DNA of 64,000 nucleotides, from assembly GCF_000328625.1 (NCBI RefSeq), contig NC_019978.1:2356001-2420000 (forward strand). Direction: 5' to 3'. The DNA is from Halobacteroides halobius DSM 5150 (GTDB taxonomy: Bacteria; Bacillota; Halanaerobiia; Halobacteroidales; Halobacteroidaceae). Within the stretch, counting starts at the first letter, position 1; each line of letters opens with the position of its first letter. Below are positions 1 to 64,000 of this stretch, piece by piece. Position numbers and translations under genes: made by a program. A model generated the notes under the pieces. The model was given only the letters and a program-made list of their open reading frames with translations, made no database searches and had not been told where the DNA came from.

Positions 1-19
1 TATTTGCTATTTAGACAAA

Positions 20-58
20 ATAATAAGCCCCTCAGCAAAATGCTAAGGGGCTTATTAT
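20..58 (-). terminator. Rho-independent terminator after the CoA-disulfide reductase gene
   Basis: A long inverted repeat (ATAATAAGCCCCT pairing with AGGGGCTTATTAT, with a further CAGCA/TGCT stem) lies directly beyond the stop codon. On the minus strand it runs into a T-rich stretch. Confidence 0.85.
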
Positions 59-59
59 A

Positions 60-2557
60 CTAAATAAATAAGCTCATATTTGATTGGTCAGCAGAGTTTA
101 AGAAAGTAGCTACTCCACCAACTTCAACTCCATCAATTAATTCTTCTTTTTGAATACCTAGCATATCCATCGTCATCTGGCAAGCAACTAATCTAACTCC
201 ATTCTCTTGAGCTTGCTTCATTAATGATTCTAAAGAATCCACTCCTTTATTCTCCATTACATTTCTAATCATCTTAGGGCCCATGCCAAACATATTCATA
301 TTTGATAGTGGTAACTCTTTACTACCTTGGGGCATCATCTTGCCAAACATCTGATCCATAAGTCCCTTATCTACATCTATATCTTGATTCTTCCGTAAGA
401 CATTAAGCCCCCAGAAAGTAAAGAATAAGGTAACATCTTTACCCATTGAAGCTGCACCATTAGCTATGATAAAGGAAGCTATTGCTTTATCTAAACTACC
501 TTCAAAGACAACCATTGTAGCACCATTTTTAGCTGGAGCACTTTGATTATTTCCTAAAGGTTGATCAGATTGACCTTTTTTAATCTCAGCTGTGAATTCA
601 CTCCCTTGATTACCCGTAGTTAATAAAGTATTACCTGTGCTTTGACACCAGGCCTTAATATCAGCTGTAAACCCTGGATCAGTAGCTACAACTTCTAAAA
701 TATCTCCATCATTAAGCTCTTGTAGCTTTTTAGAGACCTGCATGATTGGCCCTGGACACTGTAATCCACAGGCATCAAGCTTAACTCTTTCTCCTTCACT
801 AGTAGCCATTTCTATTTCCTCCTCTGCTTGTTGTCCTTCTTCGGGGTTAGAAATACTAGCTAATTTATCCTGATTTGGTGTTGTAGAATCATCAACTACC
901 TCATTTTGGTCCTTTTGAACTGCACTATATAGCTTATATCCACCAGCTAAGTTTTTAACATTATTAAATCCATTTTGTAACAAGATTCTAGTTGCAATAT
1001 AACCTCTTAATCCAACAGCACAATAAACTACTATTTCTTTATCTGAATCCAATTCATCTAATCTATCTCGCAACTGATTTAACGGAATATTTACTGAATT
1101 ATCTATCTTACCTAACTGTACTTCTATTTCTTCTCTAACATCTAAAATAATCGTCTCAGAATCTAAATCGGCAATTTCATGCCATTGAATAACATCCATC
1201 TTACCAGTTAAAATATTACCTGCTGTAAATCCAGCCATATTAACAGGATCTTTAGCTGAACCAAATGGTGGTGCATAAGCTAAATCTATATCTTGTAGAT
1301 CAAAAACTGTCTTTTCAAATCTAATTGCTGTAGCTAAAACATCAATTCGTTTATCTACTCCATCATATCCTATAGCCTGAGCTCCTAATAGCTTCCCGTC
1401 TTTAGGAGTGAAAAGAATCTTAAGCATTAATGGTACTGCACCAGGATAATAACCAGCGTGATTTTTCTTATTAATATAAGAAACCTGATAATCAATACCT
1501 GCTGCTTGAAGTTGCTTTTCATTATTTCCAGTAGCTCCTACTTCTAAATCGAAGACTTTGGCTATAGCAGTTCCTTGACTACCTTTAAATTTCTCCTTGT
1601 CTCCCACTAAATTATTAGCTACAATCCGACCTTGTTTATTAGCAGGTCCTGCTAGTGGAATATGGGCTGGTTGCCCAGTGATTACATCAGTTACTTCAAT
1701 AGCATCACCAATTGCATAGATCTTCTCATCAGAAGTTTGTAAATAATCATTAACCTTAATTGCTCTTGTTTGGCCAATCTCTAACCCTGCTTCTTCAGCC
1801 AATTTAGTATTAGGGCTAACTCCTGCTGACATAATAACTAAATCAGTTGTTAATTCAGTTCCATCCTGTAACTCAACTTTCTTTCTTTTATCTTGGTCTG
1901 CAAAGCCAGCTACTCCATTATCTAAATATAACTCAATCCCTTTCATCCGGAGATGATTATGAACTTGAGCTGCCATTTCTCTATCAATTGGCCCTAGAAC
2001 TTGAGGCGCCATCTCTACAACTGAAACATCAAGCCCCCGCTCATGTAAGTTCTCTGCCATTTCAACCCCAATATATCCTGCTCCCACTACTACAGCATGT
2101 TGTGGATTGTTATTATCAACAAATCCTTTAATTTGATCAGTATCAGGAATATTACGTAAAGTAAAGATCTTCTCTCCATCCATACCAGGAAGAGGTGGCT
2201 TAATTGGATCAGCCCCTGGAGATAATACGACATAGTCATAACTTTCACGATAAGTCTCATTAGAGTTTAAATCTTTTATCTCTAATTCTTCTGCCTCACG
2301 ATCAATCTTAAGCACTTCATTTTTAACTCTCACATCAATATCAAATCTAGCCTTCATTGCCTCAGGAGTTTGAACTAATAATTTCTCTCGCTCCTCAATT
2401 ACCTCACCAATATGATAAGGTAATCCACAATTAGCAAAAGAAATATGTGCTCCCTTTTCAAAAATGACAATCTCTGCTTCTTCATCCATTCGAGTAACCT
2501 AGCAGCAGTACTAGCTCCACCTGCTACACCACCAACAATCAAAATCTTATTACCCAT
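60..2557 (-). CDS. CoA-disulfide reductase/rhodanese/TusA/DsrE fusion, N-terminus frameshifted
   Basis: FAD-dependent pyridine nucleotide-disulfide oxidoreductase of the CoA-disulfide reductase/Nox family, fused to three sulfur-carrier modules; it probably reduces CoA disulfide, persulfide or polysulfide in the cytoplasm. Order: FAD/NAD domains with catalytic Cys in SFANCGLPYHIG (about residue 44 of the restored protein), dimerisation domain, rhodanese domain (active Cys in VVYCAVGLRG), a Glu-rich linker, TusA domain with the CPGP motif (about 575-640 of the shorter frame), and a C-terminal DsrE domain with a conserved Cys (VACQMTMDM). The long open frame starts only at 2489 and lacks the FAD-binding N-terminus. 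That piece (MGNKILIVGGVAGGAS...) is present from an ATG at 2557 with an AGGAGG site, but joins the rest only if one base is added near 2491-2497. This is either a sequencing error or a true -1 frameshift. The gene follows the ArsR gene in one operon. Confidence 0.9.
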
Positions 2558-2661
2558 AATCAATCCTCCTTTAAATATTGTTATATATTAATAAACAAAT
2601 ATATGATCTAAAACAAAACAGTTACTTGTTCAAATAAATTTATTTTTAGCAGTGCTTTATA

Positions 2662-2946
2662 TTAAAATAATGTCCTGATAATCTTTTTGGCATCTTCATT
2701 AACTACATAATAATTGACTTCAACTCCATTCCTATTCCCTTCTAAAATATTAAGATTCCTTAATTTAGCTAAATGTTGGGATAGAGTTGATTGAGGAATA
2801 TCAATACAATATTGCATTTTAGATACATTACATCCTTCTTCCTCCATTAATCCCTTAACAATACATAGTCTAATTGGATGGGATAATGCTTTTAAAATTT
2901 CAGCCTTCTCCTCTAACTCTGCCATTTCATTTGTGATATTCTCCAC
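2662..2946 (-). CDS. ArsR/SmtB-family repressor, probable sulfide/persulfide-responsive
   Basis: Winged-helix regulator of 94 residues. The winged-helix core reads ALSHPIRLCIVKGL, and the recognition region is IPQSTLSQHLAKLR. Three cysteines (LCIV, GCNV, QYCID) lie in the first half and could form a thiol sensor. The metal-binding ELCVCDL motif of classic ArsR is absent. The GTG at 2946 is preferred over an upstream TTG at 2961, because the TTG overlaps the GGAGGT site that sits 8 bases before the GTG. It is the first gene of the operon with the CoA-disulfide reductase fusion. A palindrome over the -10 box of its promoter suggests autoregulation. The thiol-persulfide sensing role is inferred from the neighbour and from SqrR/BigR-type relatives. 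Confidence 0.85.
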   Translation of the reverse strand: MENITNEMAELEEKAEILKALSHPIRLCIVKGLMEEEGCNVSKMQYCIDIPQSTLSQHLAKLRNLNILEGNRNGVEVNYYVVNEDAKKIIRTLF

Positions 2947-2966
2947 TTGAATTACCTCCAAAGAAG

Positions 2967-2982
2967 ATTATATTTATATAAT
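2967..2982. promoter_or_regulatory. Palindromic operator over the arsR -10 box
   Basis: Perfect inverted repeat ATTATAT-TT-ATATAAT that overlaps the -10 element of the arsR promoter. This is the usual position for autorepression by ArsR-family proteins. Confidence 0.6.
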
Positions 2983-3006
2983 ACGATATTGAAAGACAAA
3001 TGTCAA
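2978..3006 (-). promoter_or_regulatory. SigmaA-type promoter of the arsR/CoA-disulfide reductase operon
   Basis: On the minus strand TTGACA (3001-3006), a 17-base spacer and TATTAT (2978-2983), about 30 bases before the GTG start. It is the best consensus promoter in the window. Confidence 0.8.
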
Positions 3007-3126
3007 CCACCTAGATTAAAAACTTTCAAATTTAATTGTATAGAAATTGAATTATAAGCAAATTATAAAAATACATCAGGGAGCTTTAGTTTAACTTCCT
3101 GAAATAGTCTATAAAAGAGGGATAGT

Positions 3127-3609
3127 ATGAAAAAAGGGATTACTTTTATACTAATTTTACTATTGATTAGTATGGGAACCTTTGTCTATTATATTCAATC
3201 TGATAGTAATATAGAGAATACTGAAGCTTATACCCCTTGGTGGTTTTGGACCTTGGCCCCTAAAGTAAGACTAATGGCTAGAACAGTATCAGCAGAAGCT
3301 AGAGGAGAACCCTTTGTGGGCCAAGTGGCAGTTGCAGCAGTAATCATGAACCGCGTTGATAGTCCCAAATTCCCCGATACAATAGGAGGGGTTATCTATC
3401 AACCATGGGCTTTTACAGCAGTCATGTACGGACATATTTGGAATCATGCACCAAGCTATAAAACTATTCGGGCTACACTAGCTGCCTATAGAGGTTGGGA
3501 TCCTACTTATGGTTCACTTTATTACTATAATCCAGCCGGAGTTACCTCAATGTGGATTTACTCTAGAGATGTAGTAAGAAGAATTGGTAAACATATCTTT
3601 GCTTATTAA
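3127..3609 (+). CDS. SleB-family cell wall hydrolase, membrane-anchored or secreted
   Basis: Peptidoglycan hydrolase of the SleB/Hydrolase_2 family (lytic transglycosylase-like). An N-terminal hydrophobic segment (about residues 4-23) is followed by the catalytic domain (about 46-160). The family motif around the proposed catalytic glutamate is seen in MARTVSAEARGE (Glu57), followed by AAVIMNRV, with the characteristic YYNP near the C-terminus. At 160 residues it is little more than the catalytic domain; the peptidoglycan-binding repeats of spore SleB are missing, so a vegetative role is as likely as cortex lysis. A GAGGGAT site precedes the ATG. It is the only convincing plus-strand gene here, and no YpeB partner is adjacent. 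Confidence 0.88.
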   Translation: MKKGITFILILLLISMGTFVYYIQSDSNIENTEAYTPWWFWTLAPKVRLMARTVSAEARGEPFVGQVAVAAVIMNRVDSPKFPDTIGGVIYQPWAFTAVMYGHIWNHAPSYKTIRATLAAYRGWDPTYGSLYYYNPAGVTSMWIYSRDVVRRIGKHIFAY

Positions 3610-3615
3610 TTAAAC

Positions 3616-3637
3616 AGGCCAACTTAAAAGTTGGCCT
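3616..3637. terminator. Hairpin between convergent genes
   Basis: AGGCCAACTT/AAGTTGGCCT stem (10 bp, 2-base loop) just past the SleB stop and facing the end of the minus-strand lipoprotein gene. The T-run is weak on both strands, so its use as a bidirectional terminator is probable rather than certain. Confidence 0.6.
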
Positions 3638-3664
3638 ATCAACCTATACCTCCAGTGTTATAGG

Positions 3665-4789
3665 CTACTTTTCTTCTTTCCATTCAGGGTTAAGATAATT
3701 TATATCTTCAGCTACTAAAACATCCCTTTGGTTATTACTAGTGTATAGCTTTAAATCTTTACTATCTTCTCCATCTGTAACATAAAGAATTAATCTTTCT
3801 TTAGTATCCCACAGAGCATAATCATAAATTCTCTCTCTAGTTTTAAATAATGATTGCAAACCACTTCCATTAGGATTAATCTGCTTGATAACTGTTTTTC
3901 CAGTGCTTGATGTAGTAAACAAAATCTTATCTTCTTTGTAAGACCAAGTTGGATGCTGATCTACTCCTAGGCCTTTATTTAATAATAACTTTCTATCTCC
4001 TGTGATCTTCATTAAATGGAGTTGTCTCTTACCAGTTGTTGCAGAGATATAAGCAATTTGTGCTCTTTTAGCAGAATAAGCAGCTTGCCCATCATAATGA
4101 TTATTATCTGTCAGTCGTCTTAAAAAGCTACCAGCTAAATTAGTCAAATACAAATCATAATCACCATCACGATTAGAGGCAAATAATATACTATTGTCAC
4201 CAACCCAAATTGGAGTTTGCTTGTTCGTAGTAGTATAAGTAATTTGCTTTAAGTTAGAGCCACCTGCATCCATAGTATAAATATTAGAGTTTCCAGCTCG
4301 ATTAGATAAAAAGACAACCTTCCTTTTATTAGCAGACCAATCTGGTGCCCAATCATCTCCTTTATCATCTGTTAGCTTAGTTACTTGATTACCATAAATA
4401 TCAGTCAGATAAATACTTTTAGAATCACTTTGGTCACTAACAAAGAAAAATTTAGTCTCCCTTCTACTCTCTAATCCAATCTTAACCTTCTTATCTCCTG
4501 CTTGTAAAGTCAGTGGTTGAGCATAGACTCTATACCCTGGTGCACTAACCTTAAGCATTCTATCTTTAACTGATAAATCATCTACTACGGGAATATTTTT
4601 AACTATAAAGTAACCATGGGCATTAGTCTCTACTAGTCGATTTCCGACCTCAACTTGAACCCCAGCTAGAGCTTGACCAGTAAACCTATCAGTTACCTGA
4701 CCTCTTAAATTCATATATTCAGTCTTACATCCTACTACACTTAAAGTCAATATTAATAATAAACTAGTTAGTAATAACTTCTTTTTCAT
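3665..4789 (-). CDS. Lipoprotein with carboxypeptidase-regulatory-like and TolB-like propeller domains
   Basis: The signal peptide ends in a lipobox (SVVGC, Cys21). Residues about 27-110 form a carboxypeptidase-regulatory-like beta-sandwich (LRGQVTDRFTGQALAGVQV). From about 115 to the end run PD40/WD40-like TolB repeats (GDDWAPDWSANKRKVVFLSN and similar blades), giving a small beta-propeller. It is probably anchored in the outer membrane or periplasmic face as a protein-protein scaffold. It is the last gene of the run with LPP20-, FlgT- and CsgG-like proteins, 13 bases after the LPP20 gene, so it likely works with them. No enzymatic function can be assigned. Confidence 0.78.
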   Translation of the reverse strand: MKKKLLLTSLLLILTLSVVGCKTEYMNLRGQVTDRFTGQALAGVQVEVGNRLVETNAHGYFIVKNIPVVDDLSVKDRMLKVSAPGYRVYAQPLTLQAGDKKVKIGLESRRETKFFFVSDQSDSKSIYLTDIYGNQVTKLTDDKGDDWAPDWSANKRKVVFLSNRAGNSNIYTMDAGGSNLKQITYTTTNKQTPIWVGDNSILFASNRDGDYDLYLTNLAGSFLRRLTDNNHYDGQAAYSAKRAQIAYISATTGKRQLHLMKITGDRKLLLNKGLGVDQHPTWSYKEDKILFTTSSTGKTVIKQINPNGSGLQSLFKTRERIYDYALWDTKERLILYVTDGEDSKDLKLYTSNNQRDVLVAEDINYLNPEWKEEK

Positions 4790-4802
4790 CTAACTCTCCC
4801 CC

Positions 4803-5699
4803 TTAATTTAAAACAATAATTACTTTACAATTAGCAAAGATATTATTAGTTCTTCCTACTTGCTTAACCCGATTAGCTTGTTTATTAGATAGCACTATAT
4901 CTGTTTTATAGCTACCTTTTATTTGCTTAGCATTAATAATCAGTGGATTATTTCCTGCTCTTGGGTTAACCTTGGCCCCGGCTAAACTTCTACTGTATTT
5001 TACAATCCCCTTAGTAACTACTCCATTTGAATTAACAATACTCATCCCATAAATTATATTTCCACTAGCACTATAGATCTTAGGAACTAAGGCAGGCTCA
5101 ACATCTAAGCCTATAGTATTAATAATAATCCCTGTATAATCCTGGGCTACACTAGTAGTTGAATTATTACCTCCTGGATCATTAGACGGATTAAGACTAA
5201 ATTGCCGACTCTGTTTAGCTTGCTTAATTTCTTCTTTTAGCTTAGGAAAAATGGCCTTCACAATACCATTTTGACCATAAAATTTAACCTCCATTACTAC
5301 CTTATAGACTCCCTGGGCTGGACTCTCTTCCTGTATAATCTTGGCCCCTTTAATCATACCAGATAGTCTCTTCTTAACTATATCAGATTGAATTTGAGCA
5401 TTCTTAACTGTTTGAGTAGCATTAACTTGAACTCCTTTAATAGTTTCTAATAAATGTCGTTGGGCCAAGGTAATAGCAGCTTCTCTAGCCATTATTTTAG
5501 CTTGGGCATCATTATTGATATAGTCAGGAGCTATACCATAACCAGTGGCTTTAACTACTGATTGCTCCCAATCAATTTTATTTTTTTGTTCTTGGTTACT
5601 CAAAAAATTATTTGCCGCACTAGCTTTAGTTCCTACACCTAAAATCATACTTACTATTAATAAAGCTGCTACAACATAAACGGTTAGCTTCCTTAACAT
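4803..5699 (-). CDS. Secreted LPP20-family protein
   Basis: 298-residue exported protein with a signal peptide ending near TKASA. The LPP20 signature follows at about residues 55-150 (AREAAITLAQRHLLETIKGV then VNATQTVKNAQIQSDIVKKR). Such domains occur in envelope proteins such as Helicobacter LPP20 and near flagellar FlgT/FlgP. It lacks a lipobox. The ATG at 5699, 8 bases after AAGAGGTGG, is chosen over the GTG at 5708 inside the ribosome-binding site. The second half (about 190-298) matches nothing I recognise. It sits between the FlgT-like and TolB-like genes in a tight cluster. Confidence 0.75.
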   Translation of the reverse strand: MLRKLTVYVVAALLIVSMILGVGTKASAANNFLSNQEQKNKIDWEQSVVKATGYGIAPDYINNDAQAKIMAREAAITLAQRHLLETIKGVQVNATQTVKNAQIQSDIVKKRLSGMIKGAKIIQEESPAQGVYKVVMEVKFYGQNGIVKAIFPKLKEEIKQAKQSRQFSLNPSNDPGGNNSTTSVAQDYTGIIINTIGLDVEPALVPKIYSASGNIIYGMSIVNSNGVVTKGIVKYSRSLAGAKVNPRAGNNPLIINAKQIKGSYKTDIVLSNKQANRVKQVGRTNNIFANCKVIIVLN

Positions 5700-5718
5700 T
5701 AATACCACCTCTTAAAAT

Positions 5719-6873
5719 TTATTTGATCTTTATGACTAACTTTGTGGCTGACATACTCCTAATTTTAAAAGCAAAGTTAACTCTTTCTTTTAACTCAATA
5801 GCCAAATTTAAAATCTTAGCAGTAGTCTCCAAATCAAGATCAAAAGTTGCTAAACCACTTCCATAATCTCTAAAATAAGAATCTTTAACTCCAGATAAAG
5901 TAGGTAGGGCATTTCTTAATTGATTTAATTGACTTAAAGATTTAACCCCTGCAATCCTTATCTTAATTGTCTTCTCCCCTTGGATTAAATCCTTACTTAT
6001 TTTTTCAATAAGATTATCTGCTAAATTACTACTAGCTGTTACTAATGCTTTCTTAGCAGCACTCTCCTTATTAATCCCAGCCCCTTGACCATTACTATTT
6101 ACTGCTGCAATTACTTGGGCAGTAGCAGTATTGATTACTCTAGCATTTATTTGAGCATTATAACTTTTTAAACTAGATGCAACACTATCACTAAACATAT
6201 CATCTAAGTCAACATAACTAGCTCTTGCATCCCCTACTACAATAAAATCAGCATTTAATTTAGACCCTAATTTCGTAGCTAATTGAAAATCACCCTGCAA
6301 AATTGATCGGCGTTGTTCTCTAGTAATAATTTTATTAATCATATACCTATCTATTACTTGATAACCTGAACTAACAAATTGATCCATTAATTCAGTTTCT
6401 ACAATTGAGGAAGATAAATTAAGATAATATCCTTCTTTTAGTTGGGAAATTAAGATCATTATCCTAGGATTACCAATACGTTTAATATTCATCTTAAGGG
6501 CTTCTACATCTGCACTTAAATCCTTAACCCCTACCTTTACTCTTAGTCTAACTTGATATAAACTACCACTAAGTTCCTTATGCAAAACTTTATAACCTGT
6601 TACATAACCTTGACTATTCTTTAAAATTTCATCTTTAATTAATTTAGCATTCCGAACTTTAGTAGTAGCACTAATAAAAGTTCCTGCCACCTGTTCTACT
6701 GCTCTTCTTAGAGCGTTATTTATAGCCTGCTCTTTAACTTGAACTAAGTTGCCAGCAGTAACAGATGCCATTCCTTCTACCTCTACCACTTGACTATCAC
6801 TAGCATTAATTACTGGTCCTATACTTATCAATAATAATAAGCTGACTAGAAATACTAATTTTTTATTTACCAT
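5719..6873 (-). CDS. Secreted FlgT/CsgG-like envelope protein
   Basis: 384 residues with a signal peptide (cleavage near VINA-SD). Residues about 30-120 resemble the FlgT N-terminal/LPP20 fold (AINNALRRAVEQVAGTFI, then YVTGYKVL). Residues about 130-290 resemble the CsgG-like middle domain of FlgT: a region ending IVETELMDQFVSSGYQVIDR, followed by ADFIVVGDARAS. In Vibrio FlgT builds the H-ring of the flagellar motor, but no flagellar genes are nearby, so only the fold is claimed. It is 10-20 bases from genes on both sides and was probably co-translated with the CsgG-like protein upstream. Confidence 0.72.
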   Translation of the reverse strand: MVNKKLVFLVSLLLLISIGPVINASDSQVVEVEGMASVTAGNLVQVKEQAINNALRRAVEQVAGTFISATTKVRNAKLIKDEILKNSQGYVTGYKVLHKELSGSLYQVRLRVKVGVKDLSADVEALKMNIKRIGNPRIMILISQLKEGYYLNLSSSIVETELMDQFVSSGYQVIDRYMINKIITREQRRSILQGDFQLATKLGSKLNADFIVVGDARASYVDLDDMFSDSVASSLKSYNAQINARVINTATAQVIAAVNSNGQGAGINKESAAKKALVTASSNLADNLIEKISKDLIQGEKTIKIRIAGVKSLSQLNQLRNALPTLSGVKDSYFRDYGSGLATFDLDLETTAKILNLAIELKERVNFAFKIRSMSATKLVIKIK

Positions 6874-6890
6874 TAGAATCCTCCCTCTTT

Positions 6891-7934
6891 TTAAAGCTGA
6901 TAACGATTATAAACTTCTTGAGCAAACACATCAACAGCTTTAAGCAAAGCCTCATCAATTAACTCTTCATCTGAAGGAATAATAACAGATTCACCTTCAT
7001 AATAACTAGTACTATAATTTACTTTCTTCTCAACTTTTTTACTTAAAACTACTGCAGCATTGCTTACATCTAATAATTTAAAATAAAGGTGGACATAAGC
7101 TGACTTTTGTATTTCATACCTTCTCTTCTTAGAGTCTGAATAATAAACTTCAACATACTGACTTACTTTATTTTCTGATACCTGTCCACTAATCACTTCC
7201 CCTACTACTAGATAGTCAACCCCTAAAATATTGCCTATCTCTTGTGAGCTAGCAGGACTTAATAAACCAGTAGCACCTAATCTTTGTTCTTTAATTATTT
7301 GATTTAATTGTTCACGTTCAATTACTTCAATAAACTTAGGATCCTTACTTAATAATTGAGCAGTAAATAGGCTAGTAGCTTTATTTCCTAACTCATAATT
7401 ATATGAATTATCCTCAAATTGTATGATTGCTATGCGCTTTAATTTTAACTTGCGTAATTTTTGATAGGCTCGCTGGTATTTATAGGTAGTATCTAGATAA
7501 TCTCCAAAGCGTTTTACTTGTTTAAATTCTTGGTAGGCTAATTGCCACTTTTCTTCGCTTAAATACTTACTTCCTAATTGATAATGCTTCTGTTGGTAGT
7601 TATTCTTAGCTTTATATAATAATTTTTCTGTTTTTATAGTACTTCTTATCTCAGAAGCTTCTTTTAAATTATCAATAGCTAATCCATAATCTCCCGCTTG
7701 AAAATACATCTGACCGCGCTCTAAATAATAAGTATATTGTTGTTGCTGATAATCATTCACCCAATTAATAATCCCCCAAACTCCTAATACTACTAATCCA
7801 CCAAGACCTATATTCTTTAAAACTTGGTTATCAGTGGCTCTGCCTTTAGCTTCTACATAACCACTTCCGATAAATGTGACTAACATAAAGAATACTAATA
7901 AAGTCGAAATTAATTTACTACTCCCCTTTAACAT
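6891..7934 (-). CDS. CsgG-like outer-membrane assembly protein with TPR-like N-terminus
   Basis: The start is placed at the ATG at 7934, 7 bases after GAAAGGGG; an upstream ATG at 7958 has no such site. An N-terminal hydrophobic segment is followed by a TPR-like helical region (about 55-150: YYLERGQMYFQAGDYGLAID). A CsgG-like domain covers about 165-345 (KRIAIIQFEDNS, VIEREQLNQIIKEQRLGATG, VDYLVVGEVISG). CsgG forms the curli secretion pore, but this copy has no lipobox at the expected place and no curli subunit genes are adjacent. It is the first gene after the hairpin at 7981-8008 and leads the run 7934-3665. Confidence 0.75.
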   Translation of the reverse strand: MLKGSSKLISTLLVFFMLVTFIGSGYVEAKGRATDNQVLKNIGLGGLVVLGVWGIINWVNDYQQQQYTYYLERGQMYFQAGDYGLAIDNLKEASEIRSTIKTEKLLYKAKNNYQQKHYQLGSKYLSEEKWQLAYQEFKQVKRFGDYLDTTYKYQRAYQKLRKLKLKRIAIIQFEDNSYNYELGNKATSLFTAQLLSKDPKFIEVIEREQLNQIIKEQRLGATGLLSPASSQEIGNILGVDYLVVGEVISGQVSENKVSQYVEVYYSDSKKRRYEIQKSAYVHLYFKLLDVSNAAVVLSKKVEKKVNYSTSYYEGESVIIPSDEELIDEALLKAVDVFAQEVYNRYQL

Positions 7935-7980
7935 AACTTCTACCCCTTTCTTATCCAAATAATCTACGAATTAAGACTAT

Positions 7981-8008
7981 AAAGACAGGAAGAAAACTTC
8001 CTGTCTTT
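7981..8008 (-). terminator. Terminator between barrel gene and CsgG-like gene
   Basis: Perfect 12-bp stem AAAGACAGGAAG/CTTCCTGTCTTT with a four-base loop, immediately downstream of the 9244-8012 gene on the minus strand. Confidence 0.75.
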
Positions 8009-8011
8009 TGC

Positions 8012-9244
8012 TTAAAATTCTATTTTAAATGTTAGACCAGATCTTAAATCCTTAGTCTGATTAAATAATCCTGTTAGATCAGAAACACCTAAATCTGCCT
8101 GTAACGGGCCAAGGTATAACCCTAAACCAGCTGACCAATCAAAGTCATTCTCTAAAGTAGAATAATTAAGTCCTGTCCGTAAGGGTAAGAAACTAAGCCA
8201 CGTTAATTGAGTAGCTGCTGCTATCTGATGATCTTGATAACTTTCTTCTCCCGTATAATAAGTAGTATATGAATAGTCAGTAAAGAAAGTGATATCTTCA
8301 CTATAACTCATCTGACCTCCTACCCGATAAGTAGCTGGCAAGCGCCATTTTAAATCTTGGGTAGATCTTCCTTCTTCTGTCTTTTGTAAGGTCTTATCTG
8401 TAGTTTGGCTATCATAATTATACTTATACTTAATATAACGAGTACTATCGGCTGTCATAGCTCCTATATTCATCACACTAAATCCAACAGTATAAGTATC
8501 ATTTAACCGAGCATAAGTTCCAAAATCAAGCGCAGACCCCATTGCCATATCAGATGCAGTCTCCATCGGATTATACTTAACAGTAAATTGACCATTACTT
8601 GTAGCCTTTGGCCCACCATCAGCAGCATAATCAACCTTTAAATCACCCGTACCTGTAACCTTAAAGATTGTTCCTGCTAGTTGATGATAGGTAAAGCCAA
8701 TATATAAATCCTCTACATCCCAGATATCTTCTGGACCTGTAACGGAAAGATTAACTGCCCCATCAGCATAAATTGCCCCACTACCAGTTGAATCATCAAA
8801 CTGATAAGTTTTACCAATTTTATTTCCTTGCAGTACTAATCTAGCTATATCAGGATTAAATCTAACTACTCCCTCTGCTTTAAGGTCTAAACTGGTAGCT
8901 ACAGGGCCAATAATCAACTTAGCACCATTTCTACCTGTCACTCCAACGAAAAAACCTTCACCTTTGATACTAGATAATAAATCCTTTTTTTCTGCTGAGC
9001 TAATATAATCATTCTTCAATAAGTTATTCCAGATTTTCATATCTGTACCTAACTCTAAAGTAAATACATCTGCATTAGCATTAACTGCCGCTGGATTGCC
9101 ATATAAAGCATCTGCTCCTGTAACAGTTACAAAATTATCACCTAAACCAATCATTTTAGCCGAAGAATTAGCTAAAGTAATAGACGTCACCGCTATAAGT
9201 AAGACCATCACCACAACTAAACTAATAAATTTATTCTTTAACAT
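8012..9244 (-). CDS. Outer-membrane beta-barrel protein, PorV/TraF-like
   Basis: 410 residues with a signal peptide ending near TLA-NSSA. The mature start (AKMIGLGDNFVTVTGADALY then GNPAAVN) is the hallmark of the PorV/TraF-like barrel group, where an N-terminal plug strand contains the Asn-Pro-Ala-Ala motif. The remainder alternates short hydrophobic strands and polar turns and ends GLTFKIEF, a C-terminal aromatic beta-signal. This predicts an outer-membrane barrel. The gene is 19 bases downstream of a large lipoprotein gene. PorV shuttles substrates in type IX secretion; I see no other type IX genes, so the role here is open. Confidence 0.75.
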   Translation of the reverse strand: MLKNKFISLVVVMVLLIAVTSITLANSSAKMIGLGDNFVTVTGADALYGNPAAVNANADVFTLELGTDMKIWNNLLKNDYISSAEKKDLLSSIKGEGFFVGVTGRNGAKLIIGPVATSLDLKAEGVVRFNPDIARLVLQGNKIGKTYQFDDSTGSGAIYADGAVNLSVTGPEDIWDVEDLYIGFTYHQLAGTIFKVTGTGDLKVDYAADGGPKATSNGQFTVKYNPMETASDMAMGSALDFGTYARLNDTYTVGFSVMNIGAMTADSTRYIKYKYNYDSQTTDKTLQKTEEGRSTQDLKWRLPATYRVGGQMSYSEDITFFTDYSYTTYYTGEESYQDHQIAAATQLTWLSFLPLRTGLNYSTLENDFDWSAGLGLYLGPLQADLGVSDLTGLFNQTKDLRSGLTFKIEF

Positions 9245-9263
9245 TAGTAGTCACCTCCTTAAA

Positions 9264-11348
9264 TTATTGTGCAAATTGATTAACTTTAGTTGTTAATTCA
9301 AGATATGCATCCTCAATCTTAATAAGATCAGTCGTATTTAATGTTACATTACCACTCTTAATGATATACTTAATACCTGTATAGACATTATCTTGGGTAA
9401 AGACCTCTGCAGCTTCAGGTCTTAAAATAAATTCCTTCTTACCATCATCACCTTCATCTAGAGTAAATGTCTTTACTAAATTATCTGGCTTATATAATTT
9501 GTCCAGCTCGTCTTCCTTCTCCTTTGAAGTTAAACTAGCTAAATGATTTTTAATATTATCATAAGTAGCCCAGTCACTAACCGTACCAGCATAATATTTA
9601 ATCTCTAAGTTAATTGGCAATTGATTTTCAAAATCCCCTATAATCAGCCTTGCCTCTTTAATTCCAGACTTAAGAGCAGCTAACTGACGCTCAGTTAGAG
9701 CTTGGCCCATTGCAGTAATCGCTACTTCATCCTCTATATTCTGATTGAGTGTAAAATCAAATGGAATATTCATCTTAACCTGAGGAGCAATTACACTATC
9801 AGCACTAACCTTTAGCGGACTAGTATCTGCTCCGGCTTTAATTGCACCAGCCAACACTACAGAATCAACTCTACTAGAATCTAATCCTTGTAACCAAGTT
9901 ATTAATTCACTAACATTGAGAGAAATTTTAGAATTGCTAGCAGTAATTTTAGTGCTATCACTAGTTAATTCAGTAATAGGTTTCTCATCTACTAGACTAC
10001 CATCAGCTTTAGCTACAAATTTAATAGGATTACTAGTACTAGTTAAATCTAGATACAACCCCTTAATACTATGATCAATAACTAACTCCATTGTAGCGTT
10101 ATTTAAAGATAACTTAGAAAGTTTATCAGGAATACTAGACATTATCTCTTGAGTCAAATTCTGATCAAATTGACTAAAATCAATACTCGATTTATCAATT
10201 GTTACATAATTTATCTGTGGATTACTAAAACTACCAGTTACTGCAACTGATTGACTAGCATCATAAGTTATATTACTACCTGAAACTGTAAGTATATACT
10301 CAATATTAATATTTCCAGAAGAAAGACTAGCCTCTTGCCCTGTTAAATCTACACTACTAGTATCACTAGTTATACTCCCCAAATTAAATTGATTAATAGT
10401 AAAATTAAGAGTACTATTAGAAGAATTAATAGCTAAATCTAAGTTACCACTATTAAAACCAATACTTTGTAGACCATCTTTTATATGAATACTAGTTGAC
10501 TTATCAAAAGTGATACCTGAACTCAAATCATATCCTTCGATTCTACTAACTTCTGCTTGTGGTAAGCTAAAATCAAATGCTAAACTTTCGCTTCCATCTA
10601 AAGTTACAAAATTACCTGTATTATTAACTAAATCAAATTTTATAGAAGCATTAATTAGATTAGATAATTCTGTGCTTTGTAAGTCCCAATTACTATCTTG
10701 ATTACTACCATCAGCTATAGAAGTAATTTCTGCTGGAATTTTATTTCCCTTAGCATCCGTTAAATTCAAAGCTAGATTTTCAACTTTAAGTCCAGTGGCA
10801 TTAGTTACTGTAATATCCATCTTGTTTATGGTATTAGCACTAAAGAGAATACTACTAAACTGATTTGATAGATCAATAGAAATACCATTTAACTCTGTAC
10901 TAGAAGTACTGTCATAATTATACCTACTCCCAGCAGGAATTGTCTTTCCTGAAGGCAATGTAATGCTAGAATTCTTATTAGGAATTAAAGGATCGGTGCT
11001 ACTACCTAAAGTAATTAAAGGTAAATCTACTGAGGAACTTATTGTAGGCCACGTTATATCAGTCATTTTTTCACCCAACTTAATCGAAGCTAAATTCTTA
11101 GTTTGATTGATCTTAATTCTTGTATCAGTTGCCCCCTCTTTAGGCACTACAATCTCACTTCCTAAATTCTGTTCACGTAATACATCCCCTAAAACTTTTT
11201 CTTTACTCTCAATTAAAGGAACTTTATATGCTACATCCCAAGCCGGGCCAAAGCTATTTCCCCGAGGATTACGGGCACAACCAACAGCTAGTCCGACTAA
11301 TACTAAACATAATACTACTAATCTTAATCTTTTGGACTTTGTTTTCAT
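9264..11348 (-). CDS. Large surface or periplasmic lipoprotein of unknown function
   Basis: 694 residues. Signal peptide with lipobox (GLAVGC, Cys24). The mature N-terminus has the phrase GPAWDVAYKVPLIESKE. The rest is Ser/Thr/Asn/Asp-rich and beta-strand-like, with no cysteines or obvious catalytic motif, suggesting several stacked beta-sandwich domains. It is probably displayed at the outer membrane. It is co-transcribed with the PorV/TraF-like barrel 19 bases downstream, a pairing that suggests the barrel helps export or anchor it. I do not recognise a family. Confidence 0.7.
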   Translation of the reverse strand: MKTKSKRLRLVVLCLVLVGLAVGCARNPRGNSFGPAWDVAYKVPLIESKEKVLGDVLREQNLGSEIVVPKEGATDTRIKINQTKNLASIKLGEKMTDITWPTISSSVDLPLITLGSSTDPLIPNKNSSITLPSGKTIPAGSRYNYDSTSSTELNGISIDLSNQFSSILFSANTINKMDITVTNATGLKVENLALNLTDAKGNKIPAEITSIADGSNQDSNWDLQSTELSNLINASIKFDLVNNTGNFVTLDGSESLAFDFSLPQAEVSRIEGYDLSSGITFDKSTSIHIKDGLQSIGFNSGNLDLAINSSNSTLNFTINQFNLGSITSDTSSVDLTGQEASLSSGNINIEYILTVSGSNITYDASQSVAVTGSFSNPQINYVTIDKSSIDFSQFDQNLTQEIMSSIPDKLSKLSLNNATMELVIDHSIKGLYLDLTSTSNPIKFVAKADGSLVDEKPITELTSDSTKITASNSKISLNVSELITWLQGLDSSRVDSVVLAGAIKAGADTSPLKVSADSVIAPQVKMNIPFDFTLNQNIEDEVAITAMGQALTERQLAALKSGIKEARLIIGDFENQLPINLEIKYYAGTVSDWATYDNIKNHLASLTSKEKEDELDKLYKPDNLVKTFTLDEGDDGKKEFILRPEAAEVFTQDNVYTGIKYIIKSGNVTLNTTDLIKIEDAYLELTTKVNQFAQ

Positions 11349-11522
11349 TATTAGCCTCCTTATATTTTTAAATAATTTATTTTCTTTTCTAAAAGATAAA
11401 TGGATAATTATATAATTAATTCTACATCCTTTCTTAGTTTCCTTTACTTTTATTAACTTAATGCAAATTATATACCTAACAAAAACCTACTCTAAATAAT
11501 TAATCTATCAAAAAATAAAAAA

Positions 11523-11548
11523 TACAAGGGCTTAATTAAGCCCTTGTA
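11523..11548 (-). terminator. Terminator of the SpoIID/TPR gene
   Basis: 26-base perfect palindrome (TACAAGGGCTTAA/TTAAGCCCTTGTA) followed on the minus strand by TTTTTTATTTTTTG. Confidence 0.9.
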
Positions 11549-11551
11549 CCT

Positions 11552-13666
11552 TTAATACCAATTTTCTAATTTAATATCTGTATAGAAATGATGCAAAATC
11601 TTCTTGTAATTTTTGCCGTGATCAGCCATACTAGCTACAGCTACCTGATCCATACCTACACTATGGCCCCAACCACTACCATAAAATAAAAAGTCAACTA
11701 CTTGACCATCTTCATACCGGGGTTGGATCCAGAACCGATTATTTCTTAAGCCACCAAATCTCCACCGGATTCCATCCTTAAAGACTTTGGTCTGCTTAGC
11801 TCCAACTACCTGTAGTGCTTTTACACTTCCTGCTTCACTACGAAGGGTTGGGATAATCTGCTTAATATCTTCAATGCCTAATCTATTCTCTAAATAATCT
11901 ACAGCTAAGCTCCGTTGCCAGCGATAATGGCTTAATTTAGTATACTCTTTATCTGCTGAATAAGACTGAGGTATCTTCTTTAACCATTTCTTTAACTTAG
12001 CAGGCGGTAGAGGAAATTCAGTCTCTTCCATTGCAGTAGAAACCCCACGTAAATAAGGTACTTCTCCACTCCAGATATCCTCACTATCCTCTGTATGACC
12101 ACCTGAATTAGCACTATAGACAGCATTAATTGGCTCTCCCTGATAGGTCATTACATCACCAGCTGTCTTTCTAACAGCTTGAGTAGATCGTTGATACTCT
12201 CTACTTAAGCCACGATAAGCCGCACAATGAACAGTTGAGCATAAGTCAAAACCTTCACTCACATGGCGACCTAAATTAGCTAAAGTATAACTTCTAGCCG
12301 CCACTGCTTGCACCTTTAAAGCACCAAGGGGCCAAGAAGCAGACATCTCCGAAGGAACTACTGCTGCTAAATACTCCTCTAAGTGTACTAGATTAACAAC
12401 TGTCACCCCTTGCTCAGCTGGTCTTAACTCTAGTAAACCACGATACTGGCGATCTTCTTTGCCACCCCAGTAATAATTTTGACCATATTTAACATTATGC
12501 ACTAAAATAGGCACATAAGCCTGTGGTACAATCTTAACTGGTTTACTAAAATCTAATTTTTGCTCTCCAAAGTCTAACTGATAACTACCCTGCTGATAAG
12601 AAGCCTTGACAATTTGGCCTTTCTCTCCAGTCGCAACTATCTTAGTACCTTGCTTAACTGAAAAATCACTACCTACTCTAAAGAAGACTTGTGGTTGGTT
12701 AGTCATAATCCCAACTCTTATCTGTGGCCCAGCTTGTGGTAAAGGTTTGATTGTTTTAAAATCAACCTCTGTCGGTAAATCCTCTCTAGTAATTGGCTCC
12801 TCTTGACCTGGAGTAGGCACTGGAGCAGGAGTAGATTCAAAATACTGTGGATACTTCTCCTGTAACTTAGCTAATTCTTGATTTACTAATTGGTCACTAC
12901 TATTTTCACTATGAGCTGCCTTAAAATACTTAATCGCAGCCCCGATTTGCCCTGCTTTAAGGTATGATAACGCTAATTCACGGGCTACACCTTTCAAACT
13001 TCCATCAGTTTCTAAAGCCTGATGATAAAGGTCACGTGCTTGTTGATACTTACCTTGAGCAAATCTAACTTGGCCCAACTGATAATAACCTAACGCAAAA
13101 TTGATTTGCTTTAAACTTTTTTGCAAATGAGTAGCCGCTAGTTTATAATCCTGCTGTTGTTTATAACTTAATCCTAAATAATAATGTGCTTCTCGTAATA
13201 AATAATCTTGTTGGCCAGTAGCTACAGCTTTAGATAATTGCTGCTTAGCTCTTTGCAGTTGGCCCAGATTATAATAAGCAATCCCCAATCCTAATCTAAC
13301 CTGTGGTTGTGAATCTAACTTTAATAACCTTTGGTAACTTTTTGCTGCTAGTTGATACTTACCTAGCTCTTCATAAATCGTAGCCAAATTAAGCAGTGCC
13401 TGCTGAGATTTAAATTCCTTAGCAATTCTTTTATACTGCTTAATACTACTCTGATAATCTCCCTGATAATAAGCCTGTCGCGCTACAGTTAATAATTTTT
13501 TGACTGGTTCCTTCTTGACTGGTTCTTTCTCTACTTTCTTTTGCTCTTGGCCCTGGGATATCTGCTCTTTGGGAGCTAAATAAAAACTCCCTACTGCTAG
13601 ACTAATCCCAAATAATAAACCAATAATTACTATTCCTAGCACCATTTTATTCCTATCCTGCCACAT
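11552..13666 (-). CDS. TPR-repeat protein with SpoIID/LytB domain
   Basis: 704 residues. One N-terminal membrane segment (about 10-32), a Lys/Glu-rich linker, then about six TPR units (about 55-275: ARQAYYQGDYQSSIKQYKRI and similar). A Pro-rich break near 285 is followed by a beta-rich region and a SpoIID/LytB domain (about 395-704) with VPSEMSASWPLGALKVQAVA, YSANSGGHTEDSEDIW and GSGWGHSVGMDQ. SpoIID is a peptidoglycan lytic transglycosylase and LytB an amidase enhancer. The TPR part suggests a docking role in the envelope rather than the classic sporulation protein. It has its own promoter and terminator. A second possible start (ATG at 13645) has an equally good site. Confidence 0.83.
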   Translation of the reverse strand: MWQDRNKMVLGIVIIGLLFGISLAVGSFYLAPKEQISQGQEQKKVEKEPVKKEPVKKLLTVARQAYYQGDYQSSIKQYKRIAKEFKSQQALLNLATIYEELGKYQLAAKSYQRLLKLDSQPQVRLGLGIAYYNLGQLQRAKQQLSKAVATGQQDYLLREAHYYLGLSYKQQQDYKLAATHLQKSLKQINFALGYYQLGQVRFAQGKYQQARDLYHQALETDGSLKGVARELALSYLKAGQIGAAIKYFKAAHSENSSDQLVNQELAKLQEKYPQYFESTPAPVPTPGQEEPITREDLPTEVDFKTIKPLPQAGPQIRVGIMTNQPQVFFRVGSDFSVKQGTKIVATGEKGQIVKASYQQGSYQLDFGEQKLDFSKPVKIVPQAYVPILVHNVKYGQNYYWGGKEDRQYRGLLELRPAEQGVTVVNLVHLEEYLAAVVPSEMSASWPLGALKVQAVAARSYTLANLGRHVSEGFDLCSTVHCAAYRGLSREYQRSTQAVRKTAGDVMTYQGEPINAVYSANSGGHTEDSEDIWSGEVPYLRGVSTAMEETEFPLPPAKLKKWLKKIPQSYSADKEYTKLSHYRWQRSLAVDYLENRLGIEDIKQIIPTLRSEAGSVKALQVVGAKQTKVFKDGIRWRFGGLRNNRFWIQPRYEDGQVVDFLFYGSGWGHSVGMDQVAVASMADHGKNYKKILHHFYTDIKLENWY

Positions 13667-13701
13667 TTTATCACAACCTTTGTTAGAATCCTTTATATCT
13701 A

Positions 13702-13730
13702 ATTATAGCGTACGTTAGCTGACTATACAA
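13702..13730 (-). promoter_or_regulatory. SigmaA-type promoter of the SpoIID/TPR gene
   Basis: TTGTAT (13725-13730), a 17-base spacer, TATAAT (13702-13707). Confidence 0.7.
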
Positions 13731-13752
13731 TTATCAATTATTGGAAACAAAA

Positions 13753-13775
13753 AACGCCGGATTTTCTCCGACGTT
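13753..13775 (-). terminator. Terminator of galU
   Basis: AACGTCGGA/TCCGGCGTT stem with one G-U pair, then TTTTTTG on the minus strand, 6 bases beyond the galU stop. Confidence 0.85.
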
Positions 13776-13780
13776 TAAGA

Positions 13781-14692
13781 TTATTCTTCTTGAGCTGCTG
13801 CTATTTTTTGGAGTGTCTGGGGATCTTGACTTAATAATTCAGCTAAATAATTGCTAAAGTCATCTTTAATATCTTCTCGCGATAAAGCAAATTCAACTGT
13901 AGCCTTTAAAAAGCCTAATTTATTACCAATATCATATCTCTTTCCTGTAAATACTCTAGCATAGATCTCATCTTGAGCCAACAAGCTCTCTAAAGCATCA
14001 GTTAACTGGATTTCATTGCCTTTACCAGGTGGCGTATTCTCTAAAATAGTAAAGATTTCTGGCGTTAAAATATAGCGACCTAAAATAGCAATGTTAGATG
14101 GTGCTTCCTCTAAAGCTGGCTTCTCTACTAAATTATCCACCTTATATAAATCATCCTCTTGCTGATCATAATCAACAATTCCGTACTTATTAACTACTTC
14201 ATCAGCCACTTTTTGGACCCCAATGATACTAGATTCTTTTTCTGCAAAGGCTTCAATTAACTGTTTAGTGACAGGCTTTTGGGCCTTTACAATATCATCA
14301 CCTAATAAAACTGCAAATGGCTCATTACCAATAAAGGTCTTTGCCTGTAAAATAGCATGTCCTAGGCCTTTAGGCTCTTTTTGGCGCACATAATGAACAT
14401 TAATCAAATTAGAGATATCCTGGACTGTCTCTAACATATCATCCTTACCTTTTCTCTCTAAAGCCATCTCTAGCTCTAAATTTTTATCAAAGTGATCTTC
14501 AATAGCCCGTTTATGGCGACCAGTAATAATAATTAACTCTTCAATACCTGACTGAACTGCTTCTTCAACAATATACTGAATCGTTGGCTGATCAACAATT
14601 GGTAACATTTCCTTAGGTTGTGCTTTAGTTGCTGGGAGAAATCTAGTCCCTAATCCTGCTGCTGGAATTACTGCTTTTCTAACCTTAGTCAT
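13781..14692 (-). CDS. galU: UTP--glucose-1-phosphate uridylyltransferase
   Basis: Makes UDP-glucose from UTP and glucose-1-phosphate in the cytoplasm; UDP-glucose is the precursor for the Ugd and GalE products in this locus. The nucleotidyltransferase signature is seen at the N-terminus (IPAAGLGTRFLPATKAQPKE) with VEEAV and FAVLLGDDIV typical of GalU. The length (303 residues) is normal. The ATG at 14692 is 7 bases after AGGAGG and is preferred over a TTG at 14698. It has its own promoter and a terminator. Ala/Glu-rich C-terminus (KIAAAQEE). Confidence 0.95.
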   Translation of the reverse strand: MTKVRKAVIPAAGLGTRFLPATKAQPKEMLPIVDQPTIQYIVEEAVQSGIEELIIITGRHKRAIEDHFDKNLELEMALERKGKDDMLETVQDISNLINVHYVRQKEPKGLGHAILQAKTFIGNEPFAVLLGDDIVKAQKPVTKQLIEAFAEKESSIIGVQKVADEVVNKYGIVDYDQQEDDLYKVDNLVEKPALEEAPSNIAILGRYILTPEIFTILENTPPGKGNEIQLTDALESLLAQDEIYARVFTGKRYDIGNKLGFLKATVEFALSREDIKDDFSNYLAELLSQDPQTLQKIAAAQEE

Positions 14693-14748
14693 ATACAATC
14701 CTCCTACTCTAATTTATAATTAAATTTTAGTTTAAACTTATACTCAAT

Positions 14749-14777
14749 ATTGTAACATATGATAGCATTATTTACAA
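14749..14777 (-). promoter_or_regulatory. Promoter of galU
   Basis: TTGTAA (14772-14777), a 17-base spacer, TACAAT (14749-14754), about 60 bases before the ATG. Confidence 0.65.
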
Positions 14778-14798
14778 AATAGTTACTAGGAATGCTAG

Positions 14799-15959
14799 TT
14801 ATATAATTAGAGGTTCAAATTCAGTTGGTCTGATAGCATGATAACCCCAAGAATATAAAATTGCCTCTACTATCCGCTGGCTAGCCTGTCCATCACCATA
14901 TGGATTAGGCGTATTAGCCATTGTTTCGTACTTCCTTTGGTTAGTCAATAACTTAAGTATCCCTGCTCTAATACCTTCTTGTTGCGTACCTACTAACTCA
15001 ATAGTACCTGCTTGTAATGCTGCACTTCGTTCGGTGGTCTCCCGTAATACTAAAACAGGTTTATCTAAACTAGGCGCTTCTTCTTGTAAGCCACCAGAAT
15101 CAGTAACTACTAAATAAGATCTAGCTATTAAATTAATGAATTCTTGGTAAGGTAAGGGCTTAATTAAATGGACTCTAGATAGATTAGCCAAACTATCATA
15201 AACTTTATCCTTAATCTTAGGATTTGGATGGAGAGGCCAGACTACTTCTACCTCAGAGGATAAAGCTACTACATCCTCAACTGCTCTACAAATATTAACT
15301 AGTGGTTGGCCTAAATTTTCTCTTCGGTGGGCTGTTACTAAAATTATCTTCTTGTTTGGGAAATCAAGCTGTTGTAATGTAGAATCTTGAAACTGATAAG
15401 TAGGCTCTACCATCATTTCTAAAGCATCAATCACAGTATTACCTGTTAGAAAGATATTAGCATCTGGGATCCCTTCGGCTAGTAGATTAGAACGATTAGT
15501 TGCACTAGGAGTAAAGTGTAGATCAGCTAAGACACCTGTTAGACGGCGATTGATCTCTTCAGGATACGGTGCATACTTATTACCACTGCGTAAACCAGCT
15601 TCTATATGGCCTATCTTAAGTTGTTGATAAAAAGAAGTTAGAGCACTGACAAAGGTAGTAGAGGTATCACCATGGACTAAAACTAAATCTGGCTCTTCTT
15701 GACTAATTACATCCTCTAGATTAGATAATATCTTAGTAGTAATTTGGGCTAGCGATTGGCCCGATTCCATAATTTGCAAATCATAATCTGGGTTAAGAGA
15801 GAATAGTTCTAAGACCTGATCTAATAGAGAACGATGTTGGCCCGTAACGGTAACCAGGGATTTGATTCTGTGATCTTCTTCTAAAACCTTGATTACCGGA
15901 GCCATTTTGATTGCTTCTGGTCGTGTACCAAAGATAGACATAATTTTGAGTTGCTTCAT
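14799..15959 (-). CDS. wecB: Non-hydrolysing UDP-N-acetylglucosamine 2-epimerase
   Basis: Interconverts UDP-GlcNAc and UDP-ManNAc, feeding ManNAc or ManNAcA into surface polysaccharide. Diagnostic motifs are all present: GTRPEAIKMAPVI at the start, VHGDTSTTF, HIEAGLRSGNKYAPYPEEIN, TAHRRENLG, SDSGGLQEEAPSL and VLRETTERSAALQAGT. The length (386) is normal. It lies 72 bases after ugd with no terminator between, so the two are probably co-transcribed. Ugd-type dehydrogenases can act on UDP-ManNAc, but the partner here looks like a UDP-glucose enzyme. Confidence 0.95.
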   Translation of the reverse strand: MKQLKIMSIFGTRPEAIKMAPVIKVLEEDHRIKSLVTVTGQHRSLLDQVLELFSLNPDYDLQIMESGQSLAQITTKILSNLEDVISQEEPDLVLVHGDTSTTFVSALTSFYQQLKIGHIEAGLRSGNKYAPYPEEINRRLTGVLADLHFTPSATNRSNLLAEGIPDANIFLTGNTVIDALEMMVEPTYQFQDSTLQQLDFPNKKIILVTAHRRENLGQPLVNICRAVEDVVALSSEVEVVWPLHPNPKIKDKVYDSLANLSRVHLIKPLPYQEFINLIARSYLVVTDSGGLQEEAPSLDKPVLVLRETTERSAALQAGTIELVGTQQEGIRAGILKLLTNQRKYETMANTPNPYGDGQASQRIVEAILYSWGYHAIRPTEFEPLII

Positions 15960-16031
15960 TACAATTATCCCCCATTTTTTATTTAGTATATGGAGCTAAA
16001 GCAACTTTTAGTCATTAGTCACCTGCATTAT

Positions 16032-17378
16032 CTATTCAGTTGTTGCCACCTCTTGTGTAGCAGCCAATTCTCTATTATTCACTGCTGGACGACCAACACT
16101 ATAATAAGTAAAGCCTCGCTTTTTCATCTCTTCTACATCATAGCAGTTGCGTCCATCAATAAAGATAGGATTAGTTAATAGTTCTGCTACCCGATCAAGA
16201 TCAAGGTCTTGAAATTCATCCCATTCAGTAACTAAAATAACAGCAGCTGTATCTTCTATAGCATCATAAGCGTTCTTGCAATACTGAATATCATCAGCAA
16301 AGATACCTTGCGCTTCTTCCATAGCAATTGGATCGTAGGCTTTAACCTGGGCCCCAGCCTCTAATAACTGCTTGATTATTGTTCTAGATGGTGCTTCTCG
16401 CATATCATCAGTATTTGGCTTAAAGGCTAATCCTAGAACCGAGATTGTCTGCCCAGCTAAATTTGGTACTTCTCGTTTTAACTTCTTGACTAGAGTTTGT
16501 TTCTGTAATTTATTAGCCTCAACTACTGAATTGACAACTTTAAAGTCATAGCCACGCTCTTGTGCTGTCTTAGTAATTGCTTTAGTATCCTTAGGGAAGC
16601 AAGCCCCACCAAAACCAACTCCAGCGCGCAAGAACTTGTCACTGATTCGATGATCTGTCCCAATTCCTTTAGCTACTTCTGCTACGTCACCACCTGTTCG
16701 TTCACAAATGTTGGCTATTTCATTAATAAAGCTAATCTTAGTCGCTAAAAAAGCATTAGCAGCATACTTAATCATCTCTGCGCTATACCTATCAGTATGT
16801 AAGATAGGGGCTTCAAATGGCTGATGTAACTCATCTAAAATATCAGCAGCTTTTTTACTTTCAGTCCCTATTATCACTCGGTCAGGATGCATAGTATCTG
16901 CTACAGCAGAACCTTCCCGTAAAAACTCAGGGCAAGAAACAACATCAAAGTCATAATCAGCCTCTTGTTGTTGCTCAATTAATTCTTCTACCCAATCCCC
17001 TGTTCCGACCGGAACAGTACTCTTATCAATTACGATCTTATAACCATTAATGTACTGGGCTATATCTTGAGCTACTGCTTTAACTGCTGATAAGTCTGCT
17101 CCTCCATCCTCTTGAGAAGGAGTACCTACAGCAATAAAGATAATATCACTTTCTTTAACCCCTGCTTCTAAAGAAGTAGTAAACTTTAGATTACCATGCT
17201 CATAATTACGATCAACAATTTCTTTCAAACCTGGTTCATAGATAGGCATCACCCCATCTTTTAAACCGGCAATCTTTTCTTGATCAATATCGACACAGAT
17301 TACATCATTTCCTAGCTCAGCAAAACAAGCTCCCGAAACCAATCCTACATATCCTGTTCCTACAACAGTTAGCTTCAT
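16032..17378 (-). CDS. ugd: UDP-glucose 6-dehydrogenase
   Basis: Oxidises UDP-glucose twice to UDP-glucuronate with NAD. N-terminal Rossmann motif GTGYVGLVSGACF, KSTVPVGT, PEFLREGSAV, and the catalytic-Cys motif GVGFGGACFPKD are present. The 448-residue length is normal. The last residues (ELAATQEVATTE) form a short Ala/Thr/Glu tail resembling that of two other sugar-nucleotide enzymes in the window. Own promoter at 17443-17471; probable operon with wecB. Confidence 0.94.
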   Translation of the reverse strand: MKLTVVGTGYVGLVSGACFAELGNDVICVDIDQEKIAGLKDGVMPIYEPGLKEIVDRNYEHGNLKFTTSLEAGVKESDIIFIAVGTPSQEDGGADLSAVKAVAQDIAQYINGYKIVIDKSTVPVGTGDWVEELIEQQQEADYDFDVVSCPEFLREGSAVADTMHPDRVIIGTESKKAADILDELHQPFEAPILHTDRYSAEMIKYAANAFLATKISFINEIANICERTGGDVAEVAKGIGTDHRISDKFLRAGVGFGGACFPKDTKAITKTAQERGYDFKVVNSVVEANKLQKQTLVKKLKREVPNLAGQTISVLGLAFKPNTDDMREAPSRTIIKQLLEAGAQVKAYDPIAMEEAQGIFADDIQYCKNAYDAIEDTAAVILVTEWDEFQDLDLDRVAELLTNPIFIDGRNCYDVEEMKKRGFTYYSVGRPAVNNRELAATQEVATTE

Positions 17379-17442
17379 TTAATATTCCTCCTGCAACTAT
17401 AAATTATTTAATTCAATTTGTGAAATCGATAACACTGTATCC

Positions 17443-17471
17443 ATTATATGATAAATTTGAAATTATTTCAA
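17443..17471 (-). promoter_or_regulatory. SigmaA-type promoter of ugd
   Basis: TTGAAA (17466-17471), a 17-base spacer, TATAAT (17443-17448). Confidence 0.75.
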
Positions 17472-17480
17472 TCAACAGAT

Positions 17481-18296
17481 TTATCCTTTCTTTAATTGCT
17501 CTAACAGTTTATAAGGTACATCTACTCTCCCTAACAGATACTTATCTTCATTAGCAGGGCCATGGCAATCAGAACCCCCTGTTACCAACAAATCATACTC
17601 AGTAGCTAACTGCAGATAATAATCTGTCTCGGCTTGATTATGCTGCGAGTAATAAGCTTCAATTCCAGCAAAGTCCTCTTGCTCTAATAACTCTATTACT
17701 AACTCTCGATTATCTATCACTCCAGGATGGGCCAAAACCGGAATACCTCCTGCTTGTTTTAGCAATTTAACTGCCTCACTAGGTGTTAACTGGTACTTAG
17801 GAACATAAGCTGGGCCACCATCTTCTAGGTAATCATCAAAGGCTGTCTGCATATCAGTAACATACTCATCTTCTACCATTAATCTAGCAATATGCGGCCG
17901 ACCTACTCCTGTATCTCCTGCTATTTTTTTTAGTCGCTTAAAGTCTAATTCTACATCTAAGTTGGCCAGTTTAGCTAGGATCTGCTTGGCCCTTACTTCT
18001 CTAGCTCGTTGTAACTTATCTAATACTTCGTTTAATTGTGGTGAGTCTAAATCAATATAATATCCTAAGATATCTATTCTCTGTCCCTGGTAATAAGTCG
18101 TTAACTCAATCCCTGGGACGACTTCTATCTCCAGTTCTTTTCCAATTTCTAAAGCTGGTTGGACTCCAGCTAGACTATCATGGTCTGTGATAGCAACTGC
18201 TGCTAAACCTTGTTCAACGGCTGCCTTTACTAATTCCTGTGGTGTAAATGAACCATCAGAAGCTATAGTATGTGTATGTAAATCAATTTTTTTCAT
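17481..18296 (-). CDS. PHP-domain phosphoesterase (nucleoside 3',5'-bisphosphate phosphatase/TrpH-like)
   Basis: 271-residue PHP-family metal-dependent phosphoesterase. The metal ligands are in DLHTHTIASDGSFTPQEL and AITDHDSL, with later His residues in VGRPHIARLM, VLAHPGVID and GSDCHG. Members of this subgroup hydrolyse 3',5'-bisphosphonucleosides such as pAp, or trim RNA 5' ends (RNase AM). It lies 96 bases beyond cysC, whose product makes PAPS, and pAp is the by-product of PAPS use, so pAp recycling is an attractive but inferred role. It has its own promoter, and a terminator separates it from cysC. Confidence 0.85.
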   Translation of the reverse strand: MKKIDLHTHTIASDGSFTPQELVKAAVEQGLAAVAITDHDSLAGVQPALEIGKELEIEVVPGIELTTYYQGQRIDILGYYIDLDSPQLNEVLDKLQRAREVRAKQILAKLANLDVELDFKRLKKIAGDTGVGRPHIARLMVEDEYVTDMQTAFDDYLEDGGPAYVPKYQLTPSEAVKLLKQAGGIPVLAHPGVIDNRELVIELLEQEDFAGIEAYYSQHNQAETDYYLQLATEYDLLVTGGSDCHGPANEDKYLLGRVDVPYKLLEQLKKG

Positions 18297-18325
18297 AGTT
18301 ATCTCCTTTCAAAATCAACGCTAAT

Positions 18326-18354
18326 ATTATAACAATAATTTAAGCGGGGAGCAA
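18326..18354 (-). promoter_or_regulatory. Promoter of the PHP phosphoesterase gene
   Basis: TTGCTC (18349-18354), a 17-base spacer, TATAAT (18326-18331), directly after the cysC terminator. Confidence 0.65.
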
Positions 18355-18361
18355 ATAATAA

Positions 18362-18384
18362 GAGGTGAACCCAAAGTTCACCTC
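18362..18384 (-). terminator. Terminator of cysC
   Basis: GAGGTGAAC/GTTCACCTC stem with a 5-base loop followed by TTATTATTT on the minus strand. Confidence 0.8.
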
Positions 18385-18391
18385 AGACTGC

Positions 18392-18985
18392 TTAATCATT
18401 TAATTTTTCAGTAATTGCTGCTAATACCTGATTAACTGCTTCTTCTAGAGATAGCTCTCTGGTATCAACTACCACTTCGGGATCAACTGGTTCTTCATAA
18501 GGAGCAGAAATCCCCGTAAAGTTATCTATCTCACCCTTTTTAGCCTGTTCGTATAATCCTTTAGGATCACGATCAGCACAAGTCTTTACATCAGCCTTGA
18601 CATAAACCTCAATAAAATTATCTCTTCCTGCTCTCTCCCGAGCAAATGCTCTAGATTCTTGGTAAGGAGAGATAAAGGAAGCTAACGTAATTAATCCAGC
18701 ATCTTTAAATAAAGCAGCTACTTCGGCAATCCGGCGGATATTTTCATTCCTATCTTCAGGAGTAAAGCCTAAGTCTGAGTTTAAGCCATGGCGAACATTA
18801 TCACCATCTAGTCTATAAACAGCCTTTTTCTGAGCTACTAGTTGTTTCTCTACCTCAACAGCAATTGTTGATTTACCTGAGCCTGATAAACCTGTAAACC
18901 AGATGACAAGGCCAGGTTGGTCTAAAACAGCACAGCGATCTTGATAAGTCACTTCCCCTTCGTGCCAGGTTATGTTTTCAGTCAT
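18392..18985 (-). CDS. cysC: Adenylylsulfate (APS) kinase
   Basis: Phosphorylates APS to PAPS. The P-loop is intact (GLSGSGKSTIAVEVE), followed by RLDGDNVRHGLNSDLGFT and the FISPYQESRAFAR lid, all typical of CysC. The start is the ATG at 18985, 7 bases after GGAGGT, giving 197 residues, the normal length. The open frame extends 35 codons further upstream, but that part is read through the intergenic hairpins and is not family-like. It follows cysN after a spacer carrying two hairpins. Confidence 0.95.
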   Translation of the reverse strand: MTENITWHEGEVTYQDRCAVLDQPGLVIWFTGLSGSGKSTIAVEVEKQLVAQKKAVYRLDGDNVRHGLNSDLGFTPEDRNENIRRIAEVAALFKDAGLITLASFISPYQESRAFARERAGRDNFIEVYVKADVKTCADRDPKGLYEQAKKGEIDNFTGISAPYEEPVDPEVVVDTRELSLEEAVNQVLAAITEKLND

Positions 18986-19021
18986 TTTAACACCTCCAAA
19001 CATAATGAATTGACAACGCGT

Positions 19022-19084
19022 CCCTTCGGGTTTTGTTCCAAAACCCTTCGTGAGAAAAAGTTGGCGCATAGCCAACTTTTTCTC
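19022..19084. repeat. Two adjacent intergenic hairpins between cysN and cysC
   Basis: One stem is GGGTTTT/AAAACCC (19028-19046). The second is a perfect 14-bp stem GAGAAAAAGTTGGC/GCCAACTTTTTCTC (19052-19084) touching the cysN stop codon. There is no clear T-run beyond the second stem on the minus strand. It may moderate read-through, act as an mRNA-processing or stabilising element, or belong to a dispersed palindromic repeat family. Confidence 0.7.
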
Positions 19085-20907
19085 TACCACGGTCTAAAAA
19101 TAATCCCTCTATCCTGCAATAGACCTTCTATTTCTCCAGCAGCTTTTCTTTCAGATTCAAAGTCGGAGATATGTAGATCATAATCAATATCTGTTGTTAT
19201 CTTATCACCTAACCAGACTGTCTCTATCTGATCAGGAGCAACTGTTGTCTTGATTAGTTCTAAGTCTTCTTGAGTTAATTCTACAGCAGTTACAAGTAGG
19301 ATAGCCCCTGCATCAAGCATGATATGAGAGACTTCAGATAATCTGCGTAGGTGTTCTTCTTTATGATTATTCTCGCCTTTGATATCAGCATCTACACCAT
19401 ACAATAAGTTACCAATACCTAAGAAGTAAGACATTTGGCCCTCATTAAATAACTGTTTCTCTAATTCTTTGGCCGTTGGCTTCTTACCTACATCTTCTTC
19501 TCCAGTGATTAAGACTAAAGTAGGCTGTTGGCTATACTTCTTGGCCCTCTCTTCACGAGTGATCTTACTCTTTTCCCACTTATAGTTTCTAAGCATTACC
19601 TTTTCTCTAACCCAGCTTTGTTTATCTTCTATAGCCTCTTCAACTAAGCCACCACCAGCAATCTCATAATCATCAACTACTACAAAGCGGCTTGTTTTTT
19701 CAAACTGAGTAGCTAAGTCAAAAGCAATAGCTTTATTTAACTTAAAGACACACTGGGCTACATCATGGCGCTCTACTTGATCTTTTTCTTGACTCTGGCT
19801 TAAGTTAGAAGCATCTATAACTCGTTCAATCTTTTCTAGTCTAGCACTTACCTTAGCAGTACCTAGCTTAATCTGATACTCTTTATTCTTACTTAGTGGT
19901 GCTTTACCTAACCAAAAGAGATTGGTCTTAATCCGAGAAGTTACTTCGGGCTCTGTCTCATCTGCTAAAGTAGCTAGCTCGCCTCGTTTAATAAAGATCT
20001 GTTCATCTAGAGTGAAGCCTGTCGCAAAACCTGGCCCTATTGTATCTGTCTTAGCTCGATTAAATCCTTCAATGGACTTAACAGTACTGCGCTTACCAGA
20101 TGGATAGAAAACGACTTCATCTCCAACACTAACCTGACCTGCTGCAATTGTACCTGATACAATCCGACGATCATCTCCTCCACGAGTGAACTTATAGACA
20201 TCTTGAACAGGCATTCTAAATGGTTTATCCTCTGGTAACTTCTGATTCTCAAAACTATCTAAGACTTCTAACACAGTCTGACCTTGATACCAAGGGGTCT
20301 CATCAGATAAAGTAGCTATGTTAGCTCCTTCTAAGCCACTAACAGGCACAAAACAGTCTGCTTCCATACCTATCTCCTCTAAAAACTCAGTATAATCCTC
20401 AACTATCTGATTAAAGGTATCTTGATCATAATCTACTAAATCCATCTTATTGACTAAGACAGATACTTGCTCAATCCCTAGCATAGATAACATATAACAG
20501 TGACGCTTAGAGTTCTCTTGAATTCCTTCATCAGCATCAATGACTAGTAAAGCTGCTTCTGCTCTAGCTGCTCCTGTAACCATATTCTTTAGGAATTCAA
20601 TGTGGCCTGGTGCATCTAAGATAATATACTTTCGTAAGTCAGTTTCAAAGAAGACCCGCGCCGAATCAATAGTGATTCCTTGGTCTTGTTCGTCTTTTAG
20701 AGCATCTAATAGAAAAGCATATTCAAATGGTTTAGAGTTACGGCGACAAGTTTCTTTAACATCAGCTAGTTTACCTTTAGGCAGTGAATCTGTATCGGCT
20801 AGTAAACGACCAATGATGGTGCTTTTACCGTGATCAACATGACCGGCAATTACTAGATTCATGTTTTGGTCTGTATTCTCATTTAAAGAATCTATCTGCT
20901 GATTCAT
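19084..20907 (-). CDS. cysN: Sulfate adenylyltransferase subunit 1 with degenerate APS-kinase domain
   Basis: GTPase subunit of ATP sulfurylase, driving APS formation with CysD. GTPase motifs [14 protein letters not shown] and NKMD lie within about residues 20-165, followed by the EF-Tu-like beta-barrel domains to about 430. Residues about 445-607 resemble an APS kinase ([48 protein letters not shown]). The P-loop reads GEEDVGKKP, lacking the Ser/Thr after Gly-Lys, and the DGDN motif is replaced by GVDA. This points to a CysNC ancestor whose kinase half has decayed while the separate CysC took over. The 607 residues compare with about 475 for CysN alone. CysD is about 3 kb away. Confidence 0.93.
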
Positions 20908-20945
20908 TGTTTCTCCCCTTTCGCGTAATAATTTATAAAATTAAT

Positions 20946-21071
20946 TTAGCAATGAATTCCAAATGATCTTTTTCCATAAGCTCCTTGTTCAGCTAGTTGC
21001 ATCTCTATATCATACCACTTACCAAATAATTTTCTAAAGACTAGATCTATTTTGGGATTGTATCTACACAT
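20946..21071 (-). pseudogene. Internally deleted Rpn/PD-(D/E)XK nuclease-transposase remnant
   Basis: A 41-codon frame from ATG 21071 (site GGGGTGAG). The first part (NPKIDLVFRKLFG) matches the conserved start of Rpn/PDDEXK-family transposase nucleases. The next part (DIEMQLAEQ...KRS) matches their later D-IE-Q-KRS active-site region, as if the stretch between was deleted. It then ends abruptly. It lies between cysN and the HEPN gene, so it is probably a scar of a mobile element. Family assignment is from memory of the motifs. Confidence 0.55.
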
Positions 21072-21144
21072 TTGACTCACCCCTATTTTTCATACCCAGA
21101 TGGCAAATATCTCTTTATTGTAAATTGGATTTAAAAATTGAAAG

Positions 21145-21564
21145 TTAATTATTATTTAAGTAATCTAAAATATATTGTGCAAATTTCTTGAAGTCTTTTA
21201 AACTATTATTAATAACTCTTACAAGTAACTCAAGATCAACTTCCATATAATCATGCACTAAAACATTCCGAAAACCTGCCATTCCTTTTATTTTTTTAGC
21301 AAACTCAGGAGGAATAACTTCTAATTCACCTAATTCTTTTAATATACCTGTATAATTATTTACTGTTATTCCTTCTTCAGATAAGATATGATTTCCAATA
21401 TCTAATACTAGTTGAATAGAGAGTTGTAGTCCTCTTTCAATAACCCAACGTTGTTCTAAATTATTCTCTAACTCTTCTACAGTAATCTCTTGGTACTTAT
21501 CTAATTGATTTAAATAACTACGCAATTCCTTCAATTTGGTTCGTACTAGCTTTTCTTCTACCAT
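21145..21564 (-). CDS. hepT: HEPN-domain toxin (HepT-like)
   Basis: 139-residue all-alpha HEPN/DUF86 protein. The RNase motif R-x4-H is present in RNVLVHDYME. In characterised MntA-HepT systems this toxin cleaves RNA or tRNA and is inactivated by AMPylation of the Tyr next to this motif; a Tyr is indeed present (HDY). The ATG has a GGAGGT site at 6 bases. It lies 15 bases downstream of the nucleotidyltransferase gene, the usual order reversed or not depending on the family. Confidence 0.88.
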   Translation of the reverse strand: MVEEKLVRTKLKELRSYLNQLDKYQEITVEELENNLEQRWVIERGLQLSIQLVLDIGNHILSEEGITVNNYTGILKELGELEVIPPEFAKKIKGMAGFRNVLVHDYMEVDLELLVRVINNSLKDFKKFAQYILDYLNNN

Positions 21565-21579
21565 TTGCTACCTCCAAAT

Positions 21580-22005
21580 TCATCTTTTAGACTCACTATA
21601 TAACCATTCATTTAAATAGTCATCTTGTACCTGTAAAAAAGGTTTAAAGTCAAGATAATCTCTTTGTGTTCTAAAATGAAAATCAGCTCTTTTTCTTTTT
21701 GAATTGCATAGTACTAATTTACCATCTTTAATTATATTAAAAGCTAATTCTAAAGAAACATCATTTAAGATAACTAAATCAATTTCTTTTTCTATCTTTT
21801 CTTCTAATTCAGCTATCAATTCAGCTTTGTAACCAAAGTTACCACTGGGAGGCATGTTATCTTTATTTAAATAAATAGCAATGTCAATATCACTTAGTTT
21901 GTTCTCTGATCCTTTTGCTACTGATCCAAAAAGATAAACAAAAACTATTTCTTGTTTGGTAGACAATATATCCTGTAATGTATTACTTATTTGATTAGAA
22001 TCCAT
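21580..22005 (-). CDS. mntA: MntA-like nucleotidyltransferase antitoxin
   Basis: 141-residue minimal nucleotidyltransferase. The GS-x10-D-x-D motif is intact (LFGSVAKGSENKLSDIDIAI), and a third Asp is in EIDLVILND. Relatives AMPylate and neutralise HepT. It is the first gene of the pair under a recognisable promoter and is AT-rich like its partner. Together with the adjacent HTH/ImmA-type pair it forms a small defence-like island inside the sulfate-activation genes. Confidence 0.88.
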   Translation of the reverse strand: MDSNQISNTLQDILSTKQEIVFVYLFGSVAKGSENKLSDIDIAIYLNKDNMPPSGNFGYKAELIAELEEKIEKEIDLVILNDVSLELAFNIIKDGKLVLCNSKRKRADFHFRTQRDYLDFKPFLQVQDDYLNEWLYSESKR

Positions 22006-22080
22006 CTATTTTTTCGCCCCCTTTAACTAGCTTATTATGTCTTCAATATTCTCTCTTATACACTATTAACTTCTATTTTT

Positions 22081-22108
22081 ATTATATCTCAATAAAGAAA
22101 TATTACAA
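22081..22108 (-). promoter_or_regulatory. Promoter of the mntA-hepT pair
   Basis: TTGTAA (22103-22108), a 16-base spacer, TATAAT (22081-22086), about 75 bases before the ATG. Confidence 0.6.
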
Positions 22109-22127
22109 TCATTTGAAAAAATTATTA

Positions 22128-22153
22128 GTTTACAGTTTACGGTTGACGGTTGA
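22128..22153. repeat. Degenerate 7-base tandem repeat
   Basis: GTTTACA-GTTTACG-GTTGACG-GTTGA, three and two-thirds copies of a 7-base unit in the spacer between the two toxin-antitoxin-like modules. The rest of the 22006-22240 spacer holds only the mntA promoter and AT-rich sequence. Confidence 0.6.
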
Positions 22154-22240
22154 AAACATTAACCCCTAAAACAATCAAGTACTAAGTGTATAAAACATAT
22201 TTTAGAAAGGCTAATAAGAGTTTTACAAATAACTTTTGTG

Positions 22241-22339
22241 CTAGTTTTCCTTTAACATCAAACTACCATTTCTAAGCAATATCAATTCATCCTGATATAA
22301 TTTTCGAATTATTTCTTCATTTTCTAAAGTATTGTTCAT
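22241..22339 (-). CDS. Small ORF overlapping the end of the ImmA-type gene (32 aa)
   Basis: The frame MNNTLENEEIIRK... begins at an ATG inside the last codons of the metallopeptidase gene in another frame and runs to a TAG at 22241. The Lys/Glu/Leu-rich composition is plausible for protein, and the overlap would allow translational coupling. It could be a small third component, the start of a truncated downstream gene, or chance. I recognise no family. Confidence 0.35.
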   Translation of the reverse strand: MNNTLENEEIIRKLYQDELILLRNGSLMLKEN

Positions 22340-23111
22340 CATTGGCACCTATCAGTTCTAAATCTTGCTCTATTCTTGTTTTAGGTAGTATTTCTGCTGC
22401 ATCATTATCTAATATAAGTGGTTTGAGATTACTATATTTGACTTCTTTAGTTCTCTTTTGCCACCGCTGACCAATTTGGTGTTTATTTATATGGTATAAG
22501 ACTCCTTGCTTAGGATCTCTATCAGGAATATCTAACCAGCTTTGAGCTTCTTTTGTAGTCAGTAGTTCAATTTCATACAACCGGAGAATGATTGTTTTAT
22601 AAGGTACTGCAAAAGTATCCATTAGTTTAATTAGTTTTAATAGATCTAAATCTGCGGCCTGGTTAACCTGCAAGAGATCTAATTCTTCTTTTAAAGACTC
22701 TTCAGGAACTAATAATAAAGCTGCAAATAAATTAGCTTTACTTTCCTCTAAATCAATATTATTCTCCTGATTAACAACTTGCTGATGAAGTACTTCTTGT
22801 TCTCCATTACGGTTATTACGAAAATGGTACAACTCATGAGCAGTTGCAAAAATCTGCTTTTCATAAGATAGATAAGTGTTAATATAAATAAAAGTTTCTC
22901 CTTGGTGGTTACAGATAAAGCCACAAAAGTCATCATCTTCTACTGGAAACCGAAGCAAATCAACTTGATCAGGAATAATGCGAAAAATATCATCTTGTAA
23001 AGCCTGGCCATGAGCTCCACCAAATTTTTTTAAGACATAAGTAGCTTCTTTGGCTATTTCTTCATATAAGTCAGGATTAATATTTTTTATAGTCTGCTTT
23101 AATAAATCCAT
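22317..23111 (-). CDS. ImmA/IrrE-family metallopeptidase
   Basis: 264 residues with the zinc-protease motif in FATAHELYHFRNN (HExxH) and the following helix with acidic residues (EESKANLFAALLLVPEE), as in ImmA/IrrE/COG2856 proteins that cleave phage-type repressors. It sits 152 bases downstream of an XRE repressor gene, the usual partner arrangement. The C-terminal quarter (about 180-264) includes a WLDIPDRDP stretch I do not recognise. It could be a phage/ICE-type regulator or a toxin of an XRE/ImmA module. Confidence 0.85.
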   Translation of the reverse strand: MDLLKQTIKNINPDLYEEIAKEATYVLKKFGGAHGQALQDDIFRIIPDQVDLLRFPVEDDDFCGFICNHQGETFIYINTYLSYEKQIFATAHELYHFRNNRNGEQEVLHQQVVNQENNIDLEESKANLFAALLLVPEESLKEELDLLQVNQAADLDLLKLIKLMDTFAVPYKTIILRLYEIELLTTKEAQSWLDIPDRDPKQGVLYHINKHQIGQRWQKRTKEVKYSNLKPLILDNDAAEILPKTRIEQDLELIGANDEQYFRK

Positions 23112-23130
23112 TTACATCCCTCCAGGAATA

Positions 23131-23158
23131 TACAATCAATTGAAAATTGACAATTAAA
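23131..23158. repeat. Degenerate AATTGAAAATTGACAATT repeat
   Basis: Short imperfect repeats of the AATTG(A)CAATT type, of the same kind as those at 23651-23676, 23816-23840, 24806-24825 and 39131-39168. They mark spacers rather than genes. Confidence 0.5.
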
Positions 23159-23191
23159 ACAATACAATCAAATTCAAAAAATTATAATCAT

Positions 23192-23212
23192 GGATTTGGC
23201 AGTGCCAAATCC
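23192..23212. repeat. Perfect intergenic hairpin between XRE and ImmA-type genes
   Basis: GGATTTGGCA-G-TGCCAAATCC, a 10-bp stem. On the minus strand it lies after the repressor stop and before the peptidase, with an AATTTTTTG stretch some 15 bases on. It may attenuate read-through from repressor to peptidase. Confidence 0.6.
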
Positions 23213-23263
23213 CTACATTACAACCTTAATAACTACATTACACAATCAGATTATCATTTAATA

Positions 23264-23632
23264 TTACTTATCAGCTAAAATGTTTTCGTGTTCTTGTTTC
23301 ATATCACGGTGGAAGATTAACAGATCCATAATTTGTTGGGCATGTTGTAATCCGGCTTTAGCTTCACTGGAATCTACTTCACCCATAAAAGCAATAATTG
23401 GATCTTTCTCTTCAACTTCTTTAGCTGGTTTGATTAATTCCTGAAGGTCTAATGGCAGAATATCGGCAATTGCTTTAGTTTCTGCAATGGTGATATTCTT
23501 TCTACCATTAATGATTTTATTAACAGTTTGTCGAGATACATCTAACTTTTCTGCTAACTGAGACTGACTCCAATTCATTTTATCTAAACATTGTTGTATT
23601 CTATTTCCAATAAGTTTATTCAAAGAAACCAT
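23264..23632 (-). CDS. XRE-family transcriptional regulator
   Basis: 122 residues with a Cro/C1-type helix-turn-helix at about 8-62 (MNWSQSQLAEKLDVSRQTVN then KIINGRKNITIAETKAIADI). The C-terminal half is acidic and probably mediates dimerisation or contact with the ImmA-type protease encoded next. A strong site (AAGGGGTG) precedes the ATG. A promoter and a palindrome of XRE-operator type lie upstream, suggesting autoregulation. Confidence 0.87.
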   Translation of the reverse strand: MVSLNKLIGNRIQQCLDKMNWSQSQLAEKLDVSRQTVNKIINGRKNITIAETKAIADILPLDLQELIKPAKEVEEKDPIIAFMGEVDSSEAKAGLQHAQQIMDLLIFHRDMKQEHENILADK

Positions 23633-23706
23633 TTTATCACCCCTTAATAATAATTGACAATTGAGAATTTACAATCAAAATCATAAACCCAATAGATTTC
23701 AATACA

Positions 23707-23735
23707 ATTATATCATTCTCATAAGTGTCCTGCAA
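23707..23735 (-). promoter_or_regulatory. Promoter of the XRE regulator gene
   Basis: TTGCAG (23730-23735), a 17-base spacer, TATAAT (23707-23712). The -35 box is poor but the -10 box is perfect. Confidence 0.55.
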
Positions 23736-23741
23736 TCAATT

Positions 23742-23790
23742 ATTTACAGTTATTATTATATTCATTCAAGTTGTAAATGATACATTTACA
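23742..23790. promoter_or_regulatory. Candidate XRE operators upstream of the regulator
   Basis: A perfect 8+8 inverted repeat TGTAAATG-ATA-CATTTACA at 23772-23790, plus a half site ATTTACA at 23742-23748 next to the -35 box. Sites of this shape are typical of Cro/C1-family repressors. Confidence 0.55.
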
Positions 23791-23905
23791 TTGTTTTTTA
23801 AGAGGTGATCTGTTCTTAATTGAGAATGGAGAATTAAAAACCCATTAATCTTATAATATTTAGTTTTAAAGACTTTGAATTTGCCTTTCCATTGTCAATT
23901 ATTTT

Positions 23906-24787
23906 TTACATGTAGCCATCCTTCCGTAACTCCTCCAATCCTGCGCCTTCGTCTGAATCTTGGGCTCGGCCGTCTCGTTCGGCTATATCAGAGAATTTAC
24001 CACTTTTTAATTCTTGAACTACTTGATCTACATTACTAGCAGTAGATTGAACAGGTTCAGTACAAGGATAACAACCTAAAGAACGATATCTCTCTCCCTC
24101 ACCTCGATCATAATAAAGATCTACTATTGGAATCTGTTCTCGTTTGATATACTCCCAGATATCAAGTTCAGTCCAGTCTAGTAAAGGATGAATCCGCACG
24201 TGAGTACCAGGAGCAAAGTCTGTCTTATACTGGCTCCAAAATTCAGGTGGTTGGTCTCCAATATCCCAATCATTGTTTGTATCTCGAGGAGAGAAGTAAC
24301 GTTCCTTAGAACGAGAACCTTCCTCATCTGCTCTAACCCCTACAATCACACCTGTATATGGCTTTTGATTATCATCTGCTTCATACTGGCCTGTTTCATG
24401 ATTCATTCTGTATCTCTTCCAAGTTCCATTTAGTGTCTTCTTTAGTGCTTCTGCCTTCATGTTCTTACAACACTGTGTATGATCTACATTGCCAGCAGGA
24501 AGAGTTTGCTTCTTTTCTAGAGCCTTCTCATTTTGACCATAGATCATATCTAACTTCCATTCCTTAGCTAACTTATCACGATGTTCAATCATCTCTGGAA
24601 TTTGATAGCCTGTATCAATATGTACTAAAGGCAGTGGTACATGACCAAAGAAAGCCTTCCGAGCTAACCATAAAAGAACTGTACTATCCTTTCCAATTGA
24701 CCATAACATACTTAAGTTATTGAATTCACTATATGCTTCTCTAATGATATGAATACTCTTATTCTCTAGTTTGTCTAAATGATCCAC
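23906..24787 (-). CDS. cysD: Sulfate adenylyltransferase subunit 2
   Basis: Catalytic ATP-pyrophosphatase-fold subunit of ATP sulfurylase, forming APS from sulfate and ATP with CysN. The PP-loop is SIGKDST; further family motifs are [54 protein letters not shown] and GCYPCTEPV. The length (293) is normal. The start is a GTG with GAGGGGGC upstream. It has its own promoter. In most genomes cysN follows directly; here about 3 kb of toxin-antitoxin-like genes separate them. Confidence 0.95.
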
Positions 24788-24820
24788 GATTTAAGCCCCC
24801 TCATTAGTAATTTACAATTT

Positions 24821-24842
24821 ACAACGAAGAATTGTTCGTTGT
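24821..24842. promoter_or_regulatory. Leader hairpin of cysD
   Basis: ACAACGAA/TTCGTTGT, an 8-bp stem with a 6-base loop in the roughly 100-base cysD leader. It does not resemble a known riboswitch; it might affect translation or stability. Confidence 0.4.
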
Positions 24843-24898
24843 TATATATTAATCTCTACTAAATCGCTATGTTTAATCATCATTACAAGTTAATTAGT

Positions 24899-24926
24899 AT
24901 TATAACAATTATTTGCTAGTTTGCAA
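24899..24926 (-). promoter_or_regulatory. SigmaA-type promoter of cysD
   Basis: TTGCAA (24921-24926), a 16-base spacer, TATAAT (24899-24904), just after the terminator of the polysaccharide operon. Confidence 0.65.
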
Positions 24927-24978
24927 GGTAAAATTTGATTTAAACTAGATTTTTAATCTTAAGCTATAACTATTATAT

Positions 24979-25010
24979 TAAAAAAAGGATGAACTAATAA
25001 TAGCTCACCC
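24979..25010 (-). terminator. Terminator at the end of the polysaccharide operon
   Basis: GGGTGAGCTA/TAGTTCATCC stem with G-U pairs followed by seven T residues on the minus strand, 14 bases past the epimerase stop. Confidence 0.85.
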
Positions 25011-25023
25011 TAAAACTTAAACT

Positions 25024-25980
25024 TTATTCTTTTGTTGCTGCAATCTCTTGGTTTAAATTATATTGATCACGATAATAAGCAAAAGTCTCTTTTAATCCAG
25101 TTTGTAAATCATACTGTGGCTCCCAATCTAAAATATCCTGAGCTTTATCATTAACTAGATAACTATCTCTAATATCTCCTGATCTAGCCCCTTGATAGAC
25201 TGTTTTTAAATCTAAACCTGTAATTTGATTCATAGTAGCAACCAAATCATTAATTGAAGTCTGGATATTACAGCTAATATTGATAATTTCTCCACTACCA
25301 TGCTCTAAAGCAGCTAAATTGGCCTCGGCAATATCATCAACATAAACAAAGTCTCTAGTCTGTTCTCCATCACCAAAGATAATAGGCTGTTCTCCTTGTA
25401 AAAACTTATCAACAAAGATGGAGATAACGCCACCTTCTCCTTTAGGGTCTTGTCTAATACCATAGGCATTAGCATAACGCAAAATAGTATAATCTAAATC
25501 ATATAGTTGGTGAAAAACTTTTAAGTAGTGTTCAGGAGTATGCTTAGAAATTCCATAGTAAGAAATAGGATTAACTGGATGCTCTTCATCAACTCCTAGA
25601 TACTCAGGTTGTCCATAGACTGCTGCTGAAGAAGCATAGACTATCTTCTCTACATCATACTGCCTACAGTATTCTAATAAATTAACTGTCCCTGTAATAT
25701 TAACATCACTGTCAAAGTCAGGTTGCTCCAGAGACTGTTGGACATCAATCTGGGCAGCCTGATGAATAACATAATCAATCTGATAGTTCTCAAAAACTTC
25801 TGTTAAATCATCTCTAATATCTAACTGATAAAACTCAGCTTGAGGATTCAAATTTTCCTTTTTTCCTGTTGATAAATTATCAACTACAATTACTCTATCT
25901 CCTTTAGCTATTAATTTATCTACAATATGGGAACCAATGAATCCTGCTCCTCCTGTTACTAATACAGTTCTCAAAAACAT
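25024..25980 (-). CDS. NAD-dependent sugar epimerase/dehydratase (UDP-glucose 4-epimerase-like)
   Basis: Extended short-chain dehydrogenase of about 318 residues. The Rossmann motif is TGGAGFIGSHIVDKL, the active-site region has SSAAVYG and the YxxxK motif in YYGISK, and RYANAYG follows. Closest in style to GalE-like 4-epimerases acting on UDP-Glc/Gal or UDP-GlcNAc/GalNAc; the exact substrate cannot be told. It is the last gene of the rml-containing operon. The tail ends EIAATKE, like RmlA. The ATG at 25980 is preferred over a TTG just before it. Confidence 0.85.
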   Translation of the reverse strand: MFLRTVLVTGGAGFIGSHIVDKLIAKGDRVIVVDNLSTGKKENLNPQAEFYQLDIRDDLTEVFENYQIDYVIHQAAQIDVQQSLEQPDFDSDVNITGTVNLLEYCRQYDVEKIVYASSAAVYGQPEYLGVDEEHPVNPISYYGISKHTPEHYLKVFHQLYDLDYTILRYANAYGIRQDPKGEGGVISIFVDKFLQGEQPIIFGDGEQTRDFVYVDDIAEANLAALEHGSGEIINISCNIQTSINDLVATMNQITGLDLKTVYQGARSGDIRDSYLVNDKAQDILDWEPQYDLQTGLKETFAYYRDQYNLNQEIAATKE

Positions 25981-26003
25981 CAATTATCACATCCTTACCT
26001 TAA

Positions 26004-26032
26004 ATTATATAATTAATATATTTTAAAAACAA
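26004..26032 (-). promoter_or_regulatory. Possible internal promoter before the epimerase gene
   Basis: TTGTTT (26027-26032), a 17-base spacer, TATAAT (26004-26009). The AT-rich surroundings make this only a candidate. Confidence 0.35.
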
Positions 26033-26082
26033 AGCTTATTAGTATATTAAATTCATTATATAAAAGTTGTTAAAAAGATTAT

Positions 26083-26919
26083 TTAATTTTCTTCCAAATA
26101 ATCTTTTAAAGCATCCTGCCAATCTCTCATTTCATAACTTAAACCTTGTTCTAAAGAATAGTTATCCATTACAGAGTAACTTGGTCTAGTAGCTGGTCTA
26201 ACGAACTCTTCAGAAGTCACCGGTTTAACTTCTATTTCTGTATCAGTATATTCAAATATTTTCTTAGCAAATTGATACCAAGAACATTCTCCATTATTGG
26301 AAGCATGATAAGTACCATATAAATTAGTAGTAATTAATTCTGCAATGACTTTAGCTAAGTCTTTAGCATATGTTGGAGACCCTACTTGGTCATCAACTAC
26401 AGTCAATAAATCTCTTTCTTGAGCTAACTTCAACATAGTCTTGACAAAGTTACCCCCATTTTTTCCATATAACCAAGCCGTCCTAACAATAAAGTATTTA
26501 TTCAATAGGTCTTTAACAAATTTTTCTCCAGCTAACTTAGACTTACCATAAACACTTAAGGGATTAGTTTGATCAAACTCTATATAATGTTCATCTTTTT
26601 TTCCATCAAAAACAAAATCTGTACTGATATAAACCATTTTAGCATCACACTTTTGACAAGCGACTGCTATATTCCTAGTTCCATAAGCATTAACTTGATA
26701 CGCCAAATCTATATTTTCTTCACAACCATCAACATCTGTATAAGCAGCAGAATGAATTACAACATCGGGATTTAGATTAACTACCTTTTCAATTGTTTCT
26801 TCTCCTTCGGTAATATCTAGTTCATCAATATCCCAAGCATATATATCATATTTATCTGCTAATAAAGAATTTAATCTTGTTCCTAGTTGTCCTTGTCCTC
26901 CAGTAATTAATACTTTCAT
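26083..26919 (-). CDS. rmlD: dTDP-4-dehydrorhamnose reductase
   Basis: Last step of dTDP-L-rhamnose synthesis (NADPH-dependent). 278 residues; TGGQGQLGTRL at the start, HSAAYTDVDGCE, YISTDFVFDG, the YGKSKLAGE motif with the catalytic Tyr/Lys, and VRTAWLYG. A GGAGG site precedes the ATG. It follows rmlB in the order rmlA-rmlC-rmlB-rmlD, with a hairpin terminator in the 58-base gap that may lower its expression. Confidence 0.94.
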   Translation of the reverse strand: MKVLITGGQGQLGTRLNSLLADKYDIYAWDIDELDITEGEETIEKVVNLNPDVVIHSAAYTDVDGCEENIDLAYQVNAYGTRNIAVACQKCDAKMVYISTDFVFDGKKDEHYIEFDQTNPLSVYGKSKLAGEKFVKDLLNKYFIVRTAWLYGKNGGNFVKTMLKLAQERDLLTVVDDQVGSPTYAKDLAKVIAELITTNLYGTYHASNNGECSWYQFAKKIFEYTDTEIEVKPVTSEEFVRPATRPSYSVMDNYSLEQGLSYEMRDWQDALKDYLEEN

Positions 26920-26942
26920 TTTAATACCTCCATATCATAAGC

Positions 26943-26975
26943 AAAAAAGAAGAGGATAAAGTCCCCTTCTTTTTT
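26943..26975 (-). terminator. Terminator-like hairpin between rmlB and rmlD
   Basis: AAAAAAGAAGGGGA/TCCTCTTCTTTTTT, a 14-bp stem with one G-U pair and a 5-base loop; the 3' arm itself ends in six T residues. Confidence 0.75.
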
Positions 26976-26977
26976 CT

Positions 26978-28015
26978 CTAACGCTTAGCATACATTTTTT
27001 TATAGTATTCTTGGTACTTTCCACTCTTTACTTTCTTCCACCATTCTTTATTATCCAAATACCACTGAATAGTCTCTTTAATTCCTGTCTCAAATGTGTA
27101 TTCTGGTTCCCAACCTAATTCTTCTCTAATCTTACTAGGGTCAATCGCATATCTTCTATCATGGCCTAATCTATCTTCTACAAAAGTAATTAGTGACTCT
27201 GGTTTATCAATAGCATTTAAAATAGCTTTGGTAATTTCAATATTTGATTTTTCGTTATTTCCACCAACATTATATACCTCTCCATTTTCACCTTCATGTA
27301 ATACTAAATCAATTGCTTGGCAATGATCTTTTACATGAAGCCAGTCCCGTACATTCTGTCCATCTCCATAAAGCGGTAATTCCTTATCATTTAAAGCATT
27401 TGTTAAGAATAATGGAATTAATTTTTCAGGAAATTGATAAGGCCCATAATTATTAGAGCAACGTGTAATATTGATTGGTAAATTAAAAGTTTCATGATAA
27501 GCTCGTACCATCATATCTGCACTTGCTTTACTAGCAGAATAAGGACTATTCGGCGCTAATGGAGTTTCTTCTGTAAAATAACCCTCTTCTCCAAGTGAAC
27601 CATAAACTTCATCAGTTGAAACTTGTAAGAACTTAGATTTAACTGATTGATCATAACACTCATCTAACCAATATTTTTTTGCTATATCTAATAAAACCTG
27701 AGTTCCTCTCACATTAGTCTTAACAAAAATATCTGGATCTTCAATACTACGGTCTACATGAGATTCAGCTGCAAAATTAACTACATAATTAATATCATAT
27801 TCATTAAAAATATATTCAACTAATTCTCTATTTGTAATATCCCCTTTAATGAATTTATAATTTGGATTATCTTCTGCCTGTTTTAAATTTTCTAAATTTC
27901 CTGCATAAGTTAATTTATCTAAATTAACAATCTGATAATCGTCATATTTGTTTAACATATGATAAATAAAATTACTACCAATAAATCCAGCTCCACCGGT
28001 TACTAATACGTTCAT
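26978..28015 (-). CDS. rmlB: dTDP-glucose 4,6-dehydratase
   Basis: Converts dTDP-glucose to dTDP-4-keto-6-deoxyglucose, step two of rhamnose synthesis. 345 residues; TGGAGFIGSNFIYHML, NFAAESHVDRSIEDP, VSTDEVYGSLG with the catalytic Asp-Glu, the YSASKAS active site and RCSNNYGPYQFPEKLIP are all RmlB signatures. Good GTAGGTG site. Middle of the rml set. Confidence 0.96.
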   Translation of the reverse strand: MNVLVTGGAGFIGSNFIYHMLNKYDDYQIVNLDKLTYAGNLENLKQAEDNPNYKFIKGDITNRELVEYIFNEYDINYVVNFAAESHVDRSIEDPDIFVKTNVRGTQVLLDIAKKYWLDECYDQSVKSKFLQVSTDEVYGSLGEEGYFTEETPLAPNSPYSASKASADMMVRAYHETFNLPINITRCSNNYGPYQFPEKLIPLFLTNALNDKELPLYGDGQNVRDWLHVKDHCQAIDLVLHEGENGEVYNVGGNNEKSNIEITKAILNAIDKPESLITFVEDRLGHDRRYAIDPSKIREELGWEPEYTFETGIKETIQWYLDNKEWWKKVKSGKYQEYYKKMYAKR

Positions 28016-28065
28016 TAATTAACACCTACCTATTTTTAATCAATAATTTATAGCATATATATCAA

Positions 28066-28635
28066 TTAAAACTTATAATTTGATTCCTTAAGAGTAGGTA
28101 ACTCTTTATCCTTGTCTGAAAGCAATAAATCATCTTCTGTAAGTCCGTACTCTTTTAATGGCCAATCTATATTTATATTATTATCATTCCAAATAATTCC
28201 ACCATCACACTCGGGACAATAATAATCAGTCGTCTTATACATAAATTCTGCTTCATCACTTAAAGCCAAAAATCCATGAGCAAATCCTTCTGGAATATAA
28301 AACATTTTTTTATTCTCTTCAGATAAAACAACTCCAAAATATTCTCCATAAGTATCAGAGCCTGCTCTTAAATCAACAGCTACATCATAAACTTGTCCCT
28401 TAATAGCTCTAACAAGTTTACCTTGAGGATGTTCAGTCTGAAAATGAAGTCCTCTAAGAGTTCCCTTTTTAGATTTAGAATGATTATCTTGAACAAAATC
28501 CATATCCATACCAATCTCTGCAAATTCCCTTTGATTATAACTTTCCATAAAAAATCCTCTATGATCTCCAAAAACAGTTGGTTCAATTATATATAAATCT
28601 TGTATAGGAGTCTCAATCTTTTTAAACTTAGACAT
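28066..28635 (-). CDS. rmlC: dTDP-4-dehydrorhamnose 3,5-epimerase
   Basis: Cupin-fold epimerase of dTDP-4-keto-6-deoxyglucose. 189 residues from the ATG at 28635, which follows AAAGGAG; a TTG at 28653 inside that site is rejected. Signatures: FGDHRGFFMESYN, QDNHSKSKKGTLRGLHFQ (with the catalytic His), GQVYDVAVDLR and PEGFAHGFLAL with YKTTDYY. Lies between rmlA and rmlB. Confidence 0.95.
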   Translation of the reverse strand: MSKFKKIETPIQDLYIIEPTVFGDHRGFFMESYNQREFAEIGMDMDFVQDNHSKSKKGTLRGLHFQTEHPQGKLVRAIKGQVYDVAVDLRAGSDTYGEYFGVVLSEENKKMFYIPEGFAHGFLALSDEAEFMYKTTDYYCPECDGGIIWNDNNINIDWPLKEYGLTEDDLLLSDKDKELPTLKESNYKF

Positions 28636-28693
28636 TATAATTACTCCTTTCAATCATCAATAGTAAAAATAGTGAACAGTTTATTTCCTATTT

Positions 28694-29614
28694 CTACTCT
28701 TTAGTTGCTGCTACCTCTGATAATGTAGAATTATATTTAAACTCTCTATTCCCTTGAGCAATATCAGATAAATATTTACCATAATTAGTCTTCATCAATG
28801 GTTGAGCTAATTCTTTTAGTTGCTCAGAATTAATATAACCTAATCTATAAGCTATTTCTTCTAGACAAGCTATAAAAAGTCCTTGTCTCTTTTGAATAGC
28901 TTCTACAAATGTAGCAGCCTCTAATAATCCATCATGAGTTCCTGCATCAAACCAAGCCATACCTCGACCAAAATGTTCTACCATTAGCTGCTCTTCTTCT
29001 AAATAAAGCTTATTTATATCAGTTATCTCAAGTTCTCCTCTATCTGAAGGTTCAATTTCTTTGGCCTTCTCCACAACTGTATTATCGTAAAAATATAATC
29101 CAGGTACTGCATAACTTGATTTTGGATTATCTGGCTTTTCTTCTAAGGATAATACTTTTCCACTATCATCGAATTCTACTACACCAAAACTACTTGGATC
29201 TTTTACATAATAACCAAAGATAGTGGCTCCTTCTTCTAAAGAGGCAGCTCTTTTTAATATTTGACTAAAGTTTTGACCATAGAAGATATTATCACCAAGA
29301 ATTAAAGATACATTATCATCTCCAATAAACTCTTCTCCAATTATAAAGGCATGTGCTAATCCTTTTGGTTCTTCTTGTACTTTATAAGAAATATCTAGTC
29401 CTATATGGTTTCCATCACCTAACATTTCTTTATAAACCGGTAAATGTTGTGGAGTAGAAATAATAAGTATCTCCCTTATGCCTGATAACATTAATGTTGA
29501 TAATGGATAATAAATCATTGGCTTATCATAAACTGGTAAACTCTGTTTTGATAATGCTTTAGTTAATGGATATAGTCTAGTTCCAGAACCACCTGCTAAA
29601 ATAATCCCTTTCAT
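28694..29614 (-). CDS. rmlA: Glucose-1-phosphate thymidylyltransferase
   Basis: Makes dTDP-glucose, first step of the rhamnose pathway. N-terminal [20 protein letters not shown], with [29 protein letters not shown] and [20 protein letters not shown], all classic RmlA. 306 residues, slightly longer than the usual 290 or so because of a tail ending EVAATKE. An AAAGGAGG site precedes the ATG. The first of the rml genes, 24 bases after a glycosyltransferase gene. Confidence 0.96.
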
Positions 29615-29638
29615 CTTATTACCTCCTTTAGAAAATGG

Positions 29639-30817
29639 TTAATCGTTTAACGTGTTTTTCCATGATTTTAATAGTCTATTAACATTAGCCTCCCAAGTAT
29701 AATTATTTAAAATAAACTCTTGTCCTCTTTTAGCAATGGATTTTCTTAATTGTTCATTTTCAATAAGTATACTAATCTTTTCTATAAATTCTTCTTTATT
29801 TCTTGCAATACACACATGTGAATCATTGGTATTTTGAATTCCTTGAAGAGCCAATGGAGAAACCACAGAAGGTAACCCACAACCTAATGCTTCAAGTATC
29901 TTATTTTGCATTCCAGTTCCAGATCTTAATGAATAAACCCCCACTAGTGATTTGATTAAATATCCACATATATCATCAACAAAGCCTGTAACTATAACCC
30001 CTTCTTTATTAGCTAATTTTTCAACTTTTTCTGTTGGATCTTTTCCCACAATATAAAATTTTAAATCTTTATATTCATTTTTTAATTTTGGGAAAATCTC
30101 TTTTGTAAAATAATTTACCGCTTCAACATTGGGAAAATACTGCATATTACCATGAAAAACAAGAGCCTTTTCCTTTTTTATATTATTATAATTAGATAAA
30201 AAATCTTGATCTATATATGTTCCATTAGGATTTATTTTTATTTTGTCACTGTCTTTTAAATATTCTTTATCTTTTTTAGATATTAACAAAACTTGATTAA
30301 ATTCATCTAAAATTTTATCCTCATACTTCTCACATAAATAACTTTCTAAATAGAAAGGAAGTTTTAATAAAAAACTATCTTTTTTACTTCTTCTTTTCAT
30401 ATTTAATGATATAGCATCAATCATATCAATTACTTTAGGTAAGTTAGTATCTAAAAAATATTCGGCCAATCTTATAGTTTGTACATGTATTAAATCAGGA
30501 TCAACACTATTAATTATATCTTCTATTTTTTCTTTAGCTCTAGATTCCTTAAACATATTTACTTGAAAAGGTTTGTAATTAATTAAGGTTTTCAATATAT
30601 TAATTTTTTTGCTTCTTGAGAGCTTAATAAAAAATATATTTTCACAATACTCAGCAAATTCATTATGAACTTCTTTTTTCTGTTTCTGAGTTTCTATAAA
30701 TGTAATAAGATTCAACTTACATTTATTTTCTAATCTTTTTATTTGATTATAGGCAATTAATTGATCTCCTTTATATGGAGAATGAGGAGGACGCGGAGTT
30801 ACATATAGAACATTCAT
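29639..30817 (-). CDS. Glycosyltransferase family 4 protein
   Basis: 392-residue GT-B glycosyltransferase. The N-terminus (VTPRPPHSPYKGDQLIAYNQ) resembles EpsH/exosortase-associated sugar transferases. The C-terminal donor domain has GYLIKSLVGVYSLRSGTGMQ followed by NKILEALGCGLPSV and a final helix EFILNNYTWEANVNR. Donor and acceptor sugars cannot be told. Its start overlaps the stop of the preceding glycosyltransferase gene (ATGA), so the two are translationally coupled. Strong AT bias. Confidence 0.85.
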   Translation of the reverse strand: MNVLYVTPRPPHSPYKGDQLIAYNQIKRLENKCKLNLITFIETQKQKKEVHNEFAEYCENIFFIKLSRSKKINILKTLINYKPFQVNMFKESRAKEKIEDIINSVDPDLIHVQTIRLAEYFLDTNLPKVIDMIDAISLNMKRRSKKDSFLLKLPFYLESYLCEKYEDKILDEFNQVLLISKKDKEYLKDSDKIKINPNGTYIDQDFLSNYNNIKKEKALVFHGNMQYFPNVEAVNYFTKEIFPKLKNEYKDLKFYIVGKDPTEKVEKLANKEGVIVTGFVDDICGYLIKSLVGVYSLRSGTGMQNKILEALGCGLPSVVSPLALQGIQNTNDSHVCIARNKEEFIEKISILIENEQLRKSIAKRGQEFILNNYTWEANVNRLLKSWKNTLND

Positions 30818-31965
30818 TTTTGATACACCTCTTTATATTGTTTCAAAGTTAATTTAGCTAATTCCAACCAACTAAATCTATTTAAATTCTTAACTCCTTT
30901 ATTAATTATCTTACAATATAACTCTTGAGATTTTAAAATATTACAAATAGCATTTACTACTTCCGTTTCATTATTTGGGTTAACAATCTTCCCCCCATCA
31001 CCTACTATCTCAGGAATCACCGAACGATTTGAAGCTATAACTGGAGTTTTACTCCCCATGGCTTCTAATATTGGAATTCCAAATCCTTCATATAATGATA
31101 AGAATAAAAATAGTTCAGCTTGGTCATATAAAAATTTCAGTTCATCATCAGTTACATATCCAGTAAAAATAACTCTTTCATTATTTAGTCCATAATCTTT
31201 CAATTTTCGTTTCCAATCTTCCAAATCATGTTTTATTCCAGTTATTACTAATTGATATTTAACCTTTATATGACTAGGTAATTTACTATAAACTTTTATA
31301 ACTTGTTCAGTATTTTTATTAGTAGCATCTCCACCTAAATGATAAAAAAATTGATCCTTAATTCCAAACTTTTCTTTACCTTTTTCAATTTCTTTTTGAC
31401 TAATTTCATAATTCAAAAATTTTTTTTCAAATCCTAATCTAGTGACTTTTATTTTAGATAAGTCTATATTAGTCTCTTGGTGTACATCATACTTTGAAAA
31501 ATCAGAAACAGTAATAACTTTATCAATTTTACTTTTAAATTTTAAATTATATTTTCTATAGTACTTCCCTAGTTTTTGATAAAAAGTCTGTGGTTGAGGG
31601 ATAATATCTTCATTTTTTAAAAACATTACATCATGTATCGTAACGATCATCTTCAGATTAGAGTCTGTTAATACAGGAAAGGTATTACCAGTAGCATGAA
31701 ATACATCTAAACTATCTTTTTTTATATATTTAGGTAGTTTTACTTGCTCAAATAGTAAATAATTTGATTCTTTTACTTGTTTAATCTTAAAATTGTCTGG
31801 TAAATTATTAAATATATCATTATTGGAATAAACTTTGTCTACATATAAGATATAAAAATTATTGGTATCTATTCTAGCTAAATTTTGAATTAGTTTTAAA
31901 GTATATTTTCCTATCCCCCTTACTTTCTTGTCAAAAGCATATTTAGCATTTATACCTATTCTCAT
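30814..31965 (-). CDS. Glycosyltransferase family 4 protein
   Basis: GT-B transferase of about 383 residues. GIGKYTLKLIQNLAR in the acceptor domain, HDVMFLKNEDIIP, VITVSDFSKYDV, and the donor-binding SLYEGFGIPILEAMGSKTPV with ASNRSVIPEIVGDGG, typical of mannosyl- or rhamnosyl-transferases of GT4. The ATG at 31965 is taken because AAGGGTG lies before it; a GTG at 31974 overlapping the wzy stop is the alternative. Coupled to neighbours on both sides. Confidence 0.87.
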   Translation of the reverse strand: MRIGINAKYAFDKKVRGIGKYTLKLIQNLARIDTNNFYILYVDKVYSNNDIFNNLPDNFKIKQVKESNYLLFEQVKLPKYIKKDSLDVFHATGNTFPVLTDSNLKMIVTIHDVMFLKNEDIIPQPQTFYQKLGKYYRKYNLKFKSKIDKVITVSDFSKYDVHQETNIDLSKIKVTRLGFEKKFLNYEISQKEIEKGKEKFGIKDQFFYHLGGDATNKNTEQVIKVYSKLPSHIKVKYQLVITGIKHDLEDWKRKLKDYGLNNERVIFTGYVTDDELKFLYDQAELFLFLSLYEGFGIPILEAMGSKTPVIASNRSVIPEIVGDGGKIVNPNNETEVVNAICNILKSQELYCKIINKGVKNLNRFSWLELAKLTLKQYKEVYQK

Positions 31966-31970
31966 AATTG

Positions 31971-33167
31971 TCACCCTTCTTTAAAATAATAATTATATTT
32001 ACTTTCTAAGATTAGAATTGCTAAAGCAATTGGAATAATTGGCTCATATTTATAACATGAAAGTGTATTCAAATGTATAAATAATGTTATGATTAATATC
32101 TTACCATATTTTCCAGATAAAATAAAAATTCTAATAAAATATAAAATATAAAATGTAATACCTATTACACCTGTTTCAATAAATACAGATAAAAAATCAT
32201 TATGGGCTAATTTAAGCTTTCCATAAAATTCATTATAATAGAATTGTACATTACCTAATCCCACACCAAAAGGATACCTTACAATATTATTTAAACCTAT
32301 CTTCATAAGTTTCAATCTTTCACTAAATGAACCTCCAGAAAAACTATATCTAGAAAATATTTCGTTCAAATAGTCGGGAAAACTATAATAAATTATTCCA
32401 ATAATGATAATAAGAAAAAACGAACTTATAGTTGCTAATTTTATTTTTAAATTCTTTTTTAACGTTAAAAATAATAAAAAAATTGCAATAAAATCACTAA
32501 TCATTGCAGCCCTTGAATGAGTTAACACAATACAAAGAATAGAAATTATTAATATTAAATAATCAGTTCTATTAAATTTATGTTCATATTTATATTTGAC
32601 AAATATAAATATGAACATAAATGTGTTTATATATAATCCAAAATAGTTTGGATCTTCAAAGAAACCAGTCATTCTAGGAACTCCATTATGACCATAAAAT
32701 ATACCTAAATATGTTGTACTATAACTACCGTAAGTTATAGGTAATTGAATAGTATATAAAATCAAAGAACTAAAAGAAAATATAAATAGTAATATTTTAA
32801 ATAATTTCGCCTTCTCCCTATTATTTATTTTAAAATAAATATTTAAAATAACAAAATAACATATCATTTGAAACAAGAAGAATATCGAATATTTTAGAAC
32901 ATGACTAAATTCAACAGGAAATGGACTATATAAAAATGAGATTATTCCAAAAAGGAATATAAAAATATAATTAAGCAACCATTCAACTAATACTTTTCTT
33001 CTATTAAAAATAATAAAAAACAAACCTAATAATATAAATATCATATAATATCTTATAGATAATCCACTAATCTCAATAAAATATTTACTATTATTAACTT
33101 GAATACTAACTAATATAAATAAAAATAAAATTGTTTCTAATTTAAATCTGATATGTTTAATTCTCAT
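31971..33167 (-). CDS. O-antigen polymerase/ligase (Wzy- or WaaL-like)
   Basis: 398-residue polytopic membrane protein with about ten to twelve hydrophobic segments. The Wzy/WaaL family region is recognisable in GFFEDPNYFGLYINTFMF, LTHSRAAMISDFIAI and the late YPFGVGLGNVQFYYNEF with KLAHNDFLSVFIETG, where the conserved H-N motif occurs. It probably polymerises the O-unit in the periplasm, next to Wzx and the glycosyltransferases. Very AT-rich. A second protein of this superfamily is encoded at 43440-44630; this one is the better Wzy candidate because of its position. Confidence 0.82.
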   Translation of the reverse strand: MRIKHIRFKLETILFLFILVSIQVNNSKYFIEISGLSIRYYMIFILLGLFFIIFNRRKVLVEWLLNYIFIFLFGIISFLYSPFPVEFSHVLKYSIFFLFQMICYFVILNIYFKINNREKAKLFKILLFIFSFSSLILYTIQLPITYGSYSTTYLGIFYGHNGVPRMTGFFEDPNYFGLYINTFMFIFIFVKYKYEHKFNRTDYLILIISILCIVLTHSRAAMISDFIAIFLLFLTLKKNLKIKLATISSFFLIIIIGIIYYSFPDYLNEIFSRYSFSGGSFSERLKLMKIGLNNIVRYPFGVGLGNVQFYYNEFYGKLKLAHNDFLSVFIETGVIGITFYILYFIRIFILSGKYGKILIITLFIHLNTLSCYKYEPIIPIALAILILESKYNYYFKEG

Positions 33168-33172
33168 TTTAT

Positions 33173-34249
33173 CTAAATCCTTTTTAAAGCTTCAAGTGTA
33201 TTACTGACCATATTAGAAACATCAAATAATTGCCTAGATTTATTCATACAACAATCAGCCATTTGTTTTCTTAATTTTAAATCGTTAATTAATAATTCAA
33301 TCTTAGCCTTTAAATTATTTATATCCCCTGGTTTAATCAAAAATCCACTTTTATTTTCTTCAATCATTTCAGGAATTCCTGCTATATTTGTTGATATAAT
33401 TGGAACCCCCATGGACATTGCTTCCAATATAGATAATGGGAATCCTTCATCATAAGAAGGTAAAACAAAAATATCAGTTTTATTTAAGATTGCTTTTATA
33501 TCTTTTCTAAAACCTAATATGGATATTGATTCTTCTAGATTTCTATCCCGAACAATCCTTTTTAATTTTTTTTCTTGACTTCCAGTTCCTACGATTAATA
33601 ATCTAATGTTCTTATTATCCATATAAACTCTTTCAAAAGCAGATATTAGATCCAAATGACCTTTATGCGGTTCTAACCGTGAAATTTGAGTAATCCTAGT
33701 AATATTGTCTTCTATATTAAAAGGTTTAGGTGTGAAATGATTTGTATTGATACCATTATAAACAACCTCTATTTTTTCTTCATTACAAAAGTCATTTTCT
33801 AAAAGTTCATTCTTATGATAATTCGATATTACTATTACCTTATCAATATATTTTGTAGCCATTTTACCAATAAATTTAGATGCAATTTTTTTCAATCCTG
33901 AATTAGAATTCAAAAGCATATGCCTTGTACATATTTTTTTTACTTTTTTACTTATCAATGGTGCTAAATAAATAGACCTATTTCCATTTAAAAAAACATA
34001 ATCTATATTATTATTTTCAATTATTTCATTAATATCCCTGGAATTTCTTTTAAATCTAGAATATCCATTACATATATCAAAGATATTCTTTTTAGGTATA
34101 ATTAAATTATTAAAGAATTCATCAACTTTAGGAGATGCTAGATAAACATTCTGAAAATCCTTTCTTCGAAAAAAATTGTTTATTAACTCTTTTAAATAAA
34201 CTTCTCCTCCACCATAAAATGGAGTTAAATTTATAAATAAAATCTTCAT
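33173..34249 (-). CDS. Glycosyltransferase family 4 protein
   Basis: About 358 residues. GT4 pattern: LTPFYGGGEVYLKELI at the N-terminus, KICTRHMLL, VIVISNYHKNELLE, then RISRLEPHKGHLDLI and PSYDEGFPLSILEAMSMGVP. The ATG at 34249 follows GGAGGTAATAAG; the longer frame to 34276 has no site. Sits in the AT-rich core of the locus next to the polymerase. The sugar is unknown. Confidence 0.86.
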   Translation of the reverse strand: MKILFINLTPFYGGGEVYLKELINNFFRRKDFQNVYLASPKVDEFFNNLIIPKKNIFDICNGYSRFKRNSRDINEIIENNNIDYVFLNGNRSIYLAPLISKKVKKICTRHMLLNSNSGLKKIASKFIGKMATKYIDKVIVISNYHKNELLENDFCNEEKIEVVYNGINTNHFTPKPFNIEDNITRITQISRLEPHKGHLDLISAFERVYMDNKNIRLLIVGTGSQEKKLKRIVRDRNLEESISILGFRKDIKAILNKTDIFVLPSYDEGFPLSILEAMSMGVPIISTNIAGIPEMIEENKSGFLIKPGDINNLKAKIELLINDLKLRKQMADCCMNKSRQLFDVSNMVSNTLEALKRI

Positions 34250-34343
34250 CTTATTACCTCCTTCTAAAAATAACACTACTACATTAATCTCTTCTTTATT
34301 TATTAAAAATAGTTATATTAATCATCTAACAATTTTACCTAAG

Positions 34344-34369
34344 CAAGCAATAGAATAACCTATTGCTTG
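34344..34369. terminator. Hairpin between two glycosyltransferase genes
   Basis: CAAGCAATAG/CTATTGCTTG, a 10-bp stem with a 6-base loop in the 150-base gap. The T-run is better on the plus strand than on the minus, so its effect on this operon is uncertain. Confidence 0.5.
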
Positions 34370-34402
34370 TTTTAAAAATTAAAATAATAAAATTCGATAA
34401 AA

Positions 34403-35425
34403 TCATGAATTTATTATACTTATTACTTTTTGTATTCTCCTATTAAAATTATGATTTTTTTTGACTTTTTCATATCCCTCTTCAGATATAGATGACCTTA
34501 ATTCAGAATCTACTAAATATTTTTTTATTTTTTCTTTTAAATCATTATAACTAAAATAAGTTACAATCTCCTCTTGAGAAAAATTTTGTCTTACAAATTT
34601 ATTATTATCAACTAATTGACATGATTTAGTTCCTAATATTTCAAAAACCTTTGGATTACAACCATATTGCGATTGATTATGATGAATATTAATAATCAAT
34701 TTAGACCTCGAATACAACTCATTAACCTTTTTAGGTAAAATATTTTTATTCATAAAGTAATGGTCATATTTTTTTAAATAATAATTAATATATGAATTCG
34801 GCCTCCTCCAATTAGTATACTTACCATAAATTTTAATATTAAATTTAGGAAAATCATTTATTAATTTATCTAAAACTTCTAATCGTTCTGGGTATAAAGA
34901 TCCAACAAATAAAATATCAATATCTTCTTTTTTATCTATAGGATAGTAAATCTCACTATCCAAAGCTAATGGTAAAAAATAAGAACAAAAACCTTCTTTT
35001 TCTAATTTATTAACATCACTTTTTTCAAACATAAATTTATAATCATATAAATCTAAATTCTTGTATGTCTCAGGAACCCTGTAAATGGAATCCATCATCC
35101 ATAAAACTACCTTAGACCCTTTCATTTCTTTTATAGTTTTTGGGTAAAGTTTGTGGCCTTTTATAACAAAAACTATTTCTGGCTCAAAGTCTCTATAAAT
35201 GTCTAATATATATTCATTTATAGTCTTATCATATTTTCGTACAAAATATTTTATTTTAAATATTTCAGATAAAGCACCACATAAAATTTTATTCTTTAAT
35301 CCAGGAGGGTATTCCTCAAAAAAATCTATAATTTCTGTTTGCCACCCTAAACGCTGAAAGGCTTTTCCAACGCTCTTATTATAATTATAAAATTTTGGTC
35401 CAATAATTAGAACTTTCCTTTTCAT
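34403..35425 (-). CDS. CgeB-like glycosyltransferase
   Basis: About 340 residues. GT-B fold of the CgeB/Glyco_trans_1_2 type: KVLIIGPKFYNYNKSVGKAF, VFVIKGHKLYPKTIKE, LWMMDSIYRVPE, IDILFVGSLYPERLEVL and a C-terminal NIHHNQSQYGCNPKVFEILG. Enzymes of this group occur in spore-coat and surface-glycan clusters. The ATG at 35425 is preferred; a GTG at 35440 lies inside the ribosome-binding region. Downstream of wzx by about 30 bases. Confidence 0.8.
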   Translation of the reverse strand: MKRKVLIIGPKFYNYNKSVGKAFQRLGWQTEIIDFFEEYPPGLKNKILCGALSEIFKIKYFVRKYDKTINEYILDIYRDFEPEIVFVIKGHKLYPKTIKEMKGSKVVLWMMDSIYRVPETYKNLDLYDYKFMFEKSDVNKLEKEGFCSYFLPLALDSEIYYPIDKKEDIDILFVGSLYPERLEVLDKLINDFPKFNIKIYGKYTNWRRPNSYINYYLKKYDHYFMNKNILPKKVNELYSRSKLIINIHHNQSQYGCNPKVFEILGTKSCQLVDNNKFVRQNFSQEEIVTYFSYNDLKEKIKKYLVDSELRSSISEEGYEKVKKNHNFNRRIQKVISIINS

Positions 35426-35456
35426 ATCTTTATAATCCACCTCTCAATTCTATTAT

Positions 35457-36944
35457 CTAATTAGACTTATTTTTATTAAAAAAATGTTCTAATCCAATTA
35501 TAATAATTATTATTCCGCAAAATAAAATCATACTTAAAACAAAATTAATTATATGCATATAATTAATAAATAATTTAATTCTTAATATTCGTAAACCTAA
35601 TACAAGAGGTAAAATTAAAAAAAAATAATTAATTATTTTTTTCCAGTTAATTTTCCAATTTATGATTTTTTTACCGATAACTGCTGCGATTATTGCATAG
35701 AAAATGAAACTAATTAAAGTAGTATATGCAGCAGCTATATACCCAAATTTAGGTATAAGCAATATATTTAATAATATATTAATTATTGCAGTTATTAAAC
35801 CTAATTTAAACATAACTTTAGTTTTTTCAACAAATTCCAAGGGTTTATGAAAGTACATCCCCATTTGCCAAATTATAATCCCTCCTATTACTACTGGCAT
35901 AATAATATGTCCTTTTCTAAACTGAGATCCTAAGAAATAAAAAGCTATATCTTTACTAAATAGCCAAACTCCACTTATTAATAATATACCTCCAATAAAA
36001 AAGTACTCTATAATAACTTCTAACCATTTTGACATTTTTTCTTTATCTGAATTTTCCCAAGCTCGCATTAAAAAGGGATGAACAGCCATTACGATGGGTG
36101 CTGTCATTAAACCAACCGTTCCATTAATCAATCGATAATTAGCAGAATATAAGCCAACTTGACTAGCCCCTTTGAACCACTGAATAATATATCTATCTCC
36201 TACATTTAAAATTGTGGCTACCAAAAACCAACCAGTCATAGGAAGACCATAATTAAAAAGTTTTTTCAATCTAACTAATCTGCTTCTAATCTTTTTTTTA
36301 CTAAGAATATTACTAAAGGAAGGAAAATTTAATTCACACCATAAAAAGGGAACTAAAAACAACCCCCCTAAAGCCGTTCCCAAAAGTAAATTATAAGTTT
36401 TTTTAAAAACTAAAAATACTAATCCTACAGAAATTCCAAATCTAAGAATAGATTTAAATAAACTATATTTAGTAAATTTATTAGCTTGCATATCTGCCTG
36501 GAAAATTACTCTTAAAGGATTAAATAAACTATAAGCTAATATAAATAAAATAGACGATATATAATAAACACTCCAATTAGGAAATAAATGCTCAACTATT
36601 ATCCAACCTATAACTGCCAAAATTAAAATTACTCCGATAATAAATATAAAACCTAATCCTATGATTTCTCTCAATTTATCTTTTTCTTTAGCTTTTGCAC
36701 CAGGAAAATAACGATTGATAGACTGCTGAAGCCATTGAGATAAAATTGCAACTACTAATGTAGCTATGCTTAACATCAAACTATATTTACCATAACTTCC
36801 CGTTGAAAAAACTCGTGTAAATATTGCTGTAAAAGCTAAACTAAGAAATGCAGGAAAAATTTTACTTGGGACATATATAACTATTTTTTTAACTAATTCT
36901 TTTGAATGGGAATCAGTCACTAACTCCTCTTTCTTATTTATCAT
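35457..36944 (-). CDS. wzx: Wzx-type polysaccharide flippase
   Basis: 495-residue integral membrane protein with about 12-14 hydrophobic segments and the polysaccharide-export pattern at the N-terminus (KIVIYVPSKIFPAFLSLAFT, then AIFTRVFSTGSYGKYSLMLS). It flips undecaprenyl-linked repeat units across the inner membrane. A GAGGAA site precedes the ATG. It lies between galE and the glycosyltransferase/polymerase block, as usual in Wzx/Wzy loci. It ends with a Lys/Asn-rich tail. Confidence 0.88.
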   Translation of the reverse strand: MINKKEELVTDSHSKELVKKIVIYVPSKIFPAFLSLAFTAIFTRVFSTGSYGKYSLMLSIATLVVAILSQWLQQSINRYFPGAKAKEKDKLREIIGLGFIFIIGVILILAVIGWIIVEHLFPNWSVYYISSILFILAYSLFNPLRVIFQADMQANKFTKYSLFKSILRFGISVGLVFLVFKKTYNLLLGTALGGLFLVPFLWCELNFPSFSNILSKKKIRSRLVRLKKLFNYGLPMTGWFLVATILNVGDRYIIQWFKGASQVGLYSANYRLINGTVGLMTAPIVMAVHPFLMRAWENSDKEKMSKWLEVIIEYFFIGGILLISGVWLFSKDIAFYFLGSQFRKGHIIMPVVIGGIIIWQMGMYFHKPLEFVEKTKVMFKLGLITAIINILLNILLIPKFGYIAAAYTTLISFIFYAIIAAVIGKKIINWKINWKKIINYFFLILPLVLGLRILRIKLFINYMHIINFVLSMILFCGIIIIIIGLEHFFNKNKSN

Positions 36945-36985
36945 ATTTTATTCCTCGCTTTTTTATAAATCCTAATTATAGCTTT

Positions 36986-37972
36986 TTACATCCAATCATT
37001 ATTATTTTTATGCCAGATCCAAGCTGTTTTTATTATATCACTTAAATTATATTTAGGTTTCCAATTTAAAATTTCTCTTGCTCTAGAACTATCAGCAATA
37101 AGTACAGCTGGATCACCTGGTCTTCTATCATCTTCTACAACTTTAAAATTAATCCCTGTAATTTCTATAGCTTTATCTATGATTTCTTTAACAGAATAAC
37201 CTTCGCCTGAACCTAAATTAAATACTTCAGATTCTCCACCACTAAATAGTCTTTCTAAACCTTTAATATGTGCATCAGCTAAATCATTAACATGAACAAA
37301 ATCTCTGATACAAGTACCATCTCTTGTATCATAATCAGTGCCAAAAATATAAATTTCATCTCTTTCTCCTAAAGCAGTTTGTAATACTAAAGGGATTAAA
37401 TGGGTTTCTGGATTATGTTTTTCTCCAATTTTTCCACTTTCATCTGCACCTGAAGCATTAAAATACCTAAAACAAGTATACTTCAGACCATAACCTTGGT
37501 CATAATCTTCTAAAACCTGTTCTACCATGAATTTAGATTTACCATATGGATTAATGGGATCTTTTTTCTGATTTTCCTTAATAGGAATTTCCTCAGGTTC
37601 ACCATAAACTGCTGCCGTTGAAGAGAAAATAAAATTATTCACATTATACTCTAACATTACATCTAAAAGATTAATTACATTCACTACATTATTTCTATAA
37701 TATTTAGCTGGATCCTTTACTGACTCTCCCACTTCTATAAAAGCAGCAAAATGCATAACTGCATCTATATCATACTCTTCAAAAACTTCTCTTAGAGTAT
37801 TTTTATCAGCTAGATCTCCTTTAATAAAGTTATTAACTGTAACTAAATCTCTATACCCCTTGGATAAATTATCATAAACTACCACATTATATCCTTGCTC
37901 ATCTAGCATTTTCACTTGATGAGAACCAATATATCCTGCTCCTCCTACTACTAAAACAGTCTCATTACTCAA
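36986..37972 (-). CDS. galE: UDP-glucose 4-epimerase
   Basis: 328 residues; VGGAGYIGSHQVKMLDEQGY, HFAAFIEVGESVKDP, FSSTAAVYGEP, the YGKSK active site, RYFNASGAD and GTDYDTRDGTCIRDFVHVND are diagnostic of GalE. Supplies UDP-galactose from UDP-glucose. A TTG start with AAAGG upstream is used since no ATG is available. The second GalE-like gene is at 25024-25980, so the two may differ in substrate (Glc versus GlcNAc). Confidence 0.94.
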   Translation of the reverse strand: MSNETVLVVGGAGYIGSHQVKMLDEQGYNVVVYDNLSKGYRDLVTVNNFIKGDLADKNTLREVFEEYDIDAVMHFAAFIEVGESVKDPAKYYRNNVVNVINLLDVMLEYNVNNFIFSSTAAVYGEPEEIPIKENQKKDPINPYGKSKFMVEQVLEDYDQGYGLKYTCFRYFNASGADESGKIGEKHNPETHLIPLVLQTALGERDEIYIFGTDYDTRDGTCIRDFVHVNDLADAHIKGLERLFSGGESEVFNLGSGEGYSVKEIIDKAIEITGINFKVVEDDRRPGDPAVLIADSSRAREILNWKPKYNLSDIIKTAWIWHKNNNDWM

Positions 37973-38005
37973 TTCAAATCAACCTTTCTTTTGATTTAAG
38001 GTTAC

Positions 38006-39082
38006 TTATAAACACTTCTCTAAACCATTATCAGCTAGTAGATTCCTAATCTCCTTTACTTCTTGGGCACGTTTCTTATCACAAACTAAGATAGCATCTT
38101 CTGTATCAACAATTACTACATCATCAAGCCCAACGGTAGTAACTATTTTACCATTACCATGCACAATAGTATTTTCGGTATCAATCCCAATATGTTCTCC
38201 CTTAATTACATTTCCATTTTTATCTCTCTTTTCTACTCTTTCTAAGGCGGGCCAACTTCCAATATCATCCCAACCAAAGCTACCGGGGATAACATAAATA
38301 TTCTCTGCCTTTTCCATAATTCCATAATCTATAGAGATACTATCTAATTTGGCAAATTCCTCAGTTACTACTTCTCTCTCTTTAGGTGTTCCAAGCGCCT
38401 CTTTCATCTTTTGTAGACCTTTATGTAATTGAGGCATATGTTCCTTAAACATCTTCCGAATAGTAGATACTTTCCAGACAAACATACCACTATTCCAGAG
38501 ATAAGTACCATCATCTACAAACTTTTTAGCTGTCTCTTTATCAGGCTTTTCAGTAAAGGCATTTACCTCAAAAACCTCATTACCATCTATCTCATCATAC
38601 TTACTCGCATAATCTATATAGCCATAACCTGTCTCGGGATGATTAGGTCGGATACCTAATGTTACTAAATTATCTCCTCTGTTAGCTACTTCAACAGCAC
38701 TCTCCATTACTTCTAAGAAGTTAGCTTCATCTTTAATCAAGTGATCAGAAGGTAAGACCATCATCACTGCTTCTGGATCTTTTCGTTCAATATATAGTGA
38801 AGCTAGTCCAATACAAGCTGCCGTATTCTTGCGCATTGGTTCTACAGCTATATTATCCATTGGGATTTCAGGTAACTGTTCTTTCATCTTGTGGGCGTAT
38901 CTATCATTGGTAGCAATAAAAATATTTTCATGAGCAGTTAATTTGCTAATTCTATCTACTGTAGCTTGAATCATACTTCGGTCTTCATCTACTAGATTTA
39001 AAAACTGTTTTGGTCGATCTTTTCGGCTCAGAGGCCAAAATCTACTTCCTACCCCACCAGCCATGATTAATGGTGTAATCAT
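38006..39082 (-). CDS. manC: Mannose-1-phosphate guanylyltransferase
   Basis: Forms GDP-mannose. Single-domain enzyme of 358 residues: the signature IMAGGVGSRFWPLSRKDRPK with FLNLVDEDRSMIQATVDR, ATNDRYAHKMKEQLPE, AVEPMRKNTAACIG, VLPSDHLI and the FTEKPD motif. It lacks the C-terminal phosphomannose isomerase half of bifunctional enzymes. No GMD or Fcl genes are in view, so mannose itself is the likely end product. Sits downstream of the WcaJ-type gene. Confidence 0.94.
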   Translation of the reverse strand: MITPLIMAGGVGSRFWPLSRKDRPKQFLNLVDEDRSMIQATVDRISKLTAHENIFIATNDRYAHKMKEQLPEIPMDNIAVEPMRKNTAACIGLASLYIERKDPEAVMMVLPSDHLIKDEANFLEVMESAVEVANRGDNLVTLGIRPNHPETGYGYIDYASKYDEIDGNEVFEVNAFTEKPDKETAKKFVDDGTYLWNSGMFVWKVSTIRKMFKEHMPQLHKGLQKMKEALGTPKEREVVTEEFAKLDSISIDYGIMEKAENIYVIPGSFGWDDIGSWPALERVEKRDKNGNVIKGEHIGIDTENTIVHGNGKIVTTVGLDDVVIVDTEDAILVCDKKRAQEVKEIRNLLADNGLEKCL

Positions 39083-39130
39083 CTTCTCACCTTCCTCTTA
39101 TCTTATACTGTAGTTTAATATCTCTTATGG

Positions 39131-39168
39131 TAGTTAATTGTAAATTCTACATTGTTAATTGTCAATTG
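39131..39168. repeat. Degenerate TTAATTGTCAATTG-type repeat
   Basis: Imperfect repeats of (T)TAATTGT/CAATTG in the spacer between manC and the WcaJ-type gene, the same style as around the toxin-antitoxin island. No other feature in this gap. Confidence 0.45.
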
Positions 39169-39171
39169 CTT

Positions 39172-39837
39172 TTATCTCGCTCCATCACCGATAATCATTA
39201 CTAAAGCTGTTCTAAACATAATCTCTATATCTAATAATAAATTTCGTCGTTTAATGTATAGTTTATCTAACCGATACTTTTGTCCAGGAGTTATATCATA
39301 GCCACCCTTAATCTGTGCAAGTCCTGTTACACCAGGTGTTACCAATAGGCGATTCTTAAAACCAGGATACTGTTGATGAAATTCATCTGTCAGAGATGGA
39401 CGTTCGGGTCTTGGCCCTACTAAAGTCATCTCACCTTTTAAGATATTTATAAACTGAGGGAGTTCATCAATCCGAGTCTTTCGGATAAAGCGACCCACGT
39501 TAGTTACTCGGGCGTCATTTTTTTTGGCCCAGACTGCTCCTGTGTTCTTTTCAGCGTTTTTGACCATGGATCTGAACTTGTAAATAGTAAATTCTTGTCC
39601 ATTTTTTCCTAAGCGAGTCTGTTTGAAGATAATTGGCCCGGGTGACTCTAGTTTAATAGCAATAGTAGCCAATAACATAATAGGTGCTGTTATAGCCAAT
39701 CCTACTATAGATACCACAATATCAACTATTCTTTTAATAGCTAAATACCCTGTCTGTTCTATTCTTTCTTCCTTGACTAATTCCATATTAAACTCTTCTA
39801 CTCTTTCCTCTATTACTCTACTTTCTACTTCTGACAT
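39172..39837 (-). CDS. Initiating sugar-phosphate transferase (WcaJ/UndPP-sugar synthase type)
   Basis: 221-residue bacterial sugar transferase that links a sugar-1-phosphate to undecaprenyl phosphate on the inner face. One membrane hairpin (about 35-60), then the catalytic core: GPIIFKQTRLGKNGQEFTIY, KFRSMV, RKTRIDELPQFINILKGEMT, LVGPRPERPSL, PGVTGLAQIKGGYDITPGQK. It lacks the N-terminal membrane domain of full WbaP/WcaJ. It carries a non-catalytic acidic N-terminus. Own promoter at 39983-40010; an upstream partner of manC and galE. Confidence 0.92.
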   Translation of the reverse strand: MSEVESRVIEERVEEFNMELVKEERIEQTGYLAIKRIVDIVVSIVGLAITAPIMLLATIAIKLESPGPIIFKQTRLGKNGQEFTIYKFRSMVKNAEKNTGAVWAKKNDARVTNVGRFIRKTRIDELPQFINILKGEMTLVGPRPERPSLTDEFHQQYPGFKNRLLVTPGVTGLAQIKGGYDITPGQKYRLDKLYIKRRNLLLDIEIMFRTALVMIIGDGAR

Positions 39838-39982
39838 CTGTAACCCCCCAGTCTTATGCTTGACTAATACTTATAAGGTATACTTTATAATAAATTCTAC
39901 AATTTATCCTTAATTCCTACTTTAAATTTCAAATTAAAACATTTTTCTTATTTGGAAAATAAATCTTCTAAAGACTGTTAGT

Positions 39983-40010
39983 ATTATAACATACTCATTT
40001 TAAATTGCAA
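39983..40010 (-). promoter_or_regulatory. SigmaA-type promoter before the initiating transferase gene
   Basis: TTGCAA (40005-40010), a 16-base spacer, TATAAT (39983-39988). Confidence 0.65.
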
Positions 40011-40016
40011 TCTGTT

Positions 40017-40874
40017 TTAGCTACTAGTTACTACTTCTTGACCATCATCTAAAAACTCAAGTAAAAAGGCAGCAAAGACTCCTATCATCAACCCTAATAC
40101 AGCAGCTATAGCAATGTTTAACTTCTTGTTAGGTTTAATAGGAATCTTTGGTTTTACTGGTTCATTAATTACTTGCATTGCTTGCATATCATTTAGCTTA
40201 TTTATTAGAGAATATTTTTGATTTATTAATGATGATTTCATTTGATTCATTGCTTGTAACTTACCTATCAAATCATTGTTCAATACTACTTGATCTACTG
40301 TAGATAATTTAGTTTCTGTTAAATTATTAAGCACACTTCTTGTCTGATTAATTCTAGCTTTTAAATTCTTAATCTCATCCTTAATTGCTGCTAGTCTTTC
40401 TTCTTTGAGCTTTCGGTTTTGATTAAATTCTACTAAGCTATTATTTTTATATTGCTCAATTAATTTATCAATAACTAATTTTGTATTTTTAGCACTTTTA
40501 CTATTGTAAGTGATAGTAATTAAATCTTTAGTATTTTCCAATCTCTTAACTTTCAATGTTTCTTCTTTTAATTTAGTAAGTTGACTTGTAGTATAATCTA
40601 AATTCAACTCTTGATTAACCTGTTTTAAATAACCTAAACTAGTTAAGAAACTTGCTGCCACTTGAGGATTAGAATATTCTCCACTATAATTTCCTAATTT
40701 AATTGTGGCTTGTGATTGATAAACAGGATCTAAGACAAAATAGCTTATAAATCCACTTAATAAAACTGCTACTAAAAAGATTCCTATAATCACATTTTTC
40801 CTTTTGCTTAATACCTTAAGATACTCTCTTAAATCGATTTCTACAAATTCTTCTCTCTTCTCCAGTTGGTTCAT
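40017..40874 (-). CDS. wzz: Wzz-type chain-length determinant protein
   Basis: 285 residues. Polysaccharide co-polymerase with two membrane segments (about 31-51 and 252-273) enclosing a coiled-coil periplasmic domain (about 140-225); the N-terminal EEFVEIDLREYLKVLSKRKN and the C-terminal Pro-rich VKPKIPIKPNKKLNIAI are typical. No cytoplasmic tyrosine kinase (BY-kinase) is fused or adjacent, so it looks like an O-antigen type rather than a capsule type. Sits upstream of the initiating transferase. Confidence 0.9.
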   Translation of the reverse strand: MNQLEKREEFVEIDLREYLKVLSKRKNVIIGIFLVAVLLSGFISYFVLDPVYQSQATIKLGNYSGEYSNPQVAASFLTSLGYLKQVNQELNLDYTTSQLTKLKEETLKVKRLENTKDLITITYNSKSAKNTKLVIDKLIEQYKNNSLVEFNQNRKLKEERLAAIKDEIKNLKARINQTRSVLNNLTETKLSTVDQVVLNNDLIGKLQAMNQMKSSLINQKYSLINKLNDMQAMQVINEPVKPKIPIKPNKKLNIAIAAVLGLMIGVFAAFLLEFLDDGQEVVTSS

Positions 40875-41034
40875 ATTTTACCCCTTTCCAAAACTGATAA
40901 TTTGTTACTTAGGGCCAACTTTACTTTAATTTTACAACTAAAAAGCCTGAATTTATGTGTCATTTAACACTTTTTATCAAAGTAAGTCACTTTTAATCTA
41001 TTTTTGGCCCTATTAATTTTAAATTTCGACATTA

Positions 41035-41604
41035 TTACCACTTATACTTTACAAACTTTGCACTTGCATAGCCTAAACCTGCTCCGGCAACTACATCACT
41101 AAACCAGTGTCTATCTTCATATAAACGACTGATCCCTACTAGAGTTGCTAAACCATAAGATAGATACTTATAATCTGGATAATACTCTGCTATAATAGTA
41201 GCTAAAGCAAAAGCTGTTGTTGTATGTCCTGAAGGAAAGGCATGATACTTACTATCTAGAGTAAAATGATTATATTCAATTGGCCCAGGTGGTCTCTTTT
41301 TCCCGATAATAGACTTTAAAGTAAAGACTGAGAGACCACCAACTAGTAATGATTTATAAGCATCATATTTGGCTTCTTCATCAGGCAAAGCACTGGCTAT
41401 AATAGTATCAACAGCTCCATCTCCTAAGTAAGTAATAGCCTGCATTGAACTATCAACAAATCCTGTATCAGTTGCTTGAACTCTATCTCTAATAACCTCA
41501 TCTAAGTTAGCCTTAGCTAAGGGAGAGAAGATAAGTACACTACTAATAACTACTAGTAAAAAAGCAGTTATTTTATTGAATTTAGATAAGTATATATTTT
41601 GCAT
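41035..41604 (-). CDS. PAP2-family phosphatase, exported
   Basis: 189 residues. N-terminal signal or anchor segment, then the three PAP2 motifs: GKKRPPGP, PSGHTTTAFAL and SRLYEDRHWFSDVVAGAGLG (K-x6-RP, PSGH, SR-x5-H-x3-D). It removes phosphates from lipid substrates, plausibly undecaprenyl pyrophosphate or lipid A phosphate at the periplasmic face. It follows a small beta-barrel protein by 11 bases, and both are downstream of a glycosyltransferase. Good AAGGAGGAG site. Confidence 0.88.
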   Translation of the reverse strand: MQNIYLSKFNKITAFLLVVISSVLIFSPLAKANLDEVIRDRVQATDTGFVDSSMQAITYLGDGAVDTIIASALPDEEAKYDAYKSLLVGGLSVFTLKSIIGKKRPPGPIEYNHFTLDSKYHAFPSGHTTTAFALATIIAEYYPDYKYLSYGLATLVGISRLYEDRHWFSDVVAGAGLGYASAKFVKYKW

Positions 41605-41615
41605 AAGCTCCTCCT

Positions 41616-42266
41616 TTAAAATTTATAACCTAATCCTAATAATCCATGTAAGGCCAGATTAGGTACTTTAGCCTGTCCACCGCTGATAGGTATAATAGCA
41701 TGAGAGGCTGTCAATTTACCTTCTGTGATAATATATAATCTATTAGTTACAGGAAACTTCTTATCTACAGCTACCTGCAAGGTTGGCCCGGCAATATAAT
41801 ATCCAGTATCTAAAACTCCCCCCTGCTCAAATAAAGTCTTACCTCGAATAGTAGTCTGAGGATGGGCCAAGACTATTCCAGCTCCTAAACGATAAGTCAA
41901 ACTATCACTTTGCCAAGCCCTATTAATAGTAATTAAATTATATCCATGAGAGACTTCAAAGTGGTCTACTTCTCGAAGTTTATTCTGTAAATGGAGCTTC
42001 TGATGAAGAAGTTCTAACTCCCAAGCACTATCCCGCTTCCAACGACCTAAACGCCAAGAATAATAGATTGGGTTTACAAAAGGTTTAGACTCATAATCAG
42101 CATTACCTAAATTAATATCATCATATCCTTCTTGCTCAATACTCAAAGGAGTTGAGAAATTATAAGGCACACCTAATAAAAAATCGAACCTCCATCTCTC
42201 TTGAGCGGCTGCAGGAAGTGATGATAAAATCAAAATTACTAATAAAATAATTCTAGTCTTTTTCAT
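41616..42266 (-). CDS. Small outer-membrane beta-barrel protein, unknown function
   Basis: 216 residues. Signal peptide ending SSLPAAAQ. The mature part alternates aromatic/hydrophobic strands with turns (SWRLGRW, ELELLHQKLHLQ, YRLGAGIV) and ends GLLGLGYKF, an aromatic-terminal beta-signal. This suggests an 8-strand barrel. It is co-transcribed with the PAP2 phosphatase (11-base gap), as are some lipid-A modification enzymes, but I see no catalytic motif of PagP or PagL. Confidence 0.65.
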   Translation of the reverse strand: MKKTRIILLVILILSSLPAAAQERWRFDFLLGVPYNFSTPLSIEQEGYDDINLGNADYESKPFVNPIYYSWRLGRWKRDSAWELELLHQKLHLQNKLREVDHFEVSHGYNLITINRAWQSDSLTYRLGAGIVLAHPQTTIRGKTLFEQGGVLDTGYYIAGPTLQVAVDKKFPVTNRLYIITEGKLTASHAIIPISGGQAKVPNLALHGLLGLGYKF

Positions 42267-42348
42267 ACTCTCCTCCTTTTTTTATATTTATGTCAATAGT
42301 TGAAATACTAACTTGATTTTTAATTTCATATCATTTTTCTACTTTAAG

Positions 42349-43443
42349 TCATCTTTCGAAACATTTCTCATAAATATTATATAGGTTCTTAATAATATTA
42401 TCCCAACTATTATTTTGTTGAAGATAATCATAAGCTTCTATTCCTAATTTAGAGAAATTATCCTTATTGTCTTTAGCTAAATTATAACAATCTTTCATCT
42501 TGTGTTTTAAATTATTATAATGTTCATCTCTAGTTTCATAATTATAACTAAAGATAAAATCTCTACCCTCCATATCTTTAACAGTTCCTATCTGGGATGT
42601 AATTACTGGTTGCTTATAAGATAAAGCCAAATAAATAGAACCAGAATTTAATACACTCTGTTTATTATACGGCAGTACCGACACATCACCAGTATTTAAA
42701 CACTTAACTATTTGATTGTTAGGTATAAACTTAGGTATAAAAATGATATTATTATTTTTATTGGTTAACTTTTTTAATTTCTGTTTTAAATTATCATTAG
42801 CAGGGCGACCACAAATTAATAACTTGGATTTTTTTAGTTTTAAATCATTAAAAACTTTGATAAGCAAATCAATATTTTTATATGGCTGAATCTGTCCTAA
42901 AAATTGAAATACAAAATCATCTTTAGCTATATTGAATTCTTTTCTAAAATCATCATCTGTCTTTTGATAATTATCTATATAATGCCCATGAGGAATATAC
43001 CTTACCTTGTGTTCAAAATCTTCGACTGATAAATATTGTTTTAAGATCTCTTTACTTTCAGTACAATGAATAATTATTCGATCACTATTCCGAATCATAA
43101 ACTCTCTAAATTTATACACTAAACTAGTATTATCAAATTTATGTGGTACTTTATTATGCATAGTCCAAATGATCTTTCGATCAATCTTTTGTAATATTTT
43201 TAACCATGTTATCAACTTATACGTTTGAATATAACTATCAATTTCTTTTCCCGTTGCCCTTTTTAATACCCAATTAAAATGAAAGACTTTAACATCTTGC
43301 GACATGGTACATTTAATCCTAGCTAGAGAATTACTACTAAATCCTTTGTTAGCAATAGTTACTCCCTTCTTCTCTAATCCTTGTACAATATTCTTAATAT
43401 ACTTGTTACTATTACTTTCACTAGGTCTAAAGTATACTCTCAT
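42349..43443 (-). CDS. Glycosyltransferase family 4 protein
   Basis: 364 residues. Begins VYFRPSESNSNKYIKNIVQG, with the GT-B second domain marked by FQFLGQIQPYKNIDLLIKVF, KLLICGRPAND, KCLNTGDVSVLPYNKQSVLN and SGSIYLALSYKQPVI. Its ATG overlaps the stop of the upstream O-antigen ligase gene by 4 bases (ATGA), so the two are coupled. Sugar not assignable. Confidence 0.84.
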   Translation of the reverse strand: MRVYFRPSESNSNKYIKNIVQGLEKKGVTIANKGFSSNSLARIKCTMSQDVKVFHFNWVLKRATGKEIDSYIQTYKLITWLKILQKIDRKIIWTMHNKVPHKFDNTSLVYKFREFMIRNSDRIIIHCTESKEILKQYLSVEDFEHKVRYIPHGHYIDNYQKTDDDFRKEFNIAKDDFVFQFLGQIQPYKNIDLLIKVFNDLKLKKSKLLICGRPANDNLKQKLKKLTNKNNNIIFIPKFIPNNQIVKCLNTGDVSVLPYNKQSVLNSGSIYLALSYKQPVITSQIGTVKDMEGRDFIFSYNYETRDEHYNNLKHKMKDCYNLAKDNKDNFSKLGIEAYDYLQQNNSWDNIIKNLYNIYEKCFER

Positions 43444-44630
43444 TCCTTTGCTCCCTCCCTCACTAACTTATTAATTACTATAGAATTTAAAGATACTAAA
43501 TACCAAAAAAATCGTGATGTTTCTGTATCTCCTAAGTTATATTGTGTTAACCCTTCTATATTAAATACAATCACAGCAGCTAGAGAAGCCAATACAAATA
43601 AATGCCAATTAGATTCATTTATCTTATAATAGCCATAATATAACAACTTCAGAATCTTAAAAATTAAATATCCAAAAGCTAACACTCCAATAGTACCTGT
43701 AGTAGCTAATAAATGTAACCAATTATTATGAGCATGATCAATACTAGTTGTATGAGGTTGTCTGTATTGATTACTATAAATTGAACTAAATCTACCAATG
43801 CCTACTCCATTAATTGGATGATCCTTATACATTAGCCACGAACCCTTCCATAATGCTATCCGACCCAGATTAGACCTATTAGTCGTTACATTAAAACTAC
43901 TTTTAAATCTACTTATATATTCTTGAGGTAACAATAAGGGTAAAACTAGTAAACAGATTAAAAATATTATTATTATTCTTTTATCCTTTAGCCAAACCAA
44001 ACTAGACAAACCACCAATAAAAGCTAACCAAGCTCCTCGAGATTTAGTAAATAATAGATTTAATGCTATAATTACAGTTAAAAATAATAATCCACCTTTC
44101 TGCTTATTATCGGCTTTAGACCAGAGTAAATAGGAGATAGTAAACATTAGAAAAATAGCTGTAAACTCTCCAAAGCTTAACGCAAAAGAAAAACTTCCCA
44201 CTCGAGGCATATCTAAGTAAAATTTTTGATACAAGCCATACCCTACTCCTATAAGCATAGAAAATAAAGTAGTATAAGCTAATTTCTTAATTAAGATAAG
44301 ATTATCTACCGTATTAATTATAGCAAAATAAAATAACACCAATAAGATAAATGAGCTAACTTCATCTAAAAATTTAATTCCCCAAGCATCTACTCCCGAG
44401 ACTAATATCGATACTAAAAATAATAACATTGCTTTATTTAAAGGTAGAGATGTAAATTTATAATCTTTAGTTATAATAATACGAACCAACCAAAATAGAA
44501 CAACCAATCCTATACCTATACTCGATAATCCTTTAGAAGTTAAAGATGCTAAAGCAAATATAAATAAACCTATTATAATTCCCTGGTCTAAAAAACTAGT
44601 TAATTTAGAGTCCTTGTTCTTAATTAAAAT
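43440..44630 (-). CDS. O-antigen ligase-family protein, probable AUU start
   Basis: About 396 residues, polytopic, ten or more hydrophobic segments. Wzy/WaaL family region: FTKSRGAWLAFIGGLSSLVW, NPLGRIALWKGSW-like segment and HPINGVGIGRF, then SIDHAHNNWLHLLATTG with the conserved H-N-x-x-L motif. A shorter frame from TTG 44507 lacks the first membrane segments. The reading frame stays open to 44630, where ATT lies exactly 7 bases after AAGGAGG and no ATG, GTG or TTG occurs in between. The added 41 residues (DQGIIIGLFIFALASL) are a proper first membrane segment. I infer an AUU start. It may be the O-antigen ligase WaaL, near core genes. Confidence 0.75.
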   Translation of the reverse strand: MLIKNKDSKLTSFLDQGIIIGLFIFALASLTSKGLSSIGIGLVVLFWLVRIIITKDYKFTSLPLNKAMLLFLVSILVSGVDAWGIKFLDEVSSFILLVLFYFAIINTVDNLILIKKLAYTTLFSMLIGVGYGLYQKFYLDMPRVGSFSFALSFGEFTAIFLMFTISYLLWSKADNKQKGGLLFLTVIIALNLLFTKSRGAWLAFIGGLSSLVWLKDKRIIIIFLICLLVLPLLLPQEYISRFKSSFNVTTNRSNLGRIALWKGSWLMYKDHPINGVGIGRFSSIYSNQYRQPHTTSIDHAHNNWLHLLATTGTIGVLAFGYLIFKILKLLYYGYYKINESNWHLFVLASLAAVIVFNIEGLTQYNLGDTETSRFFWYLVSLNSIVINKLVREGAKE

Positions 44631-44677
44631 ATTATTTCCTCCTTCTAAAATATACTAACTATCCTAACAATAACTGA

Positions 44678-45604
44678 TTATTTTTCTCCCAATAATTTGT
44701 AATTACGGTGACTACTTAGATATACTTTTCCTCCAAATTTTCTTTCTAACCATTGTTCAATAGAAGTTAGAATCTTATTCTTAGTCTGTTCATGCTTATG
44801 TAACTCACGTCTTGGATCAGGCTCACCACTATACTGTAATTTATCTTCCCAGTCCATTTTAGCAATCCAATCTTGCATTACTTCTGGATGAGTACCTTTA
44901 TAAATTGGTAGTTGATCTAAAGGGCCATAATCAAATTCATCAGGTTCAGTCTTATAAAATTCTTCTGCTTCTTCCTTACCCCAATGAACAGAATCAAGTG
45001 CTTTCTTTTTACTCTGCATATAATGAGGAGGTCTTACCCAACCATAATGGAATATTTCTGCATTAGCATGAGCTGCTTTAGTAGGCTCTCCATTCTTTCT
45101 AAATCCTTGAGCACTATTATGAGATCTAACTCCTATATTATTTTTAATTACCCTTACCTCACGCTTATACCAACCATGACTATTATGATAATGTTCATAG
45201 TCACCCCAAAAATGCTTATAATCAAAAACTAAACCTTCTACTTCATCATCATCTAAAAGCTCTCTACATCTATCTTTTATCACTGGTAAATACTTTTCAT
45301 GAACTACTTCATCTGCCTGAAGATAAAAACACCAATCTCCACTACATTCATCTAAAGCAATATTAGTCTGAATAGCATTCACTCTACCGCTTTCAAAATC
45401 TTTCTCCTTCCAAACAGTATCAATTATTTTGACCTTATCACTATCTATACTTTCAATCCGCTCTCTAGTATAATCATCTTCATCTCCTTTTCCTACTGCT
45501 ACTATAAATTCGTCACAAATAGGTAGAATAGATTCTATCGCTTCTTTTATTGGATAGTACAATTTAGTAGCATTACGCACCATTGAAAATCCACTAATTT
45601 TCAT
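44678..45604 (-). CDS. Glycosyltransferase family 2 protein
   Basis: 308 residues. GT-A fold: ISGFSMVRNATKLYYPIKEA at the N-terminus, DEFIVAVGKGDEDDYT, and the acceptor-side DWCFYLQADEVVHEKYLP with the D-x-E metal motif. The C-terminal half (HGWYKREVRVIKNNIGVRSH and HYGWVRPPHYMQSKKK) is a family-specific extension. The ATG at 45604 follows GGGAGGAT; the longer frame (45619) overlaps it. Two bases from the kinase-like gene upstream, so probably the same operon. Confidence 0.82.
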   Translation of the reverse strand: MKISGFSMVRNATKLYYPIKEAIESILPICDEFIVAVGKGDEDDYTRERIESIDSDKVKIIDTVWKEKDFESGRVNAIQTNIALDECSGDWCFYLQADEVVHEKYLPVIKDRCRELLDDDEVEGLVFDYKHFWGDYEHYHNSHGWYKREVRVIKNNIGVRSHNSAQGFRKNGEPTKAAHANAEIFHYGWVRPPHYMQSKKKALDSVHWGKEEAEEFYKTEPDEFDYGPLDQLPIYKGTHPEVMQDWIAKMDWEDKLQYSGEPDPRRELHKHEQTKNKILTSIEQWLERKFGGKVYLSSHRNYKLLGEK

Positions 45605-45620
45605 TTTTAATCCTCCCATC

Positions 45621-46454
45621 TTATTTTTTAAAAATAATTCTCACTTTTCTTTTCCATTCTTTAAACTTCTTTCTTTTTTCTCTTTGAGCGATCATTAATT
45701 TTAGTAGTTTTTTATAGTTTTGGGGATCATAATTTTTAAGAAAGACCTCTTGTTCCTCTTCTGTTAATTTAAATCTTGCCAAATCCTTCATCCTAGCCTT
45801 AATACTTAACTCATCCTTTATCCGACCTCGATTTAAATCTATATAATAAAATTCAGGCTTATCTTCTCTCTCCTTAACTAAAATGTTACCTGCGTGAAGA
45901 TCATTATGAACTATTCCTGCATCATGCATCTGTCTGATATCATCTGCAATTAAAGGGAGATAGCCTTTTACTTTCTCTCGCTGAGGATGGTCATAATCCT
46001 TAACAATATCTAATAGATTGTAATCATAATCAATATACTCAGTAATAAAATAACTATAAATTAGTTGATTGAACTTACCTCTTTCTTCTATAACAGCTAA
46101 AGGCTGAGGAGTATTAAGTCCTAACTCTTGTAAGGCCAAAGCTAATCGTAAAGAACGAACTGCCTTAGAATTTAGAAAACAAAATCTTAATTTATCATAC
46201 TTTCTAACTAGGTTGAATTTTTTGACCATAATATCTTCTTTAAGATTTGGCTTTATATCAGCTGAAATATGGACTAATAGATTACGATTATCATCAATAA
46301 TCTTTCCAGTTTCTAATTCATCTCTATAACTTATAAATTCTCTAAAATTATCAGTAGCCCATTCTTGAGTAAGCCAAATTAATTTATCACTTGAACTCTT
46401 CTCTTCTATCTCACAATTTATATTTTCAACCACTTGCCTTAAGCCCGTATCCAC
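45621..46454 (-). CDS. LPS core/Kdo kinase-family protein (WaaP/KdkA-like)
   Basis: 277 residues. Protein-kinase-like fold: HISADIKPNLKEDIMVKKFN at the ATP-lysine region, then the catalytic loop GIVHNDLHAGNILV (HxDxxxxN) and the metal motif YIDLNRGRI in place of the usual DFG/DFD. Such enzymes phosphorylate Kdo or heptose of LPS cores. GTG start with GGAGGAGG upstream. It lies among glycosyltransferase genes of the core region. Confidence 0.85.
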   Translation of the reverse strand: MDTGLRQVVENINCEIEEKSSSDKLIWLTQEWATDNFREFISYRDELETGKIIDDNRNLLVHISADIKPNLKEDIMVKKFNLVRKYDKLRFCFLNSKAVRSLRLALALQELGLNTPQPLAVIEERGKFNQLIYSYFITEYIDYDYNLLDIVKDYDHPQREKVKGYLPLIADDIRQMHDAGIVHNDLHAGNILVKEREDKPEFYYIDLNRGRIKDELSIKARMKDLARFKLTEEEQEVFLKNYDPQNYKKLLKLMIAQREKRKKFKEWKRKVRIIFKK

Positions 46455-46469
46455 TTATTACCTCCTCCT

Positions 46470-46560
46470 TCTGTTCATCTACCGTCTGCTATCTGTCTTC
46501 TGCCATCAGCTAAACTATATGAAGACTGATAGCAACTGATTACTTATCACTGCTTACTCG
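46470..46560. repeat. Degenerate short tandem-like repeats at a gene junction
   Basis: Repeated words such as CTGCTATCTGTCTTCTGCCATC and ACTGATTACTTATCACTGCTTACT fill the gap between the kinase-like and glycosyltransferase genes and continue into the last codons of the latter. Confidence 0.5.
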
Positions 46561-47686
46561 TTACTAATTTCTTGTCACTCATTATAAGATATAGATCTTC
46601 TAGTCTCGAAACTTTATCCTGAAAAGCAAAATTATCTTTTACTATCTCTTTACCTAATTGTCCCATCTTATTTCTTTCATCTGGACTAAGCTTAACCATT
46701 TTAATAACCTCTTTAGCAATATTCTCAGGTTTTTTACTTTCAGCTAAGTAACCAGTCTTTCCTTCTATTATAATCTCAGAAATATTACTTACATTAGTAC
46801 TTACAATCGGCTTACCAACAGCCATTGCTTCAGCAATTACAAAACCAAAACCTTCCCATAAAGCTGTATGTAATAAGAAATCCATCTGGCTCATAATATT
46901 ATAAATATCACTTCTAAAACCAGTAAAAATTATGTATTCTTCTAAATCTAAATCTTTAACTTGCTTTTTTATCTTAGATTCTAACTCTCCCTTACCAACT
47001 ACTAAAACTTTAAAGTCATCTAGTCTATCCTTTAGTAAATCAACTGTTTTTACTAAGTATTTATGTCCTTTCTGCTCACTTAGTCTACCTACATTCCCTA
47101 TTAGAGTAGTTTCTTTATTTATTCCAAACTCATCCCGAATATCAGGACCAACTTCCTGCTCTTGCTCTACTTTATTCAACTTTATTCCATTATAAATAAT
47201 CTCTATCTTCTCTTCAGATAACCACTGAGCCGTATTTTCTAAAATCGTCTCTTTAGTAGATTGAGAGTTAGCTATAATATCAGTTACACAATTTTCTAAT
47301 AAAAACTCAGTATAAAACCTATCTTTAATAGGGATTGCACTACCTCGTCTATAGATGGTTTTATCTACTCCAGCTAATCTACCTGCTAAGCCACCAAACT
47401 TTAAATCCTGAGATAAATTTAAAAAAATAGTATCTATTTCCTCACTTTTTAAGTAATTAACAAAAGATATTAACTTAACTGGATTTAGAACTGTTAAGCT
47501 ACCTCTAATAGGAACTACTTTAGTATTAAGTCCATTCTCTTTAGCTCGTTGATATAATTCACTATTAGGAACACTACCAACAGTCACTTGATAACCTCTA
47601 TTATGTAATTCTAGAGCTGTTTCAAAAGTCCACTTTTCTCCACCGCCCCATTCTACACAACTATTGAGGAATAATATCTTCTTCAA
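46547..47686 (-). CDS. Glycosyltransferase family 4 protein
   Basis: 379 residues. VEWGGGEKWTFETALELHNR at the N-terminus, YRRGSAIPIKDRFYTEFLL, VTDIIANSQSTKETIL, then NVGRLSEQKGHKYLVKT and HTALWEGFGFVIAEAMAVGK in the donor domain. A TTG start with GGAGG about 11 bases upstream; an ATG in between is in a dead frame. The last residues (SDKKLVTSKQ) are encoded by degenerate repeat DNA. Probably an LPS core transferase. Confidence 0.87.
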   Translation of the reverse strand: MKKILFLNSCVEWGGGEKWTFETALELHNRGYQVTVGSVPNSELYQRAKENGLNTKVVPIRGSLTVLNPVKLISFVNYLKSEEIDTIFLNLSQDLKFGGLAGRLAGVDKTIYRRGSAIPIKDRFYTEFLLENCVTDIIANSQSTKETILENTAQWLSEEKIEIIYNGIKLNKVEQEQEVGPDIRDEFGINKETTLIGNVGRLSEQKGHKYLVKTVDLLKDRLDDFKVLVVGKGELESKIKKQVKDLDLEEYIIFTGFRSDIYNIMSQMDFLLHTALWEGFGFVIAEAMAVGKPIVSTNVSNISEIIIEGKTGYLAESKKPENIAKEVIKMVKLSPDERNKMGQLGKEIVKDNFAFQDKVSRLEDLYLIMSDKKLVTSKQ

Positions 47687-47746
47687 ATTTCATTTCACCT
47701 CCTTTTGGGATCGCGTATCTTGTGCTCTGTGTCTTGAGCACATAGC

Positions 47747-48496
47747 TCACGACTCATCGCTATTATACTTCTCCCACAACTTAATATACTTTAAAAATTG
47801 ATAGTAGGATGATAAAATAGCTAAGATAAGACCCTGAGAACCTAGCAGAAAGCCTTTCTTCAGGATATACTTCTTGATAAACTCTAATACTGGACGCATT
47901 AATATATATAATAGTCTTTTTCTTTTGCCAGCTTGATACTTCTTTTGAGCATCTAAAGTAGTATAGTGATTAATCTTATTTAAGTAATGTTCTAAATCAC
48001 GATAAGTATAATGAATTAAAGTGCCCTCCAGTTTTTCTACTGTTCCTTCTATCTTTAACCCTTCGTGAACTAATCCACTATATCTATTATCAGCTACTTT
48101 AAATAGCCGTAGTGTATAATCTGGATACCAGCCACAGTATTTAATCCATTTGCCTAGGAAATAATTCTTCCGAGGAATCTTATAACCACTAGCTTCAGGA
48201 TTAGATAACTTATTTAAGACTTCTTCTTGTAAATCAGAAGTAACACGTTCGTCAGCATCAACTACTAACACCCATTCTGACTCCATCTGGTCTAAACCAT
48301 AGTTTCGCTGGGTAGCAAAGTCATCAAATTCACGTTGATAGATATTTGAAGTATACTGCCGGGCCAACTCTAAAGTATCATCTTGGCTATAAGAGTCGAC
48401 TACTACTATCTCATCAACCCAGCTAACGCTTTCTAAACATTCTTCAATATTATCCTCTTCATTATAAGTTAAAACTAATACTCCAATAGATACCAT
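47747..48496 (-). CDS. Glycosyltransferase family 2, WaaE/KdtX-like
   Basis: 249 residues; matches the LPS core beta-1,4-glucosyltransferase type: GVLVLTYNEEDNIEECLESV, EIVVVDSYSQDDT, FDDFATQRNYGLDQ, VLVVDADERV (DxD-like), then KNYFLGKWIKYCGWYPDYTL and GLVHEGLKIEG. One hydrophobic segment near the C-terminus (KGFLLGSQGLILAILSSYYQ). Located between two GT4 genes of the core region. A good AAGGAGG site. Confidence 0.88.
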   Translation of the reverse strand: MVSIGVLVLTYNEEDNIEECLESVSWVDEIVVVDSYSQDDTLELARQYTSNIYQREFDDFATQRNYGLDQMESEWVLVVDADERVTSDLQEEVLNKLSNPEASGYKIPRKNYFLGKWIKYCGWYPDYTLRLFKVADNRYSGLVHEGLKIEGTVEKLEGTLIHYTYRDLEHYLNKINHYTTLDAQKKYQAGKRKRLLYILMRPVLEFIKKYILKKGFLLGSQGLILAILSSYYQFLKYIKLWEKYNSDES

Positions 48497-48525
48497 CTAG
48501 TTGCCTCCTTCTTGTGTCGTGTGTC

Positions 48526-49635
48526 TTATGCCCACAGCACACAACTAAAATACAACTCCTCCGTCTGGTCAATCATGGCTTCAATTGTAAATTTATTTAA
48601 TACTCTTTCATATCCAGTTTGACCCATCTTTTTTCTTAAATTTGAATTATTTATTAGCTTTAGCAACCTGCCTATAAATTCTTTTTCTACTAAAGGTACT
48701 AAAAATCCTGTTTTATTATCTTGAATAATTTCTTTTAAGCCACCAACATCACTAGCTACTACTGGTTTCTTCATTGCCATAGCTTCAATAGCCACAATCC
48801 CAAATGATTCTTCTTGTGAAGGAACAACGAGAATATCAAAAAGGCTCATTAGTTCAGGAATATCTCTACGAAATCCTGTTAAAACCACCTTATCTTCTAA
48901 TTTAAACTCTTTAATCAAGTCTTCTAGTCTATGCTTATAGCTTTGATTAGAACTATTATCTTCTCCTACAATTAGATACTTAACATCTGCTTTATTCTTT
49001 AGTTTAGCAGCCATCTTGACCAATAACTCTTGATTCTTAAGTGCACCTAATCTACCTACCGTTCCGACTACTAACTCATTATTCTTAAGTCCAAATTCCT
49101 GCTTTAAGCCTTGATTATCAACCTTTTTAGTATTAAAATTTTCAATATTAACTCCATTATAGATTACAGCTATCTTGTCATCAGCTATCTTATTTTCCTG
49201 AACTAAAATATTCTTTACTTCATTAGATACAGCTATAAATCTACTAATATTCTCATATAATCGAGAATAAACATATCCCTTTCCTAAAGAACGAAGAATA
49301 TGTCTGGTAGCTACTACTTTACCTCTTCTAGCCAACTTAACAGAGATAACACCTAACCAATAACCTTTCCCACGATGAACATGAATGATATCTATTTTAT
49401 TCTCTTTTATAATTTTAACTAACTGTGAAATAGAAGAAAGATCTAACACATTTCTTAAAGGTAACTCTTCTATCTTAACATCTAACCCTGAAAACTTATC
49501 AACCATAGGTTCTCTAATTGCCAAAACAAGATTATGACCTCTTGCAGATAGCCCTTTAGCCAGTTGGTAGAGATGGACTTCTCCACCACCAAAGTGTTTA
49601 GCAGAATGAATATGTAGTATATTTAATTTGTTCAT
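48526..49635 (-). CDS. Glycosyltransferase family 4 protein
   Basis: 369 residues. HIHSAKHFGGGEVHLYQLAK, DIIHVHRGKGYWLG, VATRHILRS, RFIAVSNEVKNILVQE, GTVGRLGALKNQELLVK, and the donor motif PSQEESFGIVAIEAMAMKKP. A typical GT4 of LPS core. The last codons (SCVLWA) run into the same junction-repeat DNA as the neighbouring genes. GGGGGTG site before the ATG. Confidence 0.88.
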   Translation of the reverse strand: MNKLNILHIHSAKHFGGGEVHLYQLAKGLSARGHNLVLAIREPMVDKFSGLDVKIEELPLRNVLDLSSISQLVKIIKENKIDIIHVHRGKGYWLGVISVKLARRGKVVATRHILRSLGKGYVYSRLYENISRFIAVSNEVKNILVQENKIADDKIAVIYNGVNIENFNTKKVDNQGLKQEFGLKNNELVVGTVGRLGALKNQELLVKMAAKLKNKADVKYLIVGEDNSSNQSYKHRLEDLIKEFKLEDKVVLTGFRRDIPELMSLFDILVVPSQEESFGIVAIEAMAMKKPVVASDVGGLKEIIQDNKTGFLVPLVEKEFIGRLLKLINNSNLRKKMGQTGYERVLNKFTIEAMIDQTEELYFSCVLWA

Positions 49636-49703
49636 TAGTCACCCCCTAAAATTACTATTACTCAATCTAGATAATTACATACATTTAGAGGGGAATTATT
49701 TAC

Positions 49704-50714
49704 TCACAGCACACAGCTCAAAACTTCCTCAGCACTAATATTCTCCATACACTGATGATGTTCTAAAGGACACTCATGCTCACCACACGGGCGACAATCA
49801 AGTTCAGTCTTTATTACTTGATGATTCTCTCCGTACGGGTGATACTTTTTCTCATCTGACGGGCCAAAAATAGCTATAGTCGGAGTATCTACACTAGCAG
49901 CTACATGAACTGGTCCACTATCACCACTAATAAATAAGTCACATAATGACGCTAAAGCAGCTAACTCCTTTAAATTAGTCTTTCCGGCAGCTACAATAGG
50001 TTCCTCCTCCATCATATTTACTATCTGGTCTACCCGATCAACATCACCGGGCCCACCAAAAAAGACTACTTTAGCCCCTTGCTTGATTAATTTATCTGCT
50101 AGGTTGGCCCAATTATGGCAAGGCCACCGTTTAGTAGGCCAACTAGCTCCTGTATTCAAACCAATAATCTTATTTTCATCAGTATTAGCTGTAGTTAAAA
50201 ACTGCTCCATACTCTCTAAAGCCGAATCATTAATTCCTAACTCCTGTCCTGCATCATCAAAAATATCTAGATCTATTTCTGGTAATAAAGCAAGATAATT
50301 ATCAACCATATGTCCTGCTTCCACTGGAGTTAAAGTCTGGTCTAAAAAAACTCCTCTACCTTTGGTACCATACCCTACACTATACTTAGGATTAATTATC
50401 TTTAGTAATAGAGCAGTCCGCCAATTACCATGGATATTAAGTCCTAGATCATAATCATTACCGCTTAGCTCTCGAGCAAAACTCCAACTTTCTGTAAGGC
50501 CCCAATCTTTATCATAGGCATACACCTGCTCCAAATGAGGATTGTCCTCAATTATCTCAGCAAAATTGGCATTGGCTACTAAATCTATTCTAGCTTGGGG
50601 AAAATTCTTTTTCAAATTACGAAAGAATGGGGTGGCAAATAGCAAGTCTCCCAAATATAGTAGATCGATAATTACTATTCGTTCAGCTTTTTGCATCTGA
50701 TTCATCTTACTCAC
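49704..50714 (-). CDS. Glycosyltransferase family 9 (heptosyltransferase, WaaF-like)
   Basis: 336 residues. GT9 signature: RIVIIDLLYLGDLLFATPFF at the start, NTGASWPTKRWPCHNWANLA in the middle, LFISGDSGPVHVAASVDTPT and FGPSDEKKYHPYGE near the C-terminus, plus the C-x2-C-x4-C-x6-C cluster (CRPCGEHECPLEHHQC). Probably adds heptose to the LPS core. Its GTG start overlaps the stop of the WaaA-WaaC fusion gene (GTGA), so the two are coupled; an ATG at 50705 is an alternative. Confidence 0.9.
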   Translation of the reverse strand: MSKMNQMQKAERIVIIDLLYLGDLLFATPFFRNLKKNFPQARIDLVANANFAEIIEDNPHLEQVYAYDKDWGLTESWSFARELSGNDYDLGLNIHGNWRTALLLKIINPKYSVGYGTKGRGVFLDQTLTPVEAGHMVDNYLALLPEIDLDIFDDAGQELGINDSALESMEQFLTTANTDENKIIGLNTGASWPTKRWPCHNWANLADKLIKQGAKVVFFGGPGDVDRVDQIVNMMEEEPIVAAGKTNLKELAALASLCDLFISGDSGPVHVAASVDTPTIAIFGPSDEKKYHPYGENHQVIKTELDCRPCGEHECPLEHHQCMENISAEEVLSCVL

Positions 50715-53053
50715 ACTCCAATTTTTTGATTAATAACACTAAAAACTTGATCAACTGTTATTTCTTCCATGCACCTATGAGTCTCCTTGGGACACTCTCG
50801 CTTCCAGCATTTTTTACATTCTATATCTGGTTGAATCACAATATGTTCTTTGCCATAAGGGCCATGAGTTACTGGAGTAGTTGGGCCAAAGAGTGCTACC
50901 GCGGGAAGACCCATAGCTACTGCTAGATGAAGTGGACCTGTATCACCACCTACAAAAATTAGGGCCCGCCTATAAAGCTCGGCTGTTTCTTTTAGATTAG
51001 TCTGGCCTGCTAGATTATAGGCTAGAGTATCCATTTGATCTTGAATGGCTTCTATCTGCTCTTGATCACTTGGCCCGCCAGTAAAGATAACTGTAACATC
51101 TAATTCTTTAATCAATCTATCAGCTAATTGAGCGTATCTGCTAGGTAACCAATTTTTAGATTCCCAGCTAGTTAAAGGATTAATAGCTACTAATTTATCA
51201 GTTTCTGTTATCTTTAGTTCAGTTAATAATTGATCTACCTTTATTTTTTCTTCTTTAGAGATCACAATATCAAATCCTACCTCTTGACTGGTAGCTCCTA
51301 ACCCCTTTTTAGCTAAATAAAGGTGCTTATCAATCTGGTGCATCTGGGTTGTAGGTAGTTCTAGCTGTTGATTATAAAAGAGGGGACTACCTTCTTGGCC
51401 CGCTTGGGAACCGATTCTTCGCTTGGCCCCACTTAGATAAGCTGTTAGACCACTTTTAAATAAGCCATGAAGATCTAAAGCTAAATCAAAATCATATTCT
51501 TTTCTTATCTTAGCAAAAAATTCTTTAGCTTCTTTTAGAGTAGCCCTCTTGTTTGCTTTAAAGTCGGCTTTCCATTGCTCTTTAGGTAAGACAATAACTC
51601 GATCTAAATTAGGATTATCTATTACTAAATCCTTTGCTTTTTCCTCTACAATCCAAGTTAATTGGGCCTGCGGATAAGTCTCTCTAACTGCTCTAGCTAC
51701 TGGTAAAGCATGAATTACATCCCCAATAGCACTTAAACGAACTAATAATATCTTTCTGGTAGCTATTAATTGTTGGGCTAACTTAGCATTGGCCCTAGCT
51801 GCTCCTTGATTTTGCTTAATTAAATCTAGGGCTTGTCTATTTTTAGCCTTTAACCTAGCTCGGTCTTTAAGATAACAGGCCATTTTAACTGCCAACTGGT
51901 CAGCATCCTGTACCTGAATTCCTACGCCATGCTCTAATAATAACTCTGTACTATCCTTAAAGTTATACATAGCTGGGCCAAAGAAGACCAGTTTTCCTTG
52001 GGCAGCAGGTTCTAAAATATTATGTCCTCCTCTATCTATTAAACTACCCCCTACAAAAACAAGGTCGGCAATCCCATATAAGCTAGCTAGCTCACCAATA
52101 GTATCTACTATAATCACTGACTCCTGCTGGGGGTCTCTAGTCTTAATTCTACTTCTTCTGACAGTCTTAATCCCTGCTCTATGATAGATAGCCTCAATTT
52201 CTTCTTTTCGGACTACATATCTAGGGGCCAAGAGCAAGACTAAATCAGGAAACTTTTCTTTTAACTTCTGGTAACAAGATAGTAACTGTTCTTCCTCATC
52301 CTCATGAGTACTACCAGCTACTATAATAGGTTCTTTAGGATCTAATTTAAACTCTTGATAAATTTTTTCTTTAGCCTCAGGGCTAGTACTACCATACTCT
52401 TGGTCAAACTTAGTATTTCCATTATTATAAACTATATCTTCATTAGCCCCTAATGTAATTATTCTTTCTTTATCTAACTGTGACTGCATACTAAAAGAAT
52501 CAATCTTAGCTAATACATCTTCTACGAAAGGACCTAGTTTTTGATAACGATCAATACTTTGGTCACTAATTCGACCACTAGCAACCATTATCTGACTTCC
52601 TTTTTTGCTAGCTTGGCTAATTAAGTTAGGCCATAATTCTGTCTCCATTAACACGATTAATTCTGGGTTAACTGTTTGTAGAACCCGCTTGATAATCCAG
52701 GGTAAATCAAAAGGAAAGTAGATGATCTCATCTGCCTCATCTATTAATTTATGGGCCATCTCTTGGCCCGTAGTAGTCATCGTAGAAAATAGAATCTTAT
52801 ACTTGGGAAATTTATCACGTAACTTTGTAACTAATGGTTCAGCGGCTCCGGTTTCACCCACAGAGGCTGCATGAACCCAAATTACCTGTTTCCCTGATAG
52901 ATTATATTTAATCCTAGCAGATAAGAATCCTAAACGTTGCTTAAATTGTTCTTTAGGTTCTCCTTTGAATATTATTTTATATAACATAACTGGCAAATAA
53001 AAAATAAAAACAACTAATAACAATAAATCATACAGCCAATAAGCTACTCGCAT
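50711..53053 (-). CDS. Kdo transferase-heptosyltransferase fusion (WaaA-WaaC)
   Basis: 780-residue fusion. The N-terminal half (about 1-430) is WaaA/KdtA: an N-terminal membrane anchor, IWVHAASVGETGAAEPLVTK, TMTTTGQEMA, ELIVLMETELWPNLI, IIVAGSTHEDEEEQLL and GGSLIDRGGHNILEPAAQGK. The C-terminal half (about 432-780) is a GT9 heptosyltransferase I: KILLVRLSAIGDVIHALPVA, LDLHGLFKSGL, INPLTSWESKNWLPSRYAQL, FVGGDTGPLHLAVAMGLPAV, plus a Cys cluster. So one chain could add Kdo to lipid A and then the first heptose. Own promoter; coupled to a WaaF-like gene. Confidence 0.93.
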   Translation of the reverse strand: MRVAYWLYDLLLLVVFIFYLPVMLYKIIFKGEPKEQFKQRLGFLSARIKYNLSGKQVIWVHAASVGETGAAEPLVTKLRDKFPKYKILFSTMTTTGQEMAHKLIDEADEIIYFPFDLPWIIKRVLQTVNPELIVLMETELWPNLISQASKKGSQIMVASGRISDQSIDRYQKLGPFVEDVLAKIDSFSMQSQLDKERIITLGANEDIVYNNGNTKFDQEYGSTSPEAKEKIYQEFKLDPKEPIIVAGSTHEDEEEQLLSCYQKLKEKFPDLVLLLAPRYVVRKEEIEAIYHRAGIKTVRRSRIKTRDPQQESVIIVDTIGELASLYGIADLVFVGGSLIDRGGHNILEPAAQGKLVFFGPAMYNFKDSTELLLEHGVGIQVQDADQLAVKMACYLKDRARLKAKNRQALDLIKQNQGAARANAKLAQQLIATRKILLVRLSAIGDVIHALPVARAVRETYPQAQLTWIVEEKAKDLVIDNPNLDRVIVLPKEQWKADFKANKRATLKEAKEFFAKIRKEYDFDLALDLHGLFKSGLTAYLSGAKRRIGSQAGQEGSPLFYNQQLELPTTQMHQIDKHLYLAKKGLGATSQEVGFDIVISKEEKIKVDQLLTELKITETDKLVAINPLTSWESKNWLPSRYAQLADRLIKELDVTVIFTGGPSDQEQIEAIQDQMDTLAYNLAGQTNLKETAELYRRALIFVGGDTGPLHLAVAMGLPAVALFGPTTPVTHGPYGKEHIVIQPDIECKKCWKRECPKETHRCMEEITVDQVFSVINQKIGV

Positions 53054-53107
53054 TATTAAACACCCTCACCAATAGTAGTTTATAGATTATTATTCCCTTT
53101 CTTTCAG

Positions 53108-53136
53108 ATTATATAATAAATATAATCATACTTCAA
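53108..53136 (-). promoter_or_regulatory. SigmaA-type promoter of the WaaA-WaaC operon
   Basis: TTGAAG (53131-53136), a 17-base spacer, TATAAT (53108-53113), just after the lptD terminator. Confidence 0.65.
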
Positions 53137-53154
53137 TCAACATTCTTTAGCAAA

Positions 53155-53190
53155 ACAGGTAAGCTCGTTCCTAGGAACGAGCTTACCTGT
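53155..53190 (-). terminator. Terminator of lptD
   Basis: A perfect 36-base palindrome (ACAGGTAAGCTCGTTCCT and its complement) followed by TTTTGC on the minus strand. Confidence 0.88.
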
Positions 53191-53198
53191 TTAATTAT

Positions 53199-55109
53199 TT
53201 AATATTTAAAGTTAAGTCTCCAGTTAGCCTCTTTATTAATCTGGTCTAGATCAAACTGCAGGCCAAAGCAATCAAACTCTCGCGTAACAGAGTATTTTAA
53301 CTTTGCTAATTCTTCTGCTGTAAAATCATAACCTGCCTTGATTTCTACATCCCAATAAGGAAATTTACCCTTGTCTGTTTGGAAATTATAAGTTAGATCA
53401 AGTTGGTTGATTAAATCAAGTTCATCTTCAGCTACAAAATCAAGTTCAGTAGCTGGTTTAGGGCTCTTATGATCTAGAGTACGATATTTATAATCTAGTG
53501 CTAAACTATTAACTTCATTAATCTGATGTTTAATTCCTGCATTTAAACCATATTGTCCATATTCTTCTCCAGTTTCATAAAAGGTTCTGTTGCCATAAAC
53601 CTTCCAATCTAATTCTGTATTATTTGTTAATTTAATATCTGCCTGGCCAATACTACCAGAGATTAAGTGTCTATTACCTAAAGCATCAGTAATCAAATCA
53701 TCAAATTTAAAAGGAGTCTGACCTCGATCACCATAGTAGTTATAATTTAAACCAAGTTGTAAAAATGGTAAATCTCTATCTAATCCTGCACTAAAGTCAT
53801 AACTACGATAATTATTTCCTGTACCATAAGTTGCATCTACTATCTGACCAGCCCAACTAAATTTAGTCTGCTCTGTTAACTTATAATCTTGTTTTAGACT
53901 TAAATTTAATTGTTCTCTAGTTGTTTCTAGATCTGCTGTGCCGTGATTTTTTTCAGCCTGAATAGTTCCTGTCTTAATCCCAGCTGATAATAAAACGCCA
54001 TTGTCTAGTTGTTTATTTTTAATCCCTAGAGAAAATTGGGGCTGATACTCAATGTCGGTGTGGCGACTACTTTCTAACTTCCAATAGTAATCAGACCATG
54101 CTTTAGATACAGAAAACTTCTCTTGTAGATATTTATTAGCCCCTTCTTGCTTTAGTAAAGTATTTAATCTTAGCCCCTTGAGCTTGGTTGTTGTCTGCCA
54201 GTGGGTTATTTCTTTTCTCTCTTTATACTCTGCATCATCTTCATCCTTGATTACATAAGAGTTATACTTTAAGTGACTAGTCATGGGCCCTAGTTGATTA
54301 GACAATTTAAGATAAGAGTCTAGACCAAATTTTTGATTGTACTCTAATTTAGGATTAAAGCTTAAATACTGATGTGGGCTATAAGTGTAGTCTAGATTAA
54401 GTTGATTTGGCCCTTTAGTTGCAGCTTTAGTATAAATAGTCCCCTGTAAATCCTGATTAACGTAATGGTCATAATTGATTGACATATAAGCTCCATCTTG
54501 CATGTTATAACCAAAATTAGGTTCGGGAATAGAGGTTGTCTGCTGTTTAGTTCCTTCTTTTAAACTAACTGTATAAGTTGGCAGGGGTAGTAATTTATAA
54601 TCTTTAACCCACAACCAAACTCCAGTTGCTATAATCTTATCTTGAGGATAGACTTTAACTTCTTTAGCAGTTAACTTATAATGAGGATCTTCTAAAGCGC
54701 AAGGTGTTAAGGAGGTATCTTTAATCGTCATTTTATCTTTTTTTAGTTTAATGACCTCACCTCTAAAAGTAATCCTATCTTGTTTTGTCTGGCTATTAAA
54801 TAACTGGCCCGTCTTAGTTTGATAGTTATACTTTAGGGCTGTTCCTGTAACCTTTTGTTCGCCATTGATCAATACTACATTTCCTTTAGCTCTAACTAGC
54901 TTCTCTGCTAATGAAATTACTACTTTATCTGCTCTAATTGATCCGTCTTTAAGTGTGATTAATACATTTCCTTCGGCTTCAATTTCTCTTTTAGCCTGCG
55001 AAAAACCTACGTGGTCATCTGCTTGAATAGTAAATGGTGGCTTAGCTGCCATTGCTGGTTGGACAAAAAAGACTAATATCAGTACTGTAATGATTGTAAC
55101 CTTCCGCAC
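53199..55109 (-). CDS. lptD: LptD/OstA-type LPS assembly protein
   Basis: 636-residue exported outer-membrane protein that inserts LPS at the cell surface. Signal peptide ending QPAMA. The OstA/LptA-like beta-jellyroll is at about 24-110 (IEAEGNVLITLKDGSIRADK, VRAKGNVVL), then a C-terminal beta-barrel with many aromatic strands ending WRLNFKY. Shorter than the 780 or so residues of Proteobacterial LptD. GTG start after GTGAGGTG. Only one Cys pair or so is visible, so the disulfide network of E. coli LptD is not conserved. LptE is not recognisable, although a lipoprotein is encoded nearby (56562-57170). Confidence 0.88.
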   Translation of the reverse strand: MRKVTIITVLILVFFVQPAMAAKPPFTIQADDHVGFSQAKREIEAEGNVLITLKDGSIRADKVVISLAEKLVRAKGNVVLINGEQKVTGTALKYNYQTKTGQLFNSQTKQDRITFRGEVIKLKKDKMTIKDTSLTPCALEDPHYKLTAKEVKVYPQDKIIATGVWLWVKDYKLLPLPTYTVSLKEGTKQQTTSIPEPNFGYNMQDGAYMSINYDHYVNQDLQGTIYTKAATKGPNQLNLDYTYSPHQYLSFNPKLEYNQKFGLDSYLKLSNQLGPMTSHLKYNSYVIKDEDDAEYKERKEITHWQTTTKLKGLRLNTLLKQEGANKYLQEKFSVSKAWSDYYWKLESSRHTDIEYQPQFSLGIKNKQLDNGVLLSAGIKTGTIQAEKNHGTADLETTREQLNLSLKQDYKLTEQTKFSWAGQIVDATYGTGNNYRSYDFSAGLDRDLPFLQLGLNYNYYGDRGQTPFKFDDLITDALGNRHLISGSIGQADIKLTNNTELDWKVYGNRTFYETGEEYGQYGLNAGIKHQINEVNSLALDYKYRTLDHKSPKPATELDFVAEDELDLINQLDLTYNFQTDKGKFPYWDVEIKAGYDFTAEELAKLKYSVTREFDCFGLQFDLDQINKEANWRLNFKY

Positions 55110-55150
55110 TACTTACACCTCACTTTAATTAAAGTATCACTATAGCCTTT

Positions 55151-55156
55151 ATTATA
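55151..55156 (-). promoter_or_regulatory. Possible -10 element of the lptD promoter
   Basis: A perfect TATAAT lies about 45 bases before the GTG; the -35 box 17 bases upstream (TAGATG) is poor, so this is tentative. Confidence 0.4.
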
Positions 55157-55234
55157 ACATGAATTACAGTAAACATCTATCACCATAAAATAGAAAATAC
55201 CTACTTAGCTACTACAAACTACTAAATAGGTATC

Positions 55235-56590
55235 CTAAAACTGGTATGTATAATTTCCAGTCAAACTCTTTCTGACCGCATGATTAAACTCTAAATACTT
55301 ATTTAGCTCTAAGCTAAGGCTTAACTGTTGATTAGTAGTGAGTGAATAATTAATATCTTGCTTAAGAATAGCCTGTAAACTACTATTATTATTTAGATTA
55401 ACTTCTAAACTATAATCTATCTGATTTAACCTCTCTTCATAATTTAAAGTAAGGTCATAATAATCATCCCACTTTTTAGTACTAGCCTCTAGCTTATAAA
55501 ATAGATTAAACTGATAAGTTCCCGTATCATATTTAGCAGAAATACTTCCTGAATTTTTAGCGTCTAGACGGGCCAACTTCAAATTATAATCCCATAGTCT
55601 AGTCTCATAACCTAAGTTTAAAGTAAAGTCTTTAGTAAGATTAATTAACTTTTGCTGTCTAGTCTGATACTTACTTTGTTGTTGATAACCCAAATAGATA
55701 CTACATTTATTTCCTGCAGTAGTATAGTAATTAAAATTCCAACTATGAGCTAGATCCTTAGTCGTGTGAGCAGCTTGTCTATCTAAATTATTTTCACTAT
55801 AGATTAAGTCACTATTGATTAATACAGCCCCAAGCTTTCGATAACCACTAAGACTGATTCTATACTTGCCATGTCCAGTATTAAACTTACTTTGGATAGC
55901 TGTAAAAGCTGGTGAGCGGTAGGAGAGATTAGAATAATAATGAATTTTATCCTCCCAAAAAGATAAATTCAGTGCTAATGCTTCACCTAACTGCTTTGTA
56001 TCAGCCCCTAAAACTGCATCTAAATCCAAATTTAAATTAGAATTAGTATAACTATCCTGATAGGCAAGGTAATGATTAGTTTGATTTAGTAATTGATCAG
56101 CAGAATAACTTATTTTCTTTCCGTTTTCTTGGTAGCTAATCCCCTTACTGACTAGTTTAGTACTCCCAAACTGACTACTCGAGATTATTCCCTGCCATAA
56201 TTGAAAATTATCCTGCTTAAAATAAACCCCTACTAAAGACCCACCAACTAAAAACCTAGAAATCATAGGTTGAGAAGTATTTCCCAGTTCCAACTTGGTT
56301 TCTTTGCGGTTAATCTTTATTAAATAATTACTATAATTCCAGTCACCTTCTTTAGGAACCCCCATCAAAAAACGATATTCTTTGCTTAAATCAAGTTGGG
56401 TATTTATTTGATAACCCTTTATTTCTTGACCATACTCTAAGTGTAGATTATGATTAATATTACTAATATGCTCTCCTATATTAAACCATAGATTATAATA
56501 GCTATTATTTTTAGCTTGAACAGTACAACTTATCACTAATATAGTTACTATAATAATTATTCTACTTAGCTGTTTTCCAATTCCCTTCAT
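55235..56590 (-). CDS. Outer-membrane beta-barrel protein, unknown
   Basis: 451 residues with a signal peptide (cleavage near CTVQA-KN). The body is made of alternating short hydrophobic/aromatic strands with Asn/Tyr/Ser-rich turns and ends SLTGNYTYQF, an aromatic-terminal beta-signal. It is predicted to be a large barrel (12 or more strands). Its first codons overlap the end of the lipoprotein gene upstream by 29 bases, so the two are probably coupled. No enzymatic motif is seen. Confidence 0.68.
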   Translation of the reverse strand: MKGIGKQLSRIIIIVTILVISCTVQAKNNSYYNLWFNIGEHISNINHNLHLEYGQEIKGYQINTQLDLSKEYRFLMGVPKEGDWNYSNYLIKINRKETKLELGNTSQPMISRFLVGGSLVGVYFKQDNFQLWQGIISSSQFGSTKLVSKGISYQENGKKISYSADQLLNQTNHYLAYQDSYTNSNLNLDLDAVLGADTKQLGEALALNLSFWEDKIHYYSNLSYRSPAFTAIQSKFNTGHGKYRISLSGYRKLGAVLINSDLIYSENNLDRQAAHTTKDLAHSWNFNYYTTAGNKCSIYLGYQQQSKYQTRQQKLINLTKDFTLNLGYETRLWDYNLKLARLDAKNSGSISAKYDTGTYQFNLFYKLEASTKKWDDYYDLTLNYEERLNQIDYSLEVNLNNNSSLQAILKQDINYSLTTNQQLSLSLELNKYLEFNHAVRKSLTGNYTYQF

Positions 56591-57170
56591 TATTAAAAAC
56601 TCCTAATTCTAAAAAGTCGATTTTCAAATGATTAATCTTCCAACCACTGATCATCTTTTCAAGGGTAAAGTGAATATAACCATTATCAGTTAAAATTTTA
56701 TTTTTCATAATGTCTGTTTTTTCTAACACCTTAAATTTTGCTGTATAAGAGGCTGTATATTGAGTAATTTTATCAAATGTGGTTACTTTATAAGCAAAGC
56801 TTAGAGCATAACTATCAGGTTGTGCTTTAAAAACCTGGGCCTGTTCTTTAAGTTCTCCACTATCTTGTTGAGGGTTATATAATTTATCTAATCTCTTGGA
56901 ATATTCAGTTCCGGCAATAGAATTGATCGTTAAAACTGCTCCTGTTTTATCTTGATTAAATAGATTATATAATTTCTTATACTGATACTTCTGACCACTA
57001 CTATAAGCATTATATTCTAGAAATTGCTTTGTAATCTCTTCAGCTTGATTTTCTATCTTAGTTCTAGACTGATCATCTATTAGTGTACTTGAATTATTAA
57101 ATACTAAACAACCTGATAAGCTGGTAGTAATTAAAACAACCATTATAACTATCTTTATTTTTTTAAGCAT
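56562..57170 (-). CDS. Small lipoprotein, unknown
   Basis: 202 residues; signal peptide with lipobox (TSLSGC, Cys21). The mature domain is alpha/beta with a conserved-looking WKINHLKIDF end, reminiscent of NTF2-like folds (ITKQFLEYNAYSSGQKYQYK at the front), though I cannot confirm a family. It overlaps the barrel gene downstream by 29 bases and follows the 1083-residue surface protein gene by 16 bases, so the three look like one unit. A role as a barrel-associated lipoprotein is plausible. Confidence 0.66.
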   Translation of the reverse strand: MLKKIKIVIMVVLITTSLSGCLVFNNSSTLIDDQSRTKIENQAEEITKQFLEYNAYSSGQKYQYKKLYNLFNQDKTGAVLTINSIAGTEYSKRLDKLYNPQQDSGELKEQAQVFKAQPDSYALSFAYKVTTFDKITQYTASYTAKFKVLEKTDIMKNKILTDNGYIHFTLEKMISGWKINHLKIDFLELGVFNNEGNWKTAK

Positions 57171-57186
57171 CTCTGCCCCCCCTTTT

Positions 57187-60100
57187 CTAATTAATTAGTA
57201 AACGCCCAAATCCAAAGCCATTACGATAATCTTCTACTGTAAAGTTAATTTGATTTCCTTTGGGGTTCCCATAGGCATCTTCTACCTCTACTATTATTTT
57301 GTTATTTGGCCCATCAGGTAATGGTCTTCTAGCAAAAAGCAGTATCCTTTCCATTTCTTTTTTACTAGGAAAGAATAAAACAGTATAATCTCTACTGGCA
57401 TTAGTAGGACTCTCTATTCTATCACCATTATTAACGACAAGCTCACCATTAACCTTGATCTTTAAAGTAGCTAAATTAACCTGTACATCAGTTGGTAGTA
57501 TAATTTCTATTGCAGAACTATTATTAATGTTTAGTCGATGGTCTTTATCGGCTAAATTAAACTTAATCCCCTTAGCGGTATTTCGGGTTTCAAATAAATC
57601 AGTAAATGTTGCCGTATCTTTATTCCCTTTAATATCTTTAGCTATTATCTTAACATTGTGTACTCCATCTTTTAACGGAATAGTAGGCATGAATCTAATT
57701 GTGTGCTTTTTAGTTCCATCTACTTCTTTACTCTCATAACTAAATATACTCCCTCTAATCTTACCAATCTGAACTGTGATACTATCATCTGTCACTTGAG
57801 AAATATCTTTAATTGTAGTTTCAAAGACAGGTTTTCCGGTATAGAAAACACCAAAACTAGTTACCCCTGGTTCTAAAGGAATTATTTTTTCGCCTGTTTC
57901 CGTCTTTTTAATGTACTTAATACTTCCTACCTTAGGCCCTGTAGCATCTACCCGAAATTGAAAAGCACTAATAGTTGTTCTTCTGGTGTCTAATTTAGAA
58001 CTGGTATTCTCTAAGCCATCTATTTCTTCTATACTCCCTGTCGTACTTATAGCATCAAATACCCTTTCTTCTATTTTAGTATCATCTGCCACTAAGACTA
58101 AATCATAAATACCATCAGTAGCTGCTTTTGTATTTAATACCTTTAGTAAATCTCGGGTAAAATACTGATTTCTCCAATTTAAATTTGCCAGACCTTGATT
58201 ATTGTCTAGTTGAATATACTGCCAACCAGGTTTAATATATTCTTGAGGGGCGGCGTACTTCCAAACTCCATTTTTAGTACCATCAATCCCTCTGTACCTA
58301 ATGGCATACATTACTTCTTGTGCGTCATATATATTAAATCCTAGATCTAATCTACTTTTTCCTACTATAATATTTTGTTGATTATTAAGTAGATTACTAT
58401 AGTCATTTAAACTAGTACTAATAAATTGTGGCCCAGCAGCATTAATAGTCAATGAGAAAATAAAACTTTTTTTATCACTACTAGGATCACTATCTGCATC
58501 TCCTAATTCATCACTATTATTACCAGCTTTATCCGCAGCTGATAATTTTACTACATATTCTCCATCCCCTAAATCTGTATAGGGTACCATAGTAGCTACC
58601 TGTTCAGTAGAATTATAATTGATAACTTCTAAAAAACCATTAGTTTCTGCTAACTTAAATTCTGTAGCAAATTCTCCATTTGGATCATTTGAACTCTTAA
58701 GATCCTGAATTACAGTACTAACATCTTCATCACCAGGCACTTTAATAAATTTAGCAGTTATAGTATCTGGATTGATTCCTGATAGAGAATCACCTATTTT
58801 AGCTTCTAACAACGGCTGAGCAACCTCTCGCACCCCAAATGTCTTTTCATTTGGTAAATTATCTCCTTTTTTGTAAACCTGGATGCTAGGATAATTAGGA
58901 TCTCTGACAAAGTAATAAGTTGGTCGTTGATAATTATCCCTTTCTTCAGTAGACACACCAGAATTCAAAATATCTAATTTAACAATTCTAAAACCATATT
59001 TTTCAGCTTTAGCTATCCCTACTTCTTTTTGAATAGGAGAGGGGTCTAGATACATATAATCTGCTGTGCCAAGATTTTGTTCAGAACTTTTAGGATAATC
59101 GTCACTTCCTGCTTCAGGATTATAATTTATCTTACTATAATCAGTTGCCCAACCACTCTCAAAGTTAATTAAATTATTTGTAATATTATAAATACCAAGT
59201 TGATTAATTCTATATTTTCGTTTGATAACCTCTGATTCAGCTATAACTCTAATTCTCAAGTCACCTACATCATCCATAGAATCTTTTGTATTACTATGAA
59301 GATAATAAACTTTTCCGGGCTGTAGAGAACCTAGTTCAGGATATTCTGTTAACTCTACATCTATAATTGGTGGATTATAAGTCTGACTTAAGCGGAAAGT
59401 AGCTGCTTCTTGATAGCCTGATTCTACTCTAGGAATTCTAACTTCAAAAGTATCAAGATTATTAAGGTTTAATTTATTCCTTAGCACCTCATTACTCATA
59501 GTAAAAGTTACTACATTAGATCCGACAGGTAGAATATCTTCCTCATTTACCGTTCCATCACTAGAATAAAGTGGAATCTGACCTGTTTCACCTACACCTT
59601 CTAGTTCAATTACAGTTGAAGTTAGATCTAGTGCATCTCTAACCTCTGTATCCGTAACAGATTCTTCAAGCATCACAGTTATTTTAATATTTTGCGTTGT
59701 AGCTGCCGGTCTAACTACATAATCATGATATCCCATTTCTGTTACTACACTATTAGCAGTCGGACTCATCGATAAAGTACTAAGATCAAGGTAATCTTCT
59801 AAGTCTTTAGCGGCAAATACTGCTTTTATAGTAGTAGGGTCAGTAAGAGCAACTGAATAGGTTGGACTACTAGATAATTCAGTTCCAGCTTGGTTGGCCC
59901 AATGAGAAAACTCATAGCCTGCCCCAGCTACAGCACTCAATTCAAATTCTCCATTTGTGACTGTAGACTTAGGAAATTCTTCTAGATTACCTTCTGTTAC
60001 AGTACTAAGATGGTTACTAGTACTTGTTTCATAAACCTCTACGTTCCCTCCTGCTCCTGCTTCAACGGTCAAAGTTGGTTCGAATACCGCATACACCTCA

Positions 60101-60438
60101 CTATAAGTAGCAGTATCAATTGCATATTCTTTCTTTCCATCTCCATCACTATCACTACTACTTATTAGACTAATAGGAGTATCTGGTTTACCATCTGCAT
60201 CTGTATCTTCAGAAAATTGAAGAAAACTATATCCAGCTTGAGAGGTAATTTCTACTACTGCTTGTCCATCACCAGAAGTTTCATTCTCATCTGGAACTAC
60301 TCCTCCATATGTATCATTATAATAGATTTTAAGTCCATCTACTGTTGTACTAGTCTGCAGTGCACTAGCTGACAAAGAACCAGCTACAATAAAAAATATT
60401 ACTAGACAAGACACTAAATATTTATTTTTATAGTTCAC
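57187..60438 (-). CDS. Large secreted surface protein with InlB-B-like repeat and Ig-like segments
   Basis: 1083 residues. Signal peptide ending ASALQ. After Gly/Asp-rich beta segments comes a divergent InlB-B-type repeat (about 130-210: AGAGYEFSHWANQ then VALTDPTTIKAVFAA). The remaining 800 or so residues contain several beta-sandwich-like segments with phrases common to bacterial Ig/cadherin-like modules (NNSDELGDADSDPSSDKKSF, KDGVHNVKIIAKDIKGNKDT). No transmembrane anchor, SLH or LPXTG at the C-terminus. Probably exposed at or beyond the outer membrane, perhaps held by the lipoprotein and barrel encoded next. GTG start after GGAGG. Confidence 0.72.
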   Translation of the reverse strand: MNYKNKYLVSCLVIFFIVAGSLSASALQTSTTVDGLKIYYNDTYGGVVPDENETSGDGQAVVEITSQAGYSFLQFSEDTDADGKPDTPISLISSSDSDGDGKKEYAIDTATYSEVYAVFEPTLTVEAGAGGNVEVYETSTSNHLSTVTEGNLEEFPKSTVTNGEFELSAVAGAGYEFSHWANQAGTELSSSPTYSVALTDPTTIKAVFAAKDLEDYLDLSTLSMSPTANSVVTEMGYHDYVVRPAATTQNIKITVMLEESVTDTEVRDALDLTSTVIELEGVGETGQIPLYSSDGTVNEEDILPVGSNVVTFTMSNEVLRNKLNLNNLDTFEVRIPRVESGYQEAATFRLSQTYNPPIIDVELTEYPELGSLQPGKVYYLHSNTKDSMDDVGDLRIRVIAESEVIKRKYRINQLGIYNITNNLINFESGWATDYSKINYNPEAGSDDYPKSSEQNLGTADYMYLDPSPIQKEVGIAKAEKYGFRIVKLDILNSGVSTEERDNYQRPTYYFVRDPNYPSIQVYKKGDNLPNEKTFGVREVAQPLLEAKIGDSLSGINPDTITAKFIKVPGDEDVSTVIQDLKSSNDPNGEFATEFKLAETNGFLEVINYNSTEQVATMVPYTDLGDGEYVVKLSAADKAGNNSDELGDADSDPSSDKKSFIFSLTINAAGPQFISTSLNDYSNLLNNQQNIIVGKSRLDLGFNIYDAQEVMYAIRYRGIDGTKNGVWKYAAPQEYIKPGWQYIQLDNNQGLANLNWRNQYFTRDLLKVLNTKAATDGIYDLVLVADDTKIEERVFDAISTTGSIEEIDGLENTSSKLDTRRTTISAFQFRVDATGPKVGSIKYIKKTETGEKIIPLEPGVTSFGVFYTGKPVFETTIKDISQVTDDSITVQIGKIRGSIFSYESKEVDGTKKHTIRFMPTIPLKDGVHNVKIIAKDIKGNKDTATFTDLFETRNTAKGIKFNLADKDHRLNINNSSAIEIILPTDVQVNLATLKIKVNGELVVNNGDRIESPTNASRDYTVLFFPSKKEMERILLFARRPLPDGPNNKIIVEVEDAYGNPKGNQINFTVEDYRNGFGFGRLLIN

Positions 60439-60550
60439 CTTTTCTGACCTCCTTCAATATTAATCAATATTAAGTACAAGCTTCTATTTTTATTATTCTT
60501 GATTTTAAGTTAATTTCCTTGTTTAATTATAGTTTATGTCATCTAAGGTA

Positions 60551-60580
60551 AAATCCCAGACATTTTACTGCCTGGGAATT
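60551..60580 (-). terminator. Terminator of the small exported protein gene
   Basis: TCCCAGGCAGT/ATGTCTGGGA-type stem (with G-U pairs) followed by TTTTACC on the minus strand, just beyond the stop at 60584. Confidence 0.65.
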
Positions 60581-60583
60581 TGT

Positions 60584-60880
60584 TTACTGTAATTGATAGT
60601 ATATTTTTAAGATATTATCTAAACTATACTTAAAATTTATAATGGTAATCTTTTTTAGTTTAACTGATTTAATCTTTTTCTCTGTACTTAAGTTTTGTTG
60701 GACTAATTTTTTTAGTACCAGTTGCAAACTATCAAACTTTTCGCTACTAGCTAATTCAATTAGTTCTTTTTGGTCTACCTTAACTACCTTACTATCTACC
60801 TTAACTGTTTGGGCCAAGGCTACTGGAGCTTGAATAGCTAAGATAGCAACTACCAAACAGAAAATAGTTATTCTTTTCAT
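60584..60880 (-). CDS. Small exported protein, unknown
   Basis: 98 residues from the ATG at 60880 (GGAGG at 8 bases; a GTG at 60886 is the alternative). Signal peptide ending APVALAQ, then a Lys/Val/Leu-rich mature part (VKLKKITIINFKYSLDN) with no cysteine. It follows the SLH porin gene after a strong terminator. I do not recognise a family. Confidence 0.6.
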   Translation of the reverse strand: MKRITIFCLVVAILAIQAPVALAQTVKVDSKVVKVDQKELIELASSEKFDSLQLVLKKLVQQNLSTEKKIKSVKLKKITIINFKYSLDNILKIYYQLQ

Positions 60881-60908
60881 GCTCACTTCCTCCTTTTTTT
60901 GTGGGAGT

Positions 60909-60943
60909 TAAAATAAAAAGGCCCCTGGAAAAGACCAGGGGCC
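60909..60943 (-). terminator. Strong terminator of the SLH porin gene
   Basis: GGCCCCTGG/CCAGGGGCC stem with a 6-base loop, then TTTTTATTTTAAC on the minus strand. Confidence 0.92.
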
Positions 60944-60969
60944 AAGCTCATAAACTTATGGGAGCTTAA

Positions 60970-62661
60970 TTAAAACTTAACGTTAACTTGTCCTTTTAGA
61001 CTTTGAGCATCGAAACTATCAGCAGCATCTGCTCCTGTAAAGTTCATAGTTTCATAGCTAACAGTTGCAGTAGCATCTTCAGCTACTTGATAATCTAATC
61101 CAGCATTAACAACTGTTTTTTCTCCTGCGATATCTACACGGTCTTCTTTATTGGCCCAAGCATATCCAGCTGTTGCAGTTAACTTATCATTAACTTGATA
61201 AGTAGCGTCTACACTAGCTTCTGTATTAACAGCCTGGTTATTATTCTTGTCATAAATAGCAGCAACTTTAGCCTTTGTATCTACCTTAACTCCAGCTACA
61301 TTAAATTCTGGAGTATAAGCTACACTCATAACTTTATCAGATTTATTAGCAGCACTATCATAATCATAGATAGCTGCTAACTTAACATTACCTAATTCTT
61401 CATTAGCTTCTACATATCCTTTTTTAGCTTTAGAGTTTACTTTGTACTCATAGTTACCAAATACATCTACACCATATACATTATAAGCCTTCTCTTCAGC
61501 TACTTTAGCAGTTAAAGTAGTCTCTTGTGTAGCGTAATCTTCATACTTAGCAGCTAATTCTACTTTATCTAGATTAGTAGTAGCCTTTAGGTCATAACCT
61601 GTTTCAGCTGTAAAGTCTTCGTCTTCTTGGATTGGAGCAAAAGCATCATTAACATACTTGTAATTACCTTCTAGTGCAACAAATCCTAAATCTTTTTTAG
61701 CTCCTACTTTAGCTAATTTACCATTTAACTCAGTATCACTAGTAGCAACTTCACCAGTTAAATCAATTCCAGCTAAGTTAAATGCAGTATCAGCACCTAC
61801 AACAATATTTCTACCTTGTGCATAGTCAGCACCTGCATATACATTAACAGGTAGGTTAAATAAATTAGCTTGCTTAGCAGCTAAAGTCTTTCCGTCTTTA
61901 TCTTCACCTAAAGCAAGAGTAGAGTTTCCTGCATTAAAGATAACACCATCAATATTATCTTCTCCAGCGAATAAATACTCTTTCCAACCTAGGTCTTGGT
62001 CATCTCCAATATTAGCTACAAAATCTTCAGTAGCAACTTCTCCAGAAATACTTTCTAATTTAAAAGCTGTAGCATCAGCACCACCAAAACTATTATTCAC
62101 AGCTTCTAAATCTAAATCAGCTTGCACGCCATCTTGAGCAACATTTACATTAAAGTCAGCATATTGTTTAAAAGTGTCTTCTGCAATTACTTTATCGTCA
62201 TCATCAATTACATCATCACCATTGATATCCTTAGTATACGGATCTTGATAAGCAGTTCCACCTTCAACAGTAATATCTTTATACTCTACACCAGTCTCTC
62301 CATTGATTTGAACAGCTTCTAAATTATCTAATCTTTGGTCAACCATAGCTAATTCTTGATCAAATTCAGTAGCTAATTTTTCAATTGCTTGAGCTACATC
62401 TTTTGTTACTTCTTTATCTTCTTTCTTAATTTTAGTTAATACTTTTGCTGTTAAAGTAGCAACTTCATAACGACTTAATTTTTTCTGTCCTTTAAAAGTG
62501 CCATCATTGTAACCATTAATTAGTCCTGCCTTAGCAACTTTCTTTAGAGCGCTAGTAGCCCAATGATCTGCTGGTACATCTGTAAACGGACTAGCCATTA
62601 CCGGAATACTTAGTGCGAATACTAAAGCCAATGTCAATAGTACAGTTAATTTTGATTTCAT
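60970..62661 (-). CDS. SLH-domain outer-membrane porin (OmpM/Omp-alpha type)
   Basis: 563 residues, probably the major porin and outer-membrane tether. Signal peptide ending VMA. The SLH domain lies at about 24-75 (FTDVPADHWATSALKKVAKA then GLINGYNDGTFKG and LSRYEVATLTAKVL), which binds secondary cell-wall polymer on peptidoglycan. Next comes a coiled-coil stretch (about 80-115: ELAMVDQRLDNLEAVQ), then a beta-barrel with Asp/Asn-rich turns ending GQVNVKF. Such proteins connect the outer membrane to the wall in Negativicutes and Halanaerobiales. GGGGGAT site 6 bases before the ATG. It has an unusually elaborate leader (62662-63247). Confidence 0.9.
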   Translation of the reverse strand: MKSKLTVLLTLALVFALSIPVMASPFTDVPADHWATSALKKVAKAGLINGYNDGTFKGQKKLSRYEVATLTAKVLTKIKKEDKEVTKDVAQAIEKLATEFDQELAMVDQRLDNLEAVQINGETGVEYKDITVEGGTAYQDPYTKDINGDDVIDDDDKVIAEDTFKQYADFNVNVAQDGVQADLDLEAVNNSFGGADATAFKLESISGEVATEDFVANIGDDQDLGWKEYLFAGEDNIDGVIFNAGNSTLALGEDKDGKTLAAKQANLFNLPVNVYAGADYAQGRNIVVGADTAFNLAGIDLTGEVATSDTELNGKLAKVGAKKDLGFVALEGNYKYVNDAFAPIQEDEDFTAETGYDLKATTNLDKVELAAKYEDYATQETTLTAKVAEEKAYNVYGVDVFGNYEYKVNSKAKKGYVEANEELGNVKLAAIYDYDSAANKSDKVMSVAYTPEFNVAGVKVDTKAKVAAIYDKNNNQAVNTEASVDATYQVNDKLTATAGYAWANKEDRVDIAGEKTVVNAGLDYQVAEDATATVSYETMNFTGADAADSFDAQSLKGQVNVKF

Positions 62662-62946
62662 TAGTAAATCCCCCTAGTTTGTTTAATCTTTGATTGTTAG
62701 AACATTTCTTAATTTAATATCTAATCTATCTAAGATATTACAGTCACAATCAATAATAACTAGGAGTAATTCAAAAGTGAGTGGCCGTGTTTCCTCATTC
62801 TTTCCTTACTCTATAGTTTATTATCCCTTAGCAACTGTAATACCTGCTAAATAATCCTCTGTTCGGCTTAGCGGGGGGCACCTCCTTTCCTGCCAGATTT
62901 ATAGGATTATTTAAACACGAGTTTAGGGTACTACAATATTCAATTT

Positions 62947-62963
62947 TTCGACAAAATTCGACA
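62947..62963 (-). promoter_or_regulatory. Tandem Spo0A-type boxes upstream of the porin
   Basis: Two copies of TGTCGAA on the minus strand (62957-62963 and 62947-62953), exactly 10 bases apart, one helical turn. The Spo0A consensus is TGTCGAA. Confidence 0.7.
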
Positions 62964-63030
62964 TTAAGGGTAAAAAATATAAGTGGAACTCATAGTTAAA
63001 TACTAACACTAGTATCTAATTATCAACTCC

Positions 63031-63070
63031 TATTATACTTATTTGACGCTTCCTGCCTAATTCCTTTAAG
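63031..63070. repeat. Direct repeat copy 1 (40 bases, exact)
   Basis: Identical over 40 bases to 63141-63180. On the minus strand it starts CTTAAAGGAATTAGGCAGGA and ends in TATAATA. Confidence 0.95.
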
Positions 63071-63140
63071 TTAATCCAACCAGTATTACCAGATGATTCT
63101 AGATTAACTTTTAATTGCTGATTATCAATCATTACTGCTT

Positions 63141-63180
63141 TATTATACTTATTTGACGCTTCCTGCCTAATTCCTTTAAG
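63141..63180. repeat. Direct repeat copy 2 (40 bases, exact)
   Basis: Second copy, 110 bases from the first, start to start; the sequence diverges on both sides. Between the copies the minus strand is open in one frame (AVMIDNQQLKVNLESSG), so a decayed coding piece is possible. Confidence 0.95.
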
Positions 63181-63189
63181 AAAATATAT

Positions 63190-63227
63190 CCAAAAAAAAT
63201 AAAAACCCCCGGGCGCTTGGCCCGAGG
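63190..63227 (-). terminator. Terminator of the second porin gene
   Basis: CCTCGGGC/GCCCGGGG stem followed by TTTTTATTTTTTTT on the minus strand. Confidence 0.92.
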
Positions 63228-63247
63228 ATTATTTATTATTAAGTTAA

Positions 63248-64000
63248 TTAAAACTTAACATCTAAAGTAGTTTTAACTCTAGTAGATGCATTATCAGCAT
63301 CATCAGCTAATTTAGCTACTGTAGTATTTAAAGTAACATCTTTAGCTACAGTATATTCAGCTCCACCTTCTAAATAAGTGTATACTACATCAGCTTTGTT
63401 ATCTTTATTAATTGCTTCAGCCTTTAAAACAAGAGCATCAGTTAAATCATAACTACCATTTGCTTTGATAGTAGTAGTCTCTCCTTCGTTCTTATAAGAA
63501 ACCTCAGCAGTAGCTGCTTTAGTTGGAGTATACTTAGCTCCTGCTTCAATAATATTGTCTGCGTCCTTAGCAGCTTTATAAGTGTACTTACCATTTACAC
63601 TTAATACATCTGCTACTACAGCATAAGTAGCTCCTGCTTCAACAGTAGCATCTTCATTATAAGTTACCTTACTATCAACAGTTAGCTTCTCTGCTAGAGG
63701 TAAAGCCTCAACTCCTACAGTATATTCAGTCTTATCCTCAGTAACAGTAACATCATCATCTTTTACACCAATAAAATCTGCATCAACTTTTTCTACATCA
63801 GCGTTTAATGTTCCACCAGCGAATGGCATACTAGCTCCAGCTCTGATTACATTACCTTCATTAGTAACAAAAGTACCATTTAAAGTAATGTCAGAAAGAG
63901 TAGTCTTAGCCTCAACAGCATAAGTCTTATCCTCTTTAACACCATTAGTCAATACTCGACCAGTTAAGTTAAGACCAGCTACATCAGTAGCAGCTTCTAC
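63248..64000 (-). CDS. SLH-type outer-membrane porin, C-terminal part (continues beyond window)
   Basis: The reading frame stays open to the window edge (codons before the apparent TTG start read VEAATDVAGLNLTGRV), so this is the 3' part of a longer gene. Repeated beta-strand units (ATVEAGATYAVVADVLSVNG, VEAGAKYTP-like) and the C-terminal RVKTTLDVKF match the barrel of the neighbouring porin. The SLH domain is presumably outside the window. A tandem duplication of porin genes is likely. Confidence 0.82.
   Translation of the reverse strand, partial: VEAATDVAGLNLTGRVLTNGVKEDKTYAVEAKTTLSDITLNGTFVTNEGNVIRAGASMPFAGGTLNADVEKVDADFIGVKDDDVTVTEDKTEYTVGVEALPLAEKLTVDSKVTYNEDATVEAGATYAVVADVLSVNGKYTYKAAKDADNIIEAGAKYTPTKAATAEVSYKNEGETTTIKANGSYDLTDALVLKAEAINKDNKADVVYTYLEGGAEYTVAKDVTLNTTVAKLADDADNASTRVKTTLDVKF

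Follow-up and report, generated by a model that had tools for sequence, protein, structure and literature searches.

Two adjacent envelope modules in the diderm Firmicute Halobacteroides halobius, one of them related to flagellar FlgO, FlgP and FlgT

Six consecutive genes in a 64,000-nucleotide stretch of the Halobacteroides halobius DSM 5150 genome, hereafter the window, encode exported proteins. Do they build a single outer-membrane assembly or secretion apparatus, as the original prediction proposed, or do they serve separate functions? We find that they constitute two adjacent and independent envelope modules, A and B, and not a single apparatus. In the picture that we favour, to which we give about an even chance of being correct, module B is an outer-membrane-tied periplasmic scaffold of the FlgO/FlgP/FlgT type, and in module A a barrel of the FadL/PorV type holds a lipoprotein.

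All six open reading frames are intact on the minus strand, and each protein starts with a hydrophobic export segment, which in the first and last proteins of the array carries a lipobox cysteine. The domains initially recognized were confirmed (PD40/TolB propeller, LPP20, FlgT_N, TPR plus CsgG, FadL-type barrel). The tight spacing of the array is real, with gaps of 10-53 bp between the six genes, but a hairpin splits the barrel gene from the CsgG gene. This hairpin (fold of -22.2 kcal/mol, z -6.5) is terminator- or attenuator-like, although its coding-strand T-tail is poor, and was not called by a terminator scan. A promoter scan gave a result at chance level. A SleB-like hydrolase is encoded at 3127-3609.

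Table 1. Features of the locus, in positions of the window.
Feature	Position	Strand	Characteristics
Module A 694-aa lipoprotein	9264-11348	-	lipobox ...VGC; ORF intact
Module A 410-aa outer-membrane beta-barrel	8012-9244	-	DUF5723; FadL/PorV/BamG-type fold, predicted
Hairpin between modules A and B	7971-8006 (limits approximate)		12-bp stem, 4-nt loop
Module B TPR-CsgG protein	6891-7958	-	signal peptide, second hydrophobic helix, TPR, CsgG/FlgO-type domain
Module B FlgT-like exported protein	5719-6873	-	FlgT_N + FlgO/CsgG-like
Module B LPP20/FlgP-like exported protein	4803-5708	-	profile match to FlgP, TP0624
Module B associate, propeller lipoprotein	3665-4789	-	CarboxypepD_reg + TolB-type beta-propeller
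Conserved neighbour TPR + SpoIID/LytB protein, outside both modules	11552-13666	-	SpoIID_LytB 8e-63

In four relatives (G004, G007, G008 and G009) the two modules occupy different loci, which, together with the hairpin between them, supports their independence. Their phylogenetic spread is also different: only a few relatives have the module A pair, but the module B set is found in many Firmicute families. Linkage of the genes nevertheless exceeds chance: relatives have orthologous neighbourhoods, and the core of module B is found again in other families. The gene order, including FlgT/LPP20/CsgG, is conserved. The expectation of an apparently undescribed, outer-membrane-linked gene set in a diderm Firmicute was borne out for this conserved set.

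The closest solved relatives of module B are flagellar disk and ring proteins. Pfam LPP20 matches the LPP20 protein weakly (E=0.09), while its profile A4 matches Campylobacter jejuni FlgP in the PDB with E=6e-24 (a chain from the motor scaffold entry that PMC12222027 names, 9HMF), other FlgP chains with 1e-8 to 2e-6, and TP0624 (5jir) with 4e-11. The protein combines an N-terminal SHS2-type FlgP domain with a C-terminal domain that resembles the middle domain of TP0624. Ring formation by FlgP has been tied to an insert between the SHS2 helix and the second strand (PMC12222027), and the A4-FlgP alignment runs free of gaps through this helix and the stretch after it, where the insert falls; a ring-forming capacity of module B is suggested by this position and by homology. 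C. jejuni FlgP, which forms the basal disk, is however a lipoprotein of 171 aa, whereas its module B counterpart has about 300 aa, lacks lipidation and carries the second domain. The LPP20 family also includes Helicobacter pylori HP1456, which has no motility role (PMC11756786).

FlgT_N was detected in all 15 homologues of the FlgT-like protein (best 4e-10), the window protein itself scoring 25.9 bits against a cut-off of 28.8. It also matches FlgO (5.7e-5, 23.4 bits, cut-off 22.6) and, by profile, FlgP 9hmf (1.5e-9). The TPR-CsgG protein (orthologue set A5) matches CsgG at 1e-16 (61 bits, cut-off 20.8) over model positions 11-156 of 210; phmmer searches with it returned only unrelated TPR proteins. 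Its signal peptide is followed by a second hydrophobic segment at about residues 46-68, so it is perhaps membrane-anchored, and hydropathy suggests that the anchor may lie in the inner membrane. The propeller lipoprotein contains PD40 (1.4e-11) and CarboxypepD_reg (4e-8) and matches TolB chains (8e-12) from residue 113 onward. It shares beta-propeller repeats with TolB but is a lipoprotein, has CarboxypepD_reg in place of the TolB N-domain, and stays under the TolB cut-off (TIGR02800, 181 bits against 343, propeller part only).

We surveyed 398 genomes of the phylum, of which 102 encode Omp85 and 24 have a strong FlgT-like match. All 24 are Omp85-positive (102/398 overall, p=7e-16), so module B is tied to the possession of an outer membrane. 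A FlgT-like gene lies within about 3 kb of an LPP20 gene in 17 of the 24 genomes, from 8 families (a tally from several searches); in several genomes of family f40 the two genes are unlinked. Domain fusions further tie the members together: in Halonatronum the N-domain of the propeller protein is fused to LPP20 and the N-terminal half of the TPR-CsgG protein to FlgT, and in family f4 FlgT_N is fused to a PQQ propeller.

Could module B then be an accessory ring, equivalent to the H-ring or basal disk, that braces the flagella of diderm Firmicutes at the outer membrane? Homology to FlgP, FlgT and FlgO speaks for this, as does the earlier use of Acetonema longum FlgP as a query (PMC5758724). In Vibrio, FlgO, FlgP and FlgT form the H-ring and outer-membrane disk, and FlgO/CsgG, LPP20/FlgP and FlgT_N are encoded together there as in module B. 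In two genomes (G019, G020) only 5-6 kb separate a module B set from the late flagellar operon, and in another (G036) the set is located between flagellins; since module B adjoins flagellar genes in family f4 and in G036, a flagellar role may exist in some lineages. The absence of flagellar partners, part of the original prediction, was correct for the region of the window, where no flagellar genes were found, but not for the genome, which encodes flagellin (2272665) and FlgI (2461809). These lie about 85 kb and 100 kb from the locus, a distance that argues against a flagellar ring. Within Omp85-positive genomes, flagella are as frequent with a strong FlgT-like match (21/24) as with the remainder (67/78, p=1), and module B is missing from 30 of the 43 flagellin-positive Halanaerobiia genomes. 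Conversely, G299, a single-contig genome without hook/rod matches (PF06429), has two full module B sets. The absence of association within Omp85-positive genomes and the two sets in G299 imply that module B is not simply flagellar, and a flagellum-only reading is not supported by the presence or absence of flagellin, FlgI or rod and hook genes. Module B also differs from the Vibrio proteins in occurring beyond flagellated hosts, outside the flagellar locus here, and with additional TPR, membrane helix, TP0624-like and propeller domains. We consider the accessory ring unlikely.

A role in the peptidoglycan layer appears quite unlikely, though several neighbours invite it. LpoB activates PBP1b, and module B might in an LpoB-like manner act from the side of the outer membrane to regulate how peptidoglycan is made or hydrolysed, with SpoIID/LytB and SleB-type cell-wall enzymes encoded nearby. 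An LpoB model matches 9 of 17 TPR-CsgG homologues, but this match is unspecific because the LpoB and CsgG/FlgO models overlap on the same fold. In its C-terminal half the LPP20 protein is similar to one domain of TP0624, which the PDB entry calls an OmpA-type protein, and the SleB-like hydrolase gene is close by. The TPR-SpoIID gene is near module B here. We examined seven Halobacteroidaceae relatives, and in these it lies upstream of the module A pair (cut by the contig end in L019); a related gene adjoins module B in family f31 (L053, L054, L064). In f31, however, it is convergent with module B and not co-oriented, and no PBP gene adjoins module B.

Module A is a lineage-restricted pair of a barrel and a lipoprotein. 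DUF5723 was found in 9 of 9 barrel homologues (best 7e-14), and the barrel ends in a C-terminal phenylalanine. Its predicted structure (pLDDT 74) matches FadL by Foldseek (1.4e-9) and, in VIA comparisons with the PDB, FadL (Z 22), BamG (19) and PorV (19); the PorV chains (8gl6_F, Z 19.0; 6h3i_F, Z 18.9) score at the same level as other FadL-family chains. The N-terminus of the barrel is not more conserved than the barrel overall (p=0.17). The lipoprotein model is beta-rich, with several sandwich-like domains (pLDDT 81). Its best PDB match is BDI_1231, a secreted Parabacteroides protein (4h3w, Z 12, 282/312 residues), which is however half as long and 10% identical. The lipoprotein belongs to no family among the curated Pfam/NCBIfam models tested, the sole match of its profile to PDB sequences was a chance ribosomal one, and profile A1 matched no PDB sequence. 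After the lipobox comes a conserved stretch, N-x-x-x-x-x-x-G-P-x-W-D, and 6 of the 19 invariant mature residues fall within 21 residues of the cysteine (p=9e-6).

By analogy with BamG and BamH, the barrel would hold its partner by this conserved N-terminus, a parallel drawn from fold class, gene order and N-terminal conservation. A distinctly doubtful extension would make module A a distant equivalent of the BamG-BamH pair of Bacteroidota itself, attached to the BamA of the organism. The lipoprotein is most conserved at its N-terminus, as described for BamH, the two genes are adjacent like BamG2-BamH2 of B. thetaiotaomicron, and NCBIfam BamG gives E=0.0012. The barrel nevertheless reaches 18 bits against the BamG cut-off of 250; it shares the FadL-type fold of BamG, FadL and T9SS PorV but falls outside the BamG family by sequence, and FadL and PorV fit it equally well. 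BamH is unmatched by sequence and absent among the fold matches listed (Foldseek/VIA). The acidic residues that directly follow the cysteine in Bacteroidota surface lipoproteins are absent, and module A is present in a handful of genomes, unlike an essential part of BAM.

That all six genes encode a single machine for export or assembly at the outer membrane, with CsgG as its pore, is very improbable: they are adjacent and co-oriented here, and four relatives have them near one another on the same strand, but the two modules are separate in four relatives, the module A pair is missing from most carriers of module B, and no substrate genes were noted. The secretion idea found no positive evidence and is weak because the CsgG-domain protein, which shares this domain by profile with the curli channel, has no lipobox, has a membrane helix and TPRs in front, and matches CsgG partially; anchor type and partial domain likewise weaken the pore reading.

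The best reading of module B is a periplasmic ring or scaffold of the FlgO/FlgP/FlgT type, decoupled from the flagellum. As judged from sequence comparison, the LPP20/FlgP-type and FlgT-type SHS2 proteins would oligomerise into a ring or disk beneath the outer membrane. The TPR-CsgG protein, perhaps anchored in the inner membrane, may bridge to it, with the propeller lipoprotein as a putative adaptor on the membrane or peptidoglycan side. Module B is restricted to Firmicutes that have an outer membrane; it can adjoin flagellar genes in some families but does not need a flagellum.

Flagellar outer-membrane disks are usually regarded as motor parts, and the origin and loss of the atypical Firmicute outer membrane are under debate. 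We tentatively propose, as a possibility rather than a probability, that diderm Firmicutes have a widespread, flagellum-independent, outer-membrane-tied ring or disk of FlgP/FlgT/CsgG-type proteins, an older envelope scaffold of which flagellar basal disks and H-rings would be one specialised use. If a FlgT/FlgP/CsgG set follows the outer membrane and not the flagellum, it would be a concrete candidate for what these rings were before the flagellum, and it would add a new structural system to the atypical outer membrane of Firmicutes.

The original prediction of six consecutive exported proteins was borne out, as all six genes are real ORFs on the minus strand with exported products, and its domain assignments agree with ours, with refinements for the barrel, the lipoprotein and the CsgG protein, which carries TPRs and, besides its signal peptide, a second hydrophobic helix. 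In contrast, its reading of the six genes as a single machine was not confirmed. The FlgT, LPP20, CsgG and propeller genes (module B) lie beside the barrel in the window genome and in relatives G006, G010, G011 and G012, while the FlgT set is found on another contig or at another locus in G007 (Halonatronum, L029), G008 (L031), G009 (L030) and G004 (L032). The proposed role in secretion was not borne out either. The barrel adjoins the lipoprotein gene (together, module A) in 8 of the 9 barrel-bearing genomes of the order; in Halanaerobacter (L019) no lipoprotein gene was seen at that place. Within the window, a hairpin of 12 bp lies between modules A and B. The named close relatives that came up with the barrel (Natroniella, Orenia, Halanaerobacter, Halonatronum and Fuchsiella) place the window genome (one contig of 2,649,255 bp) in the Halobacteroidaceae, diderm Firmicutes.

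Locations of features and gene orders (window positions unless a genome, locus or family is named)
Feature	Location	Strand
Omp85 gene	window genome, 2453599	
Flagellin gene	window genome, 2272665	
P-ring protein FlgI gene	window genome, 2461809	
SleB-type cell wall hydrolase	3127-3609	+
TPR-SpoIID/LytB protein	11552-13666	-
Kdo transferase fused to heptosyltransferase-type domain	50711-53053	
LptC/LptD_N-type protein	53199-55109	
1083-aa exported protein, Ig-like and InlB-B-repeat-like domains, beside outer-membrane genes	57187-60438	-
SLH-porin	60970-62661	
Further barrel, probable	63248-63952	
~180-aa HLNSTRSSYHV ORF	L013:12970-13518, L014:11983-12519, L015:6369-6905, L018:12442-12972	
1090-aa ORF, Fuchsiella	L020:9203-12475	
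Second barrel, DTU029	L046:2360-3490	
Halonatronum saccharophilum fusions: propeller-protein N-domain with LPP20; TPR-CsgG N-half with FlgT	L029:7485-8702 and 9855-11390	
Order CsgG-FlgT-LPP20-TPR/CsgG	f31, L057-L059	
Order FlgT-LPP20-TPR/CsgG-large CsgG	L053, L054, L064	
Order LPP20-FlgT-CsgG	f12, f59	
Order CsgG-CsgG-LPP20-TPR/CsgG-FlgT	f18	
Order CsgG-FlgT-LPP20	f40, L051	

The SleB-type hydrolase gene lies just downstream of the module, and a relative of the TPR-SpoIID/LytB gene also flanks module B, convergently, in another family (L053, L054, L064). Between their lipoprotein and SpoIID genes, several relatives carry a conserved ORF with the HLNSTRSSYHV motif; none was seen in the corresponding window gap (11349-11551). 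Outer-membrane/LPS genes occupy window positions 50711-64000.

The barrel belongs to the DUF5723 family and its predicted structure is a FadL-type barrel. The model matches FadL, BamG and PorV chains with Z of 18-22 for all, so the fold favours none of the three. No curated family was found for the large lipoprotein, whose model (pLDDT 81) best matches BDI_1231 of Parabacteroides, of unknown function (Z 12, 282/312 residues). Its most conserved stretch immediately follows the lipid-bearing cysteine: of the 19 invariant residues of the mature protein, 6 fall within 21 positions there (p=9e-6). Within the BAM complex of Bacteroidota, the BamG barrel has the conserved BamH N-terminus wedged inside it, and BamG2-BamH2 is a gene pair (PMC12578637). 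Taken with this precedent, the N-terminal conservation supports by analogy that module A may work like a barrel holding a lipoprotein, as BamG holds BamH. Membership of BamG/BamH is not supported: the barrel's BamG score is far under the cut-off, and no BamH relationship of the lipoprotein was detected. The pair is rare: the genome-contig scan gave eight loci, each of them from Halanaerobiales or DTU029. By eye, it lies upstream of an LptF/LptG-looking gene in Fuchsiella and between galU and flagellar genes in DTU029. The Fuchsiella ORF directly after the pair, with an LptF/LptG-like start by eye, is a possible fused LPS-export protein. In DTU029, just upstream of the pair, lies a second barrel whose N-terminus looks PorV/TraF-like by eye, and flagellar-like genes (by eye) follow downstream from about 14165.

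Module B is more widespread and forms a conserved gene unit, with the typical gene orders given in the table. The FlgT-like protein profile detected 24 strong genomes (E<1e-20) in a phylum sample of 398. By tally, 17 of these have an LPP20 gene within about 3 kb of the FlgT-like gene, spanning families f1, f4, f7, f12, f18, f31, f40 and f59; one further case stops at a contig edge. Domain fusions, in Halonatronum saccharophilum and in family f4 (FlgT_N with a PQQ propeller), tie the members together.

The LPP20 profile matches the C. jejuni FlgP chain of the motor scaffold model 9HMF (PMC12222027) at 6e-24. Its matches to further solved FlgP chains range from 1e-8 to 2e-6, and the second half of the protein matches a domain in TP0624 (5jir, 4e-11). 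FlgP was also hit by the FlgT-like profile, at 1.5e-9. Ring formation in this family accompanies an insert placed after the SHS2 helix and before the second strand (PMC12222027). Both alignments to FlgP run gapless through this stretch, which predicts, at the level of sequence, that the LPP20 and FlgT-like proteins would form a ring or disk. A FlgP homologue of the diderm Firmicute Acetonema longum served as a query in 2018 (PMC5758724), so single homologues were already known. Our open-access literature search found no description of the module B gene set or of its flagellum independence, and the terms CsgG and TolB are absent from the 2016 eLife survey on outer membranes in Firmicutes.

Omp85 is present in all 24 strong genomes versus 102/398 overall (p=7e-16). 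Flagellar rod/hook genes occur in 335 of the 398 genomes and, by tally, in 88 of the 102 with Omp85, at similar frequencies in carriers (21/24) and Omp85-positive non-carriers (67/78; p=1). Flagellin within the class gave 13/15 carriers versus 30/44 non-carriers (p=0.2). All these counts treat genomes as independent, uncorrected for relatedness. One single-contig genome of 2.23 Mb (G299) has two sets of module B and no rod/hook gene was found in it. Module B thus follows the outer membrane. Its proximity to flagellar genes in G019/G020 and G036 makes recruitment to flagella possible in some lineages. The FlgT/LPP20/CsgG set is outer-membrane-bound in its distribution and separable from flagella, and constitutes the most interesting part of the locus.
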